This document shows, piece by piece, positions 1 to 64,000 of a stretch of 64,000 nt of DNA. The notes beneath the pieces were generated by a model. The model was not told where the DNA came from. It did no database searches and saw only the letters and a program-made list of their open reading frames with translations. The DNA comes from Bacteroidaceae bacterium (GTDB lineage: Bacteria > Bacteroidota > Bacteroidia > Bacteroidales > Bacteroidaceae): contig JAGCVH010000009.1 of the NCBI GenBank assembly GCA_017962495.1, positions 1 to 64,000 of the forward strand, read 5' to 3'. Each line of letters begins with the position of its first letter. Position 1 is the first letter of the stretch. Made by a program: the position numbers and the translations under genes.

Positions 1-2
1 AG

Positions 3-869
3 AACGTGGCAACCTTCATCAAGGAGTACAAGGTGGCTCTGCCTGCTGGCGAGCACATGCACTTCGAGCCAGGTTCATACGCACAGATCCGCATCCCTGC
101 ATTCGACTGCATCGACTATGACAAGGACTTCGACAAGTCACTCATCGGCGATACCTACTTGCCAGCATGGCAGAAGTTCGGCCTCTTCCCTCTCAAGTGT
201 AAGAACCCAGAGGCAACCGTCCGTGCTTACTCTATGGCCAACTATCCTGACGAGGGTGACATCATTACCCTGAACGTCCGTATTGCTACTCCTCCATTCA
301 AGCCGAAGGAGCAGGGTCCTGGCTTCCAGGATGTCAACCCTGGTATCGCATCTTCTTACATCTTCTCGCTCAAGCCTGGTGACAAGGTCATCATGTCAGG
401 CCCTTATGGCGAGTTCCGTCCTCAGTACGGCACTGGTCGCGAGATGATTTGGGTCGGTGGTGGTGCCGGTATGGCTCCTCTCCGTGCGCAGATCATGCAC
501 ATGCTCAAGGGTCACGGCATTGCCGACGAGGATCGCAAGCGTCCAATGCATTACTTCTATGGTGCGCGCGCTTTGGAGGAGATTCCATTCCTCGACGACT
601 TCCTCCAGTTGGAGAAGGACTTCCCGAACTTCCATTTCCACTTGGCACTCGACCGTCCAGATCCAAAGGCCGATGCAGCAGGCATCAAGTACACTCCAGG
701 CTTCGTAGCTCCTGTCATGGGCGATACCTACCTGAAGGCTCACGAGGCACCAGAAGACTGTGAGTACTACCTCTGCGGACCTCCAATGATGGCGAAAACC
801 GTGCTCGACCTCCTGCACTCACTCGGTGTTGAGGACGACATGATCCGCTTCGATAACTTTGGCGGTTAG
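3..869 (+). CDS. nqrF: NqrF, Na+-translocating NADH:quinone reductase subunit F (5' truncated by the window)
   Basis: This is the C-terminal 288 codons or so of the subunit that accepts electrons from NADH and passes them through FAD and a 2Fe-2S centre into the membrane Na+-NQR complex. The visible part holds the FAD-binding motif RAYSMANYP (about residues 73-81 of the visible part), the NADH-binding GGGAGMAPLR segment (about 149-158) and the terminal CGPPMM motif. The N-terminal membrane helix and ferredoxin cysteines lie outside the window. The frame is open at base 3, so the GTG at base 6 is an internal valine codon and not a start. It would be the last gene of an nqrA-F operon, because a terminator follows about 200 bases later. 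Identification is firm. Confidence 0.96.
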   Translation, partial: NVATFIKEYKVALPAGEHMHFEPGSYAQIRIPAFDCIDYDKDFDKSLIGDTYLPAWQKFGLFPLKCKNPEATVRAYSMANYPDEGDIITLNVRIATPPFKPKEQGPGFQDVNPGIASSYIFSLKPGDKVIMSGPYGEFRPQYGTGREMIWVGGGAGMAPLRAQIMHMLKGHGIADEDRKRPMHYFYGARALEEIPFLDDFLQLEKDFPNFHFHLALDRPDPKADAAGIKYTPGFVAPVMGDTYLKAHEAPEDCEYYLCGPPMMAKTVLDLLHSLGVEDDMIRFDNFGG

Positions 870-1071
870 CGAGAGCAGAGTGCTTTGCACTATGCAGACG
901 GGCATGTGATGAGTATTACCAAACTCGTTTGAAGTAATACAATTCACATGAACGTCAAGCAGAGGCTCAGAGCCTATGCCGAGCGCAGCCAAAGTCAACG
1001 AGTTAACTTTGGTGGGTAATTTCGGCGGATAATCATCAACGAAGTTATTTTCGATACCTTATTATATTATT

Positions 1072-1104
1072 AAGCGACACTCACAATGTGGGTGTCGCTT
1101 TTGT
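1072..1104 (+). terminator. Rho-independent terminator downstream of nqrF
   Basis: AAGCGACAC (1072-1080) pairs perfectly with GTGTCGCTT (1092-1100) around an 11-base loop, followed by TTTG. It is the first clear hairpin after nqrF and probably ends the nqr transcript. The 200 bases before it hold no gene. They contain low-complexity intergenic text and two degenerate echoes of the nqrF 3' end. Confidence 0.85.
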
Positions 1105-1206
1105 TTACCCATTCCGTTGCTGCATTTCGTACAGCCAGACATGCATTTCATACAAACGTTATAAAAAAATATCGCAATTCGTAACTCCTAATTCATAACT
1201 ATTTCT

Positions 1207-1214
1207 TATCTTTG
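1207..1214 (+). promoter_or_regulatory. Bacteroidetes-type -7 promoter box (TATCTTTG)
   Basis: TATCTTTG matches the TAnnTTTG consensus of the primary sigma factor of Bacteroidetes. It lies 5 bases before the first base of the structured RNA described next, as expected for its transcription start. No convincing -33 TTTG box is seen. It is also the only recognisable promoter upstream of the JAB/E2/E1/Clp gene run. Confidence 0.7.
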
Positions 1215-1218
1215 CCCT

Positions 1219-1516
1219 TGTCAACCTCAATACTTGCGTCTTGTGAGATCAAAGTGAGGGCGACACATACATTATAGAAAGGCGTATCTGTACGCTTTGG
1301 TTTTGACGATGTAAGAACTTCGCAAACTCGAACAGTTAGTCAAGAACAAAGCAACGAAGAACGCCCAGTGGGATGTATATATACCTATTTTTATATAGGA
1401 CTTTGTATATGCGTCATCGTGGGGCTTTCGGCGTTGTCTCGTTTCGACTAACTGGGCAATGCGAAGGCCTTTACATCGTGGAACGGGCAACAGACTGGCT
1501 CCACGTTTTTCTTTTT
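1219..1516 (+). ncRNA. Structured non-coding RNA of about 300 nt, family not identified
   Basis: Several long pairings can be read directly. A 5' hairpin forms from TGTC/CCTCA (1219-1222, 1225-1229) with TGAGG/GACA (1255-1259, 1262-1265). A small hairpin spans 1279-1297. A long interrupted rod then runs from 1307 to 1478: CGATGTAA with TTACATCG (1471-1478), CTTCGCA (1318-1324) with TGCGAAG (1460-1466), CAGTTAGTC (1333-1341) with GACTAACTG (1446-1454), AACG (1353-1356) with CGTT (1440-1443), and AACGCC (1360-1365) with GGCGTT (1430-1435). It ends in a terminator, CGTGGA/TCCACG (1477-1505), followed by T5CT5. The rod shape is reminiscent of 6S RNA, but that is only an analogy. It could be a free RNA, or a leader attenuating the gene at 1575. 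Confidence 0.8.
1477..1516 (+). terminator. Terminator of the structured RNA, possible attenuator for the downstream operon
   Basis: CGTGGA (1477-1482) pairs with TCCACG (1500-1505) and is followed by TTTTTCTTTTT (1506-1516). Its first two bases are shared with the 3' strand of the outermost rod helix, so the two helices compete slightly. The next start codon is only about 60 bases away, with a further 7-bp hairpin (1539-1560) between. Confidence 0.8.
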
Positions 1517-1574
1517 GTATGCATTAACCTTAAAAGCACTGCTTGATGGAGTCCAAGCAGAGAATTTTAATGCT

Positions 1575-2600
1575 ATGAATTGGAGGAAAAAAATCAGAAA
1601 TAAAAGATTATGGAATCCGTTTCAAAAAAATGGGGAACATCGAATTACGTTTGAGAAAGAAGGTTTTGTTTCTCATCTCTTGAACGATAACAAAAATGAG
1701 AATCAAAATTCTCAATTACTCCCAGCCTCTATAGCAATTATATATAAGAGTGAACTTGATTATATATCGCGTTGTATATTGGATTATACCAATATCGAGA
1801 CGGGAGGTCAATTGTTTGGATATTGGACGGCTGAAGATGTTCCTGTGGTTCTATATGCTATTGGTCCTGGCCCTCGAGCCAATCATCAGGTCGCCTTTTT
1901 CAATCAGGATATTGACTATCTAATTCATGTTGGCAGGCCAATTGTTGAACATTTTGGACTTCAGCATATTGGCGAGTGGCATTCTCATCACCAATTAGGC
2001 TTAGCACAGCCAAGTTCGCACGACGCAAATACAATGATGTCAACTATTCAGGAGAAGCATTTGGGAAAGTTTTTACTATGTATTGGTAATTGTACAAATA
2101 CGAGCAGCACATTAAACGCCTTCAATTTTTCGGAGTTCAATCAGAATTATGTGAAAGCAAAATGGTGCATAAAAGATATAAATAGCCCCTTCCGGGAAAA
2201 AATAGATAACGAATTGGCTCCATTCCTACTGCACCCCAAAACGAAAGTGGGTAATATGGACAATTTATATCTCGTGAATATACAACAGAATCTTCCACCT
2301 GAATATAAAGATTCATATTGGTTTAGCATTAAAGAAAATCGCCAGATACTAAAACAAATAATGGATACATTGGGGCAATGTACGATTCAACAAGATAAGG
2401 ATGGCTTTATATATCTAATAAGGGAATATGGTGATGTAGTTGATACAATCTTTTTTCCTGACGGATTTCCACAGCAAGCCCCACGTGTTATGCGTCCTCA
2501 TACTGATAATTCTATTATAGAATCAAGTGTTTCTTGGAATTATACTGGAGATATCTATAATGATTTTATTAACTATTATAATCAAACTATTGGCCTATGA
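1575..2600 (+). CDS. JAMM/JAB-domain metallopeptidase (deubiquitinase-like) with C-terminal E2-fold-like region
   Basis: The protein has about 341 residues. The JAB/MPN zinc-peptidase signature is complete: the glutamate of ETGGQLFG (about E75), then HSH (136-138) and S-x-x-D (S147, D150) in EWHSHH...PSSHD. The spacing HSHx8SxxD is one residue longer than in Rpn11. This family removes ubiquitin-like modifiers or trims their C-termini. Residues about 245-341 contain a segment, FFPDGFPQQAPRV, that resembles the strand and 'FP-P-PP-V' signature of UBC/RWD folds, without an evident catalytic cysteine; that is inference. I chose the ATG at 1575 over the in-frame ATG at 1515, because the latter would lie in the terminator of the upstream RNA. 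The stop overlaps the next start (ATGA), so translation is probably coupled. Confidence 0.82.
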   Translation: MNWRKKIRNKRLWNPFQKNGEHRITFEKEGFVSHLLNDNKNENQNSQLLPASIAIIYKSELDYISRCILDYTNIETGGQLFGYWTAEDVPVVLYAIGPGPRANHQVAFFNQDIDYLIHVGRPIVEHFGLQHIGEWHSHHQLGLAQPSSHDANTMMSTIQEKHLGKFLLCIGNCTNTSSTLNAFNFSEFNQNYVKAKWCIKDINSPFREKIDNELAPFLLHPKTKVGNMDNLYLVNIQQNLPPEYKDSYWFSIKENRQILKQIMDTLGQCTIQQDKDGFIYLIREYGDVVDTIFFPDGFPQQAPRVMRPHTDNSIIESSVSWNYTGDIYNDFINYYNQTIGL

Positions 2601-3025
2601 TGACACCAGAGAGATTACAAGCAGAAAAGGATGTTTTGAAAAGGAAATTACCTTGTTACGATTATCGTTTCTTAGATATGGAAACTTCCAAACCTTACAT
2701 TGTTTTGCCCGCCAAAACAAACAGGGGTAACATTTATACAATTAGAATAGAATTAGATGAGTTTCCCAATGAGATACCTAAAGCATTTGTGACAAAGATG
2801 CTAAAAACAAAGTTGGGAAAAGAAATGAATGATTGTAGTGCCTCAATGCATACCCTAACAAGTGAACATGGCTACACAAGAATATGCCATTATGGATATA
2901 GCTCTTGGACACCAATGGTTTCTCTGTATAAAATATATGTGAAATGTCGTCTTTGGTTAGAGATGTATGAACTCCATTTACAAACAGGACATAATATGGA
3001 TTACTATTTAAACCATCAAGAATAA
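2597..3025 (+). CDS. E2 (ubiquitin-conjugating)-like protein
   Basis: A 142-residue protein with the layout of a prokaryotic E2. An N-terminal helix (ERLQAEKDVLKRKL) is followed by strands and a proline-bearing FPNEIPKAFV segment comparable with the 'FP-P-PP' strand. Then come H85, the presumed catalytic C97 in GYTRICHYG, and W104-T-P106, which correspond to the canonical HPN...GxICL...WSP signature. A C-terminal helical region follows. Such proteins receive an activated modifier from an E1 and pass it to a target. It overlaps the JAB gene by 4 bases and lies upstream of an E1-like gene, which strongly supports the assignment. Two adjacent ATG codons (2597, 2600) are possible starts. I did not see a zinc or RING domain. 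Confidence 0.78.
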   Translation: MMTPERLQAEKDVLKRKLPCYDYRFLDMETSKPYIVLPAKTNRGNIYTIRIELDEFPNEIPKAFVTKMLKTKLGKEMNDCSASMHTLTSEHGYTRICHYGYSSWTPMVSLYKIYVKCRLWLEMYELHLQTGHNMDYYLNHQE

Positions 3026-3026
3026 T

Positions 3027-3200
3027 ATGGACTGCATAAAAGATTCCTTGGAAAAAAAGGGGTTACAGAAAGAAGAACTACTACTCTTTAATCCCAAAGC
3101 GCCCCAAATATATTTTAACCCAGTAACAGGCGAATTCGAGCAGATAGCAAAAGAGCTGACTCATGAAGGAGTTGTTGTTACTGAATTGACAATGAATTAA
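3027..3200 (+). CDS. 57-aa tag-motif peptide, paralogue 1
   Basis: The ATG at 3027 opens just after the E2 stop codon. The product is acidic and probably unstructured. Its second half holds FNPVTGEFE (residues 30-38), and the 26 residues from there match the next small gene at 19 positions. No glycine-glycine tail, Cys pair or membrane segment is present, so it is not an obvious ubiquitin-like modifier. Its position between E2 and E1 genes suggests a substrate, modifier or adaptor of the conjugation machinery, but this is inference. The same motif occurs at the N-termini of the proteins encoded at 7301 and 7768. Confidence 0.72.
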   Translation: MDCIKDSLEKKGLQKEELLLFNPKAPQIYFNPVTGEFEQIAKELTHEGVVVTELTMN

Positions 3201-3244
3201 TAAAAACGAAAAGTCAAAAGTGGATTTTAAATATATCATATGTT

Positions 3245-3424
3245 ATGAACGAACAAGAATTAGAAAGATTTGGCCAACAAATCAAAAGACAGGGAGAAAA
3301 TCAGGGTGGCACAATGACTCAGTTAGTATATAATCCCGTAACAGGCGAATTCGAGCAGGTAGCCAAAGGGCAGGCTCATGAAGGAGATGTTGTTACTGAA
3401 ATGACGGAAAAAGGTTTTGCTTAA
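3245..3424 (+). CDS. 59-aa tag-motif peptide, paralogue 2
   Basis: The product begins MNEQELERFGQQIKRQG and carries YNPVTGEFE at residues 29-37, followed by a stretch nearly identical to paralogue 1. The DNA of the two shared segments is almost identical too, so they look like a fairly recent tandem duplication whose N-termini differ. An internal ATG directly before the motif (codon 24) could also initiate. It ends 5 bases before the E1-like gene and should be co-translated with it. No known domain; the function is unknown. Confidence 0.72.
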   Translation: MNEQELERFGQQIKRQGENQGGTMTQLVYNPVTGEFEQVAKGQAHEGDVVTEMTEKGFA

Positions 3425-3429
3425 GTATC

Positions 3430-4701
3430 ATGGAAGAACTACCTATTATTTACATTGATAAGGAGGAACTGAAAGAGTTCTGTTCACAGGATTTATCTGA
3501 AAAAGAGGGCATCTCCTATGAGTGGGAAAAAGAGCAGGTTGTTCATATAAAGTTGAATCCGAGCCTGCATTCCTTTGGCAGAATTGGTAAAGTCGCATTT
3601 CAGAGGGGAGATTTTCCGTTCCCCTATGGGCAAAGTGTACCTTGGATAAAAGATGAATTTTCCTATATTGTTTATGTCCTCGATGAAAATACGGCCAGAG
3701 TATTTGAAGTTGTGGAAGGAAGACTAATAGAGAAAAAATTATATTATATTCCGTCGAAGGATGATTTATATTCTCGGAGTAAGGGTATCCTTGAGGTAAA
3801 CATCTTGGAATCTAAGCGTGTGATGATTGTGGGCTTAGGTAGTTTTGGCTCTCAAATAGCTATAGAACTAGCAAAGGCAGGAGTTGGTAGTTTCTCTTTA
3901 TTTGACTTTGATAGGATAGAATTGCATAATCTTGCCAGACATACTTGTACAATCAAGGACTTAGGCAGATTAAAGACGGATGCTATCTATGACGCTATTG
4001 TAGGAAAGAATCCATACGCACATGTAGATAAGTTTCCAATTGACATCAATAAAAACATACCATTATTAAATGAGGAAATCTCAAAGGCTGACATAGTGAT
4101 TTGTGCTACCGACAACAACAAAAGCAGATTCAATATCTCAGAAGAATTGGTAAAGCAACAGAAGTTAGGAATCTTTGGACGTGCGGTTACGAGGGCTGAA
4201 GGCGGTGACATCTTTAGATATGTGCCAGGTGGACCTTGTTATTGCTGTCTAATTGGCACTGAATGGTATGACACTTCTGCAGAAGAGATAACTAATATAG
4301 GGTCGGGAAGACGAAATGGGCAAATTCCAGCTTATGTTTCAGATGAAGATGCCGATGCCGTAGTGCAAGTTGGCCTTTCATCTGATATTGAGCCCATCTG
4401 TAATTTAATGGTTAAATTGACATTAATGGAACTATCTAGAGGTGAAGACTCCGGCATTTCATGTTTAGAAGATGAATTAGTGTATGATTATTACATGTGG
4501 GCAAACAGACGCGAACGCAGGCATGTCAATTGGGCACCGCTTCCCAATGCTGGGAATAGACCTACGATATTGCGTTGGTATGGAGCTTATATTAAGAAAG
4601 TAGAAGATTGTCCCCTTTGTTCTCATCATATTGTTCTTGATGAGGGAGAAGAATATGAAGCAAAACTTGGCGAAATGACAGACATGAAAGATGTTGATTA
4701 A
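3430..4701 (+). CDS. ThiF/E1-superfamily adenylating enzyme with extra N-terminal domain
   Basis: A 423-residue protein. The first 125 residues or so are a domain I do not recognise. The Rossmann-like E1 core follows: the ATP-binding glycine motif IVGLGSFG (133-140), the acidic DFDRIELHNLAR segment (159-170) typical of this family, and ICATDNN (224-230). Two CxxC pairs (C270/C273 and C394/C397) probably bind the structural zinc seen in MoeB/ThiF proteins. Members adenylate the C-terminus of a ubiquitin-like protein and may form a thioester. The neighbouring E2 and JAB genes point to a conjugation pathway, not thiamine or molybdopterin synthesis. The modifier itself is not obvious in the window. 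Confidence 0.88.
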   Translation: MEELPIIYIDKEELKEFCSQDLSEKEGISYEWEKEQVVHIKLNPSLHSFGRIGKVAFQRGDFPFPYGQSVPWIKDEFSYIVYVLDENTARVFEVVEGRLIEKKLYYIPSKDDLYSRSKGILEVNILESKRVMIVGLGSFGSQIAIELAKAGVGSFSLFDFDRIELHNLARHTCTIKDLGRLKTDAIYDAIVGKNPYAHVDKFPIDINKNIPLLNEEISKADIVICATDNNKSRFNISEELVKQQKLGIFGRAVTRAEGGDIFRYVPGGPCYCCLIGTEWYDTSAEEITNIGSGRRNGQIPAYVSDEDADAVVQVGLSSDIEPICNLMVKLTLMELSRGEDSGISCLEDELVYDYYMWANRRERRHVNWAPLPNAGNRPTILRWYGAYIKKVEDCPLCSHHIVLDEGEEYEAKLGEMTDMKDVD

Positions 4702-4715
4702 TTAAAAGGGAGATA

Positions 4716-7301
4716 ATGGATTACTCAAAATTCACACCTAAGGCGAGGAGCACCATATCACGAGCCTATAGCTTAGCTCAAAGTTGCAGTTATGTAGAAG
4801 TAACTCCTTCCATATTGATGGTTGCGACAATTCAGGAATCGCGAGATATGGTGTTCTTTCTCCTACAACAGATGGAAGTCGATAAAGTGGCCTTTTGTCA
4901 GTCTGTTAGTGAAAAATTAGGAGAAATTGCCCAGCAACAGAATTGTCGGCCAGAGGCTTCCGATACATTATATGATATATTACAGCAATCATTGCTCTTG
5001 TCATCGGAAACAGGAGCAGCATTAACAGGAGTGGAACATTTGTTCTGGGCTTTTGCAAAGGTGGAGAATGAATTATTGGATGTTTTCCGCCAATATGACA
5101 TTAGGGAGGCGCGAATAATAGAGGCTGTTCGTGTCTATCGTAATGGTAATATCGAAAATCAGCAAAGTATTACAGAGCAACAAGATAATTTGAGAACATT
5201 AGGTAAATATGCACGAAATCTGAATACATTAGCTGCAGATGGAAGTATTGAATCTTCTATCGGACGCGACGAGGAAGTTAGAAGAATTTTGCAGATTCTT
5301 TCTCGCAAAACAAAAAACAATCCAATACTTGTTGGCGAACCTGGTACTGGAAAAACCGCAATAGTAGAAGGTCTTGCACACCGTATTGTTAGAGGTGATG
5401 TGCCACAAGATATGCAAGGATTAAAGATATACTCCTTGGATTTATCTTTGCTGATTGCAGGTGCAAGTATGCAGGGAGAATTTGAGGAACGCCTAAAGTC
5501 TGTAATAGAGGAGGTGAAATCAGATAGTAACATTGTGCTATTTATTGATGAAATTCATCTTCTTATCGGTGCAGGTCGCAGTTCTGGTGCCATGGATGCC
5601 GCAAATATTATTAAACCAGAGTTGGCGAGAGGAGAAATAAAAATAATTGGAGCAACGACATTTGATGAATATCGGAAATATGTAGAATCGGACAAAGCCT
5701 TTGCGAGACGTCTTCAAAAGATTATAGTTGATGAGCCAGACGAAGAATCTTCCATAGCAATTATCCGTGGCATCAAGTCGAGATTCGAGACCCATCATCG
5801 GATTAAGATTCTTGACGAATCTGTAGTTTCTGCCGTAAAACTATCTATTAGATATATCACAGATCGTTTTTTGCCGGACAAAGCAATAGATATTCTTGAT
5901 GAGGCTGCTTCGCGAATGCGAATGGAACGGGCTTCTGTTCCTGAGGAACTAGATGATCTTACGCGCACTATTCGATGTAAAGAGATAGAAAGACAATCTA
6001 TCATACAAGATGGTGTTACAAATCCCCAAGCCGTGGAATCTTTGAATCTAGAAATTGCAGAATTGCGAGAGAAAGAGAACACTTTAAATGCCAAATGGCA
6101 AAACGAACGACAACAATTCGAATTGCTTCAGTCTCTTCAGGACAAGTTGGAGAGTTATAAGATTAACAGAGAACAGGAAGAACATATTAACCATTTTGAG
6201 GAGGCGGCAATCCTTCAAAGGCGTATTGAAGACACAAAAAGGCAAATCGATGCATGCTTACAAGAAATCGCAGAAGATGATAATCCGCTGCTAAGGTTGT
6301 CCTTAAACGAAAACGATATAAGAAAAGTCATTACCGCCTGGACGGGTATTCCCGTGGAAACTCTAAAAGAGGATGAAGCCCAACAACTTCTTCTTTTAGA
6401 AAGTAATTTGCAGCGGTCGGTTATTGGGCAAGATGAAGCGGTTCATGCAGTAGCCAATATTGTAAGACGTAATAGAATTGGTTTTGCAGATGCTAATAAG
6501 CCCATAGGCTCTTTTTTATTTTTAGGCACGACTGGTGTTGGAAAAACGGAATTGGCAAAAATGCTGGCTACTTATCTTTTTCATAGTCCTGATATGATGA
6601 TTCGAATTGATATGAGTGAATATCAGCAAGAACATTCCGTATCTCGTTTGTTTGGCGCACCTCCAGGATACGTGGGCTATGATCAAGGAGGCCAGTTGAC
6701 AGAAGCCGTTAGAAGAAAACCATACAGTGTCATACTGCTTGACGAAATAGAGAAGGCTCACCCCAAAGTTTTTGAAACTCTATTGCAAGTTTTGGACGAA
6801 GGAAGAATGACTGATGGTCAAGGACATTTAATAGATTTCAAAAATACAATTGTGATAATGACATCAAACTTAGGTGCAGCACTTATTGCTGAAAATATTG
6901 GGAGAGTTGATTTTATTGAGGTCATACCGACCTTAAAATATCAGATAACCCAAATGATGAAACAGAAAATATCATCCGAGTTTGTAAATAGAATTGATGA
7001 GATTGTTTTGTTTAATCCCCTTTCAGTAGAGGTGATTAAGAACATAGTTTATTTGCAATTAACAAGATTGAAAGAGAAACTTAGGAAGAACGGCATCGAT
7101 ATTTCTTTCGATGATAGTGTGGTAGATTATCTTGTTCAAGTTGGATATGAACCAGAGATGGGAGCAAGACCTGTCAAGAGAGCTATTGACAAGTTTGTTG
7201 TTGACCCACTTACTCAGTCTTTATTAGCAGGTGAGGTATCCAGAGACACTTCTATTAATGTAATATTATATGCTAATAACCTCAAATTTGAAAACAAGTG
7301 A
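4716..7301 (+). CDS. ClpB-like double AAA+ ATPase (Hsp100 paralogue)
   Basis: An 861-residue protein, the length of ClpB. A Clp N-domain covers about 1-145. The first AAA+ module has Walker A GEPGTGKT (207-214) and Walker B LFIDEIH. A middle coiled-coil segment follows (about 410-530). The second module has Walker A GTTGVGKT (about 604-611), the pore loop GYVG and Walker B VILLDEIEKAHP. No IGL/IGF-type ClpP docking loop is evident, so it likely threads or remodels proteins without degrading them. Its N-domain has diverged from housekeeping ClpB. It lies 14 bases after the E1-like gene and overlaps the next gene, so it is part of the accessory run. A ClpV role is less likely because no other type VI secretion gene is nearby. 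Confidence 0.9.
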   Translation: MDYSKFTPKARSTISRAYSLAQSCSYVEVTPSILMVATIQESRDMVFFLLQQMEVDKVAFCQSVSEKLGEIAQQQNCRPEASDTLYDILQQSLLLSSETGAALTGVEHLFWAFAKVENELLDVFRQYDIREARIIEAVRVYRNGNIENQQSITEQQDNLRTLGKYARNLNTLAADGSIESSIGRDEEVRRILQILSRKTKNNPILVGEPGTGKTAIVEGLAHRIVRGDVPQDMQGLKIYSLDLSLLIAGASMQGEFEERLKSVIEEVKSDSNIVLFIDEIHLLIGAGRSSGAMDAANIIKPELARGEIKIIGATTFDEYRKYVESDKAFARRLQKIIVDEPDEESSIAIIRGIKSRFETHHRIKILDESVVSAVKLSIRYITDRFLPDKAIDILDEAASRMRMERASVPEELDDLTRTIRCKEIERQSIIQDGVTNPQAVESLNLEIAELREKENTLNAKWQNERQQFELLQSLQDKLESYKINREQEEHINHFEEAAILQRRIEDTKRQIDACLQEIAEDDNPLLRLSLNENDIRKVITAWTGIPVETLKEDEAQQLLLLESNLQRSVIGQDEAVHAVANIVRRNRIGFADANKPIGSFLFLGTTGVGKTELAKMLATYLFHSPDMMIRIDMSEYQQEHSVSRLFGAPPGYVGYDQGGQLTEAVRRKPYSVILLDEIEKAHPKVFETLLQVLDEGRMTDGQGHLIDFKNTIVIMTSNLGAALIAENIGRVDFIEVIPTLKYQITQMMKQKISSEFVNRIDEIVLFNPLSVEVIKNIVYLQLTRLKEKLRKNGIDISFDDSVVDYLVQVGYEPEMGARPVKRAIDKFVVDPLTQSLLAGEVSRDTSINVILYANNLKFENK

Positions 7302-7738
7302 TGACAAATCTTAGATATAATGAGAAAACCGGAGAATTTGAGGCGATTGAAAACACTTCTATTCAAAAAATAGCTTCATCTCCCATTACAGATGCATCAT
7401 ATTTTTATTTAGAGGGTTACCCTCGTCCTTTTCAATATTCACAATTGAAAAGAATGAATATTCCGTCAAATATTAGAATAAGGAGAATGTTGGAATACAC
7501 ATGGCATAGTCTTGATTATTTTGGACTTACTGGCCTCCTCGATAGAAATAAAAGAAAAGTTGTTGCAAATAAAGCACAGGTAGAGTCTATATTTATGAGT
7601 CAAATTGTAGATTCATCATATTACTATATTGAGGGAAATTCGATTCCATACAGAGGAAATCAAATAAAACAAATGAGGTTAGCAAAAGGTGTTAAAATAA
7701 GAAAAATGCTAACAAATAAATGGAGTGTGGTTATATAA
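7301..7738 (+). CDS. Tag-motif protein with two internal repeats, unknown function
   Basis: A 145-residue protein starting at the ATG that overlaps the Clp stop codon (TGATG). The motif YNEKTGEFE sits at residues 6-14. Two copies of a roughly 43-residue unit follow, at 27-69 and 100-142. Both have the pattern D-(A/S)-SY-(F/Y)-Y-(L/I)-EG, then a basic segment ending (R/K)-(R/K)-ML-x-x-x-W. No signal peptide or membrane helix is seen, so it is expected to be cytoplasmic. The family is not recognised. The shared N-terminal motif and strict coupling to the Clp gene suggest it is a partner or client of that ATPase (inference). Confidence 0.75.
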   Translation: MTNLRYNEKTGEFEAIENTSIQKIASSPITDASYFYLEGYPRPFQYSQLKRMNIPSNIRIRRMLEYTWHSLDYFGLTGLLDRNKRKVVANKAQVESIFMSQIVDSSYYYIEGNSIPYRGNQIKQMRLAKGVKIRKMLTNKWSVVI

Positions 7739-7767
7739 TATAGTTAAAATAATGTATAGTTTGTAAT

Positions 7768-8808
7768 ATGTACTTAGTATATAATGAACAGACTGGTGAT
7801 TTTGAAGAGAAACTATATAAAGACCCGCCAGAGATCACTTTTCAAATAACGAATAGTGGGGAATTTGTGTTTAAGGACGAGGAGGCTCATTTGAAATGGT
7901 CAGTCAAAGATGCCGATTCGCTTACATTAGATGGAATTGAATTGGACATTCAAAATTCCTCACAAGATATCAAATGTGATGAGGTCGGGCGCCGTGAATT
8001 TATCTTGGTTGCCAAAAATCCATGCGGAGAGACAAAAAAATCTTTATCGGTATTTGTTATTGAAAAAACCTATTTTGAGATAAGACTCTCAAAGCCAAAG
8101 CTTAGGAAGGGTAAGAATGAAACATGTGAAGTGGAATGGAATATCCATAATGCGAGCTCTGCAACTCTAATTACAGGTCGTAAAAAGAATGAAATTCCAT
8201 TAAGTGGAACAACAAGCCTTTCTCCTAAAAATACAAAGGTATTGCGTTTTGAAGCGTTGGCAAATGATGGTCAAACAATCTTCTCGGAAGAAATAAAAAT
8301 AGGAGTATATGAAGAGTGCTCTATACAATTATTTAAGGCCGATAAACTCTATGTCTTTCCCCAAATTCCAATTAAGTTATCATGGAATACTAAACACGCA
8401 AAACATGTATGGCTCGGTGACGAGGAAGTAAATGCAAGAGGGAGTAAAAAGATAAAGCAGGATAAGGAAACGATATATGTTCTAAAAGCGGAGGATGAAT
8501 TCGGAATAAAAGAGGAACGTATCTGTGTACAGATGCTTCCCATCCCACAAGTGAAATCCTTGCTTGTTCCTACGCCACAAATTACAAATAACCTATCTGT
8601 GTCCATAAAGCAACCACGATACAATGTAAGTCTTCGGATGCCCAATATTCATGTGATGGGAGTGGATTTGCAATTGCCTCATGTACCATCACTAAAGGAT
8701 AAGGGCTTGATGGTAGATTTGTCCTTACCCGAACTTAAACGGCCAGGCTTACTAAAAGAATTTAAGAGTTTGTTCAGTTATTATTACAATAAGATTAAAC
8801 ACGCATAA
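7768..8808 (+). CDS. Tag-motif protein with three Ig-like domains
   Basis: A 346-residue protein. It begins with YNEQTGDFE (residues 5-13), then has three beta-rich Ig/PKD-like units of about 80 residues. Each has the pattern 'W-(S/N)-x-x-(D/N/K)-A' near its start (LKWSVKDADS, VEWNIHNASS, LSWNTKHAKH), and the first and third end in a 'L-A-x-(N/D)-x-x-G' turn. A proline-rich C-terminal tail with a short basic amphipathic end (FKSLFSYYYNKIK) follows. No signal peptide is visible, which is unusual for Ig-like repeats and suggests an intracellular scaffold. It lies directly before the DUF4407 membrane gene. The domain call rests on pattern recognition only. Confidence 0.72.
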   Translation: MYLVYNEQTGDFEEKLYKDPPEITFQITNSGEFVFKDEEAHLKWSVKDADSLTLDGIELDIQNSSQDIKCDEVGRREFILVAKNPCGETKKSLSVFVIEKTYFEIRLSKPKLRKGKNETCEVEWNIHNASSATLITGRKKNEIPLSGTTSLSPKNTKVLRFEALANDGQTIFSEEIKIGVYEECSIQLFKADKLYVFPQIPIKLSWNTKHAKHVWLGDEEVNARGSKKIKQDKETIYVLKAEDEFGIKEERICVQMLPIPQVKSLLVPTPQITNNLSVSIKQPRYNVSLRMPNIHVMGVDLQLPHVPSLKDKGLMVDLSLPELKRPGLLKEFKSLFSYYYNKIKHA

Positions 8809-8810
8809 AA

Positions 8811-10112
8811 ATGAAAAATACACATGAAACAAATCAGACTTCTATCTTCAAAAATGGAGAAAAAGTAGAGTGGGGAGGTTTCCTTAATGAATTCCTTTGG
8901 ATATGTGCTGGAGTTAACCGTAGAGTCCTTCGCCAATGTCCCACGGACTATGCAAAATATGCAGGTGTAGGTGGAACTATTCTTTTTACTGCAATATTAG
9001 CAAGCATTTCAGGAGGATATGCAATTTATAAAGTATTTGCTGATGAGATTCTAAATAAGGTTACAAATATGTATGAAACAGATACTCATGCAGTCATTAT
9101 TGCGGCAGTATTTGGAGTGATATGGGGCTTGATGATTTTCAATCTTGACCGTTTTATGGTTAATACAATGTATTCAGATGGAACCCATAGAATAACGTCG
9201 GAAGAATGGAAAGGGGCACGTCCCAGATTAGTCCTTGCCGTTTTTATAGGTATCGTTATTTCAACTCCGATAGAACTTAGACTTTTTAAAGATAAAATTG
9301 GTCTTGAAGTTAGAAGTGCTCAGAAAGACGCATTAAGTAAAATGGATGAAAAACAGCAATATATCAAAAAAATGATTTCTAAGTTGGAGGAACAGAAAAG
9401 TGAGAATAACCAAAGAGTTGATGAAAAGAGAGAAGAAAGAGCTAAAATAGAAGATCAAGCATATAAAGAAGCTACGGGAACAGGTGGTAGCGGCAAAGTT
9501 GGCATTGGGATATATACTAAACAATTACAGCAAAGGGCGGAAAACCTCCAAAGAGAGGTTAATCGATTACAAGATGAAGCAGACAGGGCAAATGCTGCAA
9601 TAGATACACAATTGGATAAATATTATAGTCAATTAAATGAGCATACAATAGATGACAATGTTGCAGCGAAATCAATGAAGGGTTTTTGTGCCGAATTGGA
9701 TGCTTTGAATACAATAACTAACCCCTTTACGGATTTTGGTCTATTCTTAGCAAGAATTTTAATTATGTTTTTGTTTGTAGCAATAGAGGTTATTCCTACT
9801 TTATTCAAATTAATGATGATAGATGGGCCATACGATGCGATATTAAAAGCGGAGAAGCATCGAGTACGAGTCCTTTCAGACAAACGAATCTCGGACATCA
9901 ACGATGAGATAAACACCGAAGTACAGATTTCTACAAAGAAAAATCAAGAACGTCTTGAAGCGGAATTACTTGCCAATAAAAAAGTAATGGAACAAATCGC
10001 CACAGCCCAAGCCGAACTCCTGCAAACGGCCATTGAAGCATGGCGCAAAGAAGAACTTGCAAAGATAAAAGATAATCCATCGGAGTATATACAAACAAAT
10101 AATAAGGTATAA
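8811..10112 (+). CDS. DUF4407 membrane protein with coiled coils
   Basis: A 433-residue protein that I recognise as DUF4407 from DYAKYAGVGGTILFTA and WGLMIFNLDRF. Predicted membrane segments lie at about 51-73, 94-112, 139-155 and 303-330. Between the third and fourth is a long charged coiled coil (about 165-285), and a second coiled coil makes up the C-terminus (about 345-430). It is probably an inner-membrane anchor or scaffold. DUF4407 proteins often occur in accessory loci of Bacteroidetes, but their function is unknown to me. Only 2 bases separate it from the Ig-like gene, so the two are expected to work together. Confidence 0.88.
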   Translation: MKNTHETNQTSIFKNGEKVEWGGFLNEFLWICAGVNRRVLRQCPTDYAKYAGVGGTILFTAILASISGGYAIYKVFADEILNKVTNMYETDTHAVIIAAVFGVIWGLMIFNLDRFMVNTMYSDGTHRITSEEWKGARPRLVLAVFIGIVISTPIELRLFKDKIGLEVRSAQKDALSKMDEKQQYIKKMISKLEEQKSENNQRVDEKREERAKIEDQAYKEATGTGGSGKVGIGIYTKQLQQRAENLQREVNRLQDEADRANAAIDTQLDKYYSQLNEHTIDDNVAAKSMKGFCAELDALNTITNPFTDFGLFLARILIMFLFVAIEVIPTLFKLMMIDGPYDAILKAEKHRVRVLSDKRISDINDEINTEVQISTKKNQERLEAELLANKKVMEQIATAQAELLQTAIEAWRKEELAKIKDNPSEYIQTNNKV

Positions 10113-10116
10113 TATA

Positions 10117-10632
10117 ATGAATACACAGCAAAATCATGCATTCTTCTATTCATTAAAAGAGTTTGATATAGGAAGTGTCCTTAAACCGATAAAGCACCTG
10201 TCTGAAGAAGGAACTCAGAAGTCAAAATTGGAAGAAGCCCTAGAGATAACAAGGCTCTGTGAATATAAAACGTATCCATCCAGACTGAGATGTATATTTG
10301 TTGCTTCTACAGAGGAGTCTGCAAACGAATGGTTTAAATCAATAAAAGCCCCATCTCAGAAATTTTCTACATTGGAATATCATTATTACGTATATGAACT
10401 GGTTACTCATGAAAATATCTACTGGTTTAATGCAGATATATTGCACGAGATTGTATACAAATTATATAAAGGGTTAGATGAAATAGCAAAAGACTATTGG
10501 GACTCATGTGTAATAGAGAACCCCAATCATAAAGATTGCAAAATGGAGGGCATCGTTAAGGGAGAAATGGAGATCCTGAAGAAAAAAAGGATGCTGCTTG
10601 ATAAAGACAGAGTCTATAAGGAAATTATATAA
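10117..10632 (+). CDS. DUF2441-like protein, unknown function
   Basis: A 171-residue soluble protein starting MNTQQNHAFFYSLKEFDIG. Its layout resembles DUF2441: an N-terminal F-Y-S/H-L strand, a basic 'P-SR-R-IFVA' segment (YPSRLRCIFVAS), a tyrosine-rich strand (LEYHYYVYEL) and a C-terminal helix with an 'A-x-x-YW' motif (AKDYWDS). The assignment is from memory of the pattern and is only moderate. The gene starts 4 bases after the DUF4407 stop and continues the operon. No signal peptide or membrane segment. Confidence 0.65.
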   Translation: MNTQQNHAFFYSLKEFDIGSVLKPIKHLSEEGTQKSKLEEALEITRLCEYKTYPSRLRCIFVASTEESANEWFKSIKAPSQKFSTLEYHYYVYELVTHENIYWFNADILHEIVYKLYKGLDEIAKDYWDSCVIENPNHKDCKMEGIVKGEMEILKKKRMLLDKDRVYKEII

Positions 10633-10639
10633 TTCAATT

Positions 10640-10810
10640 ATGAAGAAATCAATTCCCGTCCCTGGCCTTTCTTTTTCATGGAAACGAGCACTGGGCATAA
10701 CTAAACTGAAACAAAAGATTAGTCGTGCGACGGGCATCCCCATGTCTAAGGCTGGGGTTGAGAGGAAAATCGGTAGCACGATAATCAAGATAATACAAAA
10801 ACATAAATAA
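10640..10810 (+). CDS. 56-aa basic protein
   Basis: A small lysine- and arginine-rich protein containing SFSWKRALGITKLKQKI and ending in a run of basic residues. It starts 7 bases after the previous stop and ends 7 bases before the next start, so it fits the operon. I have seen similar short 'KRALGI-x-x-x-K-K-I-x-R-x-TGIP' proteins in other bacteria but know no function. Its 5' end is echoed in the intergenic DNA at 12042-12110. Confidence 0.65.
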   Translation: MKKSIPVPGLSFSWKRALGITKLKQKISRATGIPMSKAGVERKIGSTIIKIIQKHK

Positions 10811-10817
10811 CAAATAG

Positions 10818-12038
10818 ATGGAAACAAAGGGCAATGCTTATCAAGAAGAATGGGAGAACACGCTTCGTGGAAGATCGAAGAACGAACTGTTGGAGATTTT
10901 AGAGAAATCGGGACAATATGAAGAAGCATTTATTCATTTGGTAAGTCAGAGACTACATGATGAATTCTCAATCGAGGATTCCGAAATAGAGAATATCCTG
11001 AGAGAGCATAAAGAGCAGAAGAAGGTAGCAATAACAAGTGAATATTTAAGACAGAATACAGGAATTCACGGATGGCTCTCCTTTTTCTTATTCACTATTA
11101 CAATCGGTGGATTATTTTGTGCTATAATTCAATTCGTCCACTTTGACATGCATGAGTTAATCCTATCTGTTGGGGATGTTATATACGGAGTAATTATATT
11201 TGTTTTGTCTATTTACATATTATATGCTTTTTCCTATCGAAAGCCCAATGCCGTTTTCTTGGGAAAGGCATATATTATAACAGTCTTCATTGTTAATCTG
11301 TTGACGGCAATAGGAGGGACGGATGACAAGATACATCCCTACGGTAGTTTAATATGGGGGCCAATATGGTTCTTGTATCTTCAATACTCAGAACAAGTTA
11401 AAGAAGTCATACCAAAAACTTTCAGGAAGATTGGTAAAAGGGATTATTTACTTGTAGGTTCTCTAATTGTAATACCTTTATTGTTCATCATTGTAAGCAT
11501 TATGTTTCCTTCCATTGATACACAATATGAAAATGAGATATCATATACAGCGCAGGATGAAGTTTCACAAACATCATTGGCTGATAACAGATACAAACTA
11601 TCCTCCTTGTCAGAAAATGAGCGAACAGATGAGCGGATAGTATTTGCGATTCCCGATGGTTTTTCTTGTGAGCGGTTAGAAGATTCGGAATCGGGAATGA
11701 TAGTTTATCAGTTAGAAAGCGAAGATAATGCATCAATAAGAATTTGCAGTGGCGTGGATGAAGATAGTAGTGAAAAGAGTTTTGATGATTATGCGTCTAA
11801 TTGGGAAGAAAAAGATCTAAAACCCCATGTACGTAAGCGACTTCCGAACGTACAACATGAGATTCATGATTGGGAATATCGCATTAAGGTAGTAGAATAC
11901 AATGTCAATGGCTCTATTCTGTATTGGCGTTTCATTATGATGTATCATAAATCATTGTCCGTCGTTTGTCTGTTGTCATGCTATGATTATGGACAAGACA
12001 ATTATGTCCATGAGATATTGCACTCTGTTCGGATATAA
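10818..12038 (+). CDS. DUF2569-like multi-pass membrane protein with C-terminal soluble domain
   Basis: A 406-residue protein. Residues 1-75 are charged and helical. About 85-185 hold four hydrophobic segments beginning IHGWLSFFLFTITIGGL, which resembles DUF2569. A further membrane segment lies at about 215-235 (YLLVGSLIVIPLLFIIVSIMF). The remaining 170 residues form a soluble domain with a 'FAIPDGFSCE' start, similar to small domains that follow a single membrane helix in other Bacteroidetes proteins. It appears to be the last gene of the JAB/E2/E1/Clp run. The function is unknown. Confidence 0.7.
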   Translation: METKGNAYQEEWENTLRGRSKNELLEILEKSGQYEEAFIHLVSQRLHDEFSIEDSEIENILREHKEQKKVAITSEYLRQNTGIHGWLSFFLFTITIGGLFCAIIQFVHFDMHELILSVGDVIYGVIIFVLSIYILYAFSYRKPNAVFLGKAYIITVFIVNLLTAIGGTDDKIHPYGSLIWGPIWFLYLQYSEQVKEVIPKTFRKIGKRDYLLVGSLIVIPLLFIIVSIMFPSIDTQYENEISYTAQDEVSQTSLADNRYKLSSLSENERTDERIVFAIPDGFSCERLEDSESGMIVYQLESEDNASIRICSGVDEDSSEKSFDDYASNWEEKDLKPHVRKRLPNVQHEIHDWEYRIKVVEYNVNGSILYWRFIMMYHKSLSVVCLLSCYDYGQDNYVHEILHSVRI

Positions 12039-12041
12039 TAA

Positions 12042-12110
12042 GGCCCTATCCCGACTCTTTCCTTTTCATGGAAGCGAGTGCTGGGGCAAGGCGGCTTCGG
12101 CATAAACTAA
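12042..12110 (+). pseudogene. Relic sharing its start with the 56-aa basic protein
   Basis: One frame reads GPIPTLSFSWKRVLGQGGFG before a stop. It matches the first part of the protein encoded at 10640 (IPVPGLSFSWKRALG), and the DNA of the two is clearly similar. The LGQGGFG end looks like the glycine loop of a serine/threonine kinase, so this may be a truncated remnant of a kinase-type gene. No RBS or full frame remains. Confidence 0.4.
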
Positions 12111-12165
12111 TATGTGAACGAGAACAAGTTCTTCTACTATATGTATAATATTAAAAAATGATGCT

Positions 12166-12945
12166 ATGAAAGGTTTTATTGTATATGCTTTTGCGATAAT
12201 AATCAGCTGTACAACTTTTGCCCAGGATAATACTGGAACTGCAAATTATATTGTAAAAGGGAATGAATGCTATCTTGATGGAAATTATGTTTTAGCCGTC
12301 TTTTGGTATCGAAAGGCCGCGGAACAAGGAGACATGTTTGGGCAGTCAAATTTAGCCTATTGCTATGAGAAAGGATTAGGTATAGGTCAAGACTATAAAG
12401 AAGCGGCGAACTGGTATCGAAAGGCCGCAGAACAAGGAGATACTATAGCCCAAGTCAATTTAGGGTATCTATATTATCGTGGAAATGGCGTGAGACAAGA
12501 CAATGAAGAAGCAAAGAGATGGTTTAGATTGGCTGTGGTTCAAGGAAGTGAATCTGCGAAGGAATCTTTAAAAGAGATAACAGAGATGGAAGGCTTATCA
12601 AAGAAATTAGGCGTAGATGTTTCTAAATATAAACCTGAAATTCCTGATGTGTCTGCTGAATTTCCAGGAGATGTTTATGAATGGCTCTCTGAACGCATCA
12701 TATATCCTCAAGAATGTGTACAGAAAGGAATCGAAGGGAAAGTTTCAGTTCAGTTTATTGTTGAAAAGGATGGTAGTCTTGATAGTATAAAAGTATTGAG
12801 ATCACCAAATGTTCTGTTATCTCAGGAGGTGGTAAGGCTTGTAAAGGAAATGCCTAAATGGAAACCAGCACAAGATAATGGAAAACCCGTAGAAATGAGA
12901 TATGTTTTACCCGTTATATTTAGATTACCACAAGAGAAAAAATAA
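12166..12945 (+). CDS. Secreted Sel1-repeat protein with TonB C-terminal domain
   Basis: A 259-residue protein with a signal peptide (residues 1-19, ending TTFA-Q). Sel1-like repeats follow at about 30-140: 'A-x-x-WYRKAAEQGD-x-x-x-Q-x-NL-x-Y-x-Y-x-x-G-x-G' is seen twice, flanked by degenerate units. A TonB-like domain lies at about 175-257 (YPQECVQKGIEGKVSVQFIVEKDG ... WKPAQDNGKPVEMRYVLPVIF). It should sit in the periplasm, where Sel1 repeats bind proteins and the TonB fold may contact an envelope partner. Two hits of 'YRKAAEQGD' are almost identical in DNA, a sign of repeat expansion. It stands alone between two gaps. Confidence 0.85.
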   Translation: MKGFIVYAFAIIISCTTFAQDNTGTANYIVKGNECYLDGNYVLAVFWYRKAAEQGDMFGQSNLAYCYEKGLGIGQDYKEAANWYRKAAEQGDTIAQVNLGYLYYRGNGVRQDNEEAKRWFRLAVVQGSESAKESLKEITEMEGLSKKLGVDVSKYKPEIPDVSAEFPGDVYEWLSERIIYPQECVQKGIEGKVSVQFIVEKDGSLDSIKVLRSPNVLLSQEVVRLVKEMPKWKPAQDNGKPVEMRYVLPVIFRLPQEKK

Positions 12946-13100
12946 CCATGCAACACCTACAACCAAACACCACCTTGCAGGGTGGGAAAAACAGGATAGA
13001 AAAATAGTTTATACTTTATTCGATAACTAATTTCATACATTAAACTAAGCATTTCGTACAATGAGCAGTTATATGTTGTAGTGTAGTGAAAAGAATAATA

Positions 13101-13108
13101 TATCTTTG
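13101..13108 (+). promoter_or_regulatory. -7 promoter box (TATCTTTG)
   Basis: TATCTTTG, 40 bases before the zinc-ribbon lipoprotein start at 13149, matches TAnnTTTG. It indicates an independent transcript for that gene. Confidence 0.65.
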
Positions 13109-13148
13109 CGATGTGAAACTTGAGTATTAACTTTAATACATTGGAATC

Positions 13149-13781
13149 ATGAAAAAATTTTTTACGAGTCGTTATTATCTATTATTACTTGTCAGTTCGT
13201 TATCTTTATTGTCTTGTTCCAACTCTGGTTCTTCTTCATATTCTGAAGGGGAAACAAACGAATATACATGGAGAGAATGCGACAATTGTAATGGGGATGG
13301 ATACATTAGTGAAGTTTGTCCTAAATGTGATGGGCTGGGATATTCATTAAAGAAACATACCGAGGAAGGATATTCATGCCCAACATGTCATGGACAAAGT
13401 CAAAAAATATGTAGCGAATGTAATGGTAATGGATATACCCCCTGCTATAACTGTTCAAACGGCACCGTCCGATGCACCTATTGTTCTGGAAGCGGACGCA
13501 AAACAACATTTGTCATTGATGAATATATCACCACAGAGTGTGTAATGTGTAACGGACGTGGATATCAGACCTGTGGTAAATGTAACGGAGATAGGCGTAT
13601 CTTTTGCAGCAGATGCATGGGTGACGGGCTTGTATCATGTCCGACATGTTATGGTTCTGGTGGAACTAAATATTCAACAGAGGTTATTGATGGCAAGAAG
13701 ACATGTTCTAAATGTGATGGCTCTGGTAGTATAAGATATACATGTCCTGAATGTGATGGTAGAGGTAAAATTAAGCAATAA
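13149..13781 (+). CDS. Lipoprotein with many CxxCxGxG zinc-finger repeats (DnaJ-type)
   Basis: A 210-residue protein. A signal peptide ends in the lipobox LLSC (C23), so it should be lipid-anchored outside the inner membrane. The rest consists of about nine CxxC units, mostly CxxCxGxG, as in the central zinc domain of DnaJ. There is no J domain and no C-terminal substrate domain. Such a cysteine-rich protein in the envelope is unusual, since DnaJ zinc fingers are cytoplasmic. Zinc or heme binding, or redox activity, is possible. It has its own promoter box and is followed by a tiny hydrophobic ORF. Confidence 0.8.
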   Translation: MKKFFTSRYYLLLLVSSLSLLSCSNSGSSSYSEGETNEYTWRECDNCNGDGYISEVCPKCDGLGYSLKKHTEEGYSCPTCHGQSQKICSECNGNGYTPCYNCSNGTVRCTYCSGSGRKTTFVIDEYITTECVMCNGRGYQTCGKCNGDRRIFCSRCMGDGLVSCPTCYGSGGTKYSTEVIDGKKTCSKCDGSGSIRYTCPECDGRGKIKQ

Positions 13782-13834
13782 CCATAATTTCATGTTAAAA
13801 TTTGCAATTAACTGAGGACGCAGCGGCCGGTGCA

Positions 13835-13936
13835 ATGGCAGGAGGATGTATGGCGGCCGGATGCCTCGCAAGAATTGCGTTGGCAGCATTAGGCATTTTA
13901 TTTGTGTTGTGGTTGTTCGGAGTTTTATTCGGATAA
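13835..13936 (+). CDS. Possible 33-aa hydrophobic peptide
   Basis: ATG at 13835 gives MAGGCMAAGCLARIALAALG followed by a hydrophobic, FG-ending stretch, a single membrane span. The frame has no other start and no strong RBS. It ends 13 bases before the next gene, so it may be a small membrane peptide or only the tail of a lost gene. Weakly supported. Confidence 0.35.
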   Translation: MAGGCMAAGCLARIALAALGILFVLWLFGVLFG

Positions 13937-13949
13937 ACAAGATTGTGAC

Positions 13950-14543
13950 ATGGAGCACTTTCTTGTAGTGTTAGTGGGTGTTCTTGTGATTGCGATAGTA
14001 AGGACATTGATTGGCGACAAAGATTCTTCAAACGAAAAAAATATAAAACAAAAGAGTATAGAAGATAACAATAAGATGCAAATCACGCAAAGCGGCGTGG
14101 AAGTGGAAATAGGTACACGCGACTTTCTGATGCGTGTATTGATAGAAATCGGGTGTCAATATACAATAGACGAGGAGAATAGAATCTGTTTCGACTATCA
14201 GGGAGAACATTTGTGGGCGTATGCGGACAATGAATGCAAGTTCGTTGTTATGTATGATGCCTTTTGGGAGAGTTGCGAACTCTTTGATGTAGAGAAGGTT
14301 GCAAATATGAAACGGGCTATCAACAATGTAAACCTCAATGAAACCGTTACTGTTATTTACACAATAAATGAGGCTGATAACACGATGTGGGTGCATTGTA
14401 AGAAAAACTTCCTCTTCATACCGGAAATACAAAGTGCCGATGCCTATCTGCGTTCGATATTTGCATCCCTTTTCCAGGCCCATCACGCCCTTGGGGCAGA
14501 GTTGGAACGACTGAAGAAAAACGGAATGCCCCCACAGGTTTAG
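13950..14543 (+). CDS. Membrane-anchored YbjN-like protein
   Basis: A 197-residue protein from the ATG at 13950; the upstream TTG/GTG starts are less likely. An N-terminal membrane helix (MEHFLVVLVGVLVIAIVRTL) is followed by a polar linker and a domain from about 50-170. The pattern of that domain (FLMRVLIEIGCQYTID ... ICFDYQGEHLWAYAD ... VYTI-type strands) resembles the YbjN/type III chaperone-like fold. Such proteins are presumed protein-binding. The gene lies among small toxin/immunity-type genes of the island; its function is unknown. Confidence 0.6.
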   Translation: MEHFLVVLVGVLVIAIVRTLIGDKDSSNEKNIKQKSIEDNNKMQITQSGVEVEIGTRDFLMRVLIEIGCQYTIDEENRICFDYQGEHLWAYADNECKFVVMYDAFWESCELFDVEKVANMKRAINNVNLNETVTVIYTINEADNTMWVHCKKNFLFIPEIQSADAYLRSIFASLFQAHHALGAELERLKKNGMPPQV

Positions 14544-15184
14544 GATTAAAAGAATTACATACAACAAATCATCTATTTCATACAAGCAAGTAGCAGAAAT
14601 GTCTACGTAAGAAAAAAAATGAAGAGTTACATTAAGAGGAGACATAGCTTATAACGAAGAATTCTATAAACATTTGCACTTGCATGAAGATGAAGATGAA
14701 GGTGAAGATGAAGATGGATATCCAAATCCACCAAATGCAGATGAAAATGAAGACAAATGGTTAGAATATTCGGACAGATCTCTACGTATAATTACTAAAT
14801 ATTACATAGTTTAAAACTATCTCTCACTTCCTTCACTGCGAAAAGACCGAAGTACAAAGGCATCGTGACGAAGTGAGGGATGTGAGGGATAAAAATATAA
14901 GTACATGTGATATATATCGTTCACTTTCCTGACACCTTTTGCCTTTAGTGAACGCGAATGAGACGCCGCACGCCTGAATGGAGTAGGTATGAAGAATTAC
15001 GCAAGAAATATTCAAAACCCATTGTGAGAATTGAATAAAATGGAAACGAAAACGTAGAAGTTGAGGACTATGCGAAAATTTAGAAATAAACGAAATATGA
15101 GTTTCGCCAATAGGATTCTTTAAATATAAAAGGGGAGCTAAGCTATTGAATAACAGCCAATTTGCATAATTCAAAAATAAATTG
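14544..15184. other. Gene-poor interval with an acidic ORF relic
   Basis: No intact gene is seen in these 640 bases. One frame, closing at 14814, encodes an acidic stretch (HEDEDEGEDEDGY, then KWLEYSDRS) but has no start codon and runs into a stop upstream, so it looks like the 3' end of a decayed gene. From 14822 to 14900 the text around 'CTCACTTCC ... GAAGTGAGGG' forms a loose inverted repeat. The rest is AT-rich and shows nothing I can name. Confidence 0.5.
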
Positions 15185-15192
15185 TAACTTTG
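15185..15192 (+). promoter_or_regulatory. -7 promoter box (TAACTTTG)
   Basis: TAACTTTG fits TAnnTTTG, with a TTTG about 20 bases upstream as a -33 box. The next ATG (15197) is only 4 bases after it, so the transcript would be leaderless or translation would start at a later ATG. Confidence 0.55.
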
Positions 15193-15196
15193 CAGC

Positions 15197-15370
15197 ATGA
15201 AATATATAAAACATCCCGAGTTTAATTACATTGAACAAACCCTCTTTACTTTTCTTAAAAGATTACACATGTTCAATCAAGAAAAGTTTATGAAAGAGGT
15301 ATTCCCTCACCTTCATACTAATAAAAGTTGGAGTTCGATAGAAAAGTTCGTAAACGAGACAAAAGGTTAA
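15197..15370 (+). CDS. Small helical protein of 57 aa
   Basis: ATG 15197 gives MKYIKHPEFNYIEQTLF..., with an end rich in K, W and S (TNKSWSSIEKFVNETKG). No known motif. It is followed 4 bases later by the DUF6717 gene and could be co-transcribed with it. The first ATG is very close to the promoter box; the internal ATG at codon 26 (MFNQEKF) is an alternative start. Function unknown. Confidence 0.5.
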   Translation: MKYIKHPEFNYIEQTLFTFLKRLHMFNQEKFMKEVFPHLHTNKSWSSIEKFVNETKG

Positions 15371-15374
15371 TGTG

Positions 15375-15770
15375 ATGAAAACAGTGTTTAAGATTCTGAA
15401 AACTCTATTCTTTAGAAGAAAAGAGTACGATGTCTCATTTACGAAAGAAGAGAATGACAGATGGTATGTCGATTTCCCTGGATGGCCATTAAGTCACGAT
15501 AATCTGGAAATGGTGGCAGGAGCTGACGACCTTTTGGATTATCTCAGCATGGGGCATCGTCACATTCAGCTACGTGTTCGTGTTTCAAATAACGATATTC
15601 CTTCTACAGGGGTAAAACTTACGAAAGACCACTCCCGTTTGACACAAGGTGCCTTCTATAATGTAGTGAATGGTGGAAGGACAAAACGCCTATGGCTTTG
15701 TCCCGTAACCCTTTGCGTACTTGGGCGATACCCTAAATATATTATAATAGAAACACATAGGATTAATTAA
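15375..15770 (+). CDS. DUF6717-family protein, copy 1
   Basis: A 131-residue protein that I place in DUF6717 from the segment DNLEMVAGADDLLDYL (about 38-53) and the 'W-x-(V/C)-x-LP/FPGW' start. It is homologous to the product at 17302 (EDLEMVDGADNLLDFL). These small proteins are common in polymorphic toxin and immunity regions of Bacteroidetes, so an immunity role is plausible but unproven. The ATG at 15375 is used; a GTG precedes it by one codon. Confidence 0.7.
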   Translation: MKTVFKILKTLFFRRKEYDVSFTKEENDRWYVDFPGWPLSHDNLEMVAGADDLLDYLSMGHRHIQLRVRVSNNDIPSTGVKLTKDHSRLTQGAFYNVVNGGRTKRLWLCPVTLCVLGRYPKYIIIETHRIN

Positions 15771-15975
15771 TAAATTCTATAACATTATATTTCATAGTTG
15801 ATAAATTTATTATGAAGGAAACACCAGCCTTATCAATCTGGAGAAGTAACCGTAGGCAACCACAAGTCGATAATTAAAGAGTGGGAAGTAAAGACGCTCC
15901 TTGTAGAGTTGTACGGGATAGTGGAATGTAGTAATAAATTTATTAATATGCTAAAATTATTAAATATTATGAATT

Positions 15976-16520
15976 ATGTTAAAAACAACTTATTACAAGA
16001 AACCGATGTCCGTAGTCAGATATGACGAAAATGGATAGAAGTATTTAGAACTTTTGCCAACTACTGTAGAAGGGAATAGAGCATATACAGATTATGGTGA
16101 ATTGCAAATAATAAAGGAGAAAAAGGAAAAGTTGTTGAAAGTATGGTTGGAGAAAAAGATAAAATATATGAACTTAAACCATATGAAGGAAATATTAAAC
16201 CGACTCCTTTAGATTATAGATTGCCTGATAGAGAAGTTGGTTAGGATATTAATAATAAAACAGGGGATTACTTAGGTAGCCCTCTTGGAAGTGGAACTAT
16301 TAATATTCCTAAAATTTATACTTCTGAGCCAGGAAATACAGGAACTCCAAGTAGATGGCAAGTACATGGTTTTACAAACAAGGTAAAAGTTCTTCGTGGC
16401 AACAATGGTAATTTTGATATGACAAATCCAAATATATATAAAGTATTAATTCCAACGATTAGTGCAGGAATTGTAGCAAAGAAAGTAGCAGATAACTCAA
16501 ATGATAAACAATATGACTAA
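15976..16520 (+). pseudogene. Decayed polymorphic-toxin C-terminus
   Basis: Two frames together read as one protein with several lesions. The first piece (from 15976) contains VVRYDENG, a TAG, then KYLELLPTTVEGNRAYTDYG. After a frameshift near 16110 the second contains LDYRLPDREVG, a TAG (16242-16244), then NNKTGDYLGSPLGSG, NIPKIYTSEPGNTGTPSRW and HGFTNKVKVLRGNNGNFDM. It ends at 16520, overlapping the start of the next gene by 20 bases. The toxin-before-immunity order and the 'PIGSG-F-IPK-Y-...-PSRW' pattern suggest a secreted effector's C-terminal domain. The enzyme activity cannot be read. The preceding 200 bases (15771-15975) carry more fragmentary coding text and nothing intact. Confidence 0.55.
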
Positions 16521-17295
16521 AGAAGAATATAATGCTCACATTGAAATGATCATCATGTATTTATGTTGTGAAACTTTTCCTTTAAATGGGAAAGATGTAA
16601 CAGATCATGATGTTGCTGGACATTTTCCATTATTAATAGGCACCCCATGTACAGAAAATATGTCAGATCATATCCTTATTACTAAGGAAATGGTATCAGA
16701 CATATTTAGTGGGATACGTGATCCATATATAAGAAATTGTAACGTCATTCTTAATAAAAAGTTAAATTATAAAGAACACTCCATATTCCTTTTAAAGGAG
16801 CATTTTAAAACGATCCTTAAATATAGTAATTCTGATGAATGTAAGGTACTTGCTAACAAAGTACTAAAAAAGTTAGATCCAGATTTTATTGATGAAGAAG
16901 GAATTAAGAAGTTATATAGATTTCTTGAAGCACAAGAAGGAAAAAGTTTAGAAGGAAATACTACATATGAACAAGCTTTGAATGAAATTAAAAACGGATT
17001 GAAATTTCACTGTTGGATTCGTTATATTTTTCCACAAATGCGAGGATTGGGACAGAGTAAAGTGACGAAATTTTATGAAATTAACGGTCGTTATGAAGCA
17101 GAGCTTTACATCAATCACCCAGTACTTCGTGAACGACTCATAGAAGCTACGCGAGCCATTCTTGAGAGTGATAAGACGGTGTATGAAATCTTTGGCGACG
17201 ACACCATGAAAGTCCGAGCATGTATGCTCCTCTTTTCGTCAGTTTCTGATATACCGGAGTTTAAGAAATTGAAGAACAAATATTGTTGGAAATAA
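16501..17295 (+). CDS. Protein with C-terminal DUF1810 domain
   Basis: A 264-residue protein. Residues 1-135 are a helical region I do not recognise. About 138-260 form a DUF1810 domain: LYRFLEAQEG, then CWIRYIFPQMRGLGQS, then INHPVLRERLIEA. DUF1810 is a small helical fold of unknown biochemistry, often found near ADP-ribose-linked domains. The first codons overlap the end of the toxin relic, so this may be its immunity gene. An alternative start is the ATG at 16513. The N-terminal half is very AT-rich, while the C-terminal half matches the neighbouring DUF1810, which suggests a fusion. Confidence 0.72.
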   Translation: MINNMTKEEYNAHIEMIIMYLCCETFPLNGKDVTDHDVAGHFPLLIGTPCTENMSDHILITKEMVSDIFSGIRDPYIRNCNVILNKKLNYKEHSIFLLKEHFKTILKYSNSDECKVLANKVLKKLDPDFIDEEGIKKLYRFLEAQEGKSLEGNTTYEQALNEIKNGLKFHCWIRYIFPQMRGLGQSKVTKFYEINGRYEAELYINHPVLRERLIEATRAILESDKTVYEIFGDDTMKVRACMLLFSSVSDIPEFKKLKNKYCWK

Positions 17296-17301
17296 AATAA
17301 C

Positions 17302-17628
17302 ATGGAATTAACTTTTGAAAAATGGGAGAACGGACAATGGTTTGTTGTTTTACCTGAATATGACGGAGACCAAGAAGACCTCGAAATGGTTGATGGAGCG
17401 GATAATCTACTTGATTTCCTAACAACTGATGGACTATACGTTACAGCAGATGTCTCTATGGAAGAAGTGACAAATAGTTTTGTGTTAAATTTAGTCGCAC
17501 ACGACGAAATGGGAGGGACCTATCAAATTAAAGAACTTGAAGGATTTAATCAAGATGTTTGGCTATGCAATGTTATTCACTTTTTATTTGGTAAGCATCC
17601 AGAGGTTATCTATTTTAAATTACGATAA
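17302..17628 (+). CDS. DUF6717-family protein, copy 2
   Basis: A 108-residue protein beginning MELTFEKWENGQWFVVLPEY and containing EDLEMVDGADNLLDFL (about 27-42), the hallmark shared with the gene at 15375. It ends with an FGKHPEVIY segment, similar to GRYPKYIII in copy 1. It lies 6 bases after the DUF1810 gene and 3 bases before the macro-like gene, so the three are probably co-transcribed. It may be an immunity protein, with no direct evidence. Confidence 0.7.
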   Translation: MELTFEKWENGQWFVVLPEYDGDQEDLEMVDGADNLLDFLTTDGLYVTADVSMEEVTNSFVLNLVAHDEMGGTYQIKELEGFNQDVWLCNVIHFLFGKHPEVIYFKLR

Positions 17629-17631
17629 GAG

Positions 17632-18687
17632 ATGGAAATACAAATAACTGCGATTAAGTTTGAGACCATCAATGGTAAGAAGATTGGGAAATCGTTTATC
17701 TTTAAGTTGGATCCAAAGAAGATGGCTCAATACAAGACGGAAGCCACCGTCTGCAAGAAGATTGAGGAGTACGTGGCCAAGAGCGGCGTGTTTAGACGCG
17801 ACGAACTGAAAGAACTCAAATACAACATGAAGGATTTCTTGGAGGAGTGGAAGAGACAATTGCCAATAGTCGAAGCCGAAGAATTGGCAAAGCACGAAAC
17901 CTCTCCTAATAATCTTGCCAGTCGTACGACACCAGGGCGAATCACCCGACTCGGAGCAAATGAAGTTTTTGTCTTCGGTTCAAATGAACAGGGACTACAC
18001 TATGGCGGTGCTGCCAAGCAGGCGGTAGAAAGTTTCGGTGCTATTATGGGTCAAGGACATGGGGTGCAAGGAAAGAGTTATGCAATTAACTCAATGAGTG
18101 GTCTTGCAGATATGGCAAAAGAAGTTGAAGCATTCGAAACATATGCAAAGGATCATCCCGAAAAGCGTTTTCTTGTCACACTCATTGGTTGTGGTATTGC
18201 TGGCTACCATCCTACGGACGTCGCACCTCTTTTCGAAGGCTGTCGGGAACTTGACAATGTATGTCTTCCCAATGAGTTTTGGGACATCATAGGAGCACCA
18301 GATGCTAAGAAAACGTACGACTAAGAACGCTTCATCGAGGCACAGGCAAGGGACTATAACACAGCACTTCAAGAACTGACTAATGGACGTAAACGCAGCC
18401 ATTGGATATGGTACATCTTTCCACAGCAGAAAGGACTAGGGTATAGTTACAACTCCAACTATTACGGTCTTGACGGTTTGGACGAAGCCCGAGCATATCT
18501 CGAACACCCCATCCTTGGCGAACGCCTTCGCGAATGTTGCGAGGCTTTGCTTTTGCATAAGAGTAAGGGCATCGAGGATATCATGGGCAGTGGCATAGAC
18601 GTCTTGAAACTTCAGACGAGTATGAATCTCTTCAACCATATTTCAACTAATGATGTTTTTGATAAAGTATTGAAGACTTTCTTCTAA
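17632..18687 (+). pseudogene. A1S_2505/macro-like plus DUF1810 fusion, interrupted by an in-frame TAA
   Basis: The first 230 codons hold an N-terminal helical region and, from about 108, the domain with VFVFGSNEQGLHYGGAAKQA and LVTLIGCGIAGYHP. I know this as the A1S_2505-type domain, which resembles macro/ADP-ribose-binding proteins. A TAA at 18322-18324 stops it after KKTYD. The same frame then continues without a shift through a complete DUF1810 domain, from ERFIEAQARDYNTAL to the stop at 18687. DUF1810 proteins normally begin 'YDLERF', so the TAA most simply replaces a TTA leucine codon. Either this is a nonsense mutant, or the two halves now work separately. The upstream half alone would run 17632-18324. 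Confidence 0.75.
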
Positions 18688-18698
18688 ATAAAACACCT

Positions 18699-19511
18699 AT
18701 GTTATACAACTACAGGCAAATCAATTATGAAGTGATGGCGGACACAATGCGCCGTTGTGAGTCGATACCTGAGTTAACGGAGGCTATTGAGCACTCTATA
18801 GCCAATCAGTTTATGGTGGCAGAGGAAGACAATATCGACCAACCAATGCCCGACAAGGTGACAACAAAGTATAAAGTCTCGGGGAAGCGCAGCTTTGAGG
18901 CAGCAAAGGGATATGCTGGGAAGAAGGTCGCTGTGTTGAACTATGCCAATAATCTCTCCATTGGAGGCGCACCGTTCAGTGCAGGGGCACAAGAGGAGTC
19001 TCTTTGCAGATGCTCAACACTGCTCCCTTGTCTGAATGCGATGAAAGAACCTTTTTATCGAAAGCATCACGACATGTATGTCTCTCATCAGATGGATTTC
19101 ATGGGTAATGACGACCTTATCTACACGCCAGATGTGGTTGTGTTCAAAACGGATTTGCGTACCGACCCCGTTTTTCCGCAAATGATGCCGCGCGAAGAGT
19201 GGTACAAGGTGAACGTCATTACCTGTGCAGCTCCGCAGATGCAAAGATCCGTTGAAATTCCAGACAACTACGAAGCCTGCATTCGTTCACGAATCAAGAA
19301 GATTCTCGATGTGGCGGCAAGAGAAGGAAACGAAGTTGCAATCCTCGGTGCATGGGGATGTGGAGCTTTCAAGAATCCTATTGGAATAGTGGCCAAAATG
19401 TTTGTTGAACTTGTAAAGAACTACAATTTTGAAATTGTAGAATTTGCTCTTGCAACAAGAAATGATGTCAGAAACTCTGCTTTTGCCCGAGCCTTACAAG
19501 GATGTGATTAG
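18699..19511 (+). CDS. TIGR02452-family, poly(ADP-ribose) glycohydrolase-like protein
   Basis: A 270-residue protein. The PARG-type signature is clear: LNYANN followed by GGAPFSAGAQEESLCR (about 88-103), where the QEE glutamates are catalytic in PARG, then CRCSTLLPCL. A further conserved stretch is VAILGAWGCGAFKNP (about 209-223). Related enzymes remove ADP-ribose from proteins or nucleic acids. It is 11 bases downstream of the macro-like/DUF1810 gene. The pairing suggests a cassette that counters ADP-ribosylation, perhaps by the decayed toxin upstream. The GC content is higher than that of its left neighbours. Confidence 0.85.
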   Translation: MLYNYRQINYEVMADTMRRCESIPELTEAIEHSIANQFMVAEEDNIDQPMPDKVTTKYKVSGKRSFEAAKGYAGKKVAVLNYANNLSIGGAPFSAGAQEESLCRCSTLLPCLNAMKEPFYRKHHDMYVSHQMDFMGNDDLIYTPDVVVFKTDLRTDPVFPQMMPREEWYKVNVITCAAPQMQRSVEIPDNYEACIRSRIKKILDVAAREGNEVAILGAWGCGAFKNPIGIVAKMFVELVKNYNFEIVEFALATRNDVRNSAFARALQGCD

Positions 19512-19593
19512 AAATCTAGAGACCATAAATGAATATTATTTTGTAGAAAAATGAAAAATTCCTGATAAATCGACAAAGATAATTCTTGATTAT

Positions 19594-19947
19594 ATGAAAA
19601 GATTAAAATGGACATATTTGGCGTTAATTCCATTTATTTTGTGCGTTTTGTTTTTGCGAGGGTTAGGTAAAGTATGTGGTTTGACATATAAACAGATATC
19701 AGTTATTTTCAATCTATGGATTCAAGGAGCCGTTCTCGTGATTTCTGGTTTGTTTTTGTGGGCTACCATAATATATAGGTATTTTAATAGCAATGACATA
19801 TCATGGATATATGCTGCAATTCTATATTTTCCAATCGCCTATCTCTACGTTTATGGCTTTATAAAGATGTTATGTCACTATCACTTACCCTTTGATCGGG
19901 CTTTCGATCGTTGTGTCATTGATCTAAAGATGTTAGCCCTAAAGTGA
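19594..19947 (+). CDS. Small multi-pass membrane protein
   Basis: A 117-residue protein with three hydrophobic segments (about 8-26, 42-62 and 72-95) and a basic start (MKRLKWTYLAL). No family recognised. Small membrane proteins of this sort are often immunity proteins at the ends of polymorphic-toxin loci, which fits its position as the last gene of the island. The 216 bases after it, before the arginine genes, are AT-rich and contain only a promoter. Confidence 0.6.
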   Translation: MKRLKWTYLALIPFILCVLFLRGLGKVCGLTYKQISVIFNLWIQGAVLVISGLFLWATIIYRYFNSNDISWIYAAILYFPIAYLYVYGFIKMLCHYHLPFDRAFDRCVIDLKMLALK

Positions 19948-20123
19948 CATACAACTTATCAAATTGTAAACCTCATAATATTTGTAATTATCTTTTTACT
20001 TATTCTTTCTTTAAATATTATAATTGGCTACTACATTTTGAATATTACATGAATATCTCATGAATATATATAGTAAAGAAGTAAATATATAGTCAACTAT
20101 TTGCATAAAACGAGAATATTTTA

Positions 20124-20131
20124 TACCTTTG
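20124..20131 (+). promoter_or_regulatory. Promoter of the arginine/proline gene cluster (TACCTTTG)
   Basis: TACCTTTG fits TAnnTTTG, and TTTG at 20100-20103 lies at the right distance for a -33 box. The GNAT start follows 33 bases later. No ArgR-type operator palindrome was recognised. Confidence 0.75.
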
Positions 20132-20163
20132 TGCTGGTATTAGAAAAAAGTGCAAAGGTAAAA

Positions 20164-20781
20164 ATGAATTCTAAAAGCATTAAAGTAATTTATGCCGACT
20201 CGTCGCACACGCAATATGCACCGCGCATCTGCGAACTCATCTACGAATCGGCTCTGCAACGCGGCACGGGAATAGCAAAGCGCGAACCGGAGTACATCAG
20301 CAGCAAAATGGAATCGGGCAAGGGAGTCATCGCACTGGATGGCGACAAAGTAGTGGGTTTCAGCTACATAGAGTGCTGGAGCCATGGCGATTATGTGGCT
20401 ACGAGCGGACTTATCGTCGACCCCGACTATCGTCACATGGGACTGGCCACACGCATCAAGAATCTGACCTTCCAGCTGGCACGCGAGCGTTTCCCCTATG
20501 CCAAGATTTTCAGCATCACCACCTCGCTTGCCGTCATGAAACTCAACACGCGACTGGGTTATCAACCTGTGACGCTGTCGGAACTGACCCACGACGAGGA
20601 GTTCTGGGAGGGGTGTAAAGGTTGTGTCAACTACGACGTGCTCTGCCGCAACAAGCATCGCGTCTGCCTCTGCTACGGCATGCTCTACGACACCAAGGAG
20701 CAAAACAAGAAGAAGAATGCCTGGTACACGCCTTACCTGATGGCCATCCGAAATTTTGGAAAGAAGATCTTCCGGCTTTAA
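20164..20781 (+). CDS. GNAT acyltransferase, probable N-acylglutamate (succinylglutamate) synthase
   Basis: A 205-residue GNAT protein from the ATG at 20164. Acyl-CoA binding is indicated by VDPDYRHMGLATRIKNLTF (the Q/RxxGxG/A-type loop, RHMGLA). It is the first gene of the arginine cluster, 50 bases before argG. In Bacteroides, as I recall, the GNAT in this position makes N-succinylglutamate, the first intermediate of the succinylated arginine pathway. I infer the same here. The downstream ArgF' fits, since it acts on an acylated ornithine. The C-terminus is cysteine-rich (CKGCVNYDVLCRNKHRVCLC), which may bind a metal. Confidence 0.8.
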   Translation: MNSKSIKVIYADSSHTQYAPRICELIYESALQRGTGIAKREPEYISSKMESGKGVIALDGDKVVGFSYIECWSHGDYVATSGLIVDPDYRHMGLATRIKNLTFQLARERFPYAKIFSITTSLAVMKLNTRLGYQPVTLSELTHDEEFWEGCKGCVNYDVLCRNKHRVCLCYGMLYDTKEQNKKKNAWYTPYLMAIRNFGKKIFRL

Positions 20782-20831
20782 ATCGGATTTCCCGGAATTA
20801 TTCGAAATTACACAGAATTACTCAAATAAAT

Positions 20832-22034
20832 ATGAAAAAGAAAGTAGTAGTAGCCTTCAGTGGAGGACTCGACACTTCGTACACCGTCATGCGTCTCAGC
20901 CAGGAGGGTTGGGAAGTGCATGCAGCATGCGCCAACACAGGCGGATTCAGTGAACAACAACTCAAGACCAACGAAGAGAATGCCTACCGACTTGGGGCTA
21001 AGCAATACGTCACACTCGACGTGACACAGGAGTATTACGAGAAGTCGCTCAAGTACATGATCTTTGGCAATGTGCTGCGCAACAACTGCTATCCCATCTC
21101 CGTCAGCTCGGAACGCATCTTCCAGGCCATCGCCATCGCACGGTATGCCAAAGAGATTGACGCTCAGGCCATTGCACACGGTTCTACTGGAGCCGGCAAC
21201 GACCAGATACGCTTCGACATGACCTTCCTCGTGATGTGCCCAGGAGTGGAAATCATCACACTCACACGCGACGAGAAACTCACACGACAGCAGGAAGTGG
21301 ACTACCTGAACGAACACGGTTTCCAGGCCGACTTCACTCGTCTTAAATACTCCTACAACGTGGGCATCTGGGGCACCAGCATCTGCGGCGGCGAACTCCT
21401 CGATCCGCGTCAGGACCTGCCCGAAGAGGCATACCTCAAGCACGTGACTGCCAAGGAACCCGCACAGGAGTTGACCATCACCTTCGAAAAAGGAGAAATT
21501 GCCGCCATCAACGGCGAACATTTCACGGATAAGATACAGGCCATCCAACGCATCGAACAACTTGGAGCGGCCTACGCCATCGGACGCGACTGCAACGTGG
21601 GCGACACCATCGTCGGCATCAAGGGTCGTGTAGGTTTTGAGGCTGCTGCACCCATGCTCATCATCGCAGCCCATCGCGAACTGGAAAAGCGCACACTCTC
21701 GAAGTGGCAACAGTATTGGAAAGACCAGGTGGCTCAGTGGTATGGCATGTTCCTCCACGAAAGTCAGTATCTCGAACCCGTAATGCCCGACATCGAAGCA
21801 ATGCTCACCAGCAGTCAGCGCTACGTTACGGGTGACGTAACATTAAGATTGCGCCCACAAGCCTTCGACGTCATCGGAGCAGACTCTCCCTACGATCTTC
21901 TTCGGTCTCCACTCGGCGAATACGGTGAAACCCAGACGGGATGGACAGCACAGGAGGCTAAAGGCTTCATCAAGCTCATGTCCACACCGCTGCGCGTCTA
22001 TTACGGAATACATAAAGAGGAGAAACGTGATTAA
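20832..22034 (+). CDS. argG: Argininosuccinate synthase
   Basis: A 400-residue protein of normal length. The ATP-pyrophosphatase P-loop AFSGGLDTSYT lies near the start, followed by GSTGAGNDQIRFD and YNVGIWGTSICGGEL typical of ArgG. It condenses citrulline and aspartate at the expense of ATP in the cytoplasm. Chosen start: the ATG at 20832, which gives the usual MKKKVVVAFSGG beginning; the longer upstream frame runs through the GNAT gene. It overlaps argC by 8 bases. Confidence 0.96.
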   Translation: MKKKVVVAFSGGLDTSYTVMRLSQEGWEVHAACANTGGFSEQQLKTNEENAYRLGAKQYVTLDVTQEYYEKSLKYMIFGNVLRNNCYPISVSSERIFQAIAIARYAKEIDAQAIAHGSTGAGNDQIRFDMTFLVMCPGVEIITLTRDEKLTRQQEVDYLNEHGFQADFTRLKYSYNVGIWGTSICGGELLDPRQDLPEEAYLKHVTAKEPAQELTITFEKGEIAAINGEHFTDKIQAIQRIEQLGAAYAIGRDCNVGDTIVGIKGRVGFEAAAPMLIIAAHRELEKRTLSKWQQYWKDQVAQWYGMFLHESQYLEPVMPDIEAMLTSSQRYVTGDVTLRLRPQAFDVIGADSPYDLLRSPLGEYGETQTGWTAQEAKGFIKLMSTPLRVYYGIHKEEKRD

Positions 22035-22989
22035 AATCGGCATTTACGGTGGAGCAGGATACACGGCAGGCGAACTCATCAGGCTGCTTGTCAATCATCC
22101 CTATGCCCAGATAGAGTGGGTGGTCAGCAACAGTCAGGCCGGACGCCACATTAGCGAAATACACAGCGGACTCGTTGGCGAAACCGACCTCAAATTTATA
22201 GGTGAGTTACCTTGCCTAACCAATATCGACCTACTGTTCCTTTGTCAGGGACACGGGCAGAGCACCCAATTCTGGAGCGAACACGAACGGCCAGCCTCCC
22301 TGCGTGTTATCGACCTGGCACAAGACTTCCGCGACGAAAGCGAAGGCTACGTCTATGGTTTACCCGAATGGCAACGCAGTCGCATACAGGAGGCCCAGCT
22401 CGTGGCCAACCCCGGATGCTTCGCCACTGCCATACAACTGGCTCTGTTGCCAGCCGCACAAATGGGACTGCTCACAAGCGACATTCCGGTAAATGCAATC
22501 ACGGGGTCTACTGGAGCTGGCGTAAAACCATCGGCAACCACACACTTCTCGTGGCGAACCGACAACATGAGCATCTACAAACCCTTCCAGCACCAGCACC
22601 TGACCGAGATCCGACGCACACTGACAGCCCTGCAACCCAACTTGCCCAGCATCGACTTCATTCCTTACCGAGGCAATTTCGCACGTGGCATCTTCTGCAC
22701 CGCCGTCATCAAGAACCCGGCTCTGGACAGCACCATCATCGATGCCTACAAGCAGTTCTATGCCGCATCACCCTTCACGCACGTCTGTGACCAGCCCATC
22801 GACCTGAAGCAAGTAACTGGCACCAACAAGTGTCTCCTGCACATCGATGTCTTCGAAGGGAAAATCCTCGTCACATCCGTCATCGACAACCTGCTGAAGG
22901 GAGCTGTAGGACAAGCCGTAGAAAACATGAACCTCATGTTCCAACTGCCCGAGGACACCGGACTGCGCCTGAAAGCCACCGCTTTTTAA
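22027..22989 (+). CDS. argC: N-acetyl(succinyl)-gamma-glutamyl-phosphate reductase
   Basis: A 320-residue NADPH-dependent reductase, third step of arginine synthesis. The Rossmann motif GIYGGAGYTAGEL opens the protein. The active-site cysteine is in VANPGCFATAIQLALLP, and GSTGAG and a late HVCDQPID segment also fit. The start is probably the GTG at 22027, inside the end of argG, because the next in-frame ATG is far too late. Overlap with argG suggests coupled translation. Confidence 0.94.
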   Translation: MIKIGIYGGAGYTAGELIRLLVNHPYAQIEWVVSNSQAGRHISEIHSGLVGETDLKFIGELPCLTNIDLLFLCQGHGQSTQFWSEHERPASLRVIDLAQDFRDESEGYVYGLPEWQRSRIQEAQLVANPGCFATAIQLALLPAAQMGLLTSDIPVNAITGSTGAGVKPSATTHFSWRTDNMSIYKPFQHQHLTEIRRTLTALQPNLPSIDFIPYRGNFARGIFCTAVIKNPALDSTIIDAYKQFYAASPFTHVCDQPIDLKQVTGTNKCLLHIDVFEGKILVTSVIDNLLKGAVGQAVENMNLMFQLPEDTGLRLKATAF

Positions 22990-22993
22990 CACC

Positions 22994-23030
22994 TGTCAAC
23001 TGTCAACTATCAACTATCAACTCGTCAACC
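22994..23030 (+). repeat. Short tandem TCAACTA-type repeat in the argC-argD gap
   Basis: The gap holds GTCAACTGTCAACTATCAAC, then another ATCAACTCGTCAAC unit, a 7-base tandem repeat with small changes. It directly precedes the argD GTG start. Such simple intergenic repeats are frequent in Prevotella genomes. It may be prone to length change near the argD start. Confidence 0.6.
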
Positions 23031-24167
23031 GTGAACTCTCAACTCTACGACGTATATCCACTCTTCGACATCACCATCACACGCGGACAAGGTTGCCACG
23101 TCTGGGATGACAAGGGTCAGCAGTATCTCGACCTCTATGGCGGACATGCCGTTATCAGCGTCGGTCACTGCCATCCCCACTACGTCGAAGCACTCACAAA
23201 ACAAGCCCAGCAACTGGGTTTCTACTCCAACAGCGTCGTCAATCCCCTGCAACGCGAACTGGCACACCGGCTATGTAAGTTTTCGGGCTACGAAGACTAT
23301 AGTCTGTTCCTTATCAATAGTGGAGCAGAAGCCAACGAGAATGCCCTAAAACTCGCCTCGTTCCACACGGGTCGCTCACGCATATTGGCCTTTGAGAAAG
23401 CCTTTCACGGACGCACATCTCTGGCAGTAGAAGCTACCGACAACCCAGCCATTCAAGCACCTGTAAACCGCAATGGACACGTGACCTACCTGCCCATGAA
23501 CGACATCGATGCCTGGCAACGCGAACTGGAAAAAGGCGATGTTGCTGCCGTCATGCTCGAATGTATTCAGGGCGTAGGAGGAATCCGACTTGTGGAAGCC
23601 GATTTTGCCCAGCAACTGCAAAGTCTGTGTCAGCGTTACGGAACAGTGCTTGTGTGTGACGAAATACAATGTGGCTACGGACGCAGTGGTAAGTTCTTTG
23701 CCCATCAGCACCTCGGCATTCGTCCCGATCTCATCAGCATGGCAAAAGGCATTGCCAACGGATTTCCCATGGGTGCGCTGCTCATAGCTCCCCACTTCAA
23801 ACCCGTCTTCGGACAACTGGGTACTACTTTCGGAGGTAGTCATCTGGCGTGTGCGGCAGCATTAGCGGTGCTCGACATCATGGAAGCAGAACACCTGGTC
23901 GACAATGCCCGCGAGGTTGGCGATTATCTGATGCAGCAAATCCGTTCTCTCCACAATCCACACATCCTTGAGGTGCGCGGTCGCGGACTGATGATAGGTA
24001 TCGAACTCGACATACTACAAAAGCCTGTTCGCGAAAAACTCATCTACGACAAACACATCTTTACCGGATGTTCTGGACAGCACACGCTGCGTCTGTTGCC
24101 TCCTCTCACCCTGAACAAGCAGGAAGCCGACTCGTTTGTCAAGTGTCTGGCAGAGGTATTACAATAA
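23031..24167 (+). CDS. argD: Acetyl(succinyl)ornithine aminotransferase
   Basis: A 378-residue class III PLP aminotransferase. Visible features are LINSGAEANENALKLA (PLP phosphate region), EKAFHGRT, VCDEIQCGYGRSG (the aspartate that contacts the pyridine nitrogen), and the lysine of MAKGIANGFPMGA that forms the Schiff base. It makes acylornithine from acylglutamate semialdehyde. The start is the GTG at 23031 (NSQLYDVYPLFDI); no better ATG exists. It follows argC after a 41-base repeat-rich gap. Confidence 0.94.
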   Translation: MNSQLYDVYPLFDITITRGQGCHVWDDKGQQYLDLYGGHAVISVGHCHPHYVEALTKQAQQLGFYSNSVVNPLQRELAHRLCKFSGYEDYSLFLINSGAEANENALKLASFHTGRSRILAFEKAFHGRTSLAVEATDNPAIQAPVNRNGHVTYLPMNDIDAWQRELEKGDVAAVMLECIQGVGGIRLVEADFAQQLQSLCQRYGTVLVCDEIQCGYGRSGKFFAHQHLGIRPDLISMAKGIANGFPMGALLIAPHFKPVFGQLGTTFGGSHLACAAALAVLDIMEAEHLVDNAREVGDYLMQQIRSLHNPHILEVRGRGLMIGIELDILQKPVREKLIYDKHIFTGCSGQHTLRLLPPLTLNKQEADSFVKCLAEVLQ

Positions 24168-24188
24168 TTTTATCGTAACAAACTACAC

Positions 24189-24941
24189 ATGAACATGAAT
24201 ATTGCCATCATAGGTGCAGGTGCCATAGGCGGTGCTGTAGCCGAAGGACTCTTGAAAGCCGATTTCGGACATGTCACCCTGAGCAACCCCACCGCATCAA
24301 AACTGCAGCGCTATGCCCGTATGGGTGCCAGCGTAACCACCGACAACCAGGCAGCTGCGGACGAAGCCGACGTAGTTCTCATTGCCGTAAAACCTTGGTT
24401 GGTGGAGCAAGTCGTCACGAGTCTCGATCTTAAAGGAAAGACCGTAGTCTCATTGGCTGCTGGCATCTCGTCGCAACAGCTATTGGATTGGATATCTCCC
24501 GATGCCGACCTTTGGCTGGCCATCCCCAACATTGCCGCATCCCTGCTTACGTCGATGACCTTCCTCGTAGAAGTGCGCAACGAACGCGATGCTCACATTA
24601 AAGACCTCTTCGATGCCATCGGACTCACCATCCCTTGCAAGGAGAGTGTACTACCCGCCGGAACGGCACTGGGTTCGTGTGGCATTGCTTACGTCATGCG
24701 TTACGTGAGAGCAGCGACCGAGGGTGGAGTAGAGATGGGATTCCGCGCACCTGATGCCCAACGCATTATCATGCAGACGATGATGGGTGCCGTGAGGTTG
24801 TTGGAAGAGACCGGACTCCATCCCGAACAATTCGTCGACCAAGTGGCAACACCCGGCGGACTATCCATCAAAGGACTCAACGAAATGGAACACGCAGGGT
24901 TCACCTCTGCCGTAATACGCGGACTAAAAGCCGGAATGTGA
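24189..24941 (+). CDS. proC: Pyrroline-5-carboxylate reductase
   Basis: A 250-residue enzyme that reduces P5C to proline with NAD(P)H. The N-terminal Rossmann motif is IIGAGAIGGAVAEGLL. The C-terminal dimer region ends with the family signature VATPGGLSIKGLNEME (usually 'SPGGTTI-G'). It sits between argD and proB, so proline genes are embedded in the arginine cluster. The stop overlaps the proB start (TGATG). Confidence 0.93.
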   Translation: MNMNIAIIGAGAIGGAVAEGLLKADFGHVTLSNPTASKLQRYARMGASVTTDNQAAADEADVVLIAVKPWLVEQVVTSLDLKGKTVVSLAAGISSQQLLDWISPDADLWLAIPNIAASLLTSMTFLVEVRNERDAHIKDLFDAIGLTIPCKESVLPAGTALGSCGIAYVMRYVRAATEGGVEMGFRAPDAQRIIMQTMMGAVRLLEETGLHPEQFVDQVATPGGLSIKGLNEMEHAGFTSAVIRGLKAGM

Positions 24942-25714
24942 TGAAACAGCAAAGGGTGGTCGTAAAAATCGGAAGCAACGTGCTCACGCGTGACGATGGA
25001 AGTCTCGATGTCACACGCGTTTCTGCCTTAGTGGATCAGGTTGCATGGCTACACAGACAAGGCCACGATGTCATTGTCGTTTCATCCGGAGCAGTAGCTT
25101 GCGGACGCAGCGAACTAAAAGTGGACCATACACTCGACTCCGTTGAACAGCGCCAACTCTTCTCCGCTCTTGGTCAGGTGAAACTCATCGGACTATACTA
25201 CGACCTGTTTCGCGAACACAACCTCCACATCGGACAAGTGCTGACCATGAAAGAGAACTTCATCCCCGGGGAACAATACAACAATCAGCGCGCCTGCATG
25301 TCGGTCATGCTCAGCAACGGGGTAGTTCCTATCGTCAACGAGAACGATACCGTCAGCATCACCGAACTCATGTTTACCGACAACGATGAACTCTCAGGCC
25401 TCATTGCCGAGATGATGCAAGCCGATGTGCTTGTCCTGCTCTCCAACATTGATGGCGTATATACTGGTCACCCCGATGACCCTGCTTCGCAATTGCTTAC
25501 GACGGTGCATCTCGACGACGAGCTTTCACAATACATCAAGGCAGAAAAGAGTGCCTTCGGACGTGGTGGTATGCACTCGAAATACGTTACTGCCAAACGT
25601 ATGCAACAATCCGGAATAAGGGTGATAGTGGCAAACGGCAAACGCGAGAACGTGCTCACCGAACTCATGCAACATCCCCAGAACGTACCTCACACAGAAT
25701 TTCTCTGCTCATGA
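24941..25714 (+). CDS. proB: Glutamate 5-kinase without PUA domain
   Basis: A 257-residue amino acid kinase: [11 protein letters not shown] at the start, [17 protein letters not shown] and [15 protein letters not shown]. It phosphorylates glutamate as the first step of proline synthesis. The roughly 100-residue PUA domain of E. coli ProB is absent, as is common in this phylum. Start at the ATG 24941. Its end overlaps the proA start by 4 bases. Confidence 0.95.
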
Positions 25715-26946
25715 CACAGCAATTCGAACAAGCTAAAACGGCCAGCAAAGCAATCGCTCGCCTTACCGACCAACAGCGCAGCAACGTGTTGGAGGCATTG
25801 GCTGATGCCATCCTTAAAGAACAGGATGCAATACTGCAAGCCAACGAGCAAGACTTGGCACGAATGGAAAAGACAAATCCACTCTATGACCGTCTGCAAC
25901 TAACGGAAAGCCGTCTGCAAGCTATTGCTGCCGACATGAGGAATGTGGCACATCTGCCTTCACCATTGGGACGAGTGAGCCAGCAACGAGTGCTCGACAA
26001 CGGACTCCGCCTATGCCGAACGAGTGTTCCGTTCGGTGTGATTGGCATCATCTACGAGGCACGTCCCAATGTCACTTTCGACGTATTCTCACTTTGCTTC
26101 AAGAGCGGAAACGCCTGCGTGTTGAAAGGCGGGAAAGATGCTTTGGAATCCAATGAGGCAGGAGTGAGCATCATTAAAAGAACGCTTCGGGAATATGGTA
26201 TTGACGAACATGCCGTAGAACTATTGCCTGCTACTCATGAGGCAACCGCCCAAATGCTTCAGGCCGTAGGTTACATCGACATTTGCATTCCACGAGGCGG
26301 ACGAAAGCTTATCGACTTTGTTCGCAACACGGCTCGCATCCCCGTTATCGAGACGGGAGCTGGCGTCGTGAACACCTATTTCGACAAGAGTGCTTCGATG
26401 GATAAGGGCAAACGCATCGTACTGAATGCCAAGACTCGCAGGGTTTCGGTGTGCAACGCACTCGATTGCCTTATCATCCACCGCGAACGCTTGTCCGACC
26501 TTCCCGAACTCTGTCAACCACTTGCAGAAAAGCATGTGACACTCTATGCCGATACGGATGCATATAACACCCTGACCAACCACTATCCTTATCTCGAACA
26601 TGCAACGGCAGACTCTTTCGGAACGGAGTTCATGGATTACAAGATGGCCATTCGGGTGGTCGACTCTATCGACGAGGCATTGGAGCACATATCGCGTTAT
26701 AGCTCAGGCCATAGTGAGTGCATCATTACTGAAGACGAATCCGCAGCTCGACTCTTCCAGCAAGAGGTGGATGCTGCTTGCGTATATTGGAATGCTCCTA
26801 CTTCCTTCACCGACGGCGCTCAATTCGGGTTGGGAGCAGAGATTGGTATCTCCACACAGAAGTTGGGACCACGAGGGCCTATGGGACTTGAGGAAATCAC
26901 AACCTACAAATGGCTCATCGAGGGCAACGGACAGACGAGGGAGTAG
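25711..26946 (+). CDS. proA: Gamma-glutamyl phosphate reductase
   Basis: A 411-residue member of the aldehyde dehydrogenase superfamily. Recognised by [30 protein letters not shown], the catalytic cysteine region [12 protein letters not shown] and the C-terminal [17 protein letters not shown]. It makes glutamate-5-semialdehyde, which cyclises to P5C for ProC. Overlaps proB by 4 bases. A 147-base gap then separates it from argF'. Confidence 0.96.
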
Positions 26947-27093
26947 AATAATTAAAAATGAAAAGTGAAAGGACCCTTTCCAAACCTTTCCCTTAAAGGG
27001 CAAGGATGGACAATGGAAGCAATGTCTAAATCGCAAAATAGTCAAATAAATAGTAAATAGTAAATCGTAAATTGGTTGTGAATTGAAAATATT

Positions 27094-28059
27094 ATGAAAT
27101 CATTCATCAACGTAGCCGATATCGGGCCATTGGAGAAAGCATTGGCCGAGGCTCAGGAAATAAAGAACGACCGTTACAAATATCAGCATCTGGGACGCAA
27201 CAAGACCCTCCTGATGATATTCTTCAACAACTCGCTTCGCACCCGACTTTCCACCCAGAAAGCCGCCATGAATCTGGGCATGAACGTCATCGTGCTCGAC
27301 GTCAACCAGGGAGCTTGGAAGCTGGAGACCGAACGCGGAGTCATCATGAACGGCGACAAAAGCGAACATCTGCTTGAAGCCATTCCTGTTATGGGGTGTT
27401 ATTGCGACATCATTGCCGTACGCTCCTTTGCTGGACTGAAAGACCGCGACTACGATTATGCAGAGACCGTAGTGCAGCAGTTCATACAATATAGCGGTCG
27501 TCCCGTTATGGCTATGGAGACGGCAACGGTTCATCCTCTGCAAGCCTTTGCCGACCTCATCACCATCGAGGAATACAAGCCGCAGCCACGTCCCAAGGTC
27601 GTACTGACCTGGGCTCCTCATTGCCGTGCTCTTCCTCAGGCAGTTCCCAATTCCTTTGCCCAATGGATGGCGGCTGCCGATGTTGACCTCGTCGTTACTC
27701 ACCCCAAAGGCTATGAGCTCGACCCGAAATTCACCGCAGGAGCGAAGATTGAGTACGACCAACGCAAAGCCTTCGAGGGCGCTCACTTCATCTATGCAAA
27801 GAATTGGAGTTGCCCAGGTGTGACGAATCCCGAAGACTATGGTAAGATACTGACCGACGACCCCACATGGACGGTGGACACCGAGCACATGAGTTGGACC
27901 GACGATGCCTATTTCATGCATTGCTTGCCCGTTCGTCGTGGTCTCATCGTGACTGATGATGTCATCGAAAGCCCCCGTAGCATCGTCATTCCCGAAGCTG
28001 CAAACCGAGAGATTTCGGCTACGGTGACGTTGAAGAGAATGCTTGAGGCATTGGTTTAA
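27094..28059 (+). CDS. argF': N-succinyl/N-acetyl-ornithine carbamoyltransferase (ArgF')
   Basis: A 321-residue transcarbamylase of the Bacteroides ArgF' type. The carbamoyl phosphate motif is FFNNSLRTRLSTQ (about 43-55), and WAPH and MHCLPVRRG are conserved further on. It carbamoylates an acylated ornithine, not ornithine. Family members from B. fragilis use succinylornithine, which depends on a proline at position 90 as I recall. Here residue 90 is serine (GDKSEHLLEAIP), so the substrate preference should not be assumed. The gene is upstream of argB and a deacylase, which complete the acylated route. Confidence 0.93.
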   Translation: MKSFINVADIGPLEKALAEAQEIKNDRYKYQHLGRNKTLLMIFFNNSLRTRLSTQKAAMNLGMNVIVLDVNQGAWKLETERGVIMNGDKSEHLLEAIPVMGCYCDIIAVRSFAGLKDRDYDYAETVVQQFIQYSGRPVMAMETATVHPLQAFADLITIEEYKPQPRPKVVLTWAPHCRALPQAVPNSFAQWMAAADVDLVVTHPKGYELDPKFTAGAKIEYDQRKAFEGAHFIYAKNWSCPGVTNPEDYGKILTDDPTWTVDTEHMSWTDDAYFMHCLPVRRGLIVTDDVIESPRSIVIPEAANREISATVTLKRMLEALV

Positions 28060-28071
28060 TAGAAACAATCT

Positions 28072-28851
28072 ATGGAGCAGAAAATCAGCATAATAAAGAT
28101 TGGCGGTAATGTCATAGATAACGAATCGGCATTACAATCTTTCTTGCGAGACTTTGCCTCTTTGCCCAATCCAAAGATACTGATTCACGGTGGTGGGAAA
28201 TTGGCTTCACGCTTGTCCGAAAAATTGGGTATCGAGACGAAGATGATTGACGGACGCCGAATCACCGATGACCAGACCATCGACATCGTCACTATGGTTT
28301 ATGCCGGTTTGGTCAACAAACGCATTGTGGCAAGTCTTCGTGCGCTTTCCTGCCCTGCTTTGGGCTTATGTGGAGCCGATGCCAACGTCGTTCCTTCCCA
28401 TCTGCGCCCGAAGGAACCCATCGACTTCGGTTGGGTGGGAGACATCAGTCACGAAGAGATAAACACCGACTTCATTGCGTCGCTTCTCCAACAAGGCATT
28501 ACCCCCATCTTCTGCGCCATCACTTGCGACGAGGAGGGTCATCTGCTCAACACCAATGCCGACAGCGTGGCTACGGGAGTCGCATTGGCTTGTTCAAAAC
28601 TCGGACGTACAAGCCTCATCTTCTGCATGGAAAAGAACGGAGTGCTTCAAGATATCAACGACCCGGAATCCGTCATCCCGCATATTGACCAAGACACATT
28701 TACAAACTTACTTACGCGTAAGTTAGTTCACAGTGGTATGATTCCCAAAATCGAAAATGCCCTCAAGGCCATAGATGGTGGAGTGGGAGAGGTCATTATT
28801 AAGAATGCCGACAATCTATTAACGGATTTGGGTACGGTGATTGGCAGATAG
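28072..28851 (+). CDS. argB: N-acetyl(succinyl)glutamate kinase
   Basis: A 259-residue amino acid kinase: IIKIGGNVIDN at the start, LIHGGGKLAS, DGRRITDDQT, and NTNADSVATGVALA. It phosphorylates the acylglutamate in the second step of arginine synthesis. In a Bacteroides-like pathway the acyl group is succinyl. It is 12 bases after argF' and 5 bases before the deacylase, all co-directional. Confidence 0.94.
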   Translation: MEQKISIIKIGGNVIDNESALQSFLRDFASLPNPKILIHGGGKLASRLSEKLGIETKMIDGRRITDDQTIDIVTMVYAGLVNKRIVASLRALSCPALGLCGADANVVPSHLRPKEPIDFGWVGDISHEEINTDFIASLLQQGITPIFCAITCDEEGHLLNTNADSVATGVALACSKLGRTSLIFCMEKNGVLQDINDPESVIPHIDQDTFTNLLTRKLVHSGMIPKIENALKAIDGGVGEVIIKNADNLLTDLGTVIGR

Positions 28852-28856
28852 GATAA

Positions 28857-29903
28857 ATGGACAAATACATTTCATTATTAGACCGACTGATTGAGACGCC
28901 CTCTATCTCTCGCACCGAAGATAAGACGGCAAGCATATTGGCTTCTTTCCTGCAGGAGCAAGGCGTTCGCGATGTCCATCGAGACATGAACAACGTGTGG
29001 GCAACTTGTGCCAACTTCGACGAGAAGAAGCCCACCTTACTGCTCAACTCGCACCACGATACCGTTCGCCCTTGTGCTTCGTACACTCGCGACCCATTTA
29101 AGGCCACACACGAAGGCGGTCGCATCTATGGTCTGGGGAGCAACGACGCAGGAGCATCTGCCGTAAGCCTTACGGCAACCTTCTGCCAACTCTACGAGGC
29201 AGAGCTTCCGTTCAACCTCATGTTAGTCCTCTCGGCAGAGGAAGAGGTGACAGGCGACAACGGCATCCGCCATCTGCTACCCCTATTACCCAAGATTGAT
29301 ATGGCCATCGTGGGAGAACCCACTTGCATGCGTGTGGCTTTGGGCGAACGCGGACTCATGGTTATGGACGGAATAGCGCACGGCGTTAGTGGTCATGCGG
29401 CACGAAACGAAGGCGTAAATGCCCTCTATCTTGCCATCGACGACATCAACACTTTGCGGAACTATCAGTTCGACAAAGAGTCCTCGCTTTTAGGTCCTAT
29501 CAAGGTCTCGGTAACGCAGATACAAGCCGGAACGCAACACAACGTGGTTCCCGACGAATGTCGTTTCGTTGCCGATGTCCGCACCACCGATGCATACACC
29601 AACGAGGAGACGGCGGCTCTCTTGCAACAAGCCGTAAAGAGCCAACTCACGCCTCGTTCCACACGCATTCACGCTTCTGCGATTTCGGAGGACCATCCTC
29701 TCGTGGTGGCAGCACGCCGTCTTGGGCTTGAGACCTTCGTATCGCCCACCACCAGCGACATGTCGCAGATGCGGTGCCCTTCCATAAAGATTGGTCCAGG
29801 CGACTCGGCACGAAGCCATAGTGCCGACGAGTGGGTGGGCATAGAAGAGATAAGGCGAGGGATTGAAACGTATGTGGAATTGATTAAAGGGTTAAAAGGT
29901 TAA
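28857..29903 (+). CDS. M20-family deacylase, probable succinyl/acetylornithine or citrulline deacylase (ArgE-like)
   Basis: A 348-residue zinc peptidase-like protein. Metal-binding motifs are NSHHDTVRP (His and Asp), GLGSNDAGA and SAEEEVTG (catalytic and bridging Glu), with a late GPGDSARSHSADEW that supplies the last His. In this pathway it would remove the acyl group from acylcitrulline made by ArgF'. Clustering with argB, argF' and argH supports that. Exact substrate is inferred. Confidence 0.88.
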   Translation: MDKYISLLDRLIETPSISRTEDKTASILASFLQEQGVRDVHRDMNNVWATCANFDEKKPTLLLNSHHDTVRPCASYTRDPFKATHEGGRIYGLGSNDAGASAVSLTATFCQLYEAELPFNLMLVLSAEEEVTGDNGIRHLLPLLPKIDMAIVGEPTCMRVALGERGLMVMDGIAHGVSGHAARNEGVNALYLAIDDINTLRNYQFDKESSLLGPIKVSVTQIQAGTQHNVVPDECRFVADVRTTDAYTNEETAALLQQAVKSQLTPRSTRIHASAISEDHPLVVAARRLGLETFVSPTTSDMSQMRCPSIKIGPGDSARSHSADEWVGIEEIRRGIETYVELIKGLKG

Positions 29904-29929
29904 TCGTTTAATAGTTTAATAGTTAATTT

Positions 29930-29962
29930 TCCCCCTCGGGGGAATTAAAGAGGGGTCTTTTT
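29930..29962 (+). terminator. CCCCC/GGGGG hairpin in the deacylase-argH gap
   Basis: TTCCCCC and GGGGGAA pair directly around TC at about 29930-29943, followed by AGAGGGGTCTTTTT. It is in a 59-base gap between co-directional genes. It may attenuate read-through into argH or simply be one of the short G/C hairpins frequent in this genome. Confidence 0.4.
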
Positions 29963-31267
29963 ATGAAACTTTGGGATAAAGGTTACGACATTGATTCGTG
30001 GATAGAACAATTCACCGTTGGCAACGACCGCCAACTCGACATGCAGATTGCACGCTTCGACGTAGAAGCATCGATGGCCCACATTCGCATGCTTGAAACC
30101 ATCGGCCTCCTCACTGCCGAAGAACTCCAGATTCTGCTCTCCGGTCTGCAACAGATAGCCGACGAGATAGCACGCGGAGAATTTGAGATTGAGGATGGGG
30201 TAGAAGATGTCCATTCGCAAGTGGAACAACTACTCACCCAGCGTTTGGGCGACGTAGGAAAGAAGATACACAGCGGTCGTTCGCGCAACGATCAGGTGCT
30301 TGTTGACTTAAAACTCTTCTATCGCGCCCAGCTTCGTGAGATAGCCGACGATGTGTCGAATCTCTTCGATCGCCTTCTGCTGCTGAGCGACGAACACAAG
30401 GACGTGCTGATGCCCGGTTACACCCATCTGCAAGTGGCTATGCCCAGCAGTTTCGGGTTGTGGTTCGGAGCATACGCCGAGACACTTGCCGACGACATGC
30501 GCTTGCTCGCTGCAGCTCACGACATTGCCAACCAGAACCCTCTCGGTTCGGCAGCAGGATATGGGTCGAGTTTCCCCTTGAATAGGACCATGACCACCCA
30601 ATTGCTCCACTTCGCCGACCTCCACTACAACGTCGTTGCAGCCCAGATGAGTCGCGGCAAGACCGAGTTGTCACTTTCCTACGCCATCGGCGCCCTTGCC
30701 TCCACGTTGGGCAAGCTGGCAATGGACATTTGTTTGTTCAACAGCCAGAACTATGGTTTCATCCGCTTCCCCGATGCTTACACTACGGGTTCGAGCATCA
30801 TGCCGCACAAGAAGAATCCCGATGTTTGGGAGATTATGCGCGGACGTTGCAATCGCCTGATGAACACCTCCAACGAGGTAAGCCTCCTCATCTCCAACCT
30901 GCCACACGGCTATCATCGCGACATGCAACTCCTCAAGGACATCACCTTCCCAGCCCTCTCGCAACTGAAGGAATGTCTGCGCATGGCCGACTTCATGCTG
31001 CAACACATCATCGTCAACAAGGACATCCTCTCCGACGAGCGCTACAACTATCTGTTCACGGTGGAGGACGTCAATCGTCTGGCTCTCTCCGGCGTACCCT
31101 TCCGCGATGCTTACAAGCAAGTGGGAATGCAGGTTCAACAAGGCACATACAAGCCCACGAAGAGCGTTCACCACACCCACGAAGGCAGCATCGGCAACCT
31201 TTGTAACGATAAGATTCGCGAAAAAATGCAGAAGATATTAAAAGAATTCGTAACTTTACCGGCGTAA
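29963..31267 (+). CDS. argH: Argininosuccinate lyase
   Basis: A 434-residue lyase of the fumarase/aspartase superfamily. The signature GSSIMPHKKNPD is present (about 276-287), as are the N-terminal DVHSQVEQLLTQRLGD and SGRSRNDQ segments. It splits argininosuccinate to arginine and fumarate, the final step. It closes the arginine cluster, and is 17 bases upstream of a secreted protease gene, an unusual junction that may mark the operon end. Confidence 0.95.
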   Translation: MKLWDKGYDIDSWIEQFTVGNDRQLDMQIARFDVEASMAHIRMLETIGLLTAEELQILLSGLQQIADEIARGEFEIEDGVEDVHSQVEQLLTQRLGDVGKKIHSGRSRNDQVLVDLKLFYRAQLREIADDVSNLFDRLLLLSDEHKDVLMPGYTHLQVAMPSSFGLWFGAYAETLADDMRLLAAAHDIANQNPLGSAAGYGSSFPLNRTMTTQLLHFADLHYNVVAAQMSRGKTELSLSYAIGALASTLGKLAMDICLFNSQNYGFIRFPDAYTTGSSIMPHKKNPDVWEIMRGRCNRLMNTSNEVSLLISNLPHGYHRDMQLLKDITFPALSQLKECLRMADFMLQHIIVNKDILSDERYNYLFTVEDVNRLALSGVPFRDAYKQVGMQVQQGTYKPTKSVHHTHEGSIGNLCNDKIREKMQKILKEFVTLPA

Positions 31268-31284
31268 ACTCATCGTTAAAGGCC

Positions 31285-33069
31285 ATGAAACGTTATTTCT
31301 TGCTCCTGCTTCTGCTCGTCGCGCTACCTGTTCTGGGACAAAAACACCAGCTCAGGAAGGATGGTCGTGTCTTGGCTCATAGTCTGCAGTTCAATCCCAA
31401 TCACATCAGCGACGACATGCCCGTTGGCCTGCAGGAGATGCTTCGCGTCTATCAGACCAAGCCCCGATACGCCGAACGCCAGCGAGGCAAGGCAGTTAGT
31501 CCGTTGTTGAAGACGCGTCGCCATCAGGAAGACCCCTTCAATCGCAGTTGCCCCTATTACATCTACGACGACGTGCATACGAGCAGCACGCGCAGCATCT
31601 CGGGATGCGTTGCGACTTGCATGGAACAAGTGCTGACCTTCTACCGATATCCCGAAGCCCTCATCGACACGCTTTTCGGATGGGAGACGGAGCATTACAA
31701 GATAGAGACGGTGATGCCCGGAACGCCTATCGATTGGGCTCACGTTCTCGACGACTATAGTCACGGATTCACCGATGAAGAGGCGCAGGCAGTAGCCGAC
31801 CTTACCTATTATTGCGGAATGGCGGCACACATGAATTGGAGTCCATCCAGCAGCGGTGCCAATCTCGGCAGAGCGTTCGAACCCCTCTGGCGCGTATTCG
31901 ATTACAAGACGTTGGCATACGTCTCACGAGCTTTGTATTCCACTCCCGCGTGGAATGCTATGCTCCGCAACGAACTCGAGAGCGGGCGACCCATCTGCTA
32001 CACGGGTCACAACATGGCACTCAGCGGACACGCATTCAACATTGATGGTGTCGACGAGGAAGGCTACTATCATCTCGTATGGGGATATGATGGTATGTAC
32101 GACGGCTATTTCGACCTCGACTACCTCAATCCTTTCGAAAGTCTGGGCAACGAGACCGAAGTAGGGCAGAACGAAGGATTCTTTTCCAATCAGACGGCAC
32201 TCTTCATCCATCCCGAGGACTTCGTAATCGACATCTTCGACACGCTTCGTTCCGAGGTAGCCTTTGCCGGAGTGGTTGTCGAGGACATCGCTTTCCGTCG
32301 CCAGCCCGACTCACAAGGCTATGTCGTAGCCGACTTCTCGATGAGGAACACCTCAGCCGATAGTCTCAACTTCACCTTCGAGGTACTGACCTATCTTCCC
32401 ACCGACACCGCCATCTTCGAGCAAGCCGACTACGTGGCACTCTCCGCCGTCAACCTTGCTCCGGGCGAGCGTAAGACGTGGCCCGTCTATTGCCAATTCA
32501 CGAAGACGGGTAAGCGCATCCTTGCCTTCTCTTCCGACGACGTCACTCTGCCCTACAAGATGGACGTTGACATTCTGCAAGGCACCGCCTCCAAACTCAT
32601 TTTCGGAGAAGTGGAATACGAGTTGTGGTCGTATGCCGACAATCTTGTGGCGCAGCTCTCTTTGGACATCACCAACAACGCCACATCAGGCTTTGCCGGC
32701 GACCTCGTCACCTATTGCCTGTTCCCCGAAGGGAGCAACATCGACGAGCGCCACTGGGAAGTGCTGTCATTAGCCGCTGGCGACACCCACAAAGGCACGA
32801 TACGTTTCCAGCACCTCGAGGACGGGAAGACCTACACCCTTCGCGTTCGCTCTCCTTGGACCATCCGCAAGGAATACACGTTCACCGTCAACAGCCAAGA
32901 AGCGGCGGACGGAATAGAGGGGATTGCCAGTTCGGAGTCCAAAGTTCAGGGTTCCGAGTTGTATGACCTTGCAGGCCGCAAGCTCACTTCATCACCCCAC
33001 CACTCCGTCATTTCTTCGTTCCCAAGGGGAATCTACATCAAGCATGGTAAAAAGATTCTCATTCCATGA
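31285..33069 (+). CDS. Secreted C10 (streptopain-like) cysteine protease with sorting-like tail
   Basis: A 594-residue protein. Signal peptide at 1-18 (LLLLLLVALPVLG-Q). The catalytic cysteine is in SGCVATCMEQVL (about 106-117) and the catalytic histidine in GHAFNIDGVDEEGYYHLVWGYDG (about 247). The propeptide is about 85 residues. The C-terminal half holds beta-sandwich regions, and the protein ends with LYDLAGRKL ... GIYIKHGKKILIP, a tail typical of secreted Prevotella proteins and resembling type IX secretion C-terminal domains. It degrades proteins outside the cell. Overlaps the next gene by 4 bases. Confidence 0.88.
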   Translation: MKRYFLLLLLLVALPVLGQKHQLRKDGRVLAHSLQFNPNHISDDMPVGLQEMLRVYQTKPRYAERQRGKAVSPLLKTRRHQEDPFNRSCPYYIYDDVHTSSTRSISGCVATCMEQVLTFYRYPEALIDTLFGWETEHYKIETVMPGTPIDWAHVLDDYSHGFTDEEAQAVADLTYYCGMAAHMNWSPSSSGANLGRAFEPLWRVFDYKTLAYVSRALYSTPAWNAMLRNELESGRPICYTGHNMALSGHAFNIDGVDEEGYYHLVWGYDGMYDGYFDLDYLNPFESLGNETEVGQNEGFFSNQTALFIHPEDFVIDIFDTLRSEVAFAGVVVEDIAFRRQPDSQGYVVADFSMRNTSADSLNFTFEVLTYLPTDTAIFEQADYVALSAVNLAPGERKTWPVYCQFTKTGKRILAFSSDDVTLPYKMDVDILQGTASKLIFGEVEYELWSYADNLVAQLSLDITNNATSGFAGDLVTYCLFPEGSNIDERHWEVLSLAAGDTHKGTIRFQHLEDGKTYTLRVRSPWTIRKEYTFTVNSQEAADGIEGIASSESKVQGSELYDLAGRKLTSSPHHSVISSFPRGIYIKHGKKILIP

Positions 33070-33563
33070 CCCCCGAAACCCTCATCCATAAATATTACGC
33101 CGCGCAACCTGAGTTGGAGGACATCCTGCTCCGTCACAGCCGTCAGGTAGCAGATATGGCACTTCGCATCTGCCAGGCACATCCCGAACTCGAGCTCGAC
33201 CAAGATTTCATCTACGAGGCAGCCATGCTCCACGACATTGGCATCATCCGATGCGATGCTCCCGGCATTAAGTGCTACGGCACAGAACCCTATCTCCGTC
33301 ACGGACAAGTAGGAGGGGAGATACTTCGTCAGGAGGGACTTCCCCGACACGCCAGAGTTGCTGAGCGCCACACGGGAGCAGGCCTACCAGGATGGTTGCC
33401 CGAAACCTTGGAAGAGCAAGTAATCTGTTATGCCGATAAGTTCTTCTCGAAGTCACGAATCGACCACCCGAAAGACTACGAAGGTGTAGTCAAAAGCCTG
33501 TCGAAATTCGGCGCAGAGGGCGTCGAGCGCTTCCGCCATTGGCACGAAATCTTCAGCGTATAA
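33066..33563 (+). CDS. HD-domain phosphohydrolase
   Basis: A 165-residue protein. The metal-binding HD motif is AAMLHDIGIIRCD (about 52-64), after a first His in LRHSRQVADMAL. A further HGQVGGEIL and an ERHTGAGLPG segment supply other ligands. Substrate is unknown; related small HD proteins act on nucleotides or stringent-response products. Its ATGA overlap with the protease gene is probably incidental rather than functional coupling. The 230 bases after it hold no gene, only degenerate repeat text (see the dispersed repeat entry). Confidence 0.83.
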   Translation: MTPETLIHKYYAAQPELEDILLRHSRQVADMALRICQAHPELELDQDFIYEAAMLHDIGIIRCDAPGIKCYGTEPYLRHGQVGGEILRQEGLPRHARVAERHTGAGLPGWLPETLEEQVICYADKFFSKSRIDHPKDYEGVVKSLSKFGAEGVERFRHWHEIFSV

Positions 33564-33710
33564 ACGGTTGGATTGGACGATTTGACGATTTGACAATTGC
33601 ACAATTTGACCGCTCGGCATCCCGAAGGGTGACGCGTTCTTTCAGTCGCTTCGCTTGGTGTAATCGACTCTGTCGCTTGCCTAAGCAAGAAAGCATCGCA
33701 AGCGCTGAGC

Positions 33711-33740
33711 GGCGTAGCGCAGAGGAGCAAAAATTTAGTT
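33711..33740 (+). repeat. Dispersed intergenic repeat, copy A
   Basis: Contains GCGTAGCGCAGAGGAGCAA, identical over 19 bases to a segment at about 35386-35404, with a diverged relative near 39881 (GCGTAGAGCAACGGAGCAAG). The surrounding 150 bases (33565-33730) are similar low-order repeats built from 'GACGATTTGACAATT' and 'CGCTTCG'. It is a non-coding repeat family, perhaps a decayed short mobile unit. Confidence 0.55.
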
Positions 33741-33794
33741 AATGTACATTTTTTTTTCATATTCTTGAAAGGAATTAGCACTTTGGGGTACTAA

Positions 33795-34310
33795 ATGTTT
33801 GAACAAACCCCTGAAAAGATGAATGAATTAGAGTTAGAATTCACGAAATTGGTTCGAGATTACCGCAAGACGATCTACACGGTATGCTATTTCTTCTCGA
33901 ACAATCCAACCGATGTTGAAGACCTTTTCCAAGAAGTGTTGGTCAACCTCTGGAAAGGCTTTGCCAAGTTCCGTGGCGACAGCAGTCCGAAGACGTGGAT
34001 ATGGCGTGTAAGCCTGAACACCTGCTGTAACATAGATCGAGGCAAGAGGCGGAATGTACCAACCGTTCCGTTGCTTCTCGACAAAGGTTTGATAAGTGAT
34101 TCTGACGAAGGAGGTCGGCAGATCAAGATGCTGTATGACAGAATCAATCGCCTCGAACTGTTCGACCGCGCCATCATTCTTCTGTGGCTCGAGAGTATGC
34201 GGTATGATGAAATTGCTGCGATAGTGGGCATTTCCACAGCGGCAGTCACCAGCCGTCTGTTCCGCATCAAGGAACAACTCAAGTCGATGTCAAACACCCC
34301 CGAAGTTTAA
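33795..34310 (+). CDS. ECF-type RNA polymerase sigma factor
   Basis: A 171-residue sigma-70 family protein. Region 2 is at about 20-75, with the core DVEDLFQEVLVNLWKGFAKF, and continues through TWIWRVSLNTCCNIDR. Region 4 is at about 115-165 (MRYDEIAAIVGISTAAVTSRLFRIKEQL). It directs transcription in response to an envelope or stress signal. The next gene, 19 bases away, encodes a membrane protein that may be its regulator. An alternative start is the ATG at 33819. Confidence 0.9.
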   Translation: MFEQTPEKMNELELEFTKLVRDYRKTIYTVCYFFSNNPTDVEDLFQEVLVNLWKGFAKFRGDSSPKTWIWRVSLNTCCNIDRGKRRNVPTVPLLLDKGLISDSDEGGRQIKMLYDRINRLELFDRAIILLWLESMRYDEIAAIVGISTAAVTSRLFRIKEQLKSMSNTPEV

Positions 34311-34329
34311 CCATTAAAACGCAAAAGCT

Positions 34330-35277
34330 ATGTCAGAGAATATGAACGAGTTCCAGGAACTTGAAGAACTGAAAGCCACTTACAACCTGATGGACGAAAG
34401 GTTGGACGGTCAGGAGATAGTCTCGGAAGAGCAACTCCGCGAAGCCATGTGCCGCAACTTTTCCTTCATTCGTCAAAGCACCAAGGATAGCATCATCTGG
34501 TCCAATCTGGTCTGCATCCCCATCCTGGCTTGGTATTTCTGGGCCAATGGTCCCATCTCCACGTTAGGTCTCGTCGTGTTAGGCCTCTATTGGCTCGCGT
34601 CGCTGGTGTTCAGGTTCTTTGTCCTGAAGCGGATAAGAAAGTCGGATTATGGCAACTACGACCTGAAGACACTCCTTGAGCAGAGGGCGCGGTACAACAA
34701 AAACATGCGGCTCTTTGGCATCATCAGCATGGTCTCCGTCCTTTTGATTTTTATCCTGTTCTTCTGGGAGAAGGGGCGAGGCGGTATGATAGCCATCGCC
34801 ATCCTGCTTTTGACCGTCCTTGTACCAACCATCATTCGCAAGTTGGTGATAAAGTACCGATACGGCGGTCAGTCCATCGACCCCGCAACAGGCAGTCCTC
34901 GCAAGCTTGGCGGCAAATATTCGCTGATAGCAGTCTCTGTCTTCATGGGTCTCAGCATACTTCTTGTGATAGCAGGGACTGTGATAGACATCACACGCCA
35001 CAATGGGATATCGAGCCTTTTGCATGTAGTCAACGCCGTATCCATAGTTATTGCGGTTACAACATTCCTGCTGGGCATCTTCCACATGAGAAAGAAGATC
35101 ACCGTTTCCCGCCGGCTTCTGGTCATCCTCACCATAGTGGCGATACTACTTTCCCTCTCCGTCATCGGCATCTCCATGCAGCTGGGCATTGCAGAGTTTG
35201 CCAACAACCCCAACATCCTGCTCGGTACAGCCTGCATCTCTACGATTGGCCTCTCATTCCAAAGAATGAGGAAATAA
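34330..35277 (+). CDS. Multi-pass membrane protein, likely partner of the ECF sigma factor
   Basis: A 315-residue protein. An N-terminal charged helical region (about 1-55) is followed by seven or eight hydrophobic segments, starting near SNLVCIPILAWYFW. No enzyme motif is seen. Bacteroidetes ECF genes are often followed by a membrane protein of this design, acting as anti-sigma or co-regulated partner; that is inference from position. The 303 bases after it hold a hairpin and dispersed repeat text only. Confidence 0.7.
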   Translation: MSENMNEFQELEELKATYNLMDERLDGQEIVSEEQLREAMCRNFSFIRQSTKDSIIWSNLVCIPILAWYFWANGPISTLGLVVLGLYWLASLVFRFFVLKRIRKSDYGNYDLKTLLEQRARYNKNMRLFGIISMVSVLLIFILFFWEKGRGGMIAIAILLLTVLVPTIIRKLVIKYRYGGQSIDPATGSPRKLGGKYSLIAVSVFMGLSILLVIAGTVIDITRHNGISSLLHVVNAVSIVIAVTTFLLGIFHMRKKITVSRRLLVILTIVAILLSLSVIGISMQLGIAEFANNPNILLGTACISTIGLSFQRMRK

Positions 35278-35309
35278 CCTGCGACAATCAGGGACTTTTA
35301 GATAATAAG

Positions 35310-35338
35310 AACCGAGAATCCCACGAGGGTTCTCGGTT
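35310..35338 (+). terminator. Terminator-like hairpin after the sigma/membrane pair
   Basis: AACCGAGAATCC (35310-35321) pairs with GGGTTCTCGGTT (35327-35338) with one G-U pair, around a 5-base loop. There is little T-tract after it, so it may stabilise the 3' end or act with Rho. The rest of the interval to 35529 is degenerate repeat text. Confidence 0.6.
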
Positions 35339-35382
35339 CAATATTGAGGCTGCGCCTCGCGCTCGGCGACGTTAGAAGACGC

Positions 35383-35408
35383 TTGCGTAGCGCAGAGGAG
35401 CAAGAAAT
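35383..35408 (+). repeat. Dispersed intergenic repeat, copy B
   Basis: Second copy of GCGTAGCGCAGAGGAGCAA, followed by GAAAT. It is embedded in the same sort of 'CGCTCGGCGACG' and 'AAATCGTAAATCG' text that surrounds copy A, 1.7 kb upstream. No gene lies within it. Confidence 0.55.
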
Positions 35409-35529
35409 CGTAAATCGTAAATTATTAATTGCTCCGTTACGGAGCTGTACATTGTACTATTTTTGAATTATTCTCTCGTCTTTAGATTTATTTCACACTT
35501 CGAATAGCCGTTATTCCGAGAAAAAGCAG

Positions 35530-35537
35530 TATCTTTG
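35530..35537 (+). promoter_or_regulatory. -7 promoter box (TATCTTTG) for lptD
   Basis: TATCTTTG, 44 bases before the lptD frame opens, fits TAnnTTTG. Confidence 0.65.
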
Positions 35538-35580
35538 AGGCCAACTATGGGCTCAAAGATACTTAGGTATCTCACCCCAC

Positions 35581-38472
35581 TTGAGTAGAGACAGGCAAGA
35601 GTTGAAACAGAGACTACTGACAACGTGGATGCTGGTGAGCATGCTGTGCATGCTTGCCTATGCCGTCGTTCCACCCCGACAGCAGATGACGAGGAGTAGG
35701 GGAGAGGAGGACACGACAGCAAGGGATACGATGCGTGATTCCGTTGCCGACTCTGTTCCCGTGCGCGTCCGACAACTGACGGTGGACAGCGTGCTTTCCT
35801 CTTACAACGCCGACAGCATCATGGCCATGCTTGCCGAGAACCGCGTGCTGGAGGTGGCGCCTGACACGTCGAAGATGGACACGACGAAGCACGATACCCT
35901 CCGCGTCAGCAAGAGCGCTCTGGAGGAACCCGTGCACTACAGCGCCAAGGACAGCATCACGTGGGACTTCTCGACTTCGTGGGCCAACCTCTATGGCGAC
36001 AGTAAGGTCAATTACCAAAACCTGGAACTGACTGCCGACCACATCAGCATGAACCTGGACTCGAGCATCGTTCACGCCGTTGGGCGCGAGGACTCTTTGG
36101 GAGTGGTTACGGGGGCGCCCGTCTTCAAGCAGGGTGACGACGCCTACGAGCCGGACAGCATCAGCTATAACTTCAAGTCGCAGAAGGCCTTCATCACGAA
36201 TGTCTATACCGAACAGGGCGAAGGCTTCCTCATCAGTCAGGACTCGAAACGCGACTCCACGGGAACGCTCTACCTGCAGAGCGGAATGTACACCACCTGC
36301 GACGCACCGCATCCGCACTTCTACATGAAACTGACGCGGGCTAAGGTGAGACCCGGAAAGAACGCGGTGTTCGGTCCTGCCTACCTCGTGGTGGAGGACG
36401 TGCCGTTGCCACTCGCCATTCCCTATGGTTTCTTCCCCTTCTCGAAGCACTATTCCAGCGGATTCATCATGCCCACCTTCGGCGATGAGACGCGAAGGGG
36501 CTTCTACCTGCGCGATGGTGGTTACTACTTTGCTATCAACGACAACATCGACCTCAAGGCCTTGGGCGAAATCTACACCAAGGGTTCGTGGGGCGTGTCG
36601 GCACAATCGAACTATCGCAAGCGCTATAAATTTGCCGGCAACTTCTTCTTCAGCTTCCAGAACACCAAGGAGGGCGAGAAGAACATGCCCGACTACTCGG
36701 TGGAGAAGTCCTTCAAGGTGACGTGGAGCCACAGGCAGGACGCAAAGGCCAATCCCTCGCAGACCTTCTCTGCCAGCGTGAACTTTGCCACATCGAGTTA
36801 CGAGCGTAACAACCTGATTTCGATGTACAATCCGGAGAACTACACGCAGAGCACGCGCACGAGTTCTATCTCGTATTCAAAGAGTTTCCCTAGCATCGGA
36901 CTCACGCTGTCGGGAACCTTCAACCTGAGCCAGAACATGCGCGACAGCACGATATCGGTCACGCTGCCCTCGCTCACCATCAGCCTGGCTCGCTTCTACC
37001 CCTTCAAACGCAAGAAGCCGGTGGGGAAGGAACGATGGTATGAGAAGATTTCGGCGAGCTACACGGGTGTGCTGTCCAACTCTATCACGACGAAGGAGGA
37101 CCGCCTGCTGAAGTCGAACCTCATCAAGGACTGGCGCAACGGTATGCGGCACTACGTGCCAATCAACGCTTCGTTCTCGTTGTTCAACTACATCAACATC
37201 ACACCCCAGTTCAACTTTACCGACCGCATGTATTCGAACAAAATCATGCAGTCGTGGGACACCGACCGGCAGCAGGTGGTGCGTGACACGATATACGGCT
37301 TCAACAACGTGTATAACTATAATGTATCCTTGTCCGCCAACACCAAACTCTATGGATTCTGGACACCTCTCCCGTGGTTCGGCGGCAAGAAGATTCAGAC
37401 CATCCGCCACGTCTTCACGCCCACCGTCAGCTTCTCCTATGCGCCCGACTTCGGGCAATCGCGCTTCGGGTACTGGGATTCGTATGTGAAGACCGACAAG
37501 GACGGCAACGTGTCCACCGTGATGTACTCGCCCTATGCTGGTTCCCTCTACGGCACGGTTTCGCGAGGAAAGACGGGTAGCATCACACTCGACGTCTCCA
37601 ACAACATCGAAATGAAAATCCAAACCGAACGCGATTCGACCGGATACCGCAAGATAAGCCTCATCGACGAACTCGGAGCAAGTATGTCGTACAATATGGC
37701 GGCTAAGTCGCGTCCTTGGAGCGACCTTTCGATGCGTGTCCGCCTGAAGTTGACGAAGAGTTACACTTTCAGCATGAACGCCGTCTTTGCCACCTATGCC
37801 TACGATATGGACGAGAACGGGAACGTCTTCGTGAGCGACCACACGGAATACTCCCAGGGGCGTTTCGGACGCTTCCAGGGTATGTCGCAAAACCTTTCCT
37901 ACACCATCAACAACGACACCTTCAAGAAACTCTTCGGAAAGGGAAAGGACAAAAAGGCGACGGACGAAGAGGAGGACGTGAACGACGAGGATGAGGAGAC
38001 TGACCCCGAGGCACAGAACGTTGACCCCGACAGAGCGCGTTCGCGCAATTCGGCAAAGGACGACGGGAAAGGCGGACTCGACGAGGACGGATATGTGCGT
38101 TTCACCTTGCCTTGGAGTCTGACCGTGAGTTATGGTGTGTCGATGCGTGAGAACACGGGCGGACGCTTCCACACGAGCCGAATGCGCTATGGCTACAAGC
38201 TCACGCACACGATGAACTTCTCGGGCAACATTCGTCTGTCGAAGGGTTGGAACATCAACTTCTCCTCGGGTTGGGACTTCAACTACAAGCGTCTGTCGAT
38301 GACAACGGCAAGCGTCAATCGCGACCTCCACTGCTTCAACATGGGATGCTCTATGGTTATCGCCCCATACCGCTCCTACAACTTCAACTTCGCCTGCAAC
38401 GCCGGTTCGCTTGCCGACGTGCTCCGATGGAAGAAGCAATCGAGCTATTCGAGCAACATCGAATGGTATTGA
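35581..38472 (+). CDS. lptD: LptD, outer-membrane LPS assembly protein
   Basis: A 963-residue outer-membrane protein that inserts LPS into the outer leaflet. A signal peptide-like stretch lies at about 14-28, then a charged linker. An OstA/LptA-like beta-jellyroll domain (about 120-280; LELTADHISMNLDSS) is followed by a large beta-barrel with many alternating aromatic strands to the C-terminus, which ends in W-Y. The barrel has an acidic, low-complexity loop near residues 800-840 (EEEDVNDEDEE). The frame opens with TTG at 35581; there is no good upstream ATG, and an ATG at 35629 would leave a short signal. This start is uncertain. Confidence 0.88.
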   Translation: MSRDRQELKQRLLTTWMLVSMLCMLAYAVVPPRQQMTRSRGEEDTTARDTMRDSVADSVPVRVRQLTVDSVLSSYNADSIMAMLAENRVLEVAPDTSKMDTTKHDTLRVSKSALEEPVHYSAKDSITWDFSTSWANLYGDSKVNYQNLELTADHISMNLDSSIVHAVGREDSLGVVTGAPVFKQGDDAYEPDSISYNFKSQKAFITNVYTEQGEGFLISQDSKRDSTGTLYLQSGMYTTCDAPHPHFYMKLTRAKVRPGKNAVFGPAYLVVEDVPLPLAIPYGFFPFSKHYSSGFIMPTFGDETRRGFYLRDGGYYFAINDNIDLKALGEIYTKGSWGVSAQSNYRKRYKFAGNFFFSFQNTKEGEKNMPDYSVEKSFKVTWSHRQDAKANPSQTFSASVNFATSSYERNNLISMYNPENYTQSTRTSSISYSKSFPSIGLTLSGTFNLSQNMRDSTISVTLPSLTISLARFYPFKRKKPVGKERWYEKISASYTGVLSNSITTKEDRLLKSNLIKDWRNGMRHYVPINASFSLFNYINITPQFNFTDRMYSNKIMQSWDTDRQQVVRDTIYGFNNVYNYNVSLSANTKLYGFWTPLPWFGGKKIQTIRHVFTPTVSFSYAPDFGQSRFGYWDSYVKTDKDGNVSTVMYSPYAGSLYGTVSRGKTGSITLDVSNNIEMKIQTERDSTGYRKISLIDELGASMSYNMAAKSRPWSDLSMRVRLKLTKSYTFSMNAVFATYAYDMDENGNVFVSDHTEYSQGRFGRFQGMSQNLSYTINNDTFKKLFGKGKDKKATDEEEDVNDEDEETDPEAQNVDPDRARSRNSAKDDGKGGLDEDGYVRFTLPWSLTVSYGVSMRENTGGRFHTSRMRYGYKLTHTMNFSGNIRLSKGWNINFSSGWDFNYKRLSMTTASVNRDLHCFNMGCSMVIAPYRSYNFNFACNAGSLADVLRWKKQSSYSSNIEWY

Positions 38473-38520
38473 TGTCACTTATTATTTAAAGATGTAAAAA
38501 AAAGGGTGAAGACCGAAGCG

Positions 38521-38859
38521 TCAGAAGAGGAACATCTGACGGCTTTCGTCGCGCTTGATGGCTTTGATGGGTCGCTCTTCCTCACGAGGAATATCGATGA
38601 AGAGGTCCATCTGTACGGCAATATCCTGCCTCAGCGCATACTGTCCGCGATGGAGGTGGAGGAAGGGACTATGGCGTTGCTGCGACTGATAATAGAGGTA
38701 ATGGCGCACCTGACTGTAGAGCGCATCATAGACAACGTCGGAAGCAAAAATGCCACTATGCAGATTATAGAGGCTACGAGCCAGACGGCGCACGTTCATG
38801 CCTTCGCGACCACTTCGCAAGAGCATGTCCATAAGGTCATTATGATAGGCGTTCTTCAT
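38521..38859 (-). CDS. Conserved Bacteroidales protein with a winged-helix-like pattern
   Basis: About 112 residues read on the minus strand, from MKNAYHNDLMDMLLRSGREGMNVRRLARSLYN to DESRQMFLF. The pattern 'GM-VR-LAR-(L/V)YN-H' resembles a small helix-turn-helix (HARE-like) domain that I recall from other Bacteroidales. The upstream in-frame methionine (38934) adds a hydrophobic stretch that seems spurious. A 138-codon plus-strand frame (38506-38919) overlaps it and is judged a shadow. The interval 38860-39112 is AT-rich with nothing else visible. Confidence 0.7.
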   Translation of the reverse strand: MKNAYHNDLMDMLLRSGREGMNVRRLARSLYNLHSGIFASDVVYDALYSQVRHYLYYQSQQRHSPFLHLHRGQYALRQDIAVQMDLFIDIPREEERPIKAIKRDESRQMFLF

Positions 38860-39112
38860 ATCTCGCAAACCTCTTGGGAGACAAAGATACGAATAAGAGA
38901 GGAGAAATGCAAAAAATAAAGTGATATATTGCATTCAAAAAAACAAAAAAAGCTTCCCAAATGGAAGATGTAAAATGTAAAATGGAAGAGTCTTTAGCGC
39001 TTTTGACAACCCATTGGAAATGTTTTTCAATGATTTTGTTAAATAATATTTAGATAGGCTACACCTCTGAAATAAAAACAAGGATTTGTTTTGTATTTCA
39101 CTCGAATTGCAC

Positions 39113-39120
39113 TACCTTTG
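39113..39120 (+). promoter_or_regulatory. Promoter box (TACCTTTG) for the lipoprotein gene
   Basis: TACCTTTG fits TAnnTTTG, with TTTTG ending at 39093 as the -33 box, 19 bases away. The ATG follows 40 bases later. Confidence 0.75.
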
Positions 39121-39159
39121 TGCACGAATAAATAAGAAAACAATTAATATAAATCGACT

Positions 39160-39861
39160 ATGAAAAAGTTCCTTTTATTGGCCGTTGCTTCGGCAACGAT
39201 CCTTTTCACTTCATGCAACAAGGAGAGTACTTACCACACGTTGGGCATCGTTTATCCCACACAGTTTTCATCTGCAGTAATCTATGCCGACCAGAAAGTG
39301 GACTCCATCACCTTCCAGACAACCGACGAGGTTCGGTTAGACCCTACGAACAACTGGATTTTGATTGACGATTCGTTGCGCCACATTCAAGTGGAAAACT
39401 ATTATCGTCTTGTTTATGTTCTCACGCTCCCCGTTCGCTTTGCAGCCAACACAACGGGAGAAATCCGTCAGGGGGAGGTAAAAGTGTCATCTACGGGCGA
39501 TAATGACTGGGATCAATCGGCTTATGCTAGCTACACGCAATTACCTTGGCACAAGATCCAGCGCCCTGCACCGGCATACGCCTATGAGGACTACCAGATT
39601 AAGGGTTGTAAGTTTGAGCTTACCGACTCAGCAAGTCAGGCATGCGATACGCTGCGCTTCACCACCTACGACGATTGGACGCTGACCGATGCCGAATTTG
39701 CTCACCCCACAAAGCTTTCTGGTAAGCCTGGTTATCAGATCGTGCTCCTTTCCGTCGACCCGAACACTACTGCCGAAGAGCGCACCTCCACAATCACGTT
39801 GGAAAGTCGCGGTGTGAAGACCAACATCTTTGTTAAGCAAGAAGGGACGAAGGACAATTGA
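39160..39861 (+). CDS. Outer-membrane lipoprotein with BACON-like C-terminus
   Basis: A 233-residue protein. A lipoprotein signal ends LFTSC (C19). The C-terminal part (about 125-230) has the BACON-like pattern of a beta-sandwich ending 'ERTSTITLESRGVKTNIFVKQEG'. An earlier repeat of the same type may lie at about 30-110. BACON domains are thought to bind carbohydrate or mucin. It stands alone with its own promoter, upstream of a GH51 gene. No catalytic motif is seen. Confidence 0.75.
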   Translation: MKKFLLLAVASATILFTSCNKESTYHTLGIVYPTQFSSAVIYADQKVDSITFQTTDEVRLDPTNNWILIDDSLRHIQVENYYRLVYVLTLPVRFAANTTGEIRQGEVKVSSTGDNDWDQSAYASYTQLPWHKIQRPAPAYAYEDYQIKGCKFELTDSASQACDTLRFTTYDDWTLTDAEFAHPTKLSGKPGYQIVLLSVDPNTTAEERTSTITLESRGVKTNIFVKQEGTKDN

Positions 39862-39951
39862 CCGCTCGAGCTCTGCTCGCTTGCGTAGAGCAACGGAGCA
39901 AGAATGGACCGCTCGAGCGATGAATTATGAATTATGAATTGTGCATTAGGT

Positions 39952-42459
39952 ATGAAATCCCACTTTCTGACCGCATTTTTAATAGTGTCGCTCAATGCTT
40001 TTGCGGCCATTCCCGATTCAGTGTTCATTCGTCCCATCGGACTTCCGCAGGGTGGGGGATTAGGCATCGAATGGTCGAGCGACGGACAACGGTGGCAACG
40101 ACTTACGCAAGGACGCATTCTCGGAAGCGACTTCGGGACATGGGGACCGGAGAAGAAACTCTATAACCCAAGTCTTACGCAAGGTGCCGACGGTCTGCTG
40201 GTGCTCGCTTTCCAAGTGAACGAACGTTCGCCTCAGTTTGCCATTACCACAACTCGCGACCTCATCCGCTGGCGTCCGCAAGACTATCCCATCATGCAGG
40301 GAGTGGGGCAATGCCTCAATCCCATCATCACTTGCGATGGCGAGCGCTATCTCGTCACCTTCCATAACAGCGAAGGAAAGTACTTCCAAACAAGTTCGGC
40401 GGACCTTGCCCATTTCACATCGCCCAAGACGGTAAACTCGTCCCCACAATCCTCACCACTGCGCGTTCCTTATACGATGTTGCAGGCGCTGAAGGACAAT
40501 CAGGTGGCGGCTTCCGCAAAGTCTGCGCGCGAAGGCGAACTGGCACGCGACAATGAGGAGCGTTTCGCCCAAGTGAAAGACCTGCGGGCAGAAGTAGTCG
40601 TCGATAGCAAACAGATGAAGCCAATCAGCGACAAACTGATGGGCATCTTCTTCGAGGACATCAACTACAGCGCCGACGGAGGACTGAACGCCCAACTCAT
40701 AGAGAACGGAGACTTCGAGTACGACCCGCACGATAAGAAGGGCGACAAGAACTGGAACACATTGACTGCCTGGAAGGTAGAGGGGAACAACCTTAAGGTG
40801 ACGACCGATGTCGAAGGCGTAAGCCAGAACAACCACCATGCTGTAGGCTTGAAACTCGAAGGAGGACACGATGGTTACTTCCAGAACTCGGGTTGGGACG
40901 GCATCGTCGTGAAAGCACGCGAGAAATACAACCTTTCGATGTACGTGAAGGGTGGCAAGGTGAAGGTGAGCCTGAAGGACGGCGAGAACACAATAGCCTC
41001 AACTACAATCGGTAGCGGAAGCAAAGATTGGAAGCAAGTCAACGCCGTACTGAAACCCTCATCCGCCGCAAATAATGCCCACCTCTCCATCCAGCCCGTG
41101 AAGGAAGGCGAGACGGTGTGCATCGATATGGTGTCACTCATTCCGCAGGACACCTACAAAGGTCACGGACTTCGTCGCGACTTGGCAGAAACGCTGGAGG
41201 CCATGCATCCGCGCTTTATGCGCTTCCCAGGTGGGTGCGTCACTCACGGCGATGGAATGGGAAACATGTATCGTTGGAAGGAGACTATCGGTCCGCTCAA
41301 AGACCGCAAGCCCTTACGCAATATATGGGGATATCACCAAAGCCGACAGATTGGTTTCTATGAATTCTTCCAGATGTGCGAAGACATGGGTATGGAACCT
41401 CTGCCCGTTCTCGCTGCTGGTGTGCCTTGCCAAAACTCAAGCGACGGAGGTGACGGACAGCAAGGAGGCATTCCGATGGAAGAGATGCCTGCATACGTTC
41501 AGGAGATTCTCGACCTTATCGAATGGGCCAACGGAGACGCCTCGACGGAATGGGGTAGGCGCCGAATCGAACAAGGCCACAAGAAGCCCTTCAACCTCAA
41601 ATACATCGGCATAGGAAATGAAGACCTCGTAAGTCCTACCTTCATCGAACGCTATCTGATGATTTGCAAAGCCGTAAAGGAAAAGTATCCCAATATCACC
41701 GTTTGCGGAACGGCAGGCCCCTTCTATCAGGGTAGTGACTACGACGAAGGATGGCGCATAGCCAACGAGAACAAGGATGTAATCACGCTTGTCGATGAGC
41801 ATTATTACGTTTCACCAGGTTGGTATATCTACAACCAAGACTTCTACGACAACTACGACCGCAAAGGACCGAAGGTTTATCTGGGCGAATGGGCAGCACA
41901 CGGACCAGGTCGCAAGAGCACCATCGAGACCGCCCTATGCGAAGCGCTGCACTTCTGCACTCTCGAACGCAACGGCGATGTGGTGGAGATGTCGTCTTAT
42001 GCCCCTCTGCTCGCCAAAGAAGGACATACGCAATGGAATCCCGACATGATTTACTTCAACAACACGGAAGTGAAGCCCACCGTCGGGTATTATGCCCAGA
42101 AGATGTGTGGCGAGAGTCAGGGCAACTATTACATTCAATCCTCCATCAGAGCAAACAGCAGGGTGCAGGGCGTGAATGAGCGTCTGGCGGTGAGTACGGT
42201 ATTCGCCAACGAGGGGAAGTATTATCTTAAACTCGTGAATGTGTTGAACCACGATGTGAAAGCCCATCTCGTGCTGAAGAATATGGTCAGCGGCGAGCAA
42301 ACCTGCAAGCGCACCATATTAAAAGGCGCCTATGACAGCACGACGGCTCGTCCCTTTGAGGACAAAATTACGCTCACGGAGGATTGCGAATACATTATGC
42401 CCGCCTATTCGTTCACCTTAATAGAAATCCCCTCGCTAACGACAAGCAAAACAAAATAG
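39952..42459 (+). CDS. GH51 alpha-L-arabinofuranosidase with N-terminal propeller-like region
   Basis: About 835 residues from the ATG at 39952, which gives a clean signal peptide (HFLTAFLIVSLNAFA). Residues about 20-160 resemble one part of a GH43-type five-blade propeller (SSDGQRWQRL..., FAITTTRDLIRWRPQDYP). A carbohydrate-binding-like sandwich follows (about 245-390). The GH51 catalytic domain has acid/base GIGNED (about 545) and nucleophile YLGEWAAHG (about 648). It cleaves arabinose side chains from arabinan or arabinoxylan in the periplasm or outside the cell. The ATG 18 bases upstream is an alternative start. Confidence 0.9.
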   Translation: MKSHFLTAFLIVSLNAFAAIPDSVFIRPIGLPQGGGLGIEWSSDGQRWQRLTQGRILGSDFGTWGPEKKLYNPSLTQGADGLLVLAFQVNERSPQFAITTTRDLIRWRPQDYPIMQGVGQCLNPIITCDGERYLVTFHNSEGKYFQTSSADLAHFTSPKTVNSSPQSSPLRVPYTMLQALKDNQVAASAKSAREGELARDNEERFAQVKDLRAEVVVDSKQMKPISDKLMGIFFEDINYSADGGLNAQLIENGDFEYDPHDKKGDKNWNTLTAWKVEGNNLKVTTDVEGVSQNNHHAVGLKLEGGHDGYFQNSGWDGIVVKAREKYNLSMYVKGGKVKVSLKDGENTIASTTIGSGSKDWKQVNAVLKPSSAANNAHLSIQPVKEGETVCIDMVSLIPQDTYKGHGLRRDLAETLEAMHPRFMRFPGGCVTHGDGMGNMYRWKETIGPLKDRKPLRNIWGYHQSRQIGFYEFFQMCEDMGMEPLPVLAAGVPCQNSSDGGDGQQGGIPMEEMPAYVQEILDLIEWANGDASTEWGRRRIEQGHKKPFNLKYIGIGNEDLVSPTFIERYLMICKAVKEKYPNITVCGTAGPFYQGSDYDEGWRIANENKDVITLVDEHYYVSPGWYIYNQDFYDNYDRKGPKVYLGEWAAHGPGRKSTIETALCEALHFCTLERNGDVVEMSSYAPLLAKEGHTQWNPDMIYFNNTEVKPTVGYYAQKMCGESQGNYYIQSSIRANSRVQGVNERLAVSTVFANEGKYYLKLVNVLNHDVKAHLVLKNMVSGEQTCKRTILKGAYDSTTARPFEDKITLTEDCEYIMPAYSFTLIEIPSLTTSKTK

Positions 42460-42466
42460 AAAAACT

Positions 42467-43426
42467 ATGAAGAAGTGCCTTGTAGCCCTCGCTTGCTGTC
42501 TGGTCATTGCATTATTGGCCGTTCCGGCAATCTACCTGACAAATTGTTATAAGTCTGATGAGCAATCCATTATCTTTGTCAGAGAAGGCGATACAACAGA
42601 TGACGTGCGTGCAATGCTCTCAAATGCCGGTGTCCGCACAACGGGTTTCAACCTGCTGAAGCGTGTGTTAGAATATCGTGTGCGCCCAGGGCGGTATGTG
42701 ATATCGAAAGGCGAGAACATACTCTCCCTTTTCCGCTCATTACGCAACGGGCAGCAAGAGCCCTTCAACCTTACCATCCCATCGGTTCGAACAATCGACC
42801 GCCTTGCCTCGTATCTGGGCGAACACCTCATGATAGACTCTGCAAGCATTGCCGAAACGTTTCGCGATAGCATCGACCTCTTCATCCCCAACACTTATGA
42901 GGTGTATTGGACCATATCGGCTCCCGAACTGATGGCACGAATGCAACGCGAGAACCGAGCCTTCTGGAATTCCGAACGCGAAGCAAAAGCCAAAGCAATG
43001 GGAATGACTCACCGAGAAGTGATGACGCTGGCAAGCATCGTGGATGAGGAGACCGCCAACAAAGCCGAAAAACCGATGGTTGCAGGTATGTATATCAAGC
43101 GATTGCAAGTGGGAATGCCTCTGCAAGCCGACCCAACAGTTAAGTTCGCAATAGGCGATTTCTCCCTGCGGCGCATCTGGGAAAAGCATCTCTCGGTAGA
43201 TAGTCCCTATAATACCTATAAGAATACGGGGCTACCTCCTGGTCCCATTCGCATTCCTTCGGTAGATGGAATCGACGCCGTGCTAAACTATGTTCACCAC
43301 GACTATCTGTATATGTGTGCAAAGGAAGACTTCTCCGGTACGCATAACTTTGCTCGCACTTATGGCGAACACTTGCAGAACGCCCGACGCTATGCGCAAG
43401 CGCTTAATCACAGAGGAATTAAATAA
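42467..43426 (+). CDS. mltG: MltG, endolytic peptidoglycan transglycosylase
   Basis: A 319-residue protein. One N-terminal membrane helix (about 6-25) is followed by a LysM-like subdomain (about 35-95), then the YceG catalytic region. Key segments are FIPNTYEVYW, the catalytic glutamate in LASIVDEETANKAEKPMVAG, QADPTVKFA, YNTYKNTGLPPGPI and FSGTHNFARTYGEH. It cuts nascent glycan strands at the inner membrane. It is 8 bases after the GH51 gene, an accidental-looking pairing. Confidence 0.95.
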   Translation: MKKCLVALACCLVIALLAVPAIYLTNCYKSDEQSIIFVREGDTTDDVRAMLSNAGVRTTGFNLLKRVLEYRVRPGRYVISKGENILSLFRSLRNGQQEPFNLTIPSVRTIDRLASYLGEHLMIDSASIAETFRDSIDLFIPNTYEVYWTISAPELMARMQRENRAFWNSEREAKAKAMGMTHREVMTLASIVDEETANKAEKPMVAGMYIKRLQVGMPLQADPTVKFAIGDFSLRRIWEKHLSVDSPYNTYKNTGLPPGPIRIPSVDGIDAVLNYVHHDYLYMCAKEDFSGTHNFARTYGEHLQNARRYAQALNHRGIK

Positions 43427-43443
43427 TAATAATGGAACGCATC

Positions 43444-44625
43444 ATGAAGCAGACATTTATCACTTTTCTGTTCCTTCTATCCACATCGGTTCTTTATGCA
43501 CAACCGATTACCCTTAACCTGAAGGATAGCCTCAACAAATCGTCATATTACACCTCCGTTGCCGTTCCTGACGGGAACTATCGAGTGACGGTTACTCTCG
43601 GTGCGAAGAAACAAGCAGGAAGCACTACGGTTCGAGCCGAAAGCCGTCGTCTCTTCATTGAGAATGAACCCACACGAAAGGGCGAGGTGAAACAAATATC
43701 CTTCCTTGTCAATAAGCGCACGACACGCATCAATGAAAGGGAAAGTGTGCGTATCAAGGACCGCGAACGCACGAAACTTAATTGGGACGACTTCCTCACT
43801 TTAGAGGTTACGGGCGACCGACAAGTCGTGAGTCAAATAACAATTGAGCGCGATACCGTTGCCCCCACCGTTTTCCTTTGTGGAAACTCGACCGTAGTGG
43901 ATCAGGACGATGAACCTTGGGCTTCGTGGGGACAGATGATAACCCGATGGTTCAACGATTCCGTTTGCTTCTGCAATCTTGCCGAAAGCGGCGAGACGGC
44001 TTCCACCTTCATCGCTGCTGGCAGACTGAAGAAAGGATTGTCGATGATGAAGGCAGGCGACTACATCATCATGGAGTTTGGGCATAACGACCAAAAGCAA
44101 AAGTTTGCTGGCGCAGGAGCTTACTATAACTTTGCAACCGCCCTCAAGACCTTTGTCGATGAAGCCCGCCAGCGCGGAGCCACACCCATCTTCATTACGC
44201 CTACGCAACGCCGTTCGTTCGACGAACAAGGCCGAATCAAAGAGACTCACGCCAACTATCCCGAAGCTATGGCATGGGTGGCTGAACGCGAAGGATGCAA
44301 GCTTATCGACCTCCATTTGATGACTCGCCATCTCTTTGAGGCTATGGGAGTAGAGGGGAGCAAACGTGCCTTTGTGCATTATCCTGCAGGCTCCTATCCC
44401 GGACAGACTACGGCATTTGCCGACAACACCCACTTCAATCCCTATGGGGCTTACCAGATTGCAAAGTGTGTCATTGAAGGTTTGATAGAGAAAGGAGTCG
44501 ATTTCACGCGTTTCCTACGTCCCGAGTACCCTCGAGGCTACAATCCCAAGCATCCCGATAACGTTGATTCTTTCCATTGGGTTGAAAGCAAACACGTTGA
44601 CCTCGTAAAGCCCGATGGGAATTAA
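43444..44625 (+). CDS. Rhamnogalacturonan acetylesterase (SGNH hydrolase)
   Basis: A 393-residue protein from the ATG at 43444. Signal peptide at about 1-20 (FLFLLSTSVLYA-Q). An N-terminal beta-sandwich (about 22-140) precedes the SGNH domain: block I LCGNSTVVDQ (nucleophile Ser), block III EFGHNDQ, block V ADNTHFNPYGA (Asp and His). It removes acetyl groups from rhamnogalacturonan I, so enzymes such as the PL11 lyase at 61482 can act. It overlaps the next gene by 11 bases. Confidence 0.9.
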   Translation: MKQTFITFLFLLSTSVLYAQPITLNLKDSLNKSSYYTSVAVPDGNYRVTVTLGAKKQAGSTTVRAESRRLFIENEPTRKGEVKQISFLVNKRTTRINERESVRIKDRERTKLNWDDFLTLEVTGDRQVVSQITIERDTVAPTVFLCGNSTVVDQDDEPWASWGQMITRWFNDSVCFCNLAESGETASTFIAAGRLKKGLSMMKAGDYIIMEFGHNDQKQKFAGAGAYYNFATALKTFVDEARQRGATPIFITPTQRRSFDEQGRIKETHANYPEAMAWVAEREGCKLIDLHLMTRHLFEAMGVEGSKRAFVHYPAGSYPGQTTAFADNTHFNPYGAYQIAKCVIEGLIEKGVDFTRFLRPEYPRGYNPKHPDNVDSFHWVESKHVDLVKPDGN

Positions 44626-45586
44626 AAAGACATATCGCCGATTTCGCGAGTTCGGAGGACTTAATCTCTTTCGTACCTATTGGCGCATGGGTGCACTCGG
44701 CACTGTTGCAGGCGAGATTACGCGTTATCTGCTGGGACGGAACAATGTGAACAGGATGTATTCACGCATCCAACAACGCATCGACCCAGAGCTTCGCAAG
44801 CAATACTATCCGCTTCTGCTCGCGCTCAAAGAGAAATACCAAAACACCGCACTTGAGCAAGAGCAAAGTAACAAGGTGTGGTTCTGTTGGTTGCAAGGAC
44901 TCGACAATGCCCCCGAATTAGTAAAAGCGTGTCTGCGTTCCCAACAGAAGTTGCTCACCGATAGGGAAGTCATCGTCATCACACTCGACAACTACACCGA
45001 TTACGTGCAATTGCCCGACTTCTTTGTCGATAAATACAAGCAAGGACATATTCCTCATGCACTATTCTCCGACCTCCTTCGCCTCGAACTACTTATCCGC
45101 TATGGGGGAACGTGGATGGATGCTACACTCCTTGTTACCAGCACTAACTATCCACCTAAAGCACTCAACTGCCCGCTCTTCATGTTCCAATATTATACGG
45201 GACACGAGCGGCGTCCTAATGGTATTTCCAATTGGTTCATAACGGCTTGCACCAACAATCGGCTTTTGCTCATCCTCCGCGACATGCTTTATCAATATTG
45301 GCGCGATTACGATTGTACGGTCAACTATTATCTCTTTCATCAGTTCTTCTCTTGGATAGCAAGCGAACATGCGGAGGAGTTTCTTGCTATGCCGCGTGGC
45401 TCGAGTTATGTAGCCATAGAACTTGGCAGGCGAATGGAGCACGGCGAACCTTTCGATGAAGAATGGTTCAATGACCACCTCCAACGGTGTTGCTTCCACA
45501 AGCTATCTTATCGCCTTCCTAAAGAGGTGCTGCACGACGCCAATGGCTATTACACCCACATTATCGAGGTGGCTTATAAAATGTAA
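44615..45586 (+). CDS. Capsular polysaccharide-type glycosyltransferase
   Basis: A 323-residue protein in the capsular synthesis family (GT32-like). It has WFCWLQGLDNAPELVKACLRS, which fits the sugar-nucleotide region, and FSDLLRLELLIRYGGTWMDATLL, where GG-x-W-x-D is the metal/donor motif. No signal peptide. It would build surface polysaccharide in the cytoplasm. It starts inside the end of the esterase gene. Confidence 0.85.
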   Translation: MGIKKTYRRFREFGGLNLFRTYWRMGALGTVAGEITRYLLGRNNVNRMYSRIQQRIDPELRKQYYPLLLALKEKYQNTALEQEQSNKVWFCWLQGLDNAPELVKACLRSQQKLLTDREVIVITLDNYTDYVQLPDFFVDKYKQGHIPHALFSDLLRLELLIRYGGTWMDATLLVTSTNYPPKALNCPLFMFQYYTGHERRPNGISNWFITACTNNRLLLILRDMLYQYWRDYDCTVNYYLFHQFFSWIASEHAEEFLAMPRGSSYVAIELGRRMEHGEPFDEEWFNDHLQRCCFHKLSYRLPKEVLHDANGYYTHIIEVAYKM

Positions 45587-45604
45587 AAATCGATTATTCG
45601 ATTA

Positions 45605-45660
45605 ATTTTTCTCCTTTAACTTTTAATTTTTCTCTTTTAATTTTTCTCTTTTAATTTTTT
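45605..45660 (+). repeat. Tandem repeat TTTTAATTTTTCTC before the tRNA promoter
   Basis: The 14-base unit TTTTAATTTTTCTC is repeated about three times in a row with small changes. It directly precedes the tRNA promoter box and may vary in length between strains. No gene. Confidence 0.7.
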
Positions 45661-45665
45661 CTTCG

Positions 45666-45673
45666 TACCTTTG
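45666..45673 (+). promoter_or_regulatory. Promoter box (TACCTTTG) for tRNA-Thr
   Basis: TACCTTTG fits TAnnTTTG, 43 bases before the tRNA. Confidence 0.7.
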
Positions 45674-45715
45674 CACTCGGTTTTGAAAGAACCTGCGTGA
45701 GAACTCTCGCAAAAA

Positions 45716-45788
<73 letters not shown>

Positions 45789-45802
45789 CAAAAGTTGAAA
45801 AG

Positions 45803-45839
45803 AATCCCCGGAAGACATTAAAGTCGGTCGGGGATTTTT
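45803..45839 (+). terminator. Terminator after tRNA-Thr
   Basis: AATCCCCG (45803-45810) pairs with CGGGGATT (45829-45836) and is followed by TTTTTG. Confidence 0.85.
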
Positions 45840-45858
45840 GTATTTCAAGATTTATTCG

Positions 45859-45866
45859 TATCTTCG
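45859..45866 (+). promoter_or_regulatory. Near-consensus -7 box (TATCTTCG)
   Basis: TATCTTCG is one base off TAnnTTTG and lies 29 bases before the TlpA-like start. Confidence 0.55.
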
Positions 45867-45894
45867 CACCATAAAACCCTAAATGCAAAAAACT

Positions 45895-46983
45895 ATGAAG
45901 AAAATGGTGTTAGCCCTCACCGCTTTGTTTGCAAGCGTGGGCATGATGGCTCAAGTAAGTTACAATGTAACTTTGAAAGGCCCAGAGAACGGAGTTAAGG
46001 TATATCTGCACAACTACGAAACGGGTGCTGTGCTGGATAGCGCCGTAGTAAAAAACAACACCGTATCCTTCCGTGGTGAATGTGCGGAAGAGATTGTGGC
46101 TTCGCTCGAGCAGCTGAAGCCGGAAAAGATGACACTCCTTCAGTTTATTGTTGACGGAAGCAGGGTTGTGGCAAACCAGCATGAGATGACTGAAGGTAGC
46201 GCCCTAAACCTGCGCTTCTATGAATACCAGAGTACAGAGAAGGAATTGGAGCGAGATGCGATGGGACTGATTGGCGAATACCGTCAGTTGTATGACACCC
46301 ATAATGGCAAGGTACCCGAAGCTAACATGAAGGATATCGAAAAGCGTTATGAGGCAATTGCCAAGCAGAGCACGGAGTTGAACAATCGCGTCTTGGACGA
46401 GAACCCTGACAACCTGATTCCCCTGCCATACCTTATTCATACGGCAAATGCCATTGGTTATGGAAAGGTTGGTGACTTCCTGAAGACTTACAAGTATGCC
46501 GATCGTGCCTCCCTGAATCCTTTGAAGAAGACTTTGGAGGCAGAGGCTTGCAAACTGCCTGGTGCAAAGGTTATCGACTTTGCTATGGAAGACCTCGAAG
46601 GCAAGACCGTTCACCTGACCGATTGGGTAGGTAAGGGCAATTATGTGCTGGTTGACTTCTGGGCATCATGGTGTGGCCCTTGCCGTCAGGAAATGCCCAA
46701 CGTTAAGGCCGACTATGAGAAATACCACCCAAAGGGCTTCGAGATTGTAGGTGTGAGCCTTGACAACAAGCGCGAGGCTTGGGAGAAGGGTGTAAAGGAC
46801 CTGGGCATCACTTGGCCGCAGATGAGCGACGTGAAGGGTTGGCAATGCGAAGGCGCAAAGCTATATAACATTCGTGCCATTCCCGCAACACTTCTGTTTG
46901 CTCCCGATGGAACAGTAGTTGAACACGGATTGAGAGGTGAGAACTTAAGTAAGAAATTGGCAGAGATTTATGGCGAGGAATAG
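45895..46983 (+). CDS. TlpA/ResA-like periplasmic thioredoxin with DUF4369-like N-terminus
   Basis: About 362 residues from the ATG at 45895 (45883 is another). A signal peptide ends GMMA-Q. Residues about 20-110 resemble a DUF4369 beta-sandwich. A helical region follows, then a thioredoxin domain with [15 protein letters not shown] (the CxxC is about 266-269) and a cis-proline at RAIPATLL. It reduces disulfides in the periplasm. It is followed by queF, which overlaps it by 14 bases. Confidence 0.9.
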
Positions 46984-47428
46984 AGAAGAACTGCAACATC
47001 TGGGTAATCATACTGAATATAGTCAGAACTATGCTCCCGAGGTGCTGGAAACCTTTGAAAACCAGCATCCCGATAATGACTATTGGGTAAGATTCAATTG
47101 TCCTGAATTCACAACGCTATGTCCCATCACCGGGCAACCCGACTTTGCGGAGATTCGCATCTCGTATCTGCCCGATAAACGCATGGTGGAATCAAAAAGC
47201 CTGAAGCTTTATCTGTTCAGTTTCCGTAATCATGGGGATTTCCATGAGGATTGCGTGAACGTGATAATGAAGGACCTCATCAAGTTGATGAATCCCAAAT
47301 ACATAGAGGTAACAGGGCTGTTCACCCCACGCGGAGGTATCAGCATTTATCCTTTTGCCAACTACGGGAGACCTGGCACGAAGTACGAGAAGATGGCCGA
47401 ACACCGCTTGCTCAACCACGATATGTAA
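46970..47428 (+). CDS. queF: QueF, NADPH-dependent preQ0 reductase
   Basis: A 152-residue type I QueF. The catalytic cysteine is in [14 protein letters not shown] (about 48-61). The NADPH signature region is [17 protein letters not shown] (about 76-92), with HEDCVNVI following. It makes preQ1 for queuosine tRNA modification. The reading frame starts inside the thioredoxin gene's end. Confidence 0.95.
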
Positions 47429-47486
47429 ATTGGGATAAAGTTGCTCCACTGAAAGGATAAGGCCATAGGTTTTTGTATATAGGTAA

Positions 47487-48194
47487 ATGAATAAATACGC
47501 TGACCTGTTCATAGACTTCGACGATACGCTCTATGACACACATGGCAATGCCAATCTGGCTTTGTCGGAATTATATGAACATTATCAGTTGGGGCGCTAT
47601 TTCGAACGCGAGAAAGATTTCACAGAACCTTACTGGTATGAGAACGTTCTGCTCTGGAGTCAGTATTCCAAAGGTGAAATTGATCGCGATTACCTCATAG
47701 TAGAACGCTTCCGCCGACCTCTGAGCATAGGCATGGGGGAAAGAGTAACAAAGGAGTTTTGTTTGGAAGTGAGCGACTGGTTTCTTGAATGCTGTGCCGA
47801 TAAGCCCGGTGTCATAGAAGGCGCATATGAGTTGCTCGATTATCTGAAAAGCAAGGGTTATCGCATGCACATTACCAGCAATGGATTCCACGAAGTGCAG
47901 TACCGCAAACTCAGGGCAAGTCGCACACTCGAGTATTTCGACACTATCATATTAAGCGAGGATGCTGGCGCCAACAAACCATCGAAGGCTTATTTCGACT
48001 ATGCCTTCAAGGTGAGCGGGGCAAAGAAAGAGACGACACTGATGATTGGCGACAACTTCGTTACCGACATAATGGGAGCAAAGGAAGCAGGACTGGATGT
48101 CATGTTCTTTAATCAACATCCCGAGAGTTTCCAAGCTACAGCACCCGTTAATTTCGAAGTAAACAAACTGACGGACATTATCAAATATTTATAA
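47487..48194 (+). CDS. YjjG-family HAD phosphatase (pyrimidine nucleotidase)
   Basis: A 235-residue HAD protein. Motif I is [14 protein letters not shown] (about 9-22), motif II ITSNGF, the lysine is in [13 protein letters not shown], and motif [15 protein letters not shown]. It matches YjjG-like non-canonical nucleotidases, which hydrolyse modified pyrimidine nucleotides. Substrate is inferred from family. It stands between queF and a glycosyltransferase. Confidence 0.88.
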
Positions 48195-48242
48195 TAAGTA
48201 TTAAGAATAAAGATTAAAGTATAAGAATAGGGGAGTGATGAT

Positions 48243-48959
48243 ATGGGATTGAGGCTCAAGAACTTAAAGTTAGTTGAAAGTAGGCAGGAATTGGAATCGT
48301 TTCCACGGGAGAAAATGATGATTAACACCATCAATGCTCACTCCTATAACGTGGCACAACGAGATGAATTGTTTGCCGAGGCGTTGATGGCCGACAAGTT
48401 GATTCCAGATGGAGCAAGCATCGTATGGGCTTGTAAGTGGTTGAAGGCTAAAAGCCGACCCAAAGAGCGCATTGCCGGATGGGACCTCTTCATAACGGAA
48501 ATGAATCGAATGAAGGAAGGGCAGACGGTGATGTTCATGGGCTCTAGCGAAAAGGTGCTGGCATTAATTAAGGAACGAGCCCGCAAGGATTATCCCGACC
48601 TGAAGGTAGTCACTTACTCACCCCCCTATAAGGCAATGTTCAGTACAGAGGAAAACAATGCCATAGTGGAAGCCATCAATACGGCTAAGCCCGACCTTCT
48701 GTGGATAGGCATGACCGCGCCAAAGCAGGAGAAGTGGGTCTATGAAAACTGGTATGCATTGGACATCGATTGTCACGTGGGTGCCATTGGTGCTGTATTT
48801 GACTTCTATGCGGGAACGACCAAACGTGCGCCTGAGAAGTGGCAAAAGTGGGGTGTGGAATGGCTTTACCGATTGCTGAAAGAGCCTCGTCGCATGTGGA
48901 GGCGCTATCTGGTGGGCAACGCCAAGTTCCTATATAATATAACGAAGGAAAGATTCTAA
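48243..48959 (+). CDS. WecG/TagA/CpsF-family glycosyltransferase
   Basis: A 238-residue GT26 protein. The family's NTINAHSYNVAQRD and LIPDGASIVWA near the start are followed by VMFMGSSEKVLALI, then LLWIGMTAPKQEKW and VGAIGAVFDFYAGTTKRAPEK. It transfers a sugar such as N-acetylmannosaminuronic acid to a lipid-linked intermediate. Start: ATG at 48243. Confidence 0.92.
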   Translation: MGLRLKNLKLVESRQELESFPREKMMINTINAHSYNVAQRDELFAEALMADKLIPDGASIVWACKWLKAKSRPKERIAGWDLFITEMNRMKEGQTVMFMGSSEKVLALIKERARKDYPDLKVVTYSPPYKAMFSTEENNAIVEAINTAKPDLLWIGMTAPKQEKWVYENWYALDIDCHVGAIGAVFDFYAGTTKRAPEKWQKWGVEWLYRLLKEPRRMWRRYLVGNAKFLYNITKERF

Positions 48960-48969
48960 GATTACGGTT

Positions 48970-49605
48970 ATGAAGTGGGGTGTCCTGATGCTTATGCTAT
49001 TTGTTTTAAGTTCTGCGTCTGCGCAGACACCCGACACATGCTTCATAGCCAACCCCATTCCCGATAGCATATTCACGCGGATGCAAGGCCGAAGCTACAA
49101 GGAAGGTTGCCCTATCCGTCGTAGTGATTTGCGCTACCTACGCCTTTCGCACCACGATGCCGAAGGGAAAACAAGGGTAGGGGAAATGGTTTGCAATAAG
49201 GCCATCGCCCAAGATCTGATAGACATCTTTCGAGAATTGTGGAAAGCCGGTTATCGCATCGAACGCATGCAACTCATCGACGAATACGACGGCGATGACC
49301 AACGTTCGATGGAGGCTAATAACACTTCTTGTTTCAACTACCGAACCATTGCTGGCTCGTCCACTATTTCCAAGCACGGCAAAGGGATGGCCATAGACAT
49401 TAATCCGCTTTATAACCCATATGTCAAAGGAAACCGGGTAGAGCCAAAAACGGGACGCAAGTGGGCATTCAGGCGTGGGCAAAGGAAAGACATCCCATAC
49501 AAGATTGACCACAACGATCTCTGTTATAAGCTTTTCCAAAAGCACGGATTCCGATGGGGAGGCAATTGGCGGTATAGTAAGGACTATCAACATTTTGAAC
49601 GATGA
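48970..49605 (+). CDS. Secreted M15-type peptidase (D-Ala-D-Ala carboxypeptidase-like)
   Basis: A 211-residue protein. Signal peptide at about 1-18 (LMLFVLSSASA-Q). The zinc site is visible as SKHGKGMAIDINPLYNPY (H-x-x-G-x-A-x-D, about 135-152), with a late WGGNWRYSKDYQHFE supplying the final His. It should trim peptidoglycan peptides. It overlaps the next gene by 4 bases. Confidence 0.87.
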   Translation: MKWGVLMLMLFVLSSASAQTPDTCFIANPIPDSIFTRMQGRSYKEGCPIRRSDLRYLRLSHHDAEGKTRVGEMVCNKAIAQDLIDIFRELWKAGYRIERMQLIDEYDGDDQRSMEANNTSCFNYRTIAGSSTISKHGKGMAIDINPLYNPYVKGNRVEPKTGRKWAFRRGQRKDIPYKIDHNDLCYKLFQKHGFRWGGNWRYSKDYQHFER

Positions 49606-50681
49606 CAGACAAAGAGCTTTTCTTCGAACTCCTAAGGGCTTCGCTCGGAAGGCCTAAGGCCTTCACGCGGAAGACCTCAGGTGCGGAATGGGAAGACCTA
49701 TATTCCGAAGCCCGAAGGCAAAGCGTCATCGGCGTGTGTCTGCAAGCCATACAGAAGGACGACGGGAAGTGGGGAGAAGAGAACGGATTGCCCATCGACC
49801 TGAAACTTAAGTGGATAGGAAAAGCGGAGAAGATTGCCGACGAAAACAAAAAGCTCAATCAGCAATGCCGTCAACTAACGGAGAAACTAACACGTAGTGG
49901 CTACTGGAACTGCATACTGAAAGGACAAGGTATAGCTATGCTTTACCCACACCCCGAATGGAGGCAAAGCGGAGACATCGATATCTGGGTGGGAGGCGGA
50001 CGAAAGCGCGTAGTTGAGATGACGCGCAAAGTCACAAATCGGAAGGAGGAAGTAACCTATCACCACACCGACTTCCGCGTCTTCGATGATACATCCGTAG
50101 AGGTACATTTCACGCCAACATGGATGTTTAATCCCTTTACTAACCGACGTCTGCAACGATGGATGGAAGAGCACAAAGGCATCAGGGAAGGGAATGGGTT
50201 CCCTTGTCCAACAATCCAGTTCGACGTTCTCTTTATCCTCATACACATCTATCGACACATCTTCGACGAAGGCGTGGGCTTGCGGCAAATCATCGATTAC
50301 TATTATGTGCTAAAAGCCTACAACGAGCTGGGCGGAGGAGACTTTTCTAATACGCTTAAATCCCTGAACCTGAGCAAGTTTGCACAAGGACTCATGTGGA
50401 TATTAACGGAGAAATTGGATATGCCCGTCGAATGGATGATAGCCAAAGCTGACAGGAGGGTGGGAGAGTGGCTCTTGAGAGAGGTGGAGGAAGCAGGAAA
50501 CTTCGGCCATTTCGACAAACGCAACGAGGGCATTTACCACAATAGTCCACGCCTTAAACGGCTATGGTGGAGAATCAAGCGCAGCAGTGAGCGCATCACA
50601 TACTTCCCAGAAGAAGCCCTTTGGGAAATGCCTTGGAGAACATGGCACTATCTGTGGAGAATGAAGAATGGTTATTTGTAA
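49602..50681 (+). CDS. Nucleotidyltransferase-fold protein (PF14907-like)
   Basis: A 359-residue protein. The motif LKGQGIAMLYPHPEWRQSGDIDIWV (about 107-131) contains the G-D-x-D active site of this nucleotidyltransferase family. Its substrate is not known; the family is common in Bacteroidetes near polysaccharide genes. A coiled helix (ADENKKLNQQCRQLTEKL) precedes the core. It runs to 20 bases before the glutamine synthetase start. Confidence 0.84.
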   Translation: MTDKELFFELLRASLGRPKAFTRKTSGAEWEDLYSEARRQSVIGVCLQAIQKDDGKWGEENGLPIDLKLKWIGKAEKIADENKKLNQQCRQLTEKLTRSGYWNCILKGQGIAMLYPHPEWRQSGDIDIWVGGGRKRVVEMTRKVTNRKEEVTYHHTDFRVFDDTSVEVHFTPTWMFNPFTNRRLQRWMEEHKGIREGNGFPCPTIQFDVLFILIHIYRHIFDEGVGLRQIIDYYYVLKAYNELGGGDFSNTLKSLNLSKFAQGLMWILTEKLDMPVEWMIAKADRRVGEWLLREVEEAGNFGHFDKRNEGIYHNSPRLKRLWWRIKRSSERITYFPEEALWEMPWRTWHYLWRMKNGYL

Positions 50682-50701
50682 ATAATATAGCACTAAAGAT
50701 T

Positions 50702-52894
50702 ATGTCATCAACACTTAGATTCCAGGTCGTGGGTGAGGCATTCAAGAAAAAGCCCATCGAAGTACCCAATCGCGAAGTTCGTCCCAGCGAGTTCTTTGCC
50801 AAGTACGTCTTCAATCGACAAAAGATGCGTGCATTCCTATCCGAGGACGTGTTCGAGAAGATGTGCAACGTCATGGATAATGGTGCGAAACTAGACCTCC
50901 AGACCGCCGATGCCGTTGCCGAAGGCATGAAGCAATGGGCCATGAAACTTGGGGCTACGCATTGCACCCACTGGTTCCAACCCTTGACTGAAGGCACAGC
51001 TGAGAAGCACGACGGATTTGTCGAACATGATGGCAAAGGTGGCATGATAGAAGAGTTTACGGGCAAGCAACTTGTACAGCAAGAGCCCGATGCCAGCAGT
51101 TTCCCTTCAGGAGGTATTCGTAGCACATTCGAGGCACGCGGATATTCGGCATGGGACCCTGCAAGCCCCGTCTTCGTGATTGGCGACACGCTGATGATTC
51201 CCACCATATTCATCTCTTATACTGGCGAGGCTCTCGACTATAAGACTCCGCTGAAGAGGGCATTGAAGGCGGTGGACAAAGCTGCTACGTCTGTAGCTCA
51301 ATACTTCTACGATGATGTTACTAAGGTGATTTCCAATTTGGGTTGGGAGCAGGAGTATTTCCTTGTCGATGAGGGACTTTATGCTGCTCGACCTGACCTG
51401 GTAATGACAGGTCGCACGCTGATGGGACACGATTCGGCAAAGAATCAGCAAATGGACGACCACTACTTCGGAAGTATTCCTCGTCGAGTGGCCGCCTTTA
51501 TGAAGGATTTGGAGATTCAAGCGCTGGAACTGGGCATTCCCTGCAAAACCCGACATAATGAGGTGGCACCCAACCAATTTGAGCTTGCTCCTATCTTTGA
51601 GGAAACGAACCTTGCCGTAGACCATAACATGTTGATGATGAGCCTGATGCATGATGTGGCTCGCAAGCACGGATTCCGTTGCCTACTTCACGAGAAGCCC
51701 TTTGCCGGTATCAACGGAAGCGGTAAGCACAACAACTGGAGCCTTTCGACAAATACAGGTATTCTGCTCCACGCTCCTGGTAAGACGGAACTCGACAACC
51801 TGCGTTTCATCACCTTCATCGTGGAAACACTGATGGCCGTACACAAGCACAACGGACTACTAAAAGCAAGTATCATATCGGCAACAAATGCCCACCGTCT
51901 GGGAGCAAACGAGGCACCACCTGCCATCATCTCTTCATTTATCGGAAAGCAGTTAACCGACTTGCTCACGGCACTCGAGGAAAGCGATGACGATAAGCTA
52001 TTTATCATAAAGGGCAAGAAATCGCTCTCGCTCGACATCCCGCAGATTCCTGAGATTCTGCTCGACAATACTGACCGCAACCGCACTAGTCCCTTTGCCT
52101 TTACGGGTAACCGATTCGAGTTCCGCGCAGTAGGTAGTCAGGCCAACTGTGCCGCAGCCATGATTGTGCTGAATACTGCTGTTGCCGAAGCCCTAACGAA
52201 CTTTAAGGAGCGCGTGGACAAATGCATCGAAGAGGGAATGCCTAAGATTAAGGCCATCGTGGCAGTTGTTCGCGAGGACATCAAAACATGCAAACCCATA
52301 CACTTCGAAGGAAACGGATACTCCGATGCCTGGCGCGAGGAAGCAGAAAAGAGGGGACTCGACGTGGAAGCCAACGCTCCGCTAATTCTGGACAATTACT
52401 TGCGTAAGGATAGTATCGAGATGTTTGGCAAGATGGGTGTGATGACAAATGCAGAACTGATTGCTCGCACCGATATCAAGTTGGAGACCTACATCAAGAA
52501 GGTGCAAATCGAAGCTCGCATCTTTGGAGACTTGTGCATAAACCACATCATTCCCGTTGCCACACGCTATCAGAGTCAACTCATCGACAACGTCCACAAA
52601 ATGAGCGAGATATTCCCTGCCGACGAGGCTAAGGTGGTCAATGCCAACAACCTGAAACTCATTAAGCAAATCAGCGAGCACGCAAGCTTCATCACGGAGA
52701 ATGCCGACCGACTGATAGATGCACGCCGAGTGGCAAACCGCATAGAGAACACTCGCGAGAAGGCTATCGCTTATCACGATACAGTAGCTCCACTCATCGA
52801 GGAGATACGCTATCACGTCGACAAGTTGGAACTAATAGTCGACGATGAGATTTGGCCTTTGCCTAAGTATAGGGAAATGTTATTTATCCGTTAA
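50702..52894 (+). CDS. glnN: Type III glutamine synthetase (GlnN)
   Basis: A 730-residue GSIII, the usual length for this class. The start at 50702 (MSSTLRFQVVGEAFKKKP) is typical. Family features seen are GGMIEEFTGKQLVQQEPDASSFPSGG, QEYFLVDEGLY, KTRHNEVAPNQFELAPIFEE, and HEKPFAGINGSGKHNNWSLST, which supply the glutamate, ammonia and ATP sites. It assimilates ammonia with ATP. Its end overlaps the opposing methylase by 15 bases tail to tail. Confidence 0.96.
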   Translation: MSSTLRFQVVGEAFKKKPIEVPNREVRPSEFFAKYVFNRQKMRAFLSEDVFEKMCNVMDNGAKLDLQTADAVAEGMKQWAMKLGATHCTHWFQPLTEGTAEKHDGFVEHDGKGGMIEEFTGKQLVQQEPDASSFPSGGIRSTFEARGYSAWDPASPVFVIGDTLMIPTIFISYTGEALDYKTPLKRALKAVDKAATSVAQYFYDDVTKVISNLGWEQEYFLVDEGLYAARPDLVMTGRTLMGHDSAKNQQMDDHYFGSIPRRVAAFMKDLEIQALELGIPCKTRHNEVAPNQFELAPIFEETNLAVDHNMLMMSLMHDVARKHGFRCLLHEKPFAGINGSGKHNNWSLSTNTGILLHAPGKTELDNLRFITFIVETLMAVHKHNGLLKASIISATNAHRLGANEAPPAIISSFIGKQLTDLLTALEESDDDKLFIIKGKKSLSLDIPQIPEILLDNTDRNRTSPFAFTGNRFEFRAVGSQANCAAAMIVLNTAVAEALTNFKERVDKCIEEGMPKIKAIVAVVREDIKTCKPIHFEGNGYSDAWREEAEKRGLDVEANAPLILDNYLRKDSIEMFGKMGVMTNAELIARTDIKLETYIKKVQIEARIFGDLCINHIIPVATRYQSQLIDNVHKMSEIFPADEAKVVNANNLKLIKQISEHASFITENADRLIDARRVANRIENTREKAIAYHDTVAPLIEEIRYHVDKLELIVDDEIWPLPKYREMLFIR

Positions 52895-53686
52895 GCGCAA
52901 CTGCCAGAAAGCAACGGCAGAAGCAGCAGCCACGTTTAACGAGTCAACGCCATGCGACATGGGGATGCGGACAACATAGTCTGCGTCCCTAATTGTTTCC
53001 TGAGCAAGCCCATCACCTTCCGTTCCCATGATTATGGCCAATCGTGGTTCGGAAGCAAGTCGAGGGTCGTCAAGTGTTATGGAATCTTCGGTCAAAGCCA
53101 TTGCCACCGTGCAGAACCCTTGCTCGCGAAGACTGCTTACAGGTTCGTCTATCCACGTCCAAGGCACAAGAAACACAGAGCCCATGGAGACGCGAATGGC
53201 CCTGCGATTAAGCGGATCGCACGACTGACGAGTAAGCAAGACTGCATCAATGCCTAAAGCGGCAGCAGAACGGAAGATAGCGCCCACGTTCGTACTATCC
53301 ACCACGCCATCAATTACCACGATGCGACAAGCCTTTCGGCAAACATCTTCGACAGAGGGCGCTTGTGGACGCTTCATTGCGCACAAGACCCCGCGGGTGA
53401 GTGTATAACCTGTGAGCTGGGATAGTACTTCCCGCGTGCCGGTATATATACAAGCATCACCCATTGCTTGGGCAATCTCGCGGGCATCGCCGGTTATGTG
53501 TTTCTCTTCACAAAGAAGGCTCAAAGGAACCAGACCGGCATCAAGTGCGGTCTGGATAACCTTTGGGCTTTCTACTACAATAAGTGCTTCGTCGGGATGC
53601 AGGTTGTTACGCAACTGACGTTCAGTTAGTTGACTGTAAACCGCAAGTTCCGGCAGACTAATGTCACTTATTCTAATTACGTTCAT
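52880..53686 (-). CDS. SpoU/TrmH-family RNA 2'-O-methyltransferase
   Basis: A 268-residue protein. The N-terminal substrate-binding domain leads into the SPOUT knot. Motif 1 is VIDGVVDSTNVGAIFRSAAALG (about 127-148), motif 2 IIMGTEGDGLAQETI, and motif 3 RIPMSHGVDSLNVAAASAVAFW. It methylates ribose in rRNA or tRNA. The exact position is not deducible. Confidence 0.9.
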   Translation of the reverse strand: MNVIRISDISLPELAVYSQLTERQLRNNLHPDEALIVVESPKVIQTALDAGLVPLSLLCEEKHITGDAREIAQAMGDACIYTGTREVLSQLTGYTLTRGVLCAMKRPQAPSVEDVCRKACRIVVIDGVVDSTNVGAIFRSAAALGIDAVLLTRQSCDPLNRRAIRVSMGSVFLVPWTWIDEPVSSLREQGFCTVAMALTEDSITLDDPRLASEPRLAIIMGTEGDGLAQETIRDADYVVRIPMSHGVDSLNVAAASAVAFWQLRLTDK

Positions 53687-53694
53687 TTACAAGA

Positions 53695-54363
53695 TTACTG
53701 GCGGGTCATAGCCCAACCGAGTTGCAGGCCATTGTAGCTCGAAAGAATCGACGACAGGGCAGAGGTCTTGGCAACACTGGAAAGCGCACCAAAGACGGAG
53801 AGCAGTTTATCGGCCTCGAAGAGCATATACATCTGGTTGCCCATAACAGTCACGTAAGGAGTAACCGAAGCCACGCCCAGAGCGCCCTGAATGGTCATCT
53901 GGCCCGTCTGCTGACTGTAGGTGTAAGTACCATTATATGCCTTTCCTCCACGAATCATCTGGCAGTTGCCCTGATTGTCGAAGGCCAATGTGGTCTTACC
54001 TGCCTGGAAACCAAGCTTTTTGAGTTGAGAGTCGAGTGTGGACTCAATCTTGGAACTGGCTACACTCGAACCGATCTGTGCCAGCACGTTCTCGGACTTG
54101 AAAGTAACCTTAGGCTGACTATAGACCCATGTACCAGCAATTGTGTTGGCATTGGTCGTAGCATTGCCCAGCAGGGAGGAAAGAATACCGCCCAGAATAC
54201 CCGTACCAGCGTTAGCAAGTGTGGAGTTGGCGTTGCCAGCATTACCCAGCATGCCTCCGGTATCGTTGCCCTGTAGGCCAGCTGAGTTGCCACCCATCAT
54301 GCCACAGCCACTGAGCATAATCGTAAGGCTCAGCAAGGATGCGAAAATAAGATTTTTCTTCAT
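53695..54363 (-). CDS. DUF4923 lipoprotein
   Basis: A 222-residue protein with a lipobox ending LSGC (C20). A Gly/Asn-rich linker (about 22-72) precedes the conserved domain, which starts TIAGTWVYSQPKVTFKSENVLA. I recognise DUF4923, a Bacteroidales family of unknown role. It lies between the methylase and the pseudouridine synthase on the minus strand. Confidence 0.85.
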   Translation of the reverse strand: MKKNLIFASLLSLTIMLSGCGMMGGNSAGLQGNDTGGMLGNAGNANSTLANAGTGILGGILSSLLGNATTNANTIAGTWVYSQPKVTFKSENVLAQIGSSVASSKIESTLDSQLKKLGFQAGKTTLAFDNQGNCQMIRGGKAYNGTYTYSQQTGQMTIQGALGVASVTPYVTVMGNQMYMLFEADKLLSVFGALSSVAKTSALSSILSSYNGLQLGWAMTRQ

Positions 54364-54376
54364 AACTAATTGTATT

Positions 54377-55282
54377 TTAATGGTTTATAAATAGGTTTAA
54401 GAAATCAGTCGGGTAGGGGGTCTCAAATTCCATCCGTTGCCCAGTGACAGGATGATAGAGGAAGAGACGATAGGCGTGGAGACAGAGACGATGGAGTGGA
54501 TTCTGCGTGCTGCCATACTTGTCATCGCCACAAACGGGATGTCCAAGATCGGCCATATGCACACGTATCTGATTCTTTCGTCCCGTTTCCAATCGAAGTT
54601 CCACAAGTGTGAATTTCTCATTTTTATTCAGCACTCGGAAGTGCGTAATAGCCAGCTTCCCACCGTTATCAGTAGGACTGCTAAATGTGACACAAGCATT
54701 GTTGTCCTTGAGCCAAGATTCTACCGTTCCGCCTTCCTTGTCCATCTCTCCACCCAAAACGGCAATATATCTGCGGTCGAAGACGCGTCCTTTCCAATCA
54801 TTCTCCAGACACATGGCAGCCTCTATCGTCTTAGCATAGACCATCAGTCCCGAAGTATCACGATCGAGACGATGAACCACATGAGCGTGGCATTTGAAAT
54901 GACGACGCTGGAAATACTCATCGAGAATGGTCTTCACGCAGAACTGCCCACCTGTGGAAGCAGCAGAGAGAATGCCTGGCTGCTTCTCGATGACGATTAT
55001 ATCCTTATCTTCATATACAATACGAATCCAACGAGAGTCAAGTTCTGTCTTGCGACGATGCTTGCTAACGCGAACCACCATGCCGGGCTCGAGGGGATGG
55101 TCGTAACGAGTCACTAATTTCCCATCCACAGAAATACCACGTCCTTGCAGGATGTCCTTAGCCTTGTTGCGACTGATGCCGTGAATCTCTTGCATCAGGA
55201 ACTCAAGTAACGTGGAGCTTTCCCGCACGGTGTACTCGTTGTATTTAGTTGCAGCATATTGTTCGCCTGATAGATTCTTCAT
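54377..55282 (-). CDS. RluA-family pseudouridine synthase with S4 domain
   Basis: A 301-residue protein. An S4 RNA-binding domain (about 20-75; LMQEIHGISRNKAKDILQGRGISV) is followed by the catalytic domain. The catalytic aspartate is in HVVHRLDRDTSGLMVYAK (about 136-153), and the basic GRKNQIRVHMADLGHP segment is present. It isomerises uridine in rRNA or tRNA. The 118 bases upstream have no other gene. Confidence 0.93.
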   Translation of the reverse strand: MKNLSGEQYAATKYNEYTVRESSTLLEFLMQEIHGISRNKAKDILQGRGISVDGKLVTRYDHPLEPGMVVRVSKHRRKTELDSRWIRIVYEDKDIIVIEKQPGILSAASTGGQFCVKTILDEYFQRRHFKCHAHVVHRLDRDTSGLMVYAKTIEAAMCLENDWKGRVFDRRYIAVLGGEMDKEGGTVESWLKDNNACVTFSSPTDNGGKLAITHFRVLNKNEKFTLVELRLETGRKNQIRVHMADLGHPVCGDDKYGSTQNPLHRLCLHAYRLFLYHPVTGQRMEFETPYPTDFLNLFINH

Positions 55283-55400
55283 AAGATTTCAATAATTCAT
55301 AGTTTTGTGTGAGAGGCTAGGGCTTACTAAATTCTCGATTAAACATAACGCAGATTCCAATTATTTGGTATAGAGATTATAGTCTGAGGCTTTATAGATA

Positions 55401-56000
55401 TTAACCAGAGGCTATAGAGACACCTCGGATAAGCTCAAGACGAGATTTCAGTTGCGTCGCTTCGCTCTGACGAATTTGCAGAATGAGCAGGCACGTCATC
55501 TCGAATTGTTGACTCAGCACGCGTGGATTCATTTCCTTAACGACACGCATAACTTCGTTCATGAGCGGATACTCGAATGTCACGTTGAGAATCTCGTCAA
55601 CTGTTCGTTCCTCAATCTCCGCATTCTCCAGCGCTTCTATGGTCGCTTGCTTGTAAGCATTCGTCAGTCCGCTTGTCCCTAACTTAATGCCACCGAAATA
55701 TCGAACCACGATAACCAGCGTATTAGTGAGATTATATTTCGTCAGTTGTCCGAGAATCGGTTTTCCTGCAGTTCCCGAGGGCTCACCGTTGTCTACAGCA
55801 CGGAATTGGTCATGAAGATGCCCGAGCACATAAGCGTAGCATACATGTCGGGCATCGTAGTATTCCTTTTCATATTTCTGCACCAACGTCTTCACTTCCT
55901 CGGTGTTTTCAACGTGGAAGGCAAAGGCAAGGAATTTTGAGCGTTTCTCGCTATATTCGCCTGTGCTTGAGCCGTTTATGGTGAGATATGAATCGGTCAA
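55401..56000 (-). CDS. YigZ/IMPACT-family protein
   Basis: A 199-residue protein with the UPF0029 core: KRSKFLAFAF, then DARHVCYAYVLG, the DNGEPSGTAGKPIL segment, and VVRYFGGIKLGTSGL (about 110-124), followed by a C-terminal DUF1949-like domain. The family is linked to translation or ribosome control in other organisms; its exact role here is unknown. Confidence 0.92.
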   Translation of the reverse strand: MTDSYLTINGSSTGEYSEKRSKFLAFAFHVENTEEVKTLVQKYEKEYYDARHVCYAYVLGHLHDQFRAVDNGEPSGTAGKPILGQLTKYNLTNTLVIVVRYFGGIKLGTSGLTNAYKQATIEALENAEIEERTVDEILNVTFEYPLMNEVMRVVKEMNPRVLSQQFEMTCLLILQIRQSEATQLKSRLELIRGVSIASG

Positions 56001-56065
56001 TCGTATGGTTTAACGGTTAAAGTGTAACGGGCAATTGCTCAATATTGAGCTTATGCCTCGAGACC

Positions 56066-57313
56066 TCAATCCAACTTATGCACCACAAGTCCGCTGCGCA
56101 GTTTTGGCTCGAACCAAGTGGCCTTTGGAGGCATAATCTTACCGCTGTCGGCAATATTCATGATTTCCTCCATGCTTACGGGATAAAGCGCCAAAGCCAT
56201 CACCATCTCACCAGAATCCACACGGCGCTCCAGTTCATCATAACCACGCAATCCACCTACAAAATCGATTCGATTACTGCCACGCAAGTCTTTGATATTA
56301 AGCAACTTATCGAGGATGAGATTGCTACTTACACTCACGTCGAGGCCCCCTATCGGATCTGTGTCATCAGCCAGACCATCATGGAGTTGTAGACGATACC
56401 AATACCCGTCGAGATAGAGCGAGAACTGATGCTTCTTCTGCGGATGGCGTTGCTCTTTGCCACAGCATTCGATATCGAAGTCCTCGCCCAATGCAGCCAG
56501 GAACTCCTGTGGTGTGCGTCCATTGAGGTCGCGTACTACCCTATTGTAATCCAGGATTGTGAGTTGACTTGCAGGGAAGCAGACTGCCATGAAGTAGTTA
56601 TACTCCTCGTCGCCCTTGTGGTTGGGGTTCTGCTTGCGCTTCTCGTCGCCCAACAGAGCTGCTGCAGCCGAACGGTGGTGTCCGTCGGCGATATACATAT
56701 AAGGTATACGCGCGAAAGTCTGAGTGATGGTGTCGATGTCCTGCTTATCCTTCACGAGCCACAATTGATGGCGGAATCCGTCGATGGGAGCAATGAAGTC
56801 GTACTCGGGTTCGGTCTGTGCATAGCGAGCCACGATGCTGTCTATCACCTCGTTATCCTTGTAGGCAAAGAAAACGGGTTCCATGTTGGCATTAGTGGCA
56901 CGCACGTGCTTCATGCGGTCTTCCTCCTTATCGCGGCGTGTGAGTTCGTGCTTCTTGATGACGCCCGTCATGTAGTCTTCCACAGCAGCAGCCACAACCA
57001 GTCCAAACTGCGTCTTCCCGTTCATGGTCTGGGCATAGATGTAATACATCTCCTCGCCATCTTGCACGAGCCATCCTTCCTGCTGGAACTTCTGGAAGTT
57101 CTTCGTTGCCTGCTCATAGACACGCGGGTCGTACTCGCTAGTGCCTACGGGAAAGTCTATCTCGGGCTTGATGATGTGGTACAGGCTCTTCTCGTTATCG
57201 CCTGCCTCAGCCCTTGCCTCTTCGCTTTCCAGCACGTCATAGGGTCGGCTCTCCACCTGCTCAACAAGTTCGCGTGGTGGGCGCAATCCCTTGAATGGTT
57301 TTATCGTTGCCAT
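56066..57313 (-). CDS. DUF1015 family protein
   Basis: A 415-residue protein. It has the DUF1015 start, ATIKPFKGLRPPRELVEQVESRPYDVL, and the conserved YIADGHHRSAAAA (about 213-225). The family's H-x-x-R site may bind a phosphate group. It is encoded 2 bases downstream of serA on the minus strand, as in other Bacteroidales, suggesting a link to serine metabolism; the reaction is unknown. Confidence 0.93.
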   Translation of the reverse strand: MATIKPFKGLRPPRELVEQVESRPYDVLESEEARAEAGDNEKSLYHIIKPEIDFPVGTSEYDPRVYEQATKNFQKFQQEGWLVQDGEEMYYIYAQTMNGKTQFGLVVAAAVEDYMTGVIKKHELTRRDKEEDRMKHVRATNANMEPVFFAYKDNEVIDSIVARYAQTEPEYDFIAPIDGFRHQLWLVKDKQDIDTITQTFARIPYMYIADGHHRSAAAALLGDEKRKQNPNHKGDEEYNYFMAVCFPASQLTILDYNRVVRDLNGRTPQEFLAALGEDFDIECCGKEQRHPQKKHQFSLYLDGYWYRLQLHDGLADDTDPIGGLDVSVSSNLILDKLLNIKDLRGSNRIDFVGGLRGYDELERRVDSGEMVMALALYPVSMEEIMNIADSGKIMPPKATWFEPKLRSGLVVHKLD

Positions 57314-57315
57314 GA

Positions 57316-58233
57316 TTAGTTCAACTTAAATTTCGTTATTCCTTGCTCGAGGAAACCAACGATCTGGTTGGCGGCAGCAATACCTGCGTTGACGTTAGCC
57401 TCTGCTGTCTGAGCACCCATCTTCTTGGGTGTAGCGAAGTAGCGTCCAGCAGCTTTTTCGGCAAACTCAGCGTCCATATCGGGCTTGATATCGGTCAGGT
57501 ACTTCAGATCGGTGCGTTCCTCCATGAGAGCGAGCAAACCAGCCTCGTCGATGACTTCCTTACGGGCTGTATTGACGAGAATACCACCCTTCTTCATGCG
57601 TCCCACGAGGTCATGGTTTATGCTCTGACGAGTCTCGGGTGTGGCAGGGATGTGCAGGGAGACGATATCACACTCGTCGAAGAGTTGCTCCTGACAGTCG
57701 GCAGCCTCTACCCCAGCCTGCTCGATGACCTCCTTCGGGCAGTAGGCATCATAGGCCATCACCTTCATACCGAAACCATTGGCGATGCGAGCCACGTTGC
57801 GACCCACGTTACCGAAGGCCAGAATGCCCAGTTTCTTACCCAACAGTTCCGTTCCGCTTGTGCCGTTGAAGAAGTTGCGTACGCCATAGACGAGCATGCC
57901 GAACACGAGTTCTGCCACCGAGTTGGCGTTTTGTCCGGGAGTGTTCATAGCCACCACGTTGTGGGCAGTACAAGCTTGCAGGTCGAGATTGTCGAATCCT
58001 GCGCCCGCGCGTACAACTATCTTTAGTTGCTTAGCAGCTTCCACCACTTCGGCATCTACCTTATCCGAGCGAACAATCAGGGCGTCGGCATCCTTCACAG
58101 CCTCCAGCAGTTGTGCCTTCTCGGTATATTTCTCCAACAGTGCCAGCTCGTAACCAGCCTTGTCTGTCACCTCACGAATGCCATCCACAGCAACCTTGCT
58201 GAATGGCTTTTCTGTAGCAATAAGTACTTTCAT
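57316..58233 (-). CDS. serA: D-3-phosphoglycerate dehydrogenase
   Basis: A 305-residue D-2-hydroxyacid dehydrogenase without the ACT domain, as is common in this phylum. It has LGILAFGNVGRNVARIANGFGMKV (NAD-binding) and the catalytic Arg, Glu and His in IVVRAGAGFDN, TDIKPDMDAEFAEKAA and FATPKKMGAQTAEA. It starts serine synthesis from 3-phosphoglycerate. It is downstream of serC. Confidence 0.93.
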   Translation of the reverse strand: MKVLIATEKPFSKVAVDGIREVTDKAGYELALLEKYTEKAQLLEAVKDADALIVRSDKVDAEVVEAAKQLKIVVRAGAGFDNLDLQACTAHNVVAMNTPGQNANSVAELVFGMLVYGVRNFFNGTSGTELLGKKLGILAFGNVGRNVARIANGFGMKVMAYDAYCPKEVIEQAGVEAADCQEQLFDECDIVSLHIPATPETRQSINHDLVGRMKKGGILVNTARKEVIDEAGLLALMEERTDLKYLTDIKPDMDAEFAEKAAGRYFATPKKMGAQTAEANVNAGIAAANQIVGFLEQGITKFKLN

Positions 58234-58344
58234 AATACAGACCCCTACCCTATCTTCCCCCCACGAGGGGAGGGCTTTGATTCATTTTAGGGATTAAGGG
58301 GATTTAATTTTGTTAATTACTTAATATCTTTGCTTATTTACGCT

Positions 58345-58400
58345 CATCCCCTACCCACTCCCCTCTCTAAAAGAGAGGAGCCGGGGGGAGAGTCTTTTTA
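58345..58400. terminator. CCCCTCTC/GAGAGG hairpin between serC and serA
   Basis: CCTCTCT pairs with AGAGAGG around AAA, within the sequence TCCCCTCTCTAAAAGAGAGG. A CTTTTT follows on the plus strand; the minus strand also has A-rich flanks. It lies in the 164-base serC-serA gap and is similar to other simple G/C hairpins of the genome. It could modulate serA expression relative to serC. Confidence 0.4.
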
Positions 58401-59465
58401 GTGCAATTTCTCAAACTCCTGCATGGCAGCAACGAGAGCATTGACGCCCTCCATGTCCATAGCGTTGTAGCAAGAGGCACGGAAACCGCCTACCGAACGG
58501 TGGCCCTTGATGCCCACCATGCCGCGCTCTGTGGCGAACTGCATGAAGTCGGCCTCCAGTTCCTTGTACTCGTCCTTCATCACGAAGCAGAGGTTCATCA
58601 CCGAACGATCCTCCTCAGCCACTGTGCCGCGGAACAGCTTGTTGCGGTCAATCTCTCCGTAAACCACCTTGGCGCGCTCAAGAGCACGACGCTCCATTTC
58701 CTTCACACCACCACACTTCTTTATCCACTTCAGGGTCTGCAGGGCGCAGTAGATGGGCACCGTGGGAGGCGTATTGAACATAGAACCGCCCTTAATGTGG
58801 GTGCGATAGTCGAGCATAGTGGGAATCTGACGGCTCACCTTGCCCAGAGCGTCATCCTTCACAATCACGAAGGTGACACCAGCCATAGACAGGTTCTTCT
58901 GAGCACCGCCGTAGATGCAGTTATACTTGCTGACGTCGATAGGACGCGAGAAGATGTCGGACGACATATCGGCAATCATAGGCACGGGACTATCCAGTTC
59001 CTTACGGATTTCCGTTCCGTAGATGGTGTTGTTGGTTGTGATGTGGAAATAGTCGGCATCCGTGGGAATCACGAAGTCCTTGGGGATGTACGAATACACG
59101 CTCTCTGCCGAGCTTGCCACTTCCACTACTTCGCCGAAGAGCTTAGCCTCTGCCATAGCCTTCTTAGCCCACACGCCCGTGTTCAGGTAAGCGGCCTTGT
59201 GCTCGAGGAAGTTGTAGGGAACCATGCAGAACTCCAGACTTGCGCCACCTCCGAGGAACAGCACGCTGTAGCCTTCGGGGATGTCCAGCAGCTCCTTGAA
59301 CAGGGCAACAGCCTCGTCCACGACGGGCTGGAAGTTCTTGGCTCTGTGGCTCATTTCCATTAGTGACAAGCCGCTGCCTTCGAAGTCGATGCAAGCGGCT
59401 GCTGTGGCCTCCATCACTTCGCGGGGAAGCTTTGAAGGACCGGCATTGAAATTGTACTTTTTCAT
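58398..59465 (-). CDS. serC: Phosphoserine aminotransferase
   Basis: A 355-residue PLP enzyme. [18 protein letters not shown] is the canonical start (the ATG at 59465; a longer frame adds 15 unlikely residues). [23 protein letters not shown] (the Asp for PLP) and [13 protein letters not shown] (the Schiff-base Lys) are present. It makes 3-phosphoserine and is followed by serA. Confidence 0.95.
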
Positions 59466-59507
59466 CGTCAATTCTTTATTTGGGGTTATACTTTTTTTAT
59501 TTGCACA

Positions 59508-59515
59508 CAAATGTA
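59508..59515 (-). promoter_or_regulatory. -7 promoter box for serC (TACATTTG on the minus strand)
   Basis: The plus strand reads CAAATGTA; the minus strand gives TACATTTG, which fits TAnnTTTG, 43 bases before the serC start. Confidence 0.65.
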
Positions 59516-59564
59516 CGGAAAAAAGCCGACCCGACCAAACTTTTTAACAAAAAATGACCCACTT

Positions 59565-60524
59565 CTACTTGTCCGGTCCCCACAGCCGATAGCGAATCCA
59601 CACATGCAGCCAGGCACGGGCTATCGAATCCACGGCATCGGCCATCAGTTTCGAGCTGTACTCCTCGAAACGCTTTGCCTGCTCCGTCTTCTTGTACTCC
59701 GTCCAACCCGTGTCGACAAAGTCCTTAGGGAACATCTCGTAAGCCAGCAGGTAGGAATACTCCGTCACGGCACTCATGTAGTCCCAAGTGCTGTAGTCGC
59801 TGTTGCCCCAGTTGTAGACGAATGGCCGCTCCAGAATCTTCCTCTCCACCGTCTCCATCAGGCTTGCAATCTTGTCCGTCCGCAAGGGATAGCCATTGGG
59901 GTCGTAGAAGAAACGATTGTTGTCGTCGTCTATCTCATACGACTTTTTCACCCCATTCTCCCACTGCGTTTCCACAGCCGCATGAATCTTTGCCAGCGAA
60001 CGCGCATCGCAGTGCAGCGGCATGTGAGCGTCGGCTATGTAGTGACTCATGATGAAGAAACGCATCGCCATGTGCGTCGAGGAGGGCGCTATCGGGTTGC
60101 CCTTATCCTCACGGTACTGAATCTTGAAGTTATCTACGATGGTGTGAGCCATGGCGTCGCAACGGTCACACAGGTTACCCTTGTCGATGACGAACTGCCT
60201 TCCGTACAGTCTCGACTCCTCCATCATCAGCTGCCTCACCTCCATGGTCGCGGGCAGAACCTTGAACGAACGAGGTTCGTCGCTAATCTCATCAGGCACA
60301 TACTTCACGCCGTGGCTCAAACCCTGGTCGGAGAATACCTCGTCAGGATACCACGCCCCCTGAACCACAAAATCGCGGTAGTTCTTAAACCATCGCACGA
60401 GGCTCTTGGCAAACCTCTTTACCTCCACTGTCGACTTCCCCGTGCCTTCCGTTTTGGGCAGTGCGGCTTGGTCGAGCCGCTTCATTGCCATAAAAGCCAA
60501 CCATGCATGCGTGTACTTTTTCAT
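59565..60524 (-). CDS. Zinc-dependent phospholipase C / S1-P1 nuclease-like protein
   Basis: A 319-residue protein. The features are those of the all-alpha PLC/P1 nuclease fold: HAWLAFMAM near the N-terminus (H at the free N-terminus often binds zinc), and SHYIADAHMPLHCDA (about 157-171), where H-x-x-D-x-H-x-P-x-H ligates zinc. No obvious signal peptide exists, which is odd for this family and leaves location uncertain. Confidence 0.75.
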   Translation of the reverse strand: MKKYTHAWLAFMAMKRLDQAALPKTEGTGKSTVEVKRFAKSLVRWFKNYRDFVVQGAWYPDEVFSDQGLSHGVKYVPDEISDEPRSFKVLPATMEVRQLMMEESRLYGRQFVIDKGNLCDRCDAMAHTIVDNFKIQYREDKGNPIAPSSTHMAMRFFIMSHYIADAHMPLHCDARSLAKIHAAVETQWENGVKKSYEIDDDNNRFFYDPNGYPLRTDKIASLMETVERKILERPFVYNWGNSDYSTWDYMSAVTEYSYLLAYEMFPKDFVDTGWTEYKKTEQAKRFEEYSSKLMADAVDSIARAWLHVWIRYRLWGPDK

Positions 60525-60557
60525 AGTAGTAATCGTTTAAGTTAAGCTTTACGAAGC

Positions 60558-60565
60558 CAAATTTA
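60558..60565 (-). promoter_or_regulatory. -7 promoter box (TAAATTTG on the minus strand)
   Basis: The plus strand reads CAAATTTA, so the minus strand carries TAAATTTG, fitting TAnnTTTG, 34 bases before the start of the phospholipase-like gene. Confidence 0.5.
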
Positions 60566-60688
60566 AGACTAAATTTCCAATTCACAAAAGAAACAGAGCG
60601 GAAATTGAGGAGAAAAAGCGAGAGGAACAAGGAGGAAGAATCCTTAATATTATATCTTGAGGCCCCTCCTAAGAGCAGATAGAGGGAC

Positions 60689-61036
60689 TTATGCTTGTAC
60701 TATCTGGGCCTTTGGATTGTCCAACCTGGCGCCTTTGCTTGCCCAATTCATTGGAAAGTTGCGACAAATGGCTTCCACCAGTAGTGACAATTGGCCCTTG
60801 TTACCCCCACTTTCTGCAACGAGGTTAGCCATTTGACCACATGGTTCCTTCCAAGTGAGGTCGGGGTACTGAAATTCCGAACCACTAATGTGAGCGCCAA
60901 GTATAGGAAAAAACATCGGAACAAGGGGTTCATGCATGTCTTTTGAGGCCTGTGAGAGGAGCAATTTGATGCATTCTGTGCCTTTTCCGAGCTTCGGCAT
61001 CTTAGGCGCAGAGGGTTTACTGATATCGTATCTCAT
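60689..61036 (-). pseudogene. N-terminal relic of a DUF3987/VirE-type mobile-element protein
   Basis: The 115-residue frame contains PMFFPILGAHISGSEFQYP, then DLTWKEPCGQMANLVAESGG and NKGQLSLLVEAICRNF, which I recognise from the N-terminus of the large DUF3987-type primase/helicase-related proteins of Bacteroidetes elements. Those proteins are several hundred residues long. Here the frame stops after NPKAQIVQA, so only a start remains. A related fragment lies at 61235-61330 across a repeat. Confidence 0.6.
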
Positions 61037-61075
61037 TGTATTACAGCTTTTTAGATGAATAACTATTGATTGATC

Positions 61076-61099
61076 ATTTCAATTTCAGTTATTTCAATT
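61076..61099. repeat. Inverted partner of the AACTGAAAT repeats
   Basis: ATTTCAATTTCAGTTATTTCAATT contains ATTTCAGTT (61082-61090), the reverse complement of the AACTGAAAT unit at 61199, with degenerate copies on each side. A TTGATCA heptamer flanks both this array (61069-61075) and the direct array (61194-61200). It could be the left arm of an origin or a recombination site of the decayed element. Confidence 0.55.
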
Positions 61100-61198
61100 A
61101 ATTATCAGAGGGTGTCAATTCTTGTATTTCTATATATAACTAATTAATTATTAATAAGTTATAAGATATAAGAAAGCGATATCGAAACAATATTGATC

Positions 61199-61234
61199 AA
61201 CTGAAATAACTGAAATAACTGAAATAACTGAAAT
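61199..61234. repeat. Four tandem copies of AACTGAAAT
   Basis: The 9-base unit AACTGAAAT occurs four times in a row without change (61199-61207, 61208-61216, 61217-61225, 61226-61234). The array ends at the stop codon of the minus-strand relic that follows. Short iterated units beside replication-type genes resemble iterons, but no replication function is shown. Confidence 0.8.
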
Positions 61235-61330
61235 TCACTCTTCTTCTACAAGGCCTTTAAGCGCTTTGCGCAATTCGTTACACACTCCGATGGCATAGGC
61301 GTCCACCGAGAACTTGGCGATTAATCCTTA
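61235..61330 (-). pseudogene. C-terminal relic of a second element gene
   Basis: Read on the minus strand, the frame gives IAKFSVDAYAIGVC, then NELRKALKGLVEEE and a stop at 61235. It is closed upstream by a stop, so only about 30 codons survive. Its helical, acidic end looks like the C-terminus of a larger protein of the VirE/BT4734 type. The identification is tentative. Confidence 0.4.
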
Positions 61331-61379
61331 GAGGGTTCAGAAATCTCATAAGAGATTTGCAAGATTGCAGGATTTTTGT

Positions 61380-61387
61380 TATCTTTG
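61380..61387 (+). promoter_or_regulatory. Promoter box (TATCTTTG) for the PL11 lyase
   Basis: TATCTTTG fits TAnnTTTG with TTTG at 61356-61359 as -33 box, 20 bases away. The start codon follows about 95 bases later, giving room for a leader. Confidence 0.75.
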
Positions 61388-61481
61388 TAGTCGAAAACTA
61401 ACTGAACCTACTAACCAATTAAGCTATAACAATCAAAAAGACCATGGGGTCGCTATGGGCTTTACCAAACAAAAAAGTGCT

Positions 61482-63626
61482 ATGAACCACAGACTTTTTA
61501 CCATTCTCTTTGTCATCGCATTCTGTGTGACCGCAAAGGCTCAGACGAATGATTTGCACAACCGTGCCTTGTGGGCCAGTATTAACGGTGCAGACAACGC
61601 TTCGCTGGGCGATTACAAACAACATACGGGTAAGGTGCTTGTGACATGGCGAATGCTTCCGGGAGACGATGCCACGACTGGCTTCGACCTCTACCGAAAG
61701 GTAGGAACGGGAACTGAAAGGAAGATTGCCTCGAACATCCGCAACCGCACCTGCTATCAGGACGCTTCGGCAAGCAAAACTGCCGACAACCACTACCGCC
61801 TCACCTATGCAGGAAGCACGGAGACTCTCTCCGCCTTCACCCTAACGAAGGCGCAGGTAAGCGGCGGTCTGCCCTACGTCAGCATTCCGCTTGCCGACAC
61901 GAAAGACGTGTATGAGAATACTGACAAGGTAGTCTATACTGCCAACGACGTGAGCATAGGCGACCTGGACGGTGACGGGGAGTTCGAACTGGTGGTAAAG
62001 CGACTGCAGAGCGTGAAGGACGCCAACGGAAACGTCATCAGCGACGGTTCGGGTGCCGACTACTCGCAGAAGGATTGCCTTTGGGCTGTCATCTGGGATG
62101 CCTACAAGCTGGACGGAACGCTTTTGTGGCGCGTCAAGGGCGGTCCTGGTGTCATTCTGGGCAATTCGTCGAGCTTCGCCATAGCCGACTTCGACGGCGA
62201 CGGATGTGCCGAAATGGCCATTCGCACCTGCGAGGGTACGGTTTTCGGCGACGGGCAGCAGATTCCAGACACAAACGGAGATGGAAAGATAGACTATCGC
62301 ACATGGGGAAATCAGAACTCGAGCAGTCCCGGATGGGTGGACCACTACAACTCTGCTGGACCTGAATTCATCAGCATCATCGATGGAAAGACAGGACGCG
62401 AACTGGCACGCGACAACTTCATCAACCGCGAGACCAGCGCTTCATGTGGCGACGATTATTGGAAACGCGCCTGTTCGTTCCGCGTAGGTGTAGGTTGTTT
62501 TGACGAGACTGGTCTGCCCTCCGCCGTCTTTGGGCGTGGCGTCTATGGTCACTCCGTCATCGAGGCATGGGATTGGCGCAACGGCCAACTGACGAAGAAG
62601 TGGCGTTTCGACACCAACGACAAAGGTACTGGCAAGGATGGTAAAAAGCATAGCACCTATGCCGGACAGGGCAACCACTCGCTCAATGTGGCAGACCTCG
62701 ACGGAGACGGGCTGGATGAGGTGATGTATGGCTCGATGGCTGTGGACCACGACGGCATCGGACTCTGGAACACCCGCCTGGGTCACGGAGATGCCAACCA
62801 CGTGGGCAAGTTCCTGCCTGGGCGCGAAGGCTTGCAGGTGTTCCACTGTCTGGAGACTGGCAAGACGATGGTGGCACTGCACGATGCCCGCGACGGAAGT
62901 GTAATCAGGAAGAAAGATGCCAGCGAGGACAACGACATGGGACGCTGCATGGTGGCCGACTACTCGCCCTCGACACCAGGGTGTGAGTTCTGCTACTACA
63001 AGAGTTCCCTCTTCGATCAGGACGGCAACGCAACAAGCATCTCCACTGCCAGCGACTGGAAACTCGGCTTTGCCGCCGCCATCTGGTTCGACGGTTCGCT
63101 CTCGCGTCAAGGCCTTTCAGAGGAGGGTGTCATCCAAAGCGTTCCCACCGGAAGGACATTCACAATATGGCGCTATAGCATGACCATGATAAACGGCACA
63201 AAGGGCAATCCCTCGTGGTATGGCGACCTCGTGGGCGACTGGCGAGAAGAGATAATCCTTCCCGATGCCACACGCCTGCAGGACATCAGGATATTCAGCA
63301 CCTGGTATCCCACCACACACAAGTTCCCATGGCTGATGACCGACCATTGCTATTGGCTGAGCTGTCTGAACCAGAACATTGGCTATAACCAACCTACCAA
63401 CACGGGCTATTATCTGGGAAGCGACATCAAGAAGGACGCCGACGCATGGGCAGAGGCAGAGAAAGTGCAGAACCTGTGGATTACGACGGGTATCGAGGAT
63501 ATTCACGATTCATCGCTCTCGATTCCTAATTCGCAAGGGGCAACTTATGACCTCATGGGACGTCGCGTGACTACGCCAAAGCCTGGTCTATACATCAAGA
63601 ACGGAAAGAAAATCATAATAAAATAA
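61482..63626 (+). CDS. PL11 rhamnogalacturonan lyase with sorting-like tail
   Basis: A 714-residue secreted enzyme from the ATG at 61482, which gives a signal peptide ending VTAKA-Q. An N-terminal Fn3/sandwich domain (about 25-130) leads into the 8-bladed propeller of PL11. Calcium-binding DxDGDG motifs are evident: GDLDGDGEFELV, ADFDGDGCAEM, DTNGDGKID and ADLDGDGLDEVM. It cuts rhamnogalacturonan I by beta-elimination. The end YDLMGRRVTTPKPGLYIKNG resembles that of the C10 protease. It is followed by the start of a GH2 gene. Confidence 0.94.
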   Translation: MNHRLFTILFVIAFCVTAKAQTNDLHNRALWASINGADNASLGDYKQHTGKVLVTWRMLPGDDATTGFDLYRKVGTGTERKIASNIRNRTCYQDASASKTADNHYRLTYAGSTETLSAFTLTKAQVSGGLPYVSIPLADTKDVYENTDKVVYTANDVSIGDLDGDGEFELVVKRLQSVKDANGNVISDGSGADYSQKDCLWAVIWDAYKLDGTLLWRVKGGPGVILGNSSSFAIADFDGDGCAEMAIRTCEGTVFGDGQQIPDTNGDGKIDYRTWGNQNSSSPGWVDHYNSAGPEFISIIDGKTGRELARDNFINRETSASCGDDYWKRACSFRVGVGCFDETGLPSAVFGRGVYGHSVIEAWDWRNGQLTKKWRFDTNDKGTGKDGKKHSTYAGQGNHSLNVADLDGDGLDEVMYGSMAVDHDGIGLWNTRLGHGDANHVGKFLPGREGLQVFHCLETGKTMVALHDARDGSVIRKKDASEDNDMGRCMVADYSPSTPGCEFCYYKSSLFDQDGNATSISTASDWKLGFAAAIWFDGSLSRQGLSEEGVIQSVPTGRTFTIWRYSMTMINGTKGNPSWYGDLVGDWREEIILPDATRLQDIRIFSTWYPTTHKFPWLMTDHCYWLSCLNQNIGYNQPTNTGYYLGSDIKKDADAWAEAEKVQNLWITTGIEDIHDSSLSIPNSQGATYDLMGRRVTTPKPGLYIKNGKKIIIK

Positions 63627-63629
63627 GGT

Positions 63630-64000
63630 ATGAAGCGGGCTCTTATTTGCTGCATAACGGCACTGTTCGCTCTAAGTGTGCAGGCAGTTGAGAGAGTGAA
63701 ACTCAATTTCAATGCCGACTGGCGCTTGTGCATCGGCGACTTCAGGGAAGCTGCAAGCCCCGAGTTCGACGACTCAGCCTGGAAGCAGGTAACCCTACCC
63801 TATGCCTTCAACGGCGAGGAGGCCTTCAAGAGGGATATCGTGGACCTGACGGACACCATCGCTTGGTATCGCAAGACGTTCACGCTGACAAAAGCGGATG
63901 TTACAGGAAAGGTGTTTATCGAGTTCGAGGGTGTGAGACAAGGGGCCGACTTCTACCTCAATGGGCATCATCTGGGAATGAGCGAGAACGGAGTGATGGC
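63630..64000 (+). CDS. GH2-family glycoside hydrolase, N-terminal part (cut by the window end)
   Basis: The visible 123 residues open with a signal peptide (MKRALICCITALFALSVQA). The sugar-binding sandwich of GH2 enzymes follows: FNADWRLCIGD, DDSAWKQVTLPYAFNGEEAF, WYRKTFTL and FIEFEGVRQGADFYLNG. The catalytic domain is outside. It is 3 bases after the lyase, so probably co-transcribed for pectin side-chain removal. Likely beta-galactosidase-like; substrate not known. Confidence 0.85.
   Translation, partial: MKRALICCITALFALSVQAVERVKLNFNADWRLCIGDFREAASPEFDDSAWKQVTLPYAFNGEEAFKRDIVDLTDTIAWYRKTFTLTKADVTGKVFIEFEGVRQGADFYLNGHHLGMSENGVM

Follow-up and report, generated by a model that had tools for sequence, protein, structure and literature searches.

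A candidate ubiquitin-like conjugation module built around a small non-beta-grasp protein in a Bacteroidaceae genome and 28 further loci

A run of twelve tightly spaced genes in the genome of a Bacteroidaceae bacterium raises the question of what an E1, an E2 and a JAB peptidase may conjugate where no ubiquitin-like protein is apparent. Within the window, i.e. the 64,000-nucleotide stretch of contig JAGCVH010000009.1 that was analysed, the open reading frames from 1575 to 12038 all lie on the + strand and are mostly separated by a few bases or overlap, as described in the initial annotation. Their order is JAB, E2, two small proteins, E1, a ClpB-like ATPase, hairpin-bearing and Ig-like proteins, a DUF4407 protein and others. 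The initial annotation took all twelve genes for one system, which would be a chance assembly if E1/E2/JAB genes never stood beside ClpB-like and DUF4407 genes elsewhere.

The gene run is more than chance, since the core of JAB, E2, small protein and E1 recurs in the same order in 28 further loci (29 in total), mostly from gut MAGs. A ClpB-like gene follows the core in 17/29 loci, while DUF4407 is present in 3/29 (the window, L019 and L023). No ClpB was found in the other 12 loci, some of which are ended by contig ends; likewise, L021, L025 and L033 have no JAB gene, the locus end falling there. Beyond JAB-E2-tag-E1 the gene content differs from locus to locus, ClpB, the Ig-like protein, DUF4407 and the last genes being exchangeable. 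Hence, the conserved unit is this four-part core, and the fixed twelve-gene system was rejected. L053, which covers the same stretch as L024, and the distant L037, L056 and L057 were set aside before counting. Since the 29 loci include five near-copy pairs (L020/L021, L023/L025, L027/L035, L028/L034 and L029/L030), they represent about 24 independent lineages. The loci are mostly MAG contigs, in which misbinning may make host names wrong. The occurrence of the cassette is patchy (3/392 other Bacteroidales genomes). Searches for E1 relatives returned none from viral contigs and only distant E1s from plasmids, the best being from Bradyrhizobium at 33.5%. No published description of the cassette, and no defined system with these parts, was found among open-licence PMC papers, in agreement with its being proposed as undescribed.

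The core matches the ubiquitin-like toolkit that had been proposed. The active sites of E1, E2 and JAB are all invariant among the aligned relatives. The JAB/JAMM peptidase (1575..2600, 341 aa) matches the PADLOC JAB family at 1.7e-14 and Pfam Prok-JAB at 3.4e-4, the latter under the family cut-off. Its E75, H136, S137, H138, S147 and D150, comprising the metal-site set of Glu, HxH, Ser and Asp and thereby the full HSH..S..D motif, are invariant in 17/17 rows. The spacing before the aspartate is one residue longer than in the usual JAMM form. By eye, the C-terminal ~150 aa of this protein appear RWD/E2-like. The E2-like protein (2597..3025, 142 aa) retains H85, C97 and W104 in 17/17 aligned rows and in 21/21 of a wider set, and thus the H..C..W signature assigned to it. 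It gives a PADLOC match of 9e-4, and its AlphaFold model reaches a pLDDT of 94.5. The top ten Foldseek matches consist of E2 enzymes together with Fanconi core/FANCL or MavC-complex chains, the best match being weak (E 9.1e-3, TM about 0.5). A predicted UBC fold is thus combined with the catalytic cysteine of an E2. In the E1-like adenylating enzyme (3430..4701, 423 aa; ThiF 7.4e-30), GxGxxG, DxDR and two CxxC pairs are kept in 13/13 aligned relatives. The four CxxC cysteines are the only ones kept in these 13 rows, so that no ubiquitin-type catalytic cysteine is invariant. Its relatives in the PDB are MoeB, ThiF, MccB and Cap2.

The candidate for the modifier lies between E2 and E1. The initial annotation listed two “tag peptides” there and noted that no beta-grasp protein was evident. 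Two small proteins are indeed present and no beta-grasp protein was found, but the two belong to one family, and the candidate modifier among them had been missed. TagB (3245..3424, 59 aa) comprises a helix, the hairpin LVYNPVTGEFE and the C-terminal tail VVTEMTEKGFA, whereas tagA (3027..3200, 57 aa) is an extra copy without the conserved tail. We regard the small proteins as holding the candidate modifier because of the GFA tail, the fusions to E1 and the tandem precursor. A C-terminal G-F/Y-A (G-F-F in two loci) is found in 26/29 loci. It forms the exact protein end in 9 loci, is followed by one to five residues in 12 (+1 in 8, +3 in one, +5 in three) and runs into E1 as a fusion in 5. L125 encodes two complete tag units in tandem, each with a GFA end, and in L024, L036 and L054 an extra GFA tail is present at the N-terminus. 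Conservation ends at the alanine and the residues after it vary. Ubiquitin-like precursors have the same build: behind a conserved C-terminus lie variable extensions, a fused protein or further units in tandem. The tail is absent from the three divergent loci L033, L042 and L043, from the tagA of the window and from the distant L037 and L056. Among 1786 ATG-started ORFs of at least 50 aa in these loci, G[FY]A is the end of nine, every one of them a tag; if one to eight trailing residues are allowed, a less clean test, tags account for 12/21. The 54 synonymous versus 17 non-synonymous codon differences in five close pairs indicate that the tag is under purifying selection.

TagB yields zero matches to Pfam, NCBIfam and PADLOC. 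In a model of a tag-E1 fusion, the best of five by overall score, the tag part is predicted to fold into a helix, two strands and a short helix (pLDDT by block 52-76, a low to moderate confidence). Neither a beta-grasp in this model nor a Ubl family match was detected. Designed SAKe proteins of the Kelch type, which have a similar hairpin, lead the PDB matches of the tag profile; they were rejected as homologues.

A hairpin of the YNxxTGEFE type is common to the tag and the partner proteins. In the window it recurs as YNEKTGEFE at the N-terminus of a 146-aa protein (7298..7738) and, also N-terminally, in a 346-aa protein (7768..8808). In nine genomes the pattern of this hairpin occurs 28 times, 18 times inside cassettes; the reversed pattern used as control gave 4 matches. 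All ten non-cassette matches were read, and they lie at least 81 codons inside unrelated frames.

Taken together, we consider it probable that the locus encodes a ubiquitin-like conjugation module around a small non-beta-grasp modifier with partners which act on the product, likely against phage. The gene order, the conserved active sites, the forms of tail and precursor, the partner genes and the predicted E2 fold lead us to infer the following course. JAB would trim tagB or a precursor (extended, E1-fused or tandem) to the -GFA end, whose terminal alanine would be adenylated by E1. The E2 cysteine would receive the tag, probably directly from the adenylate, and transfer it to an amine of a target, such as that of a lysine, and JAB would undo the tagging. 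In the window, the ClpB-like unfoldase and the hairpin-bearing and membrane proteins would then act on the tagged product, in other loci Leo dynamins or Septu, with the hairpin as putative docking element common to tag and partners.

The small protein could instead serve E1 as a subunit for regulation or docking and never be conjugated, the true modifier being encoded elsewhere. This would suit the five tag-E1 fusions among 29 loci and the missing tail in the three divergent loci. It would also suit a distant CBASS E1 from Bradyrhizobium, which bears a fused tag-like hairpin without GFA and where the CD-NTase (FGA end) is likely the donor. We nevertheless judge such a role unlikely, as conservation stops precisely at the alanine, each of the tandem units ends in GFA and the core revealed no other small gene.

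If the small protein is the modifier, the module has to be set against known conjugation systems. Pup and UBact employ short non-beta-grasp modifiers, like the tag, but a PafA-type ligase instead of E1, E2 and JAB; no such ligase was found by Pfam among 17 window proteins. Bub is an immune operon with ubiquitin-like parts. The E1 model of the window matches BubCD (TM about 0.35), but BubA appears larger than the tag, as the fragment named in a PDB title spans its residues 155-229. Type II CBASS (Cap2/Cap3) shares E1, E2 and JAB and, according to the available part of PMC10097602, a donor without beta-grasp, the bacterial cGAS, which Cap2 conjugates via a C-terminal glycine or alanine; it serves as a precedent for the proposed module. 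That donor is, however, a cGAS-like enzyme, and its Cap2 joins E1 and E2. No CD-NTase was found among 10 window proteins scanned with Pfam, NCBIfam and PADLOC or 7 more scanned with Pfam. Bil (BilABCD) likewise has a separate, processed modifier, E1, E2 and JAB (available part of PMC11354881, which also names Pup and UBact). BilA, though, has two ubiquitin-like domains, while the tag, about 56-70 aa long, shows no Ubl match and no beta-grasp in its model. The FtsH ternary systems (Kaur 2020) combine JAB, E1, E2 and Ubl, and their EAD1 adaptor, common to Ubl and effector, resembles the shared hairpin; but as covered by the available part of PMC7159879 they use a real Ubl fused to E2, a RING E3 and a caspase-like effector and have no small tag. 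Operon types 6a-6e of Iyer 2006 contain JAB, E1 and E2 sets, but with fused E1-E2 or a beta-grasp Ubl, and show no such small protein and no ClpB in the available part of PMC1779556. Eleos (LeoABC) forms a downstream module in L019 and L054; LeoA, LeoB and LeoC were not found among the window proteins scanned.

The ClpB-like double AAA+ ATPase (4716..7301, 861 aa) has two Walker A and B sites and bears out the postulated Hsp100 partner. It scores 993 bits against TIGR ClpB (cut-off 1232), and a crude search of residues 600-720 revealed no IGF-type motif. That it is a housekeeping ClpB was rejected, as the cassette ClpBs separate from other ClpBs of the same genomes. In a tree which carries a long-branch warning, 14 of the 17, together with one further copy from the genome of L016, form a single clade (100/100). 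In the MAG of the window a ClpC-type protein was found but no further ClpB. The tag might then mark damaged proteins for a ClpB-like disaggregase, in a proteostasis pathway without any role against phage. Besides the ClpB-like gene in 17/29 loci, a Clp_N-TM-DnaJ zinc protein in L018 and a DnaJ-zinc protein of the window (13149-13781) would fit such a pathway. The patchy occurrence of the cassette and the alternative partners, namely Leo dynamins, Septu and the CBASS of a distant relative, make it rather improbable. Hardly credible is a RiPP pathway akin to microcin C, in which E1 would turn the peptide into a small toxin: E1 is related to MccB (4.6e-16; Foldseek match 3h9j), whose substrate is the peptide MccA, but it is accompanied by JAB and an E2 with a conserved cysteine, the peptide end is highly conserved, and the scanned proteins included none recognisable as an export or immunity factor.

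Defence against phage, at the membrane or close to it, is in our reading of the neighbouring genes the likely purpose of the conjugation module. This follows from the Eleos dynamins (L019: LeoBC 3.5e-88, LeoA 2e-123; L054: LeoC 7e-47, LeoB 4e-242, LeoA 1e-204, these Leo genes lying 2.9 kb past E1), the Septu partners of L124 (PtuA 2e-66 plus HNH) and the distant L037 in CBASS (cyclase and SAVED nuclease), and gives substance to the anti-phage role initially considered possible. The window partners themselves give no convincing PADLOC defence match: DolB (1.7e-30) and PDC-M37B (1.9e-40) match the ClpB-like protein over its AAA+ domains, and tm_4 (0.0023) matches the DUF4407 protein weakly. More tentatively, and with considerable doubt, the tag may represent a separate class of modifier, a helix-hairpin-tail peptide of about 55-65 aa, neither beta-grasp nor Pup, made as single, E1-fused or tandem precursors, with a full E1-E2-JAB cascade and exchangeable defence modules (ClpB, Leo dynamins, Septu). 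In this reading the hairpin would be copied onto membrane and effector proteins as a docking code, and dynamins and unfoldases might be brought together on the membrane by tagging, much as ATG8 conjugation gathers GTPases in animal cells. If true, E1-E2-JAB chemistry would be independent of both the beta-grasp fold and a cyclase donor, a peptide of ~60 residues being sufficient. It would offer a compact modifier that is simple to produce, with which donor choice in ubiquitin-like cascades could be studied, and in bacterial immunity it would connect conjugation with dynamins and unfoldases.

As to the remaining genes of the run, the DUF4407 membrane coiled-coil protein (8811..10112; Pfam 6.2e-70) confirms the suspected membrane link. 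The 346-aa protein is Ig-like by eye; Pfam does not support this assignment, but relatives occur in three other loci (L019, L023 and L125). The membership of the DUF2441-like protein (10117..10632; Pfam 2e-6) and of the last membrane protein (10818..12038; four TM-like stretches) in the system is unsure. The small basic protein between them (conserved part 10640..10810, ORF 10598-10810) has relatives in other loci and is found, together with the window, in 6 loci.

All genes which the initial annotation had listed for the cassette of the window (1575-12038) are present and lie on the plus strand, and its assignment of E1, E2, JAB peptidase, ClpB-like ATPase and DUF4407 protein is borne out by family matches and active sites. 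The arrangement JAB-E2-tag-E1, in which "tag" designates a small protein encoded between E2 and E1, is the core of a conserved unit of 29 loci (the window, L016-L036, L042-L044, L054, L055, L124 and L125), three of which (L021, L025, L033) are cut before JAB. A scan of genome contigs with E1 yielded 21 loci, the record titles of which name Bacteroidales, Prevotellaceae, Muribaculaceae, Fibrobacter, Kiritimatiellae, Desulfovibrionaceae and Treponema, although nearly all are MAGs so that some host names may be wrong. Seven loci were added by profile searches. The order-wide search matched 4 of 393 genomes including the window's own (new: G392, G245 and G063), and further searches matched 3 of 150 (G447 new, the others being the genome of L036 and G551, a repeat of L024), 4 of 193 (G857 new, besides the genome of L020 and the distant G977 and G993) and 3 of 395 including the starting one (G1123 and G1310 new). 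Among 247 genomes around Treponema and 247 around the Desulfovibrionaceae genome the starting genome alone matched. The cassette is rare: only one of 37 same-genus genomes, that of the window, harbours a close E1. The E1 frame is broken in L028 and L032 and intact in L034, a close relative of L028. Immediately upstream of JAB, the Fibrobacter-group loci L024 (7841-8242), L036 (7613-8056) and L054 (14901-15290) contain a similar-looking gene of 129-147 aa, without Pfam match in the two scanned copies (L024 and L054).

The tag comprises 56-70 aa if standalone; in the Fibrobacter-group loci its length is 75-82 aa, and in L125 it is 160 aa. It consists of a helix-like N-terminal stretch, a hairpin motif with the pattern LVYNPxTGEFE and the tail VVTxMTxxGFA. 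In 24 aligned tails the Gly and the subsequent Phe or Tyr are invariant (24/24 each) and the final Ala occurs in 23, while the residue following this Ala is variable (2.66 bits, 15 rows). Counting L124 (GFF) and L125 (GFA), the tail is present in 26 of the 29 loci. It forms the exact C-terminus in nine, is followed by one residue in eight, by three in L125 and by five in L020, L021 and L044, while in L022, L026, L027, L035 and L055 the tag continues straight into E1. The L125 tag contains two complete tandem units connected by a short linker, each ending IVKDGFA, and L024, L036 and L054 possess an additional GFA tail ahead of the full tag unit. Such a conserved tail, together with extended, E1-fused and tandem forms, bears the sequence marks of a processed modifier precursor. 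Exact G[FY]A ends are found in nine of 1786 ORFs of the cassette loci, all nine being tags; with 1-8 residues after G[FY][AF] there are 21 ORFs, comprising 12 tags and nine others. Since codon differences in five close pairs amount to 54 synonymous versus 17 non-synonymous, the tag is a real gene; the L020/L021 pair alone shows eight of each. The tail is absent from L033, L042 and L043, whose E1 proteins are 45-50% identical, from the window's tagA and from the distant L037 and L056. TagA (3027-3200), which precedes tagB (3245-3424), retains the hairpin; none of the other 28 loci was seen to have such an additional tag gene without the tail next to its regular copy.

An AlphaFold model of the L026 tag-E1 fusion (20 rows; pLDDT of the best model 73, of the tag blocks 52-76) predicts that the tag forms a helix followed by two strands and then a short helix; the model shows no beta-grasp there. 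E1 matches ThiF, MoeB, MccB, UBA5, Cap2 and BubCD. The E2 model is confident (pLDDT 94.5), and its ten top Foldseek matches, weak throughout (best E-value 9.1e-3, none reaching 0.001), comprise E2 enzymes (UbcH8, UbcH7/UBE2L3, UFC1) as well as Fanconi core/FANCL or MavC-complex chains, which we take to be UBC-like. Because the aligned E1 rows share no invariant cysteine besides the zinc pairs, the tag may be transferred directly from the adenylate to E2. In the mechanism we propose, JAB would expose the -GFA end of the tag, E1 would adenylate it, E2 would conjugate the tag and a partner module would read the product. According to PMC10097602, conjugation in CBASS extends to cGAS, a donor devoid of a beta-grasp whose last residue is Gly or Ala.

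A ClpB-like gene lies downstream of E1 in 17 of the 29 loci; that of L026 is cut by the contig end, yet shows 57% identity over 492 residues. In a tree, 14 of these 17 proteins form a single clade (100/100) that also includes one further copy from the genome of L016 and is separate from the ClpBs which these genomes encode at other sites. This genome carries a partial cassette-type ClpB on a separate contig (G433:C182, L100), away from E1. The hairpin, or a looser form of it, recurs near the N-terminus of 27 downstream proteins from 20 loci; a simple count of hydropathy finds TM-like stretches in 17 of the 27, and some bear SH3, FGE-sulfatase or helicase domains. A strict pattern search of nine genomes gave ten matches outside cassettes, all deep within unrelated frames. 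From this search and the repeated use of the motif we infer that the hairpin could be a docking element joining tag and partner proteins. For FtsH ternary systems, PMC7159879 describes an adaptor common to a Ubl and its effector. DUF4407 proteins occur in the window, L019 and L023, and Ig-type proteins in the same three and in L125 (25% identity, 7e-6).

Partners at other loci, namely Leo (Eleos dynamin), Septu, CBASS and HerA/mad8-like genes, support a putative role of the cassette in defence. In L019 DUF4407 is followed by LeoBC and LeoA, in L054 LeoC, LeoB and LeoA lie 2.9 kb past E1, L024 contains three dynamin-like genes, and L124 passes into PtuA and an HNH protein 20 bases past E1. The distant Bradyrhizobium set sits in a CBASS locus whose cyclase, apparently split into two frames, ends FGA. 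HerA/mad8-like ATPases are encoded next to the distant E1s of L056 (7020-9824) and L057 (1330-3633). In the window itself, reasonably good matches to PADLOC effectors are confined to the AAA+ parts of its ClpB-like protein. Downstream of the L030 cassette, the stretch 18024-20837 contains a NUDIX/NrtR gene and a gene whose product has a DarT domain.

CBASS type II and Bil, and probably Bub, share machinery with the cassette but differ in their donors. Pup and UBact use a short modifier without beta-grasp, as the tag may be, but their ligase differs from the cassette's machinery. Operon types 6a-6e, as described in PMC1779556, do not match the cassette, and open-licence PMC papers yielded no published description of it. 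Should the tag prove to be a conjugated modifier, its family would be new.

The source assembly of the window has 2.95 Mb and is 85% complete. In 12 same-genus relatives, compared with at most 1.5 kb of flank, the similarity to the cassette-bearing end of the window breaks off at most 14 bases from the stop of the first, nqrF-like gene, with one 47-base match further along in L138 as the sole exception; two of these relatives (L133, L139) additionally match window genes at 31-36 kb. Together with a GC content of 0.35-0.40 at 2-18 kb versus 0.47-0.55 past 20 kb, this break fits a putative horizontally acquired insert. Inside the low-GC stretch, 16501-19511 encodes DUF1810 and microbial-type PARG proteins, along with one protein not placed in a family. 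A 56-aa basic protein (10640-10810), without Pfam match, recurs in five other loci with 60-70% identity to the window copy. Downstream of the cassette, a DnaJ CXXCXGXG zinc protein is encoded at 13149-13781, and L018 (11364-12446) encodes a fusion of a similar zinc region with Clp_N and with a TM stretch.
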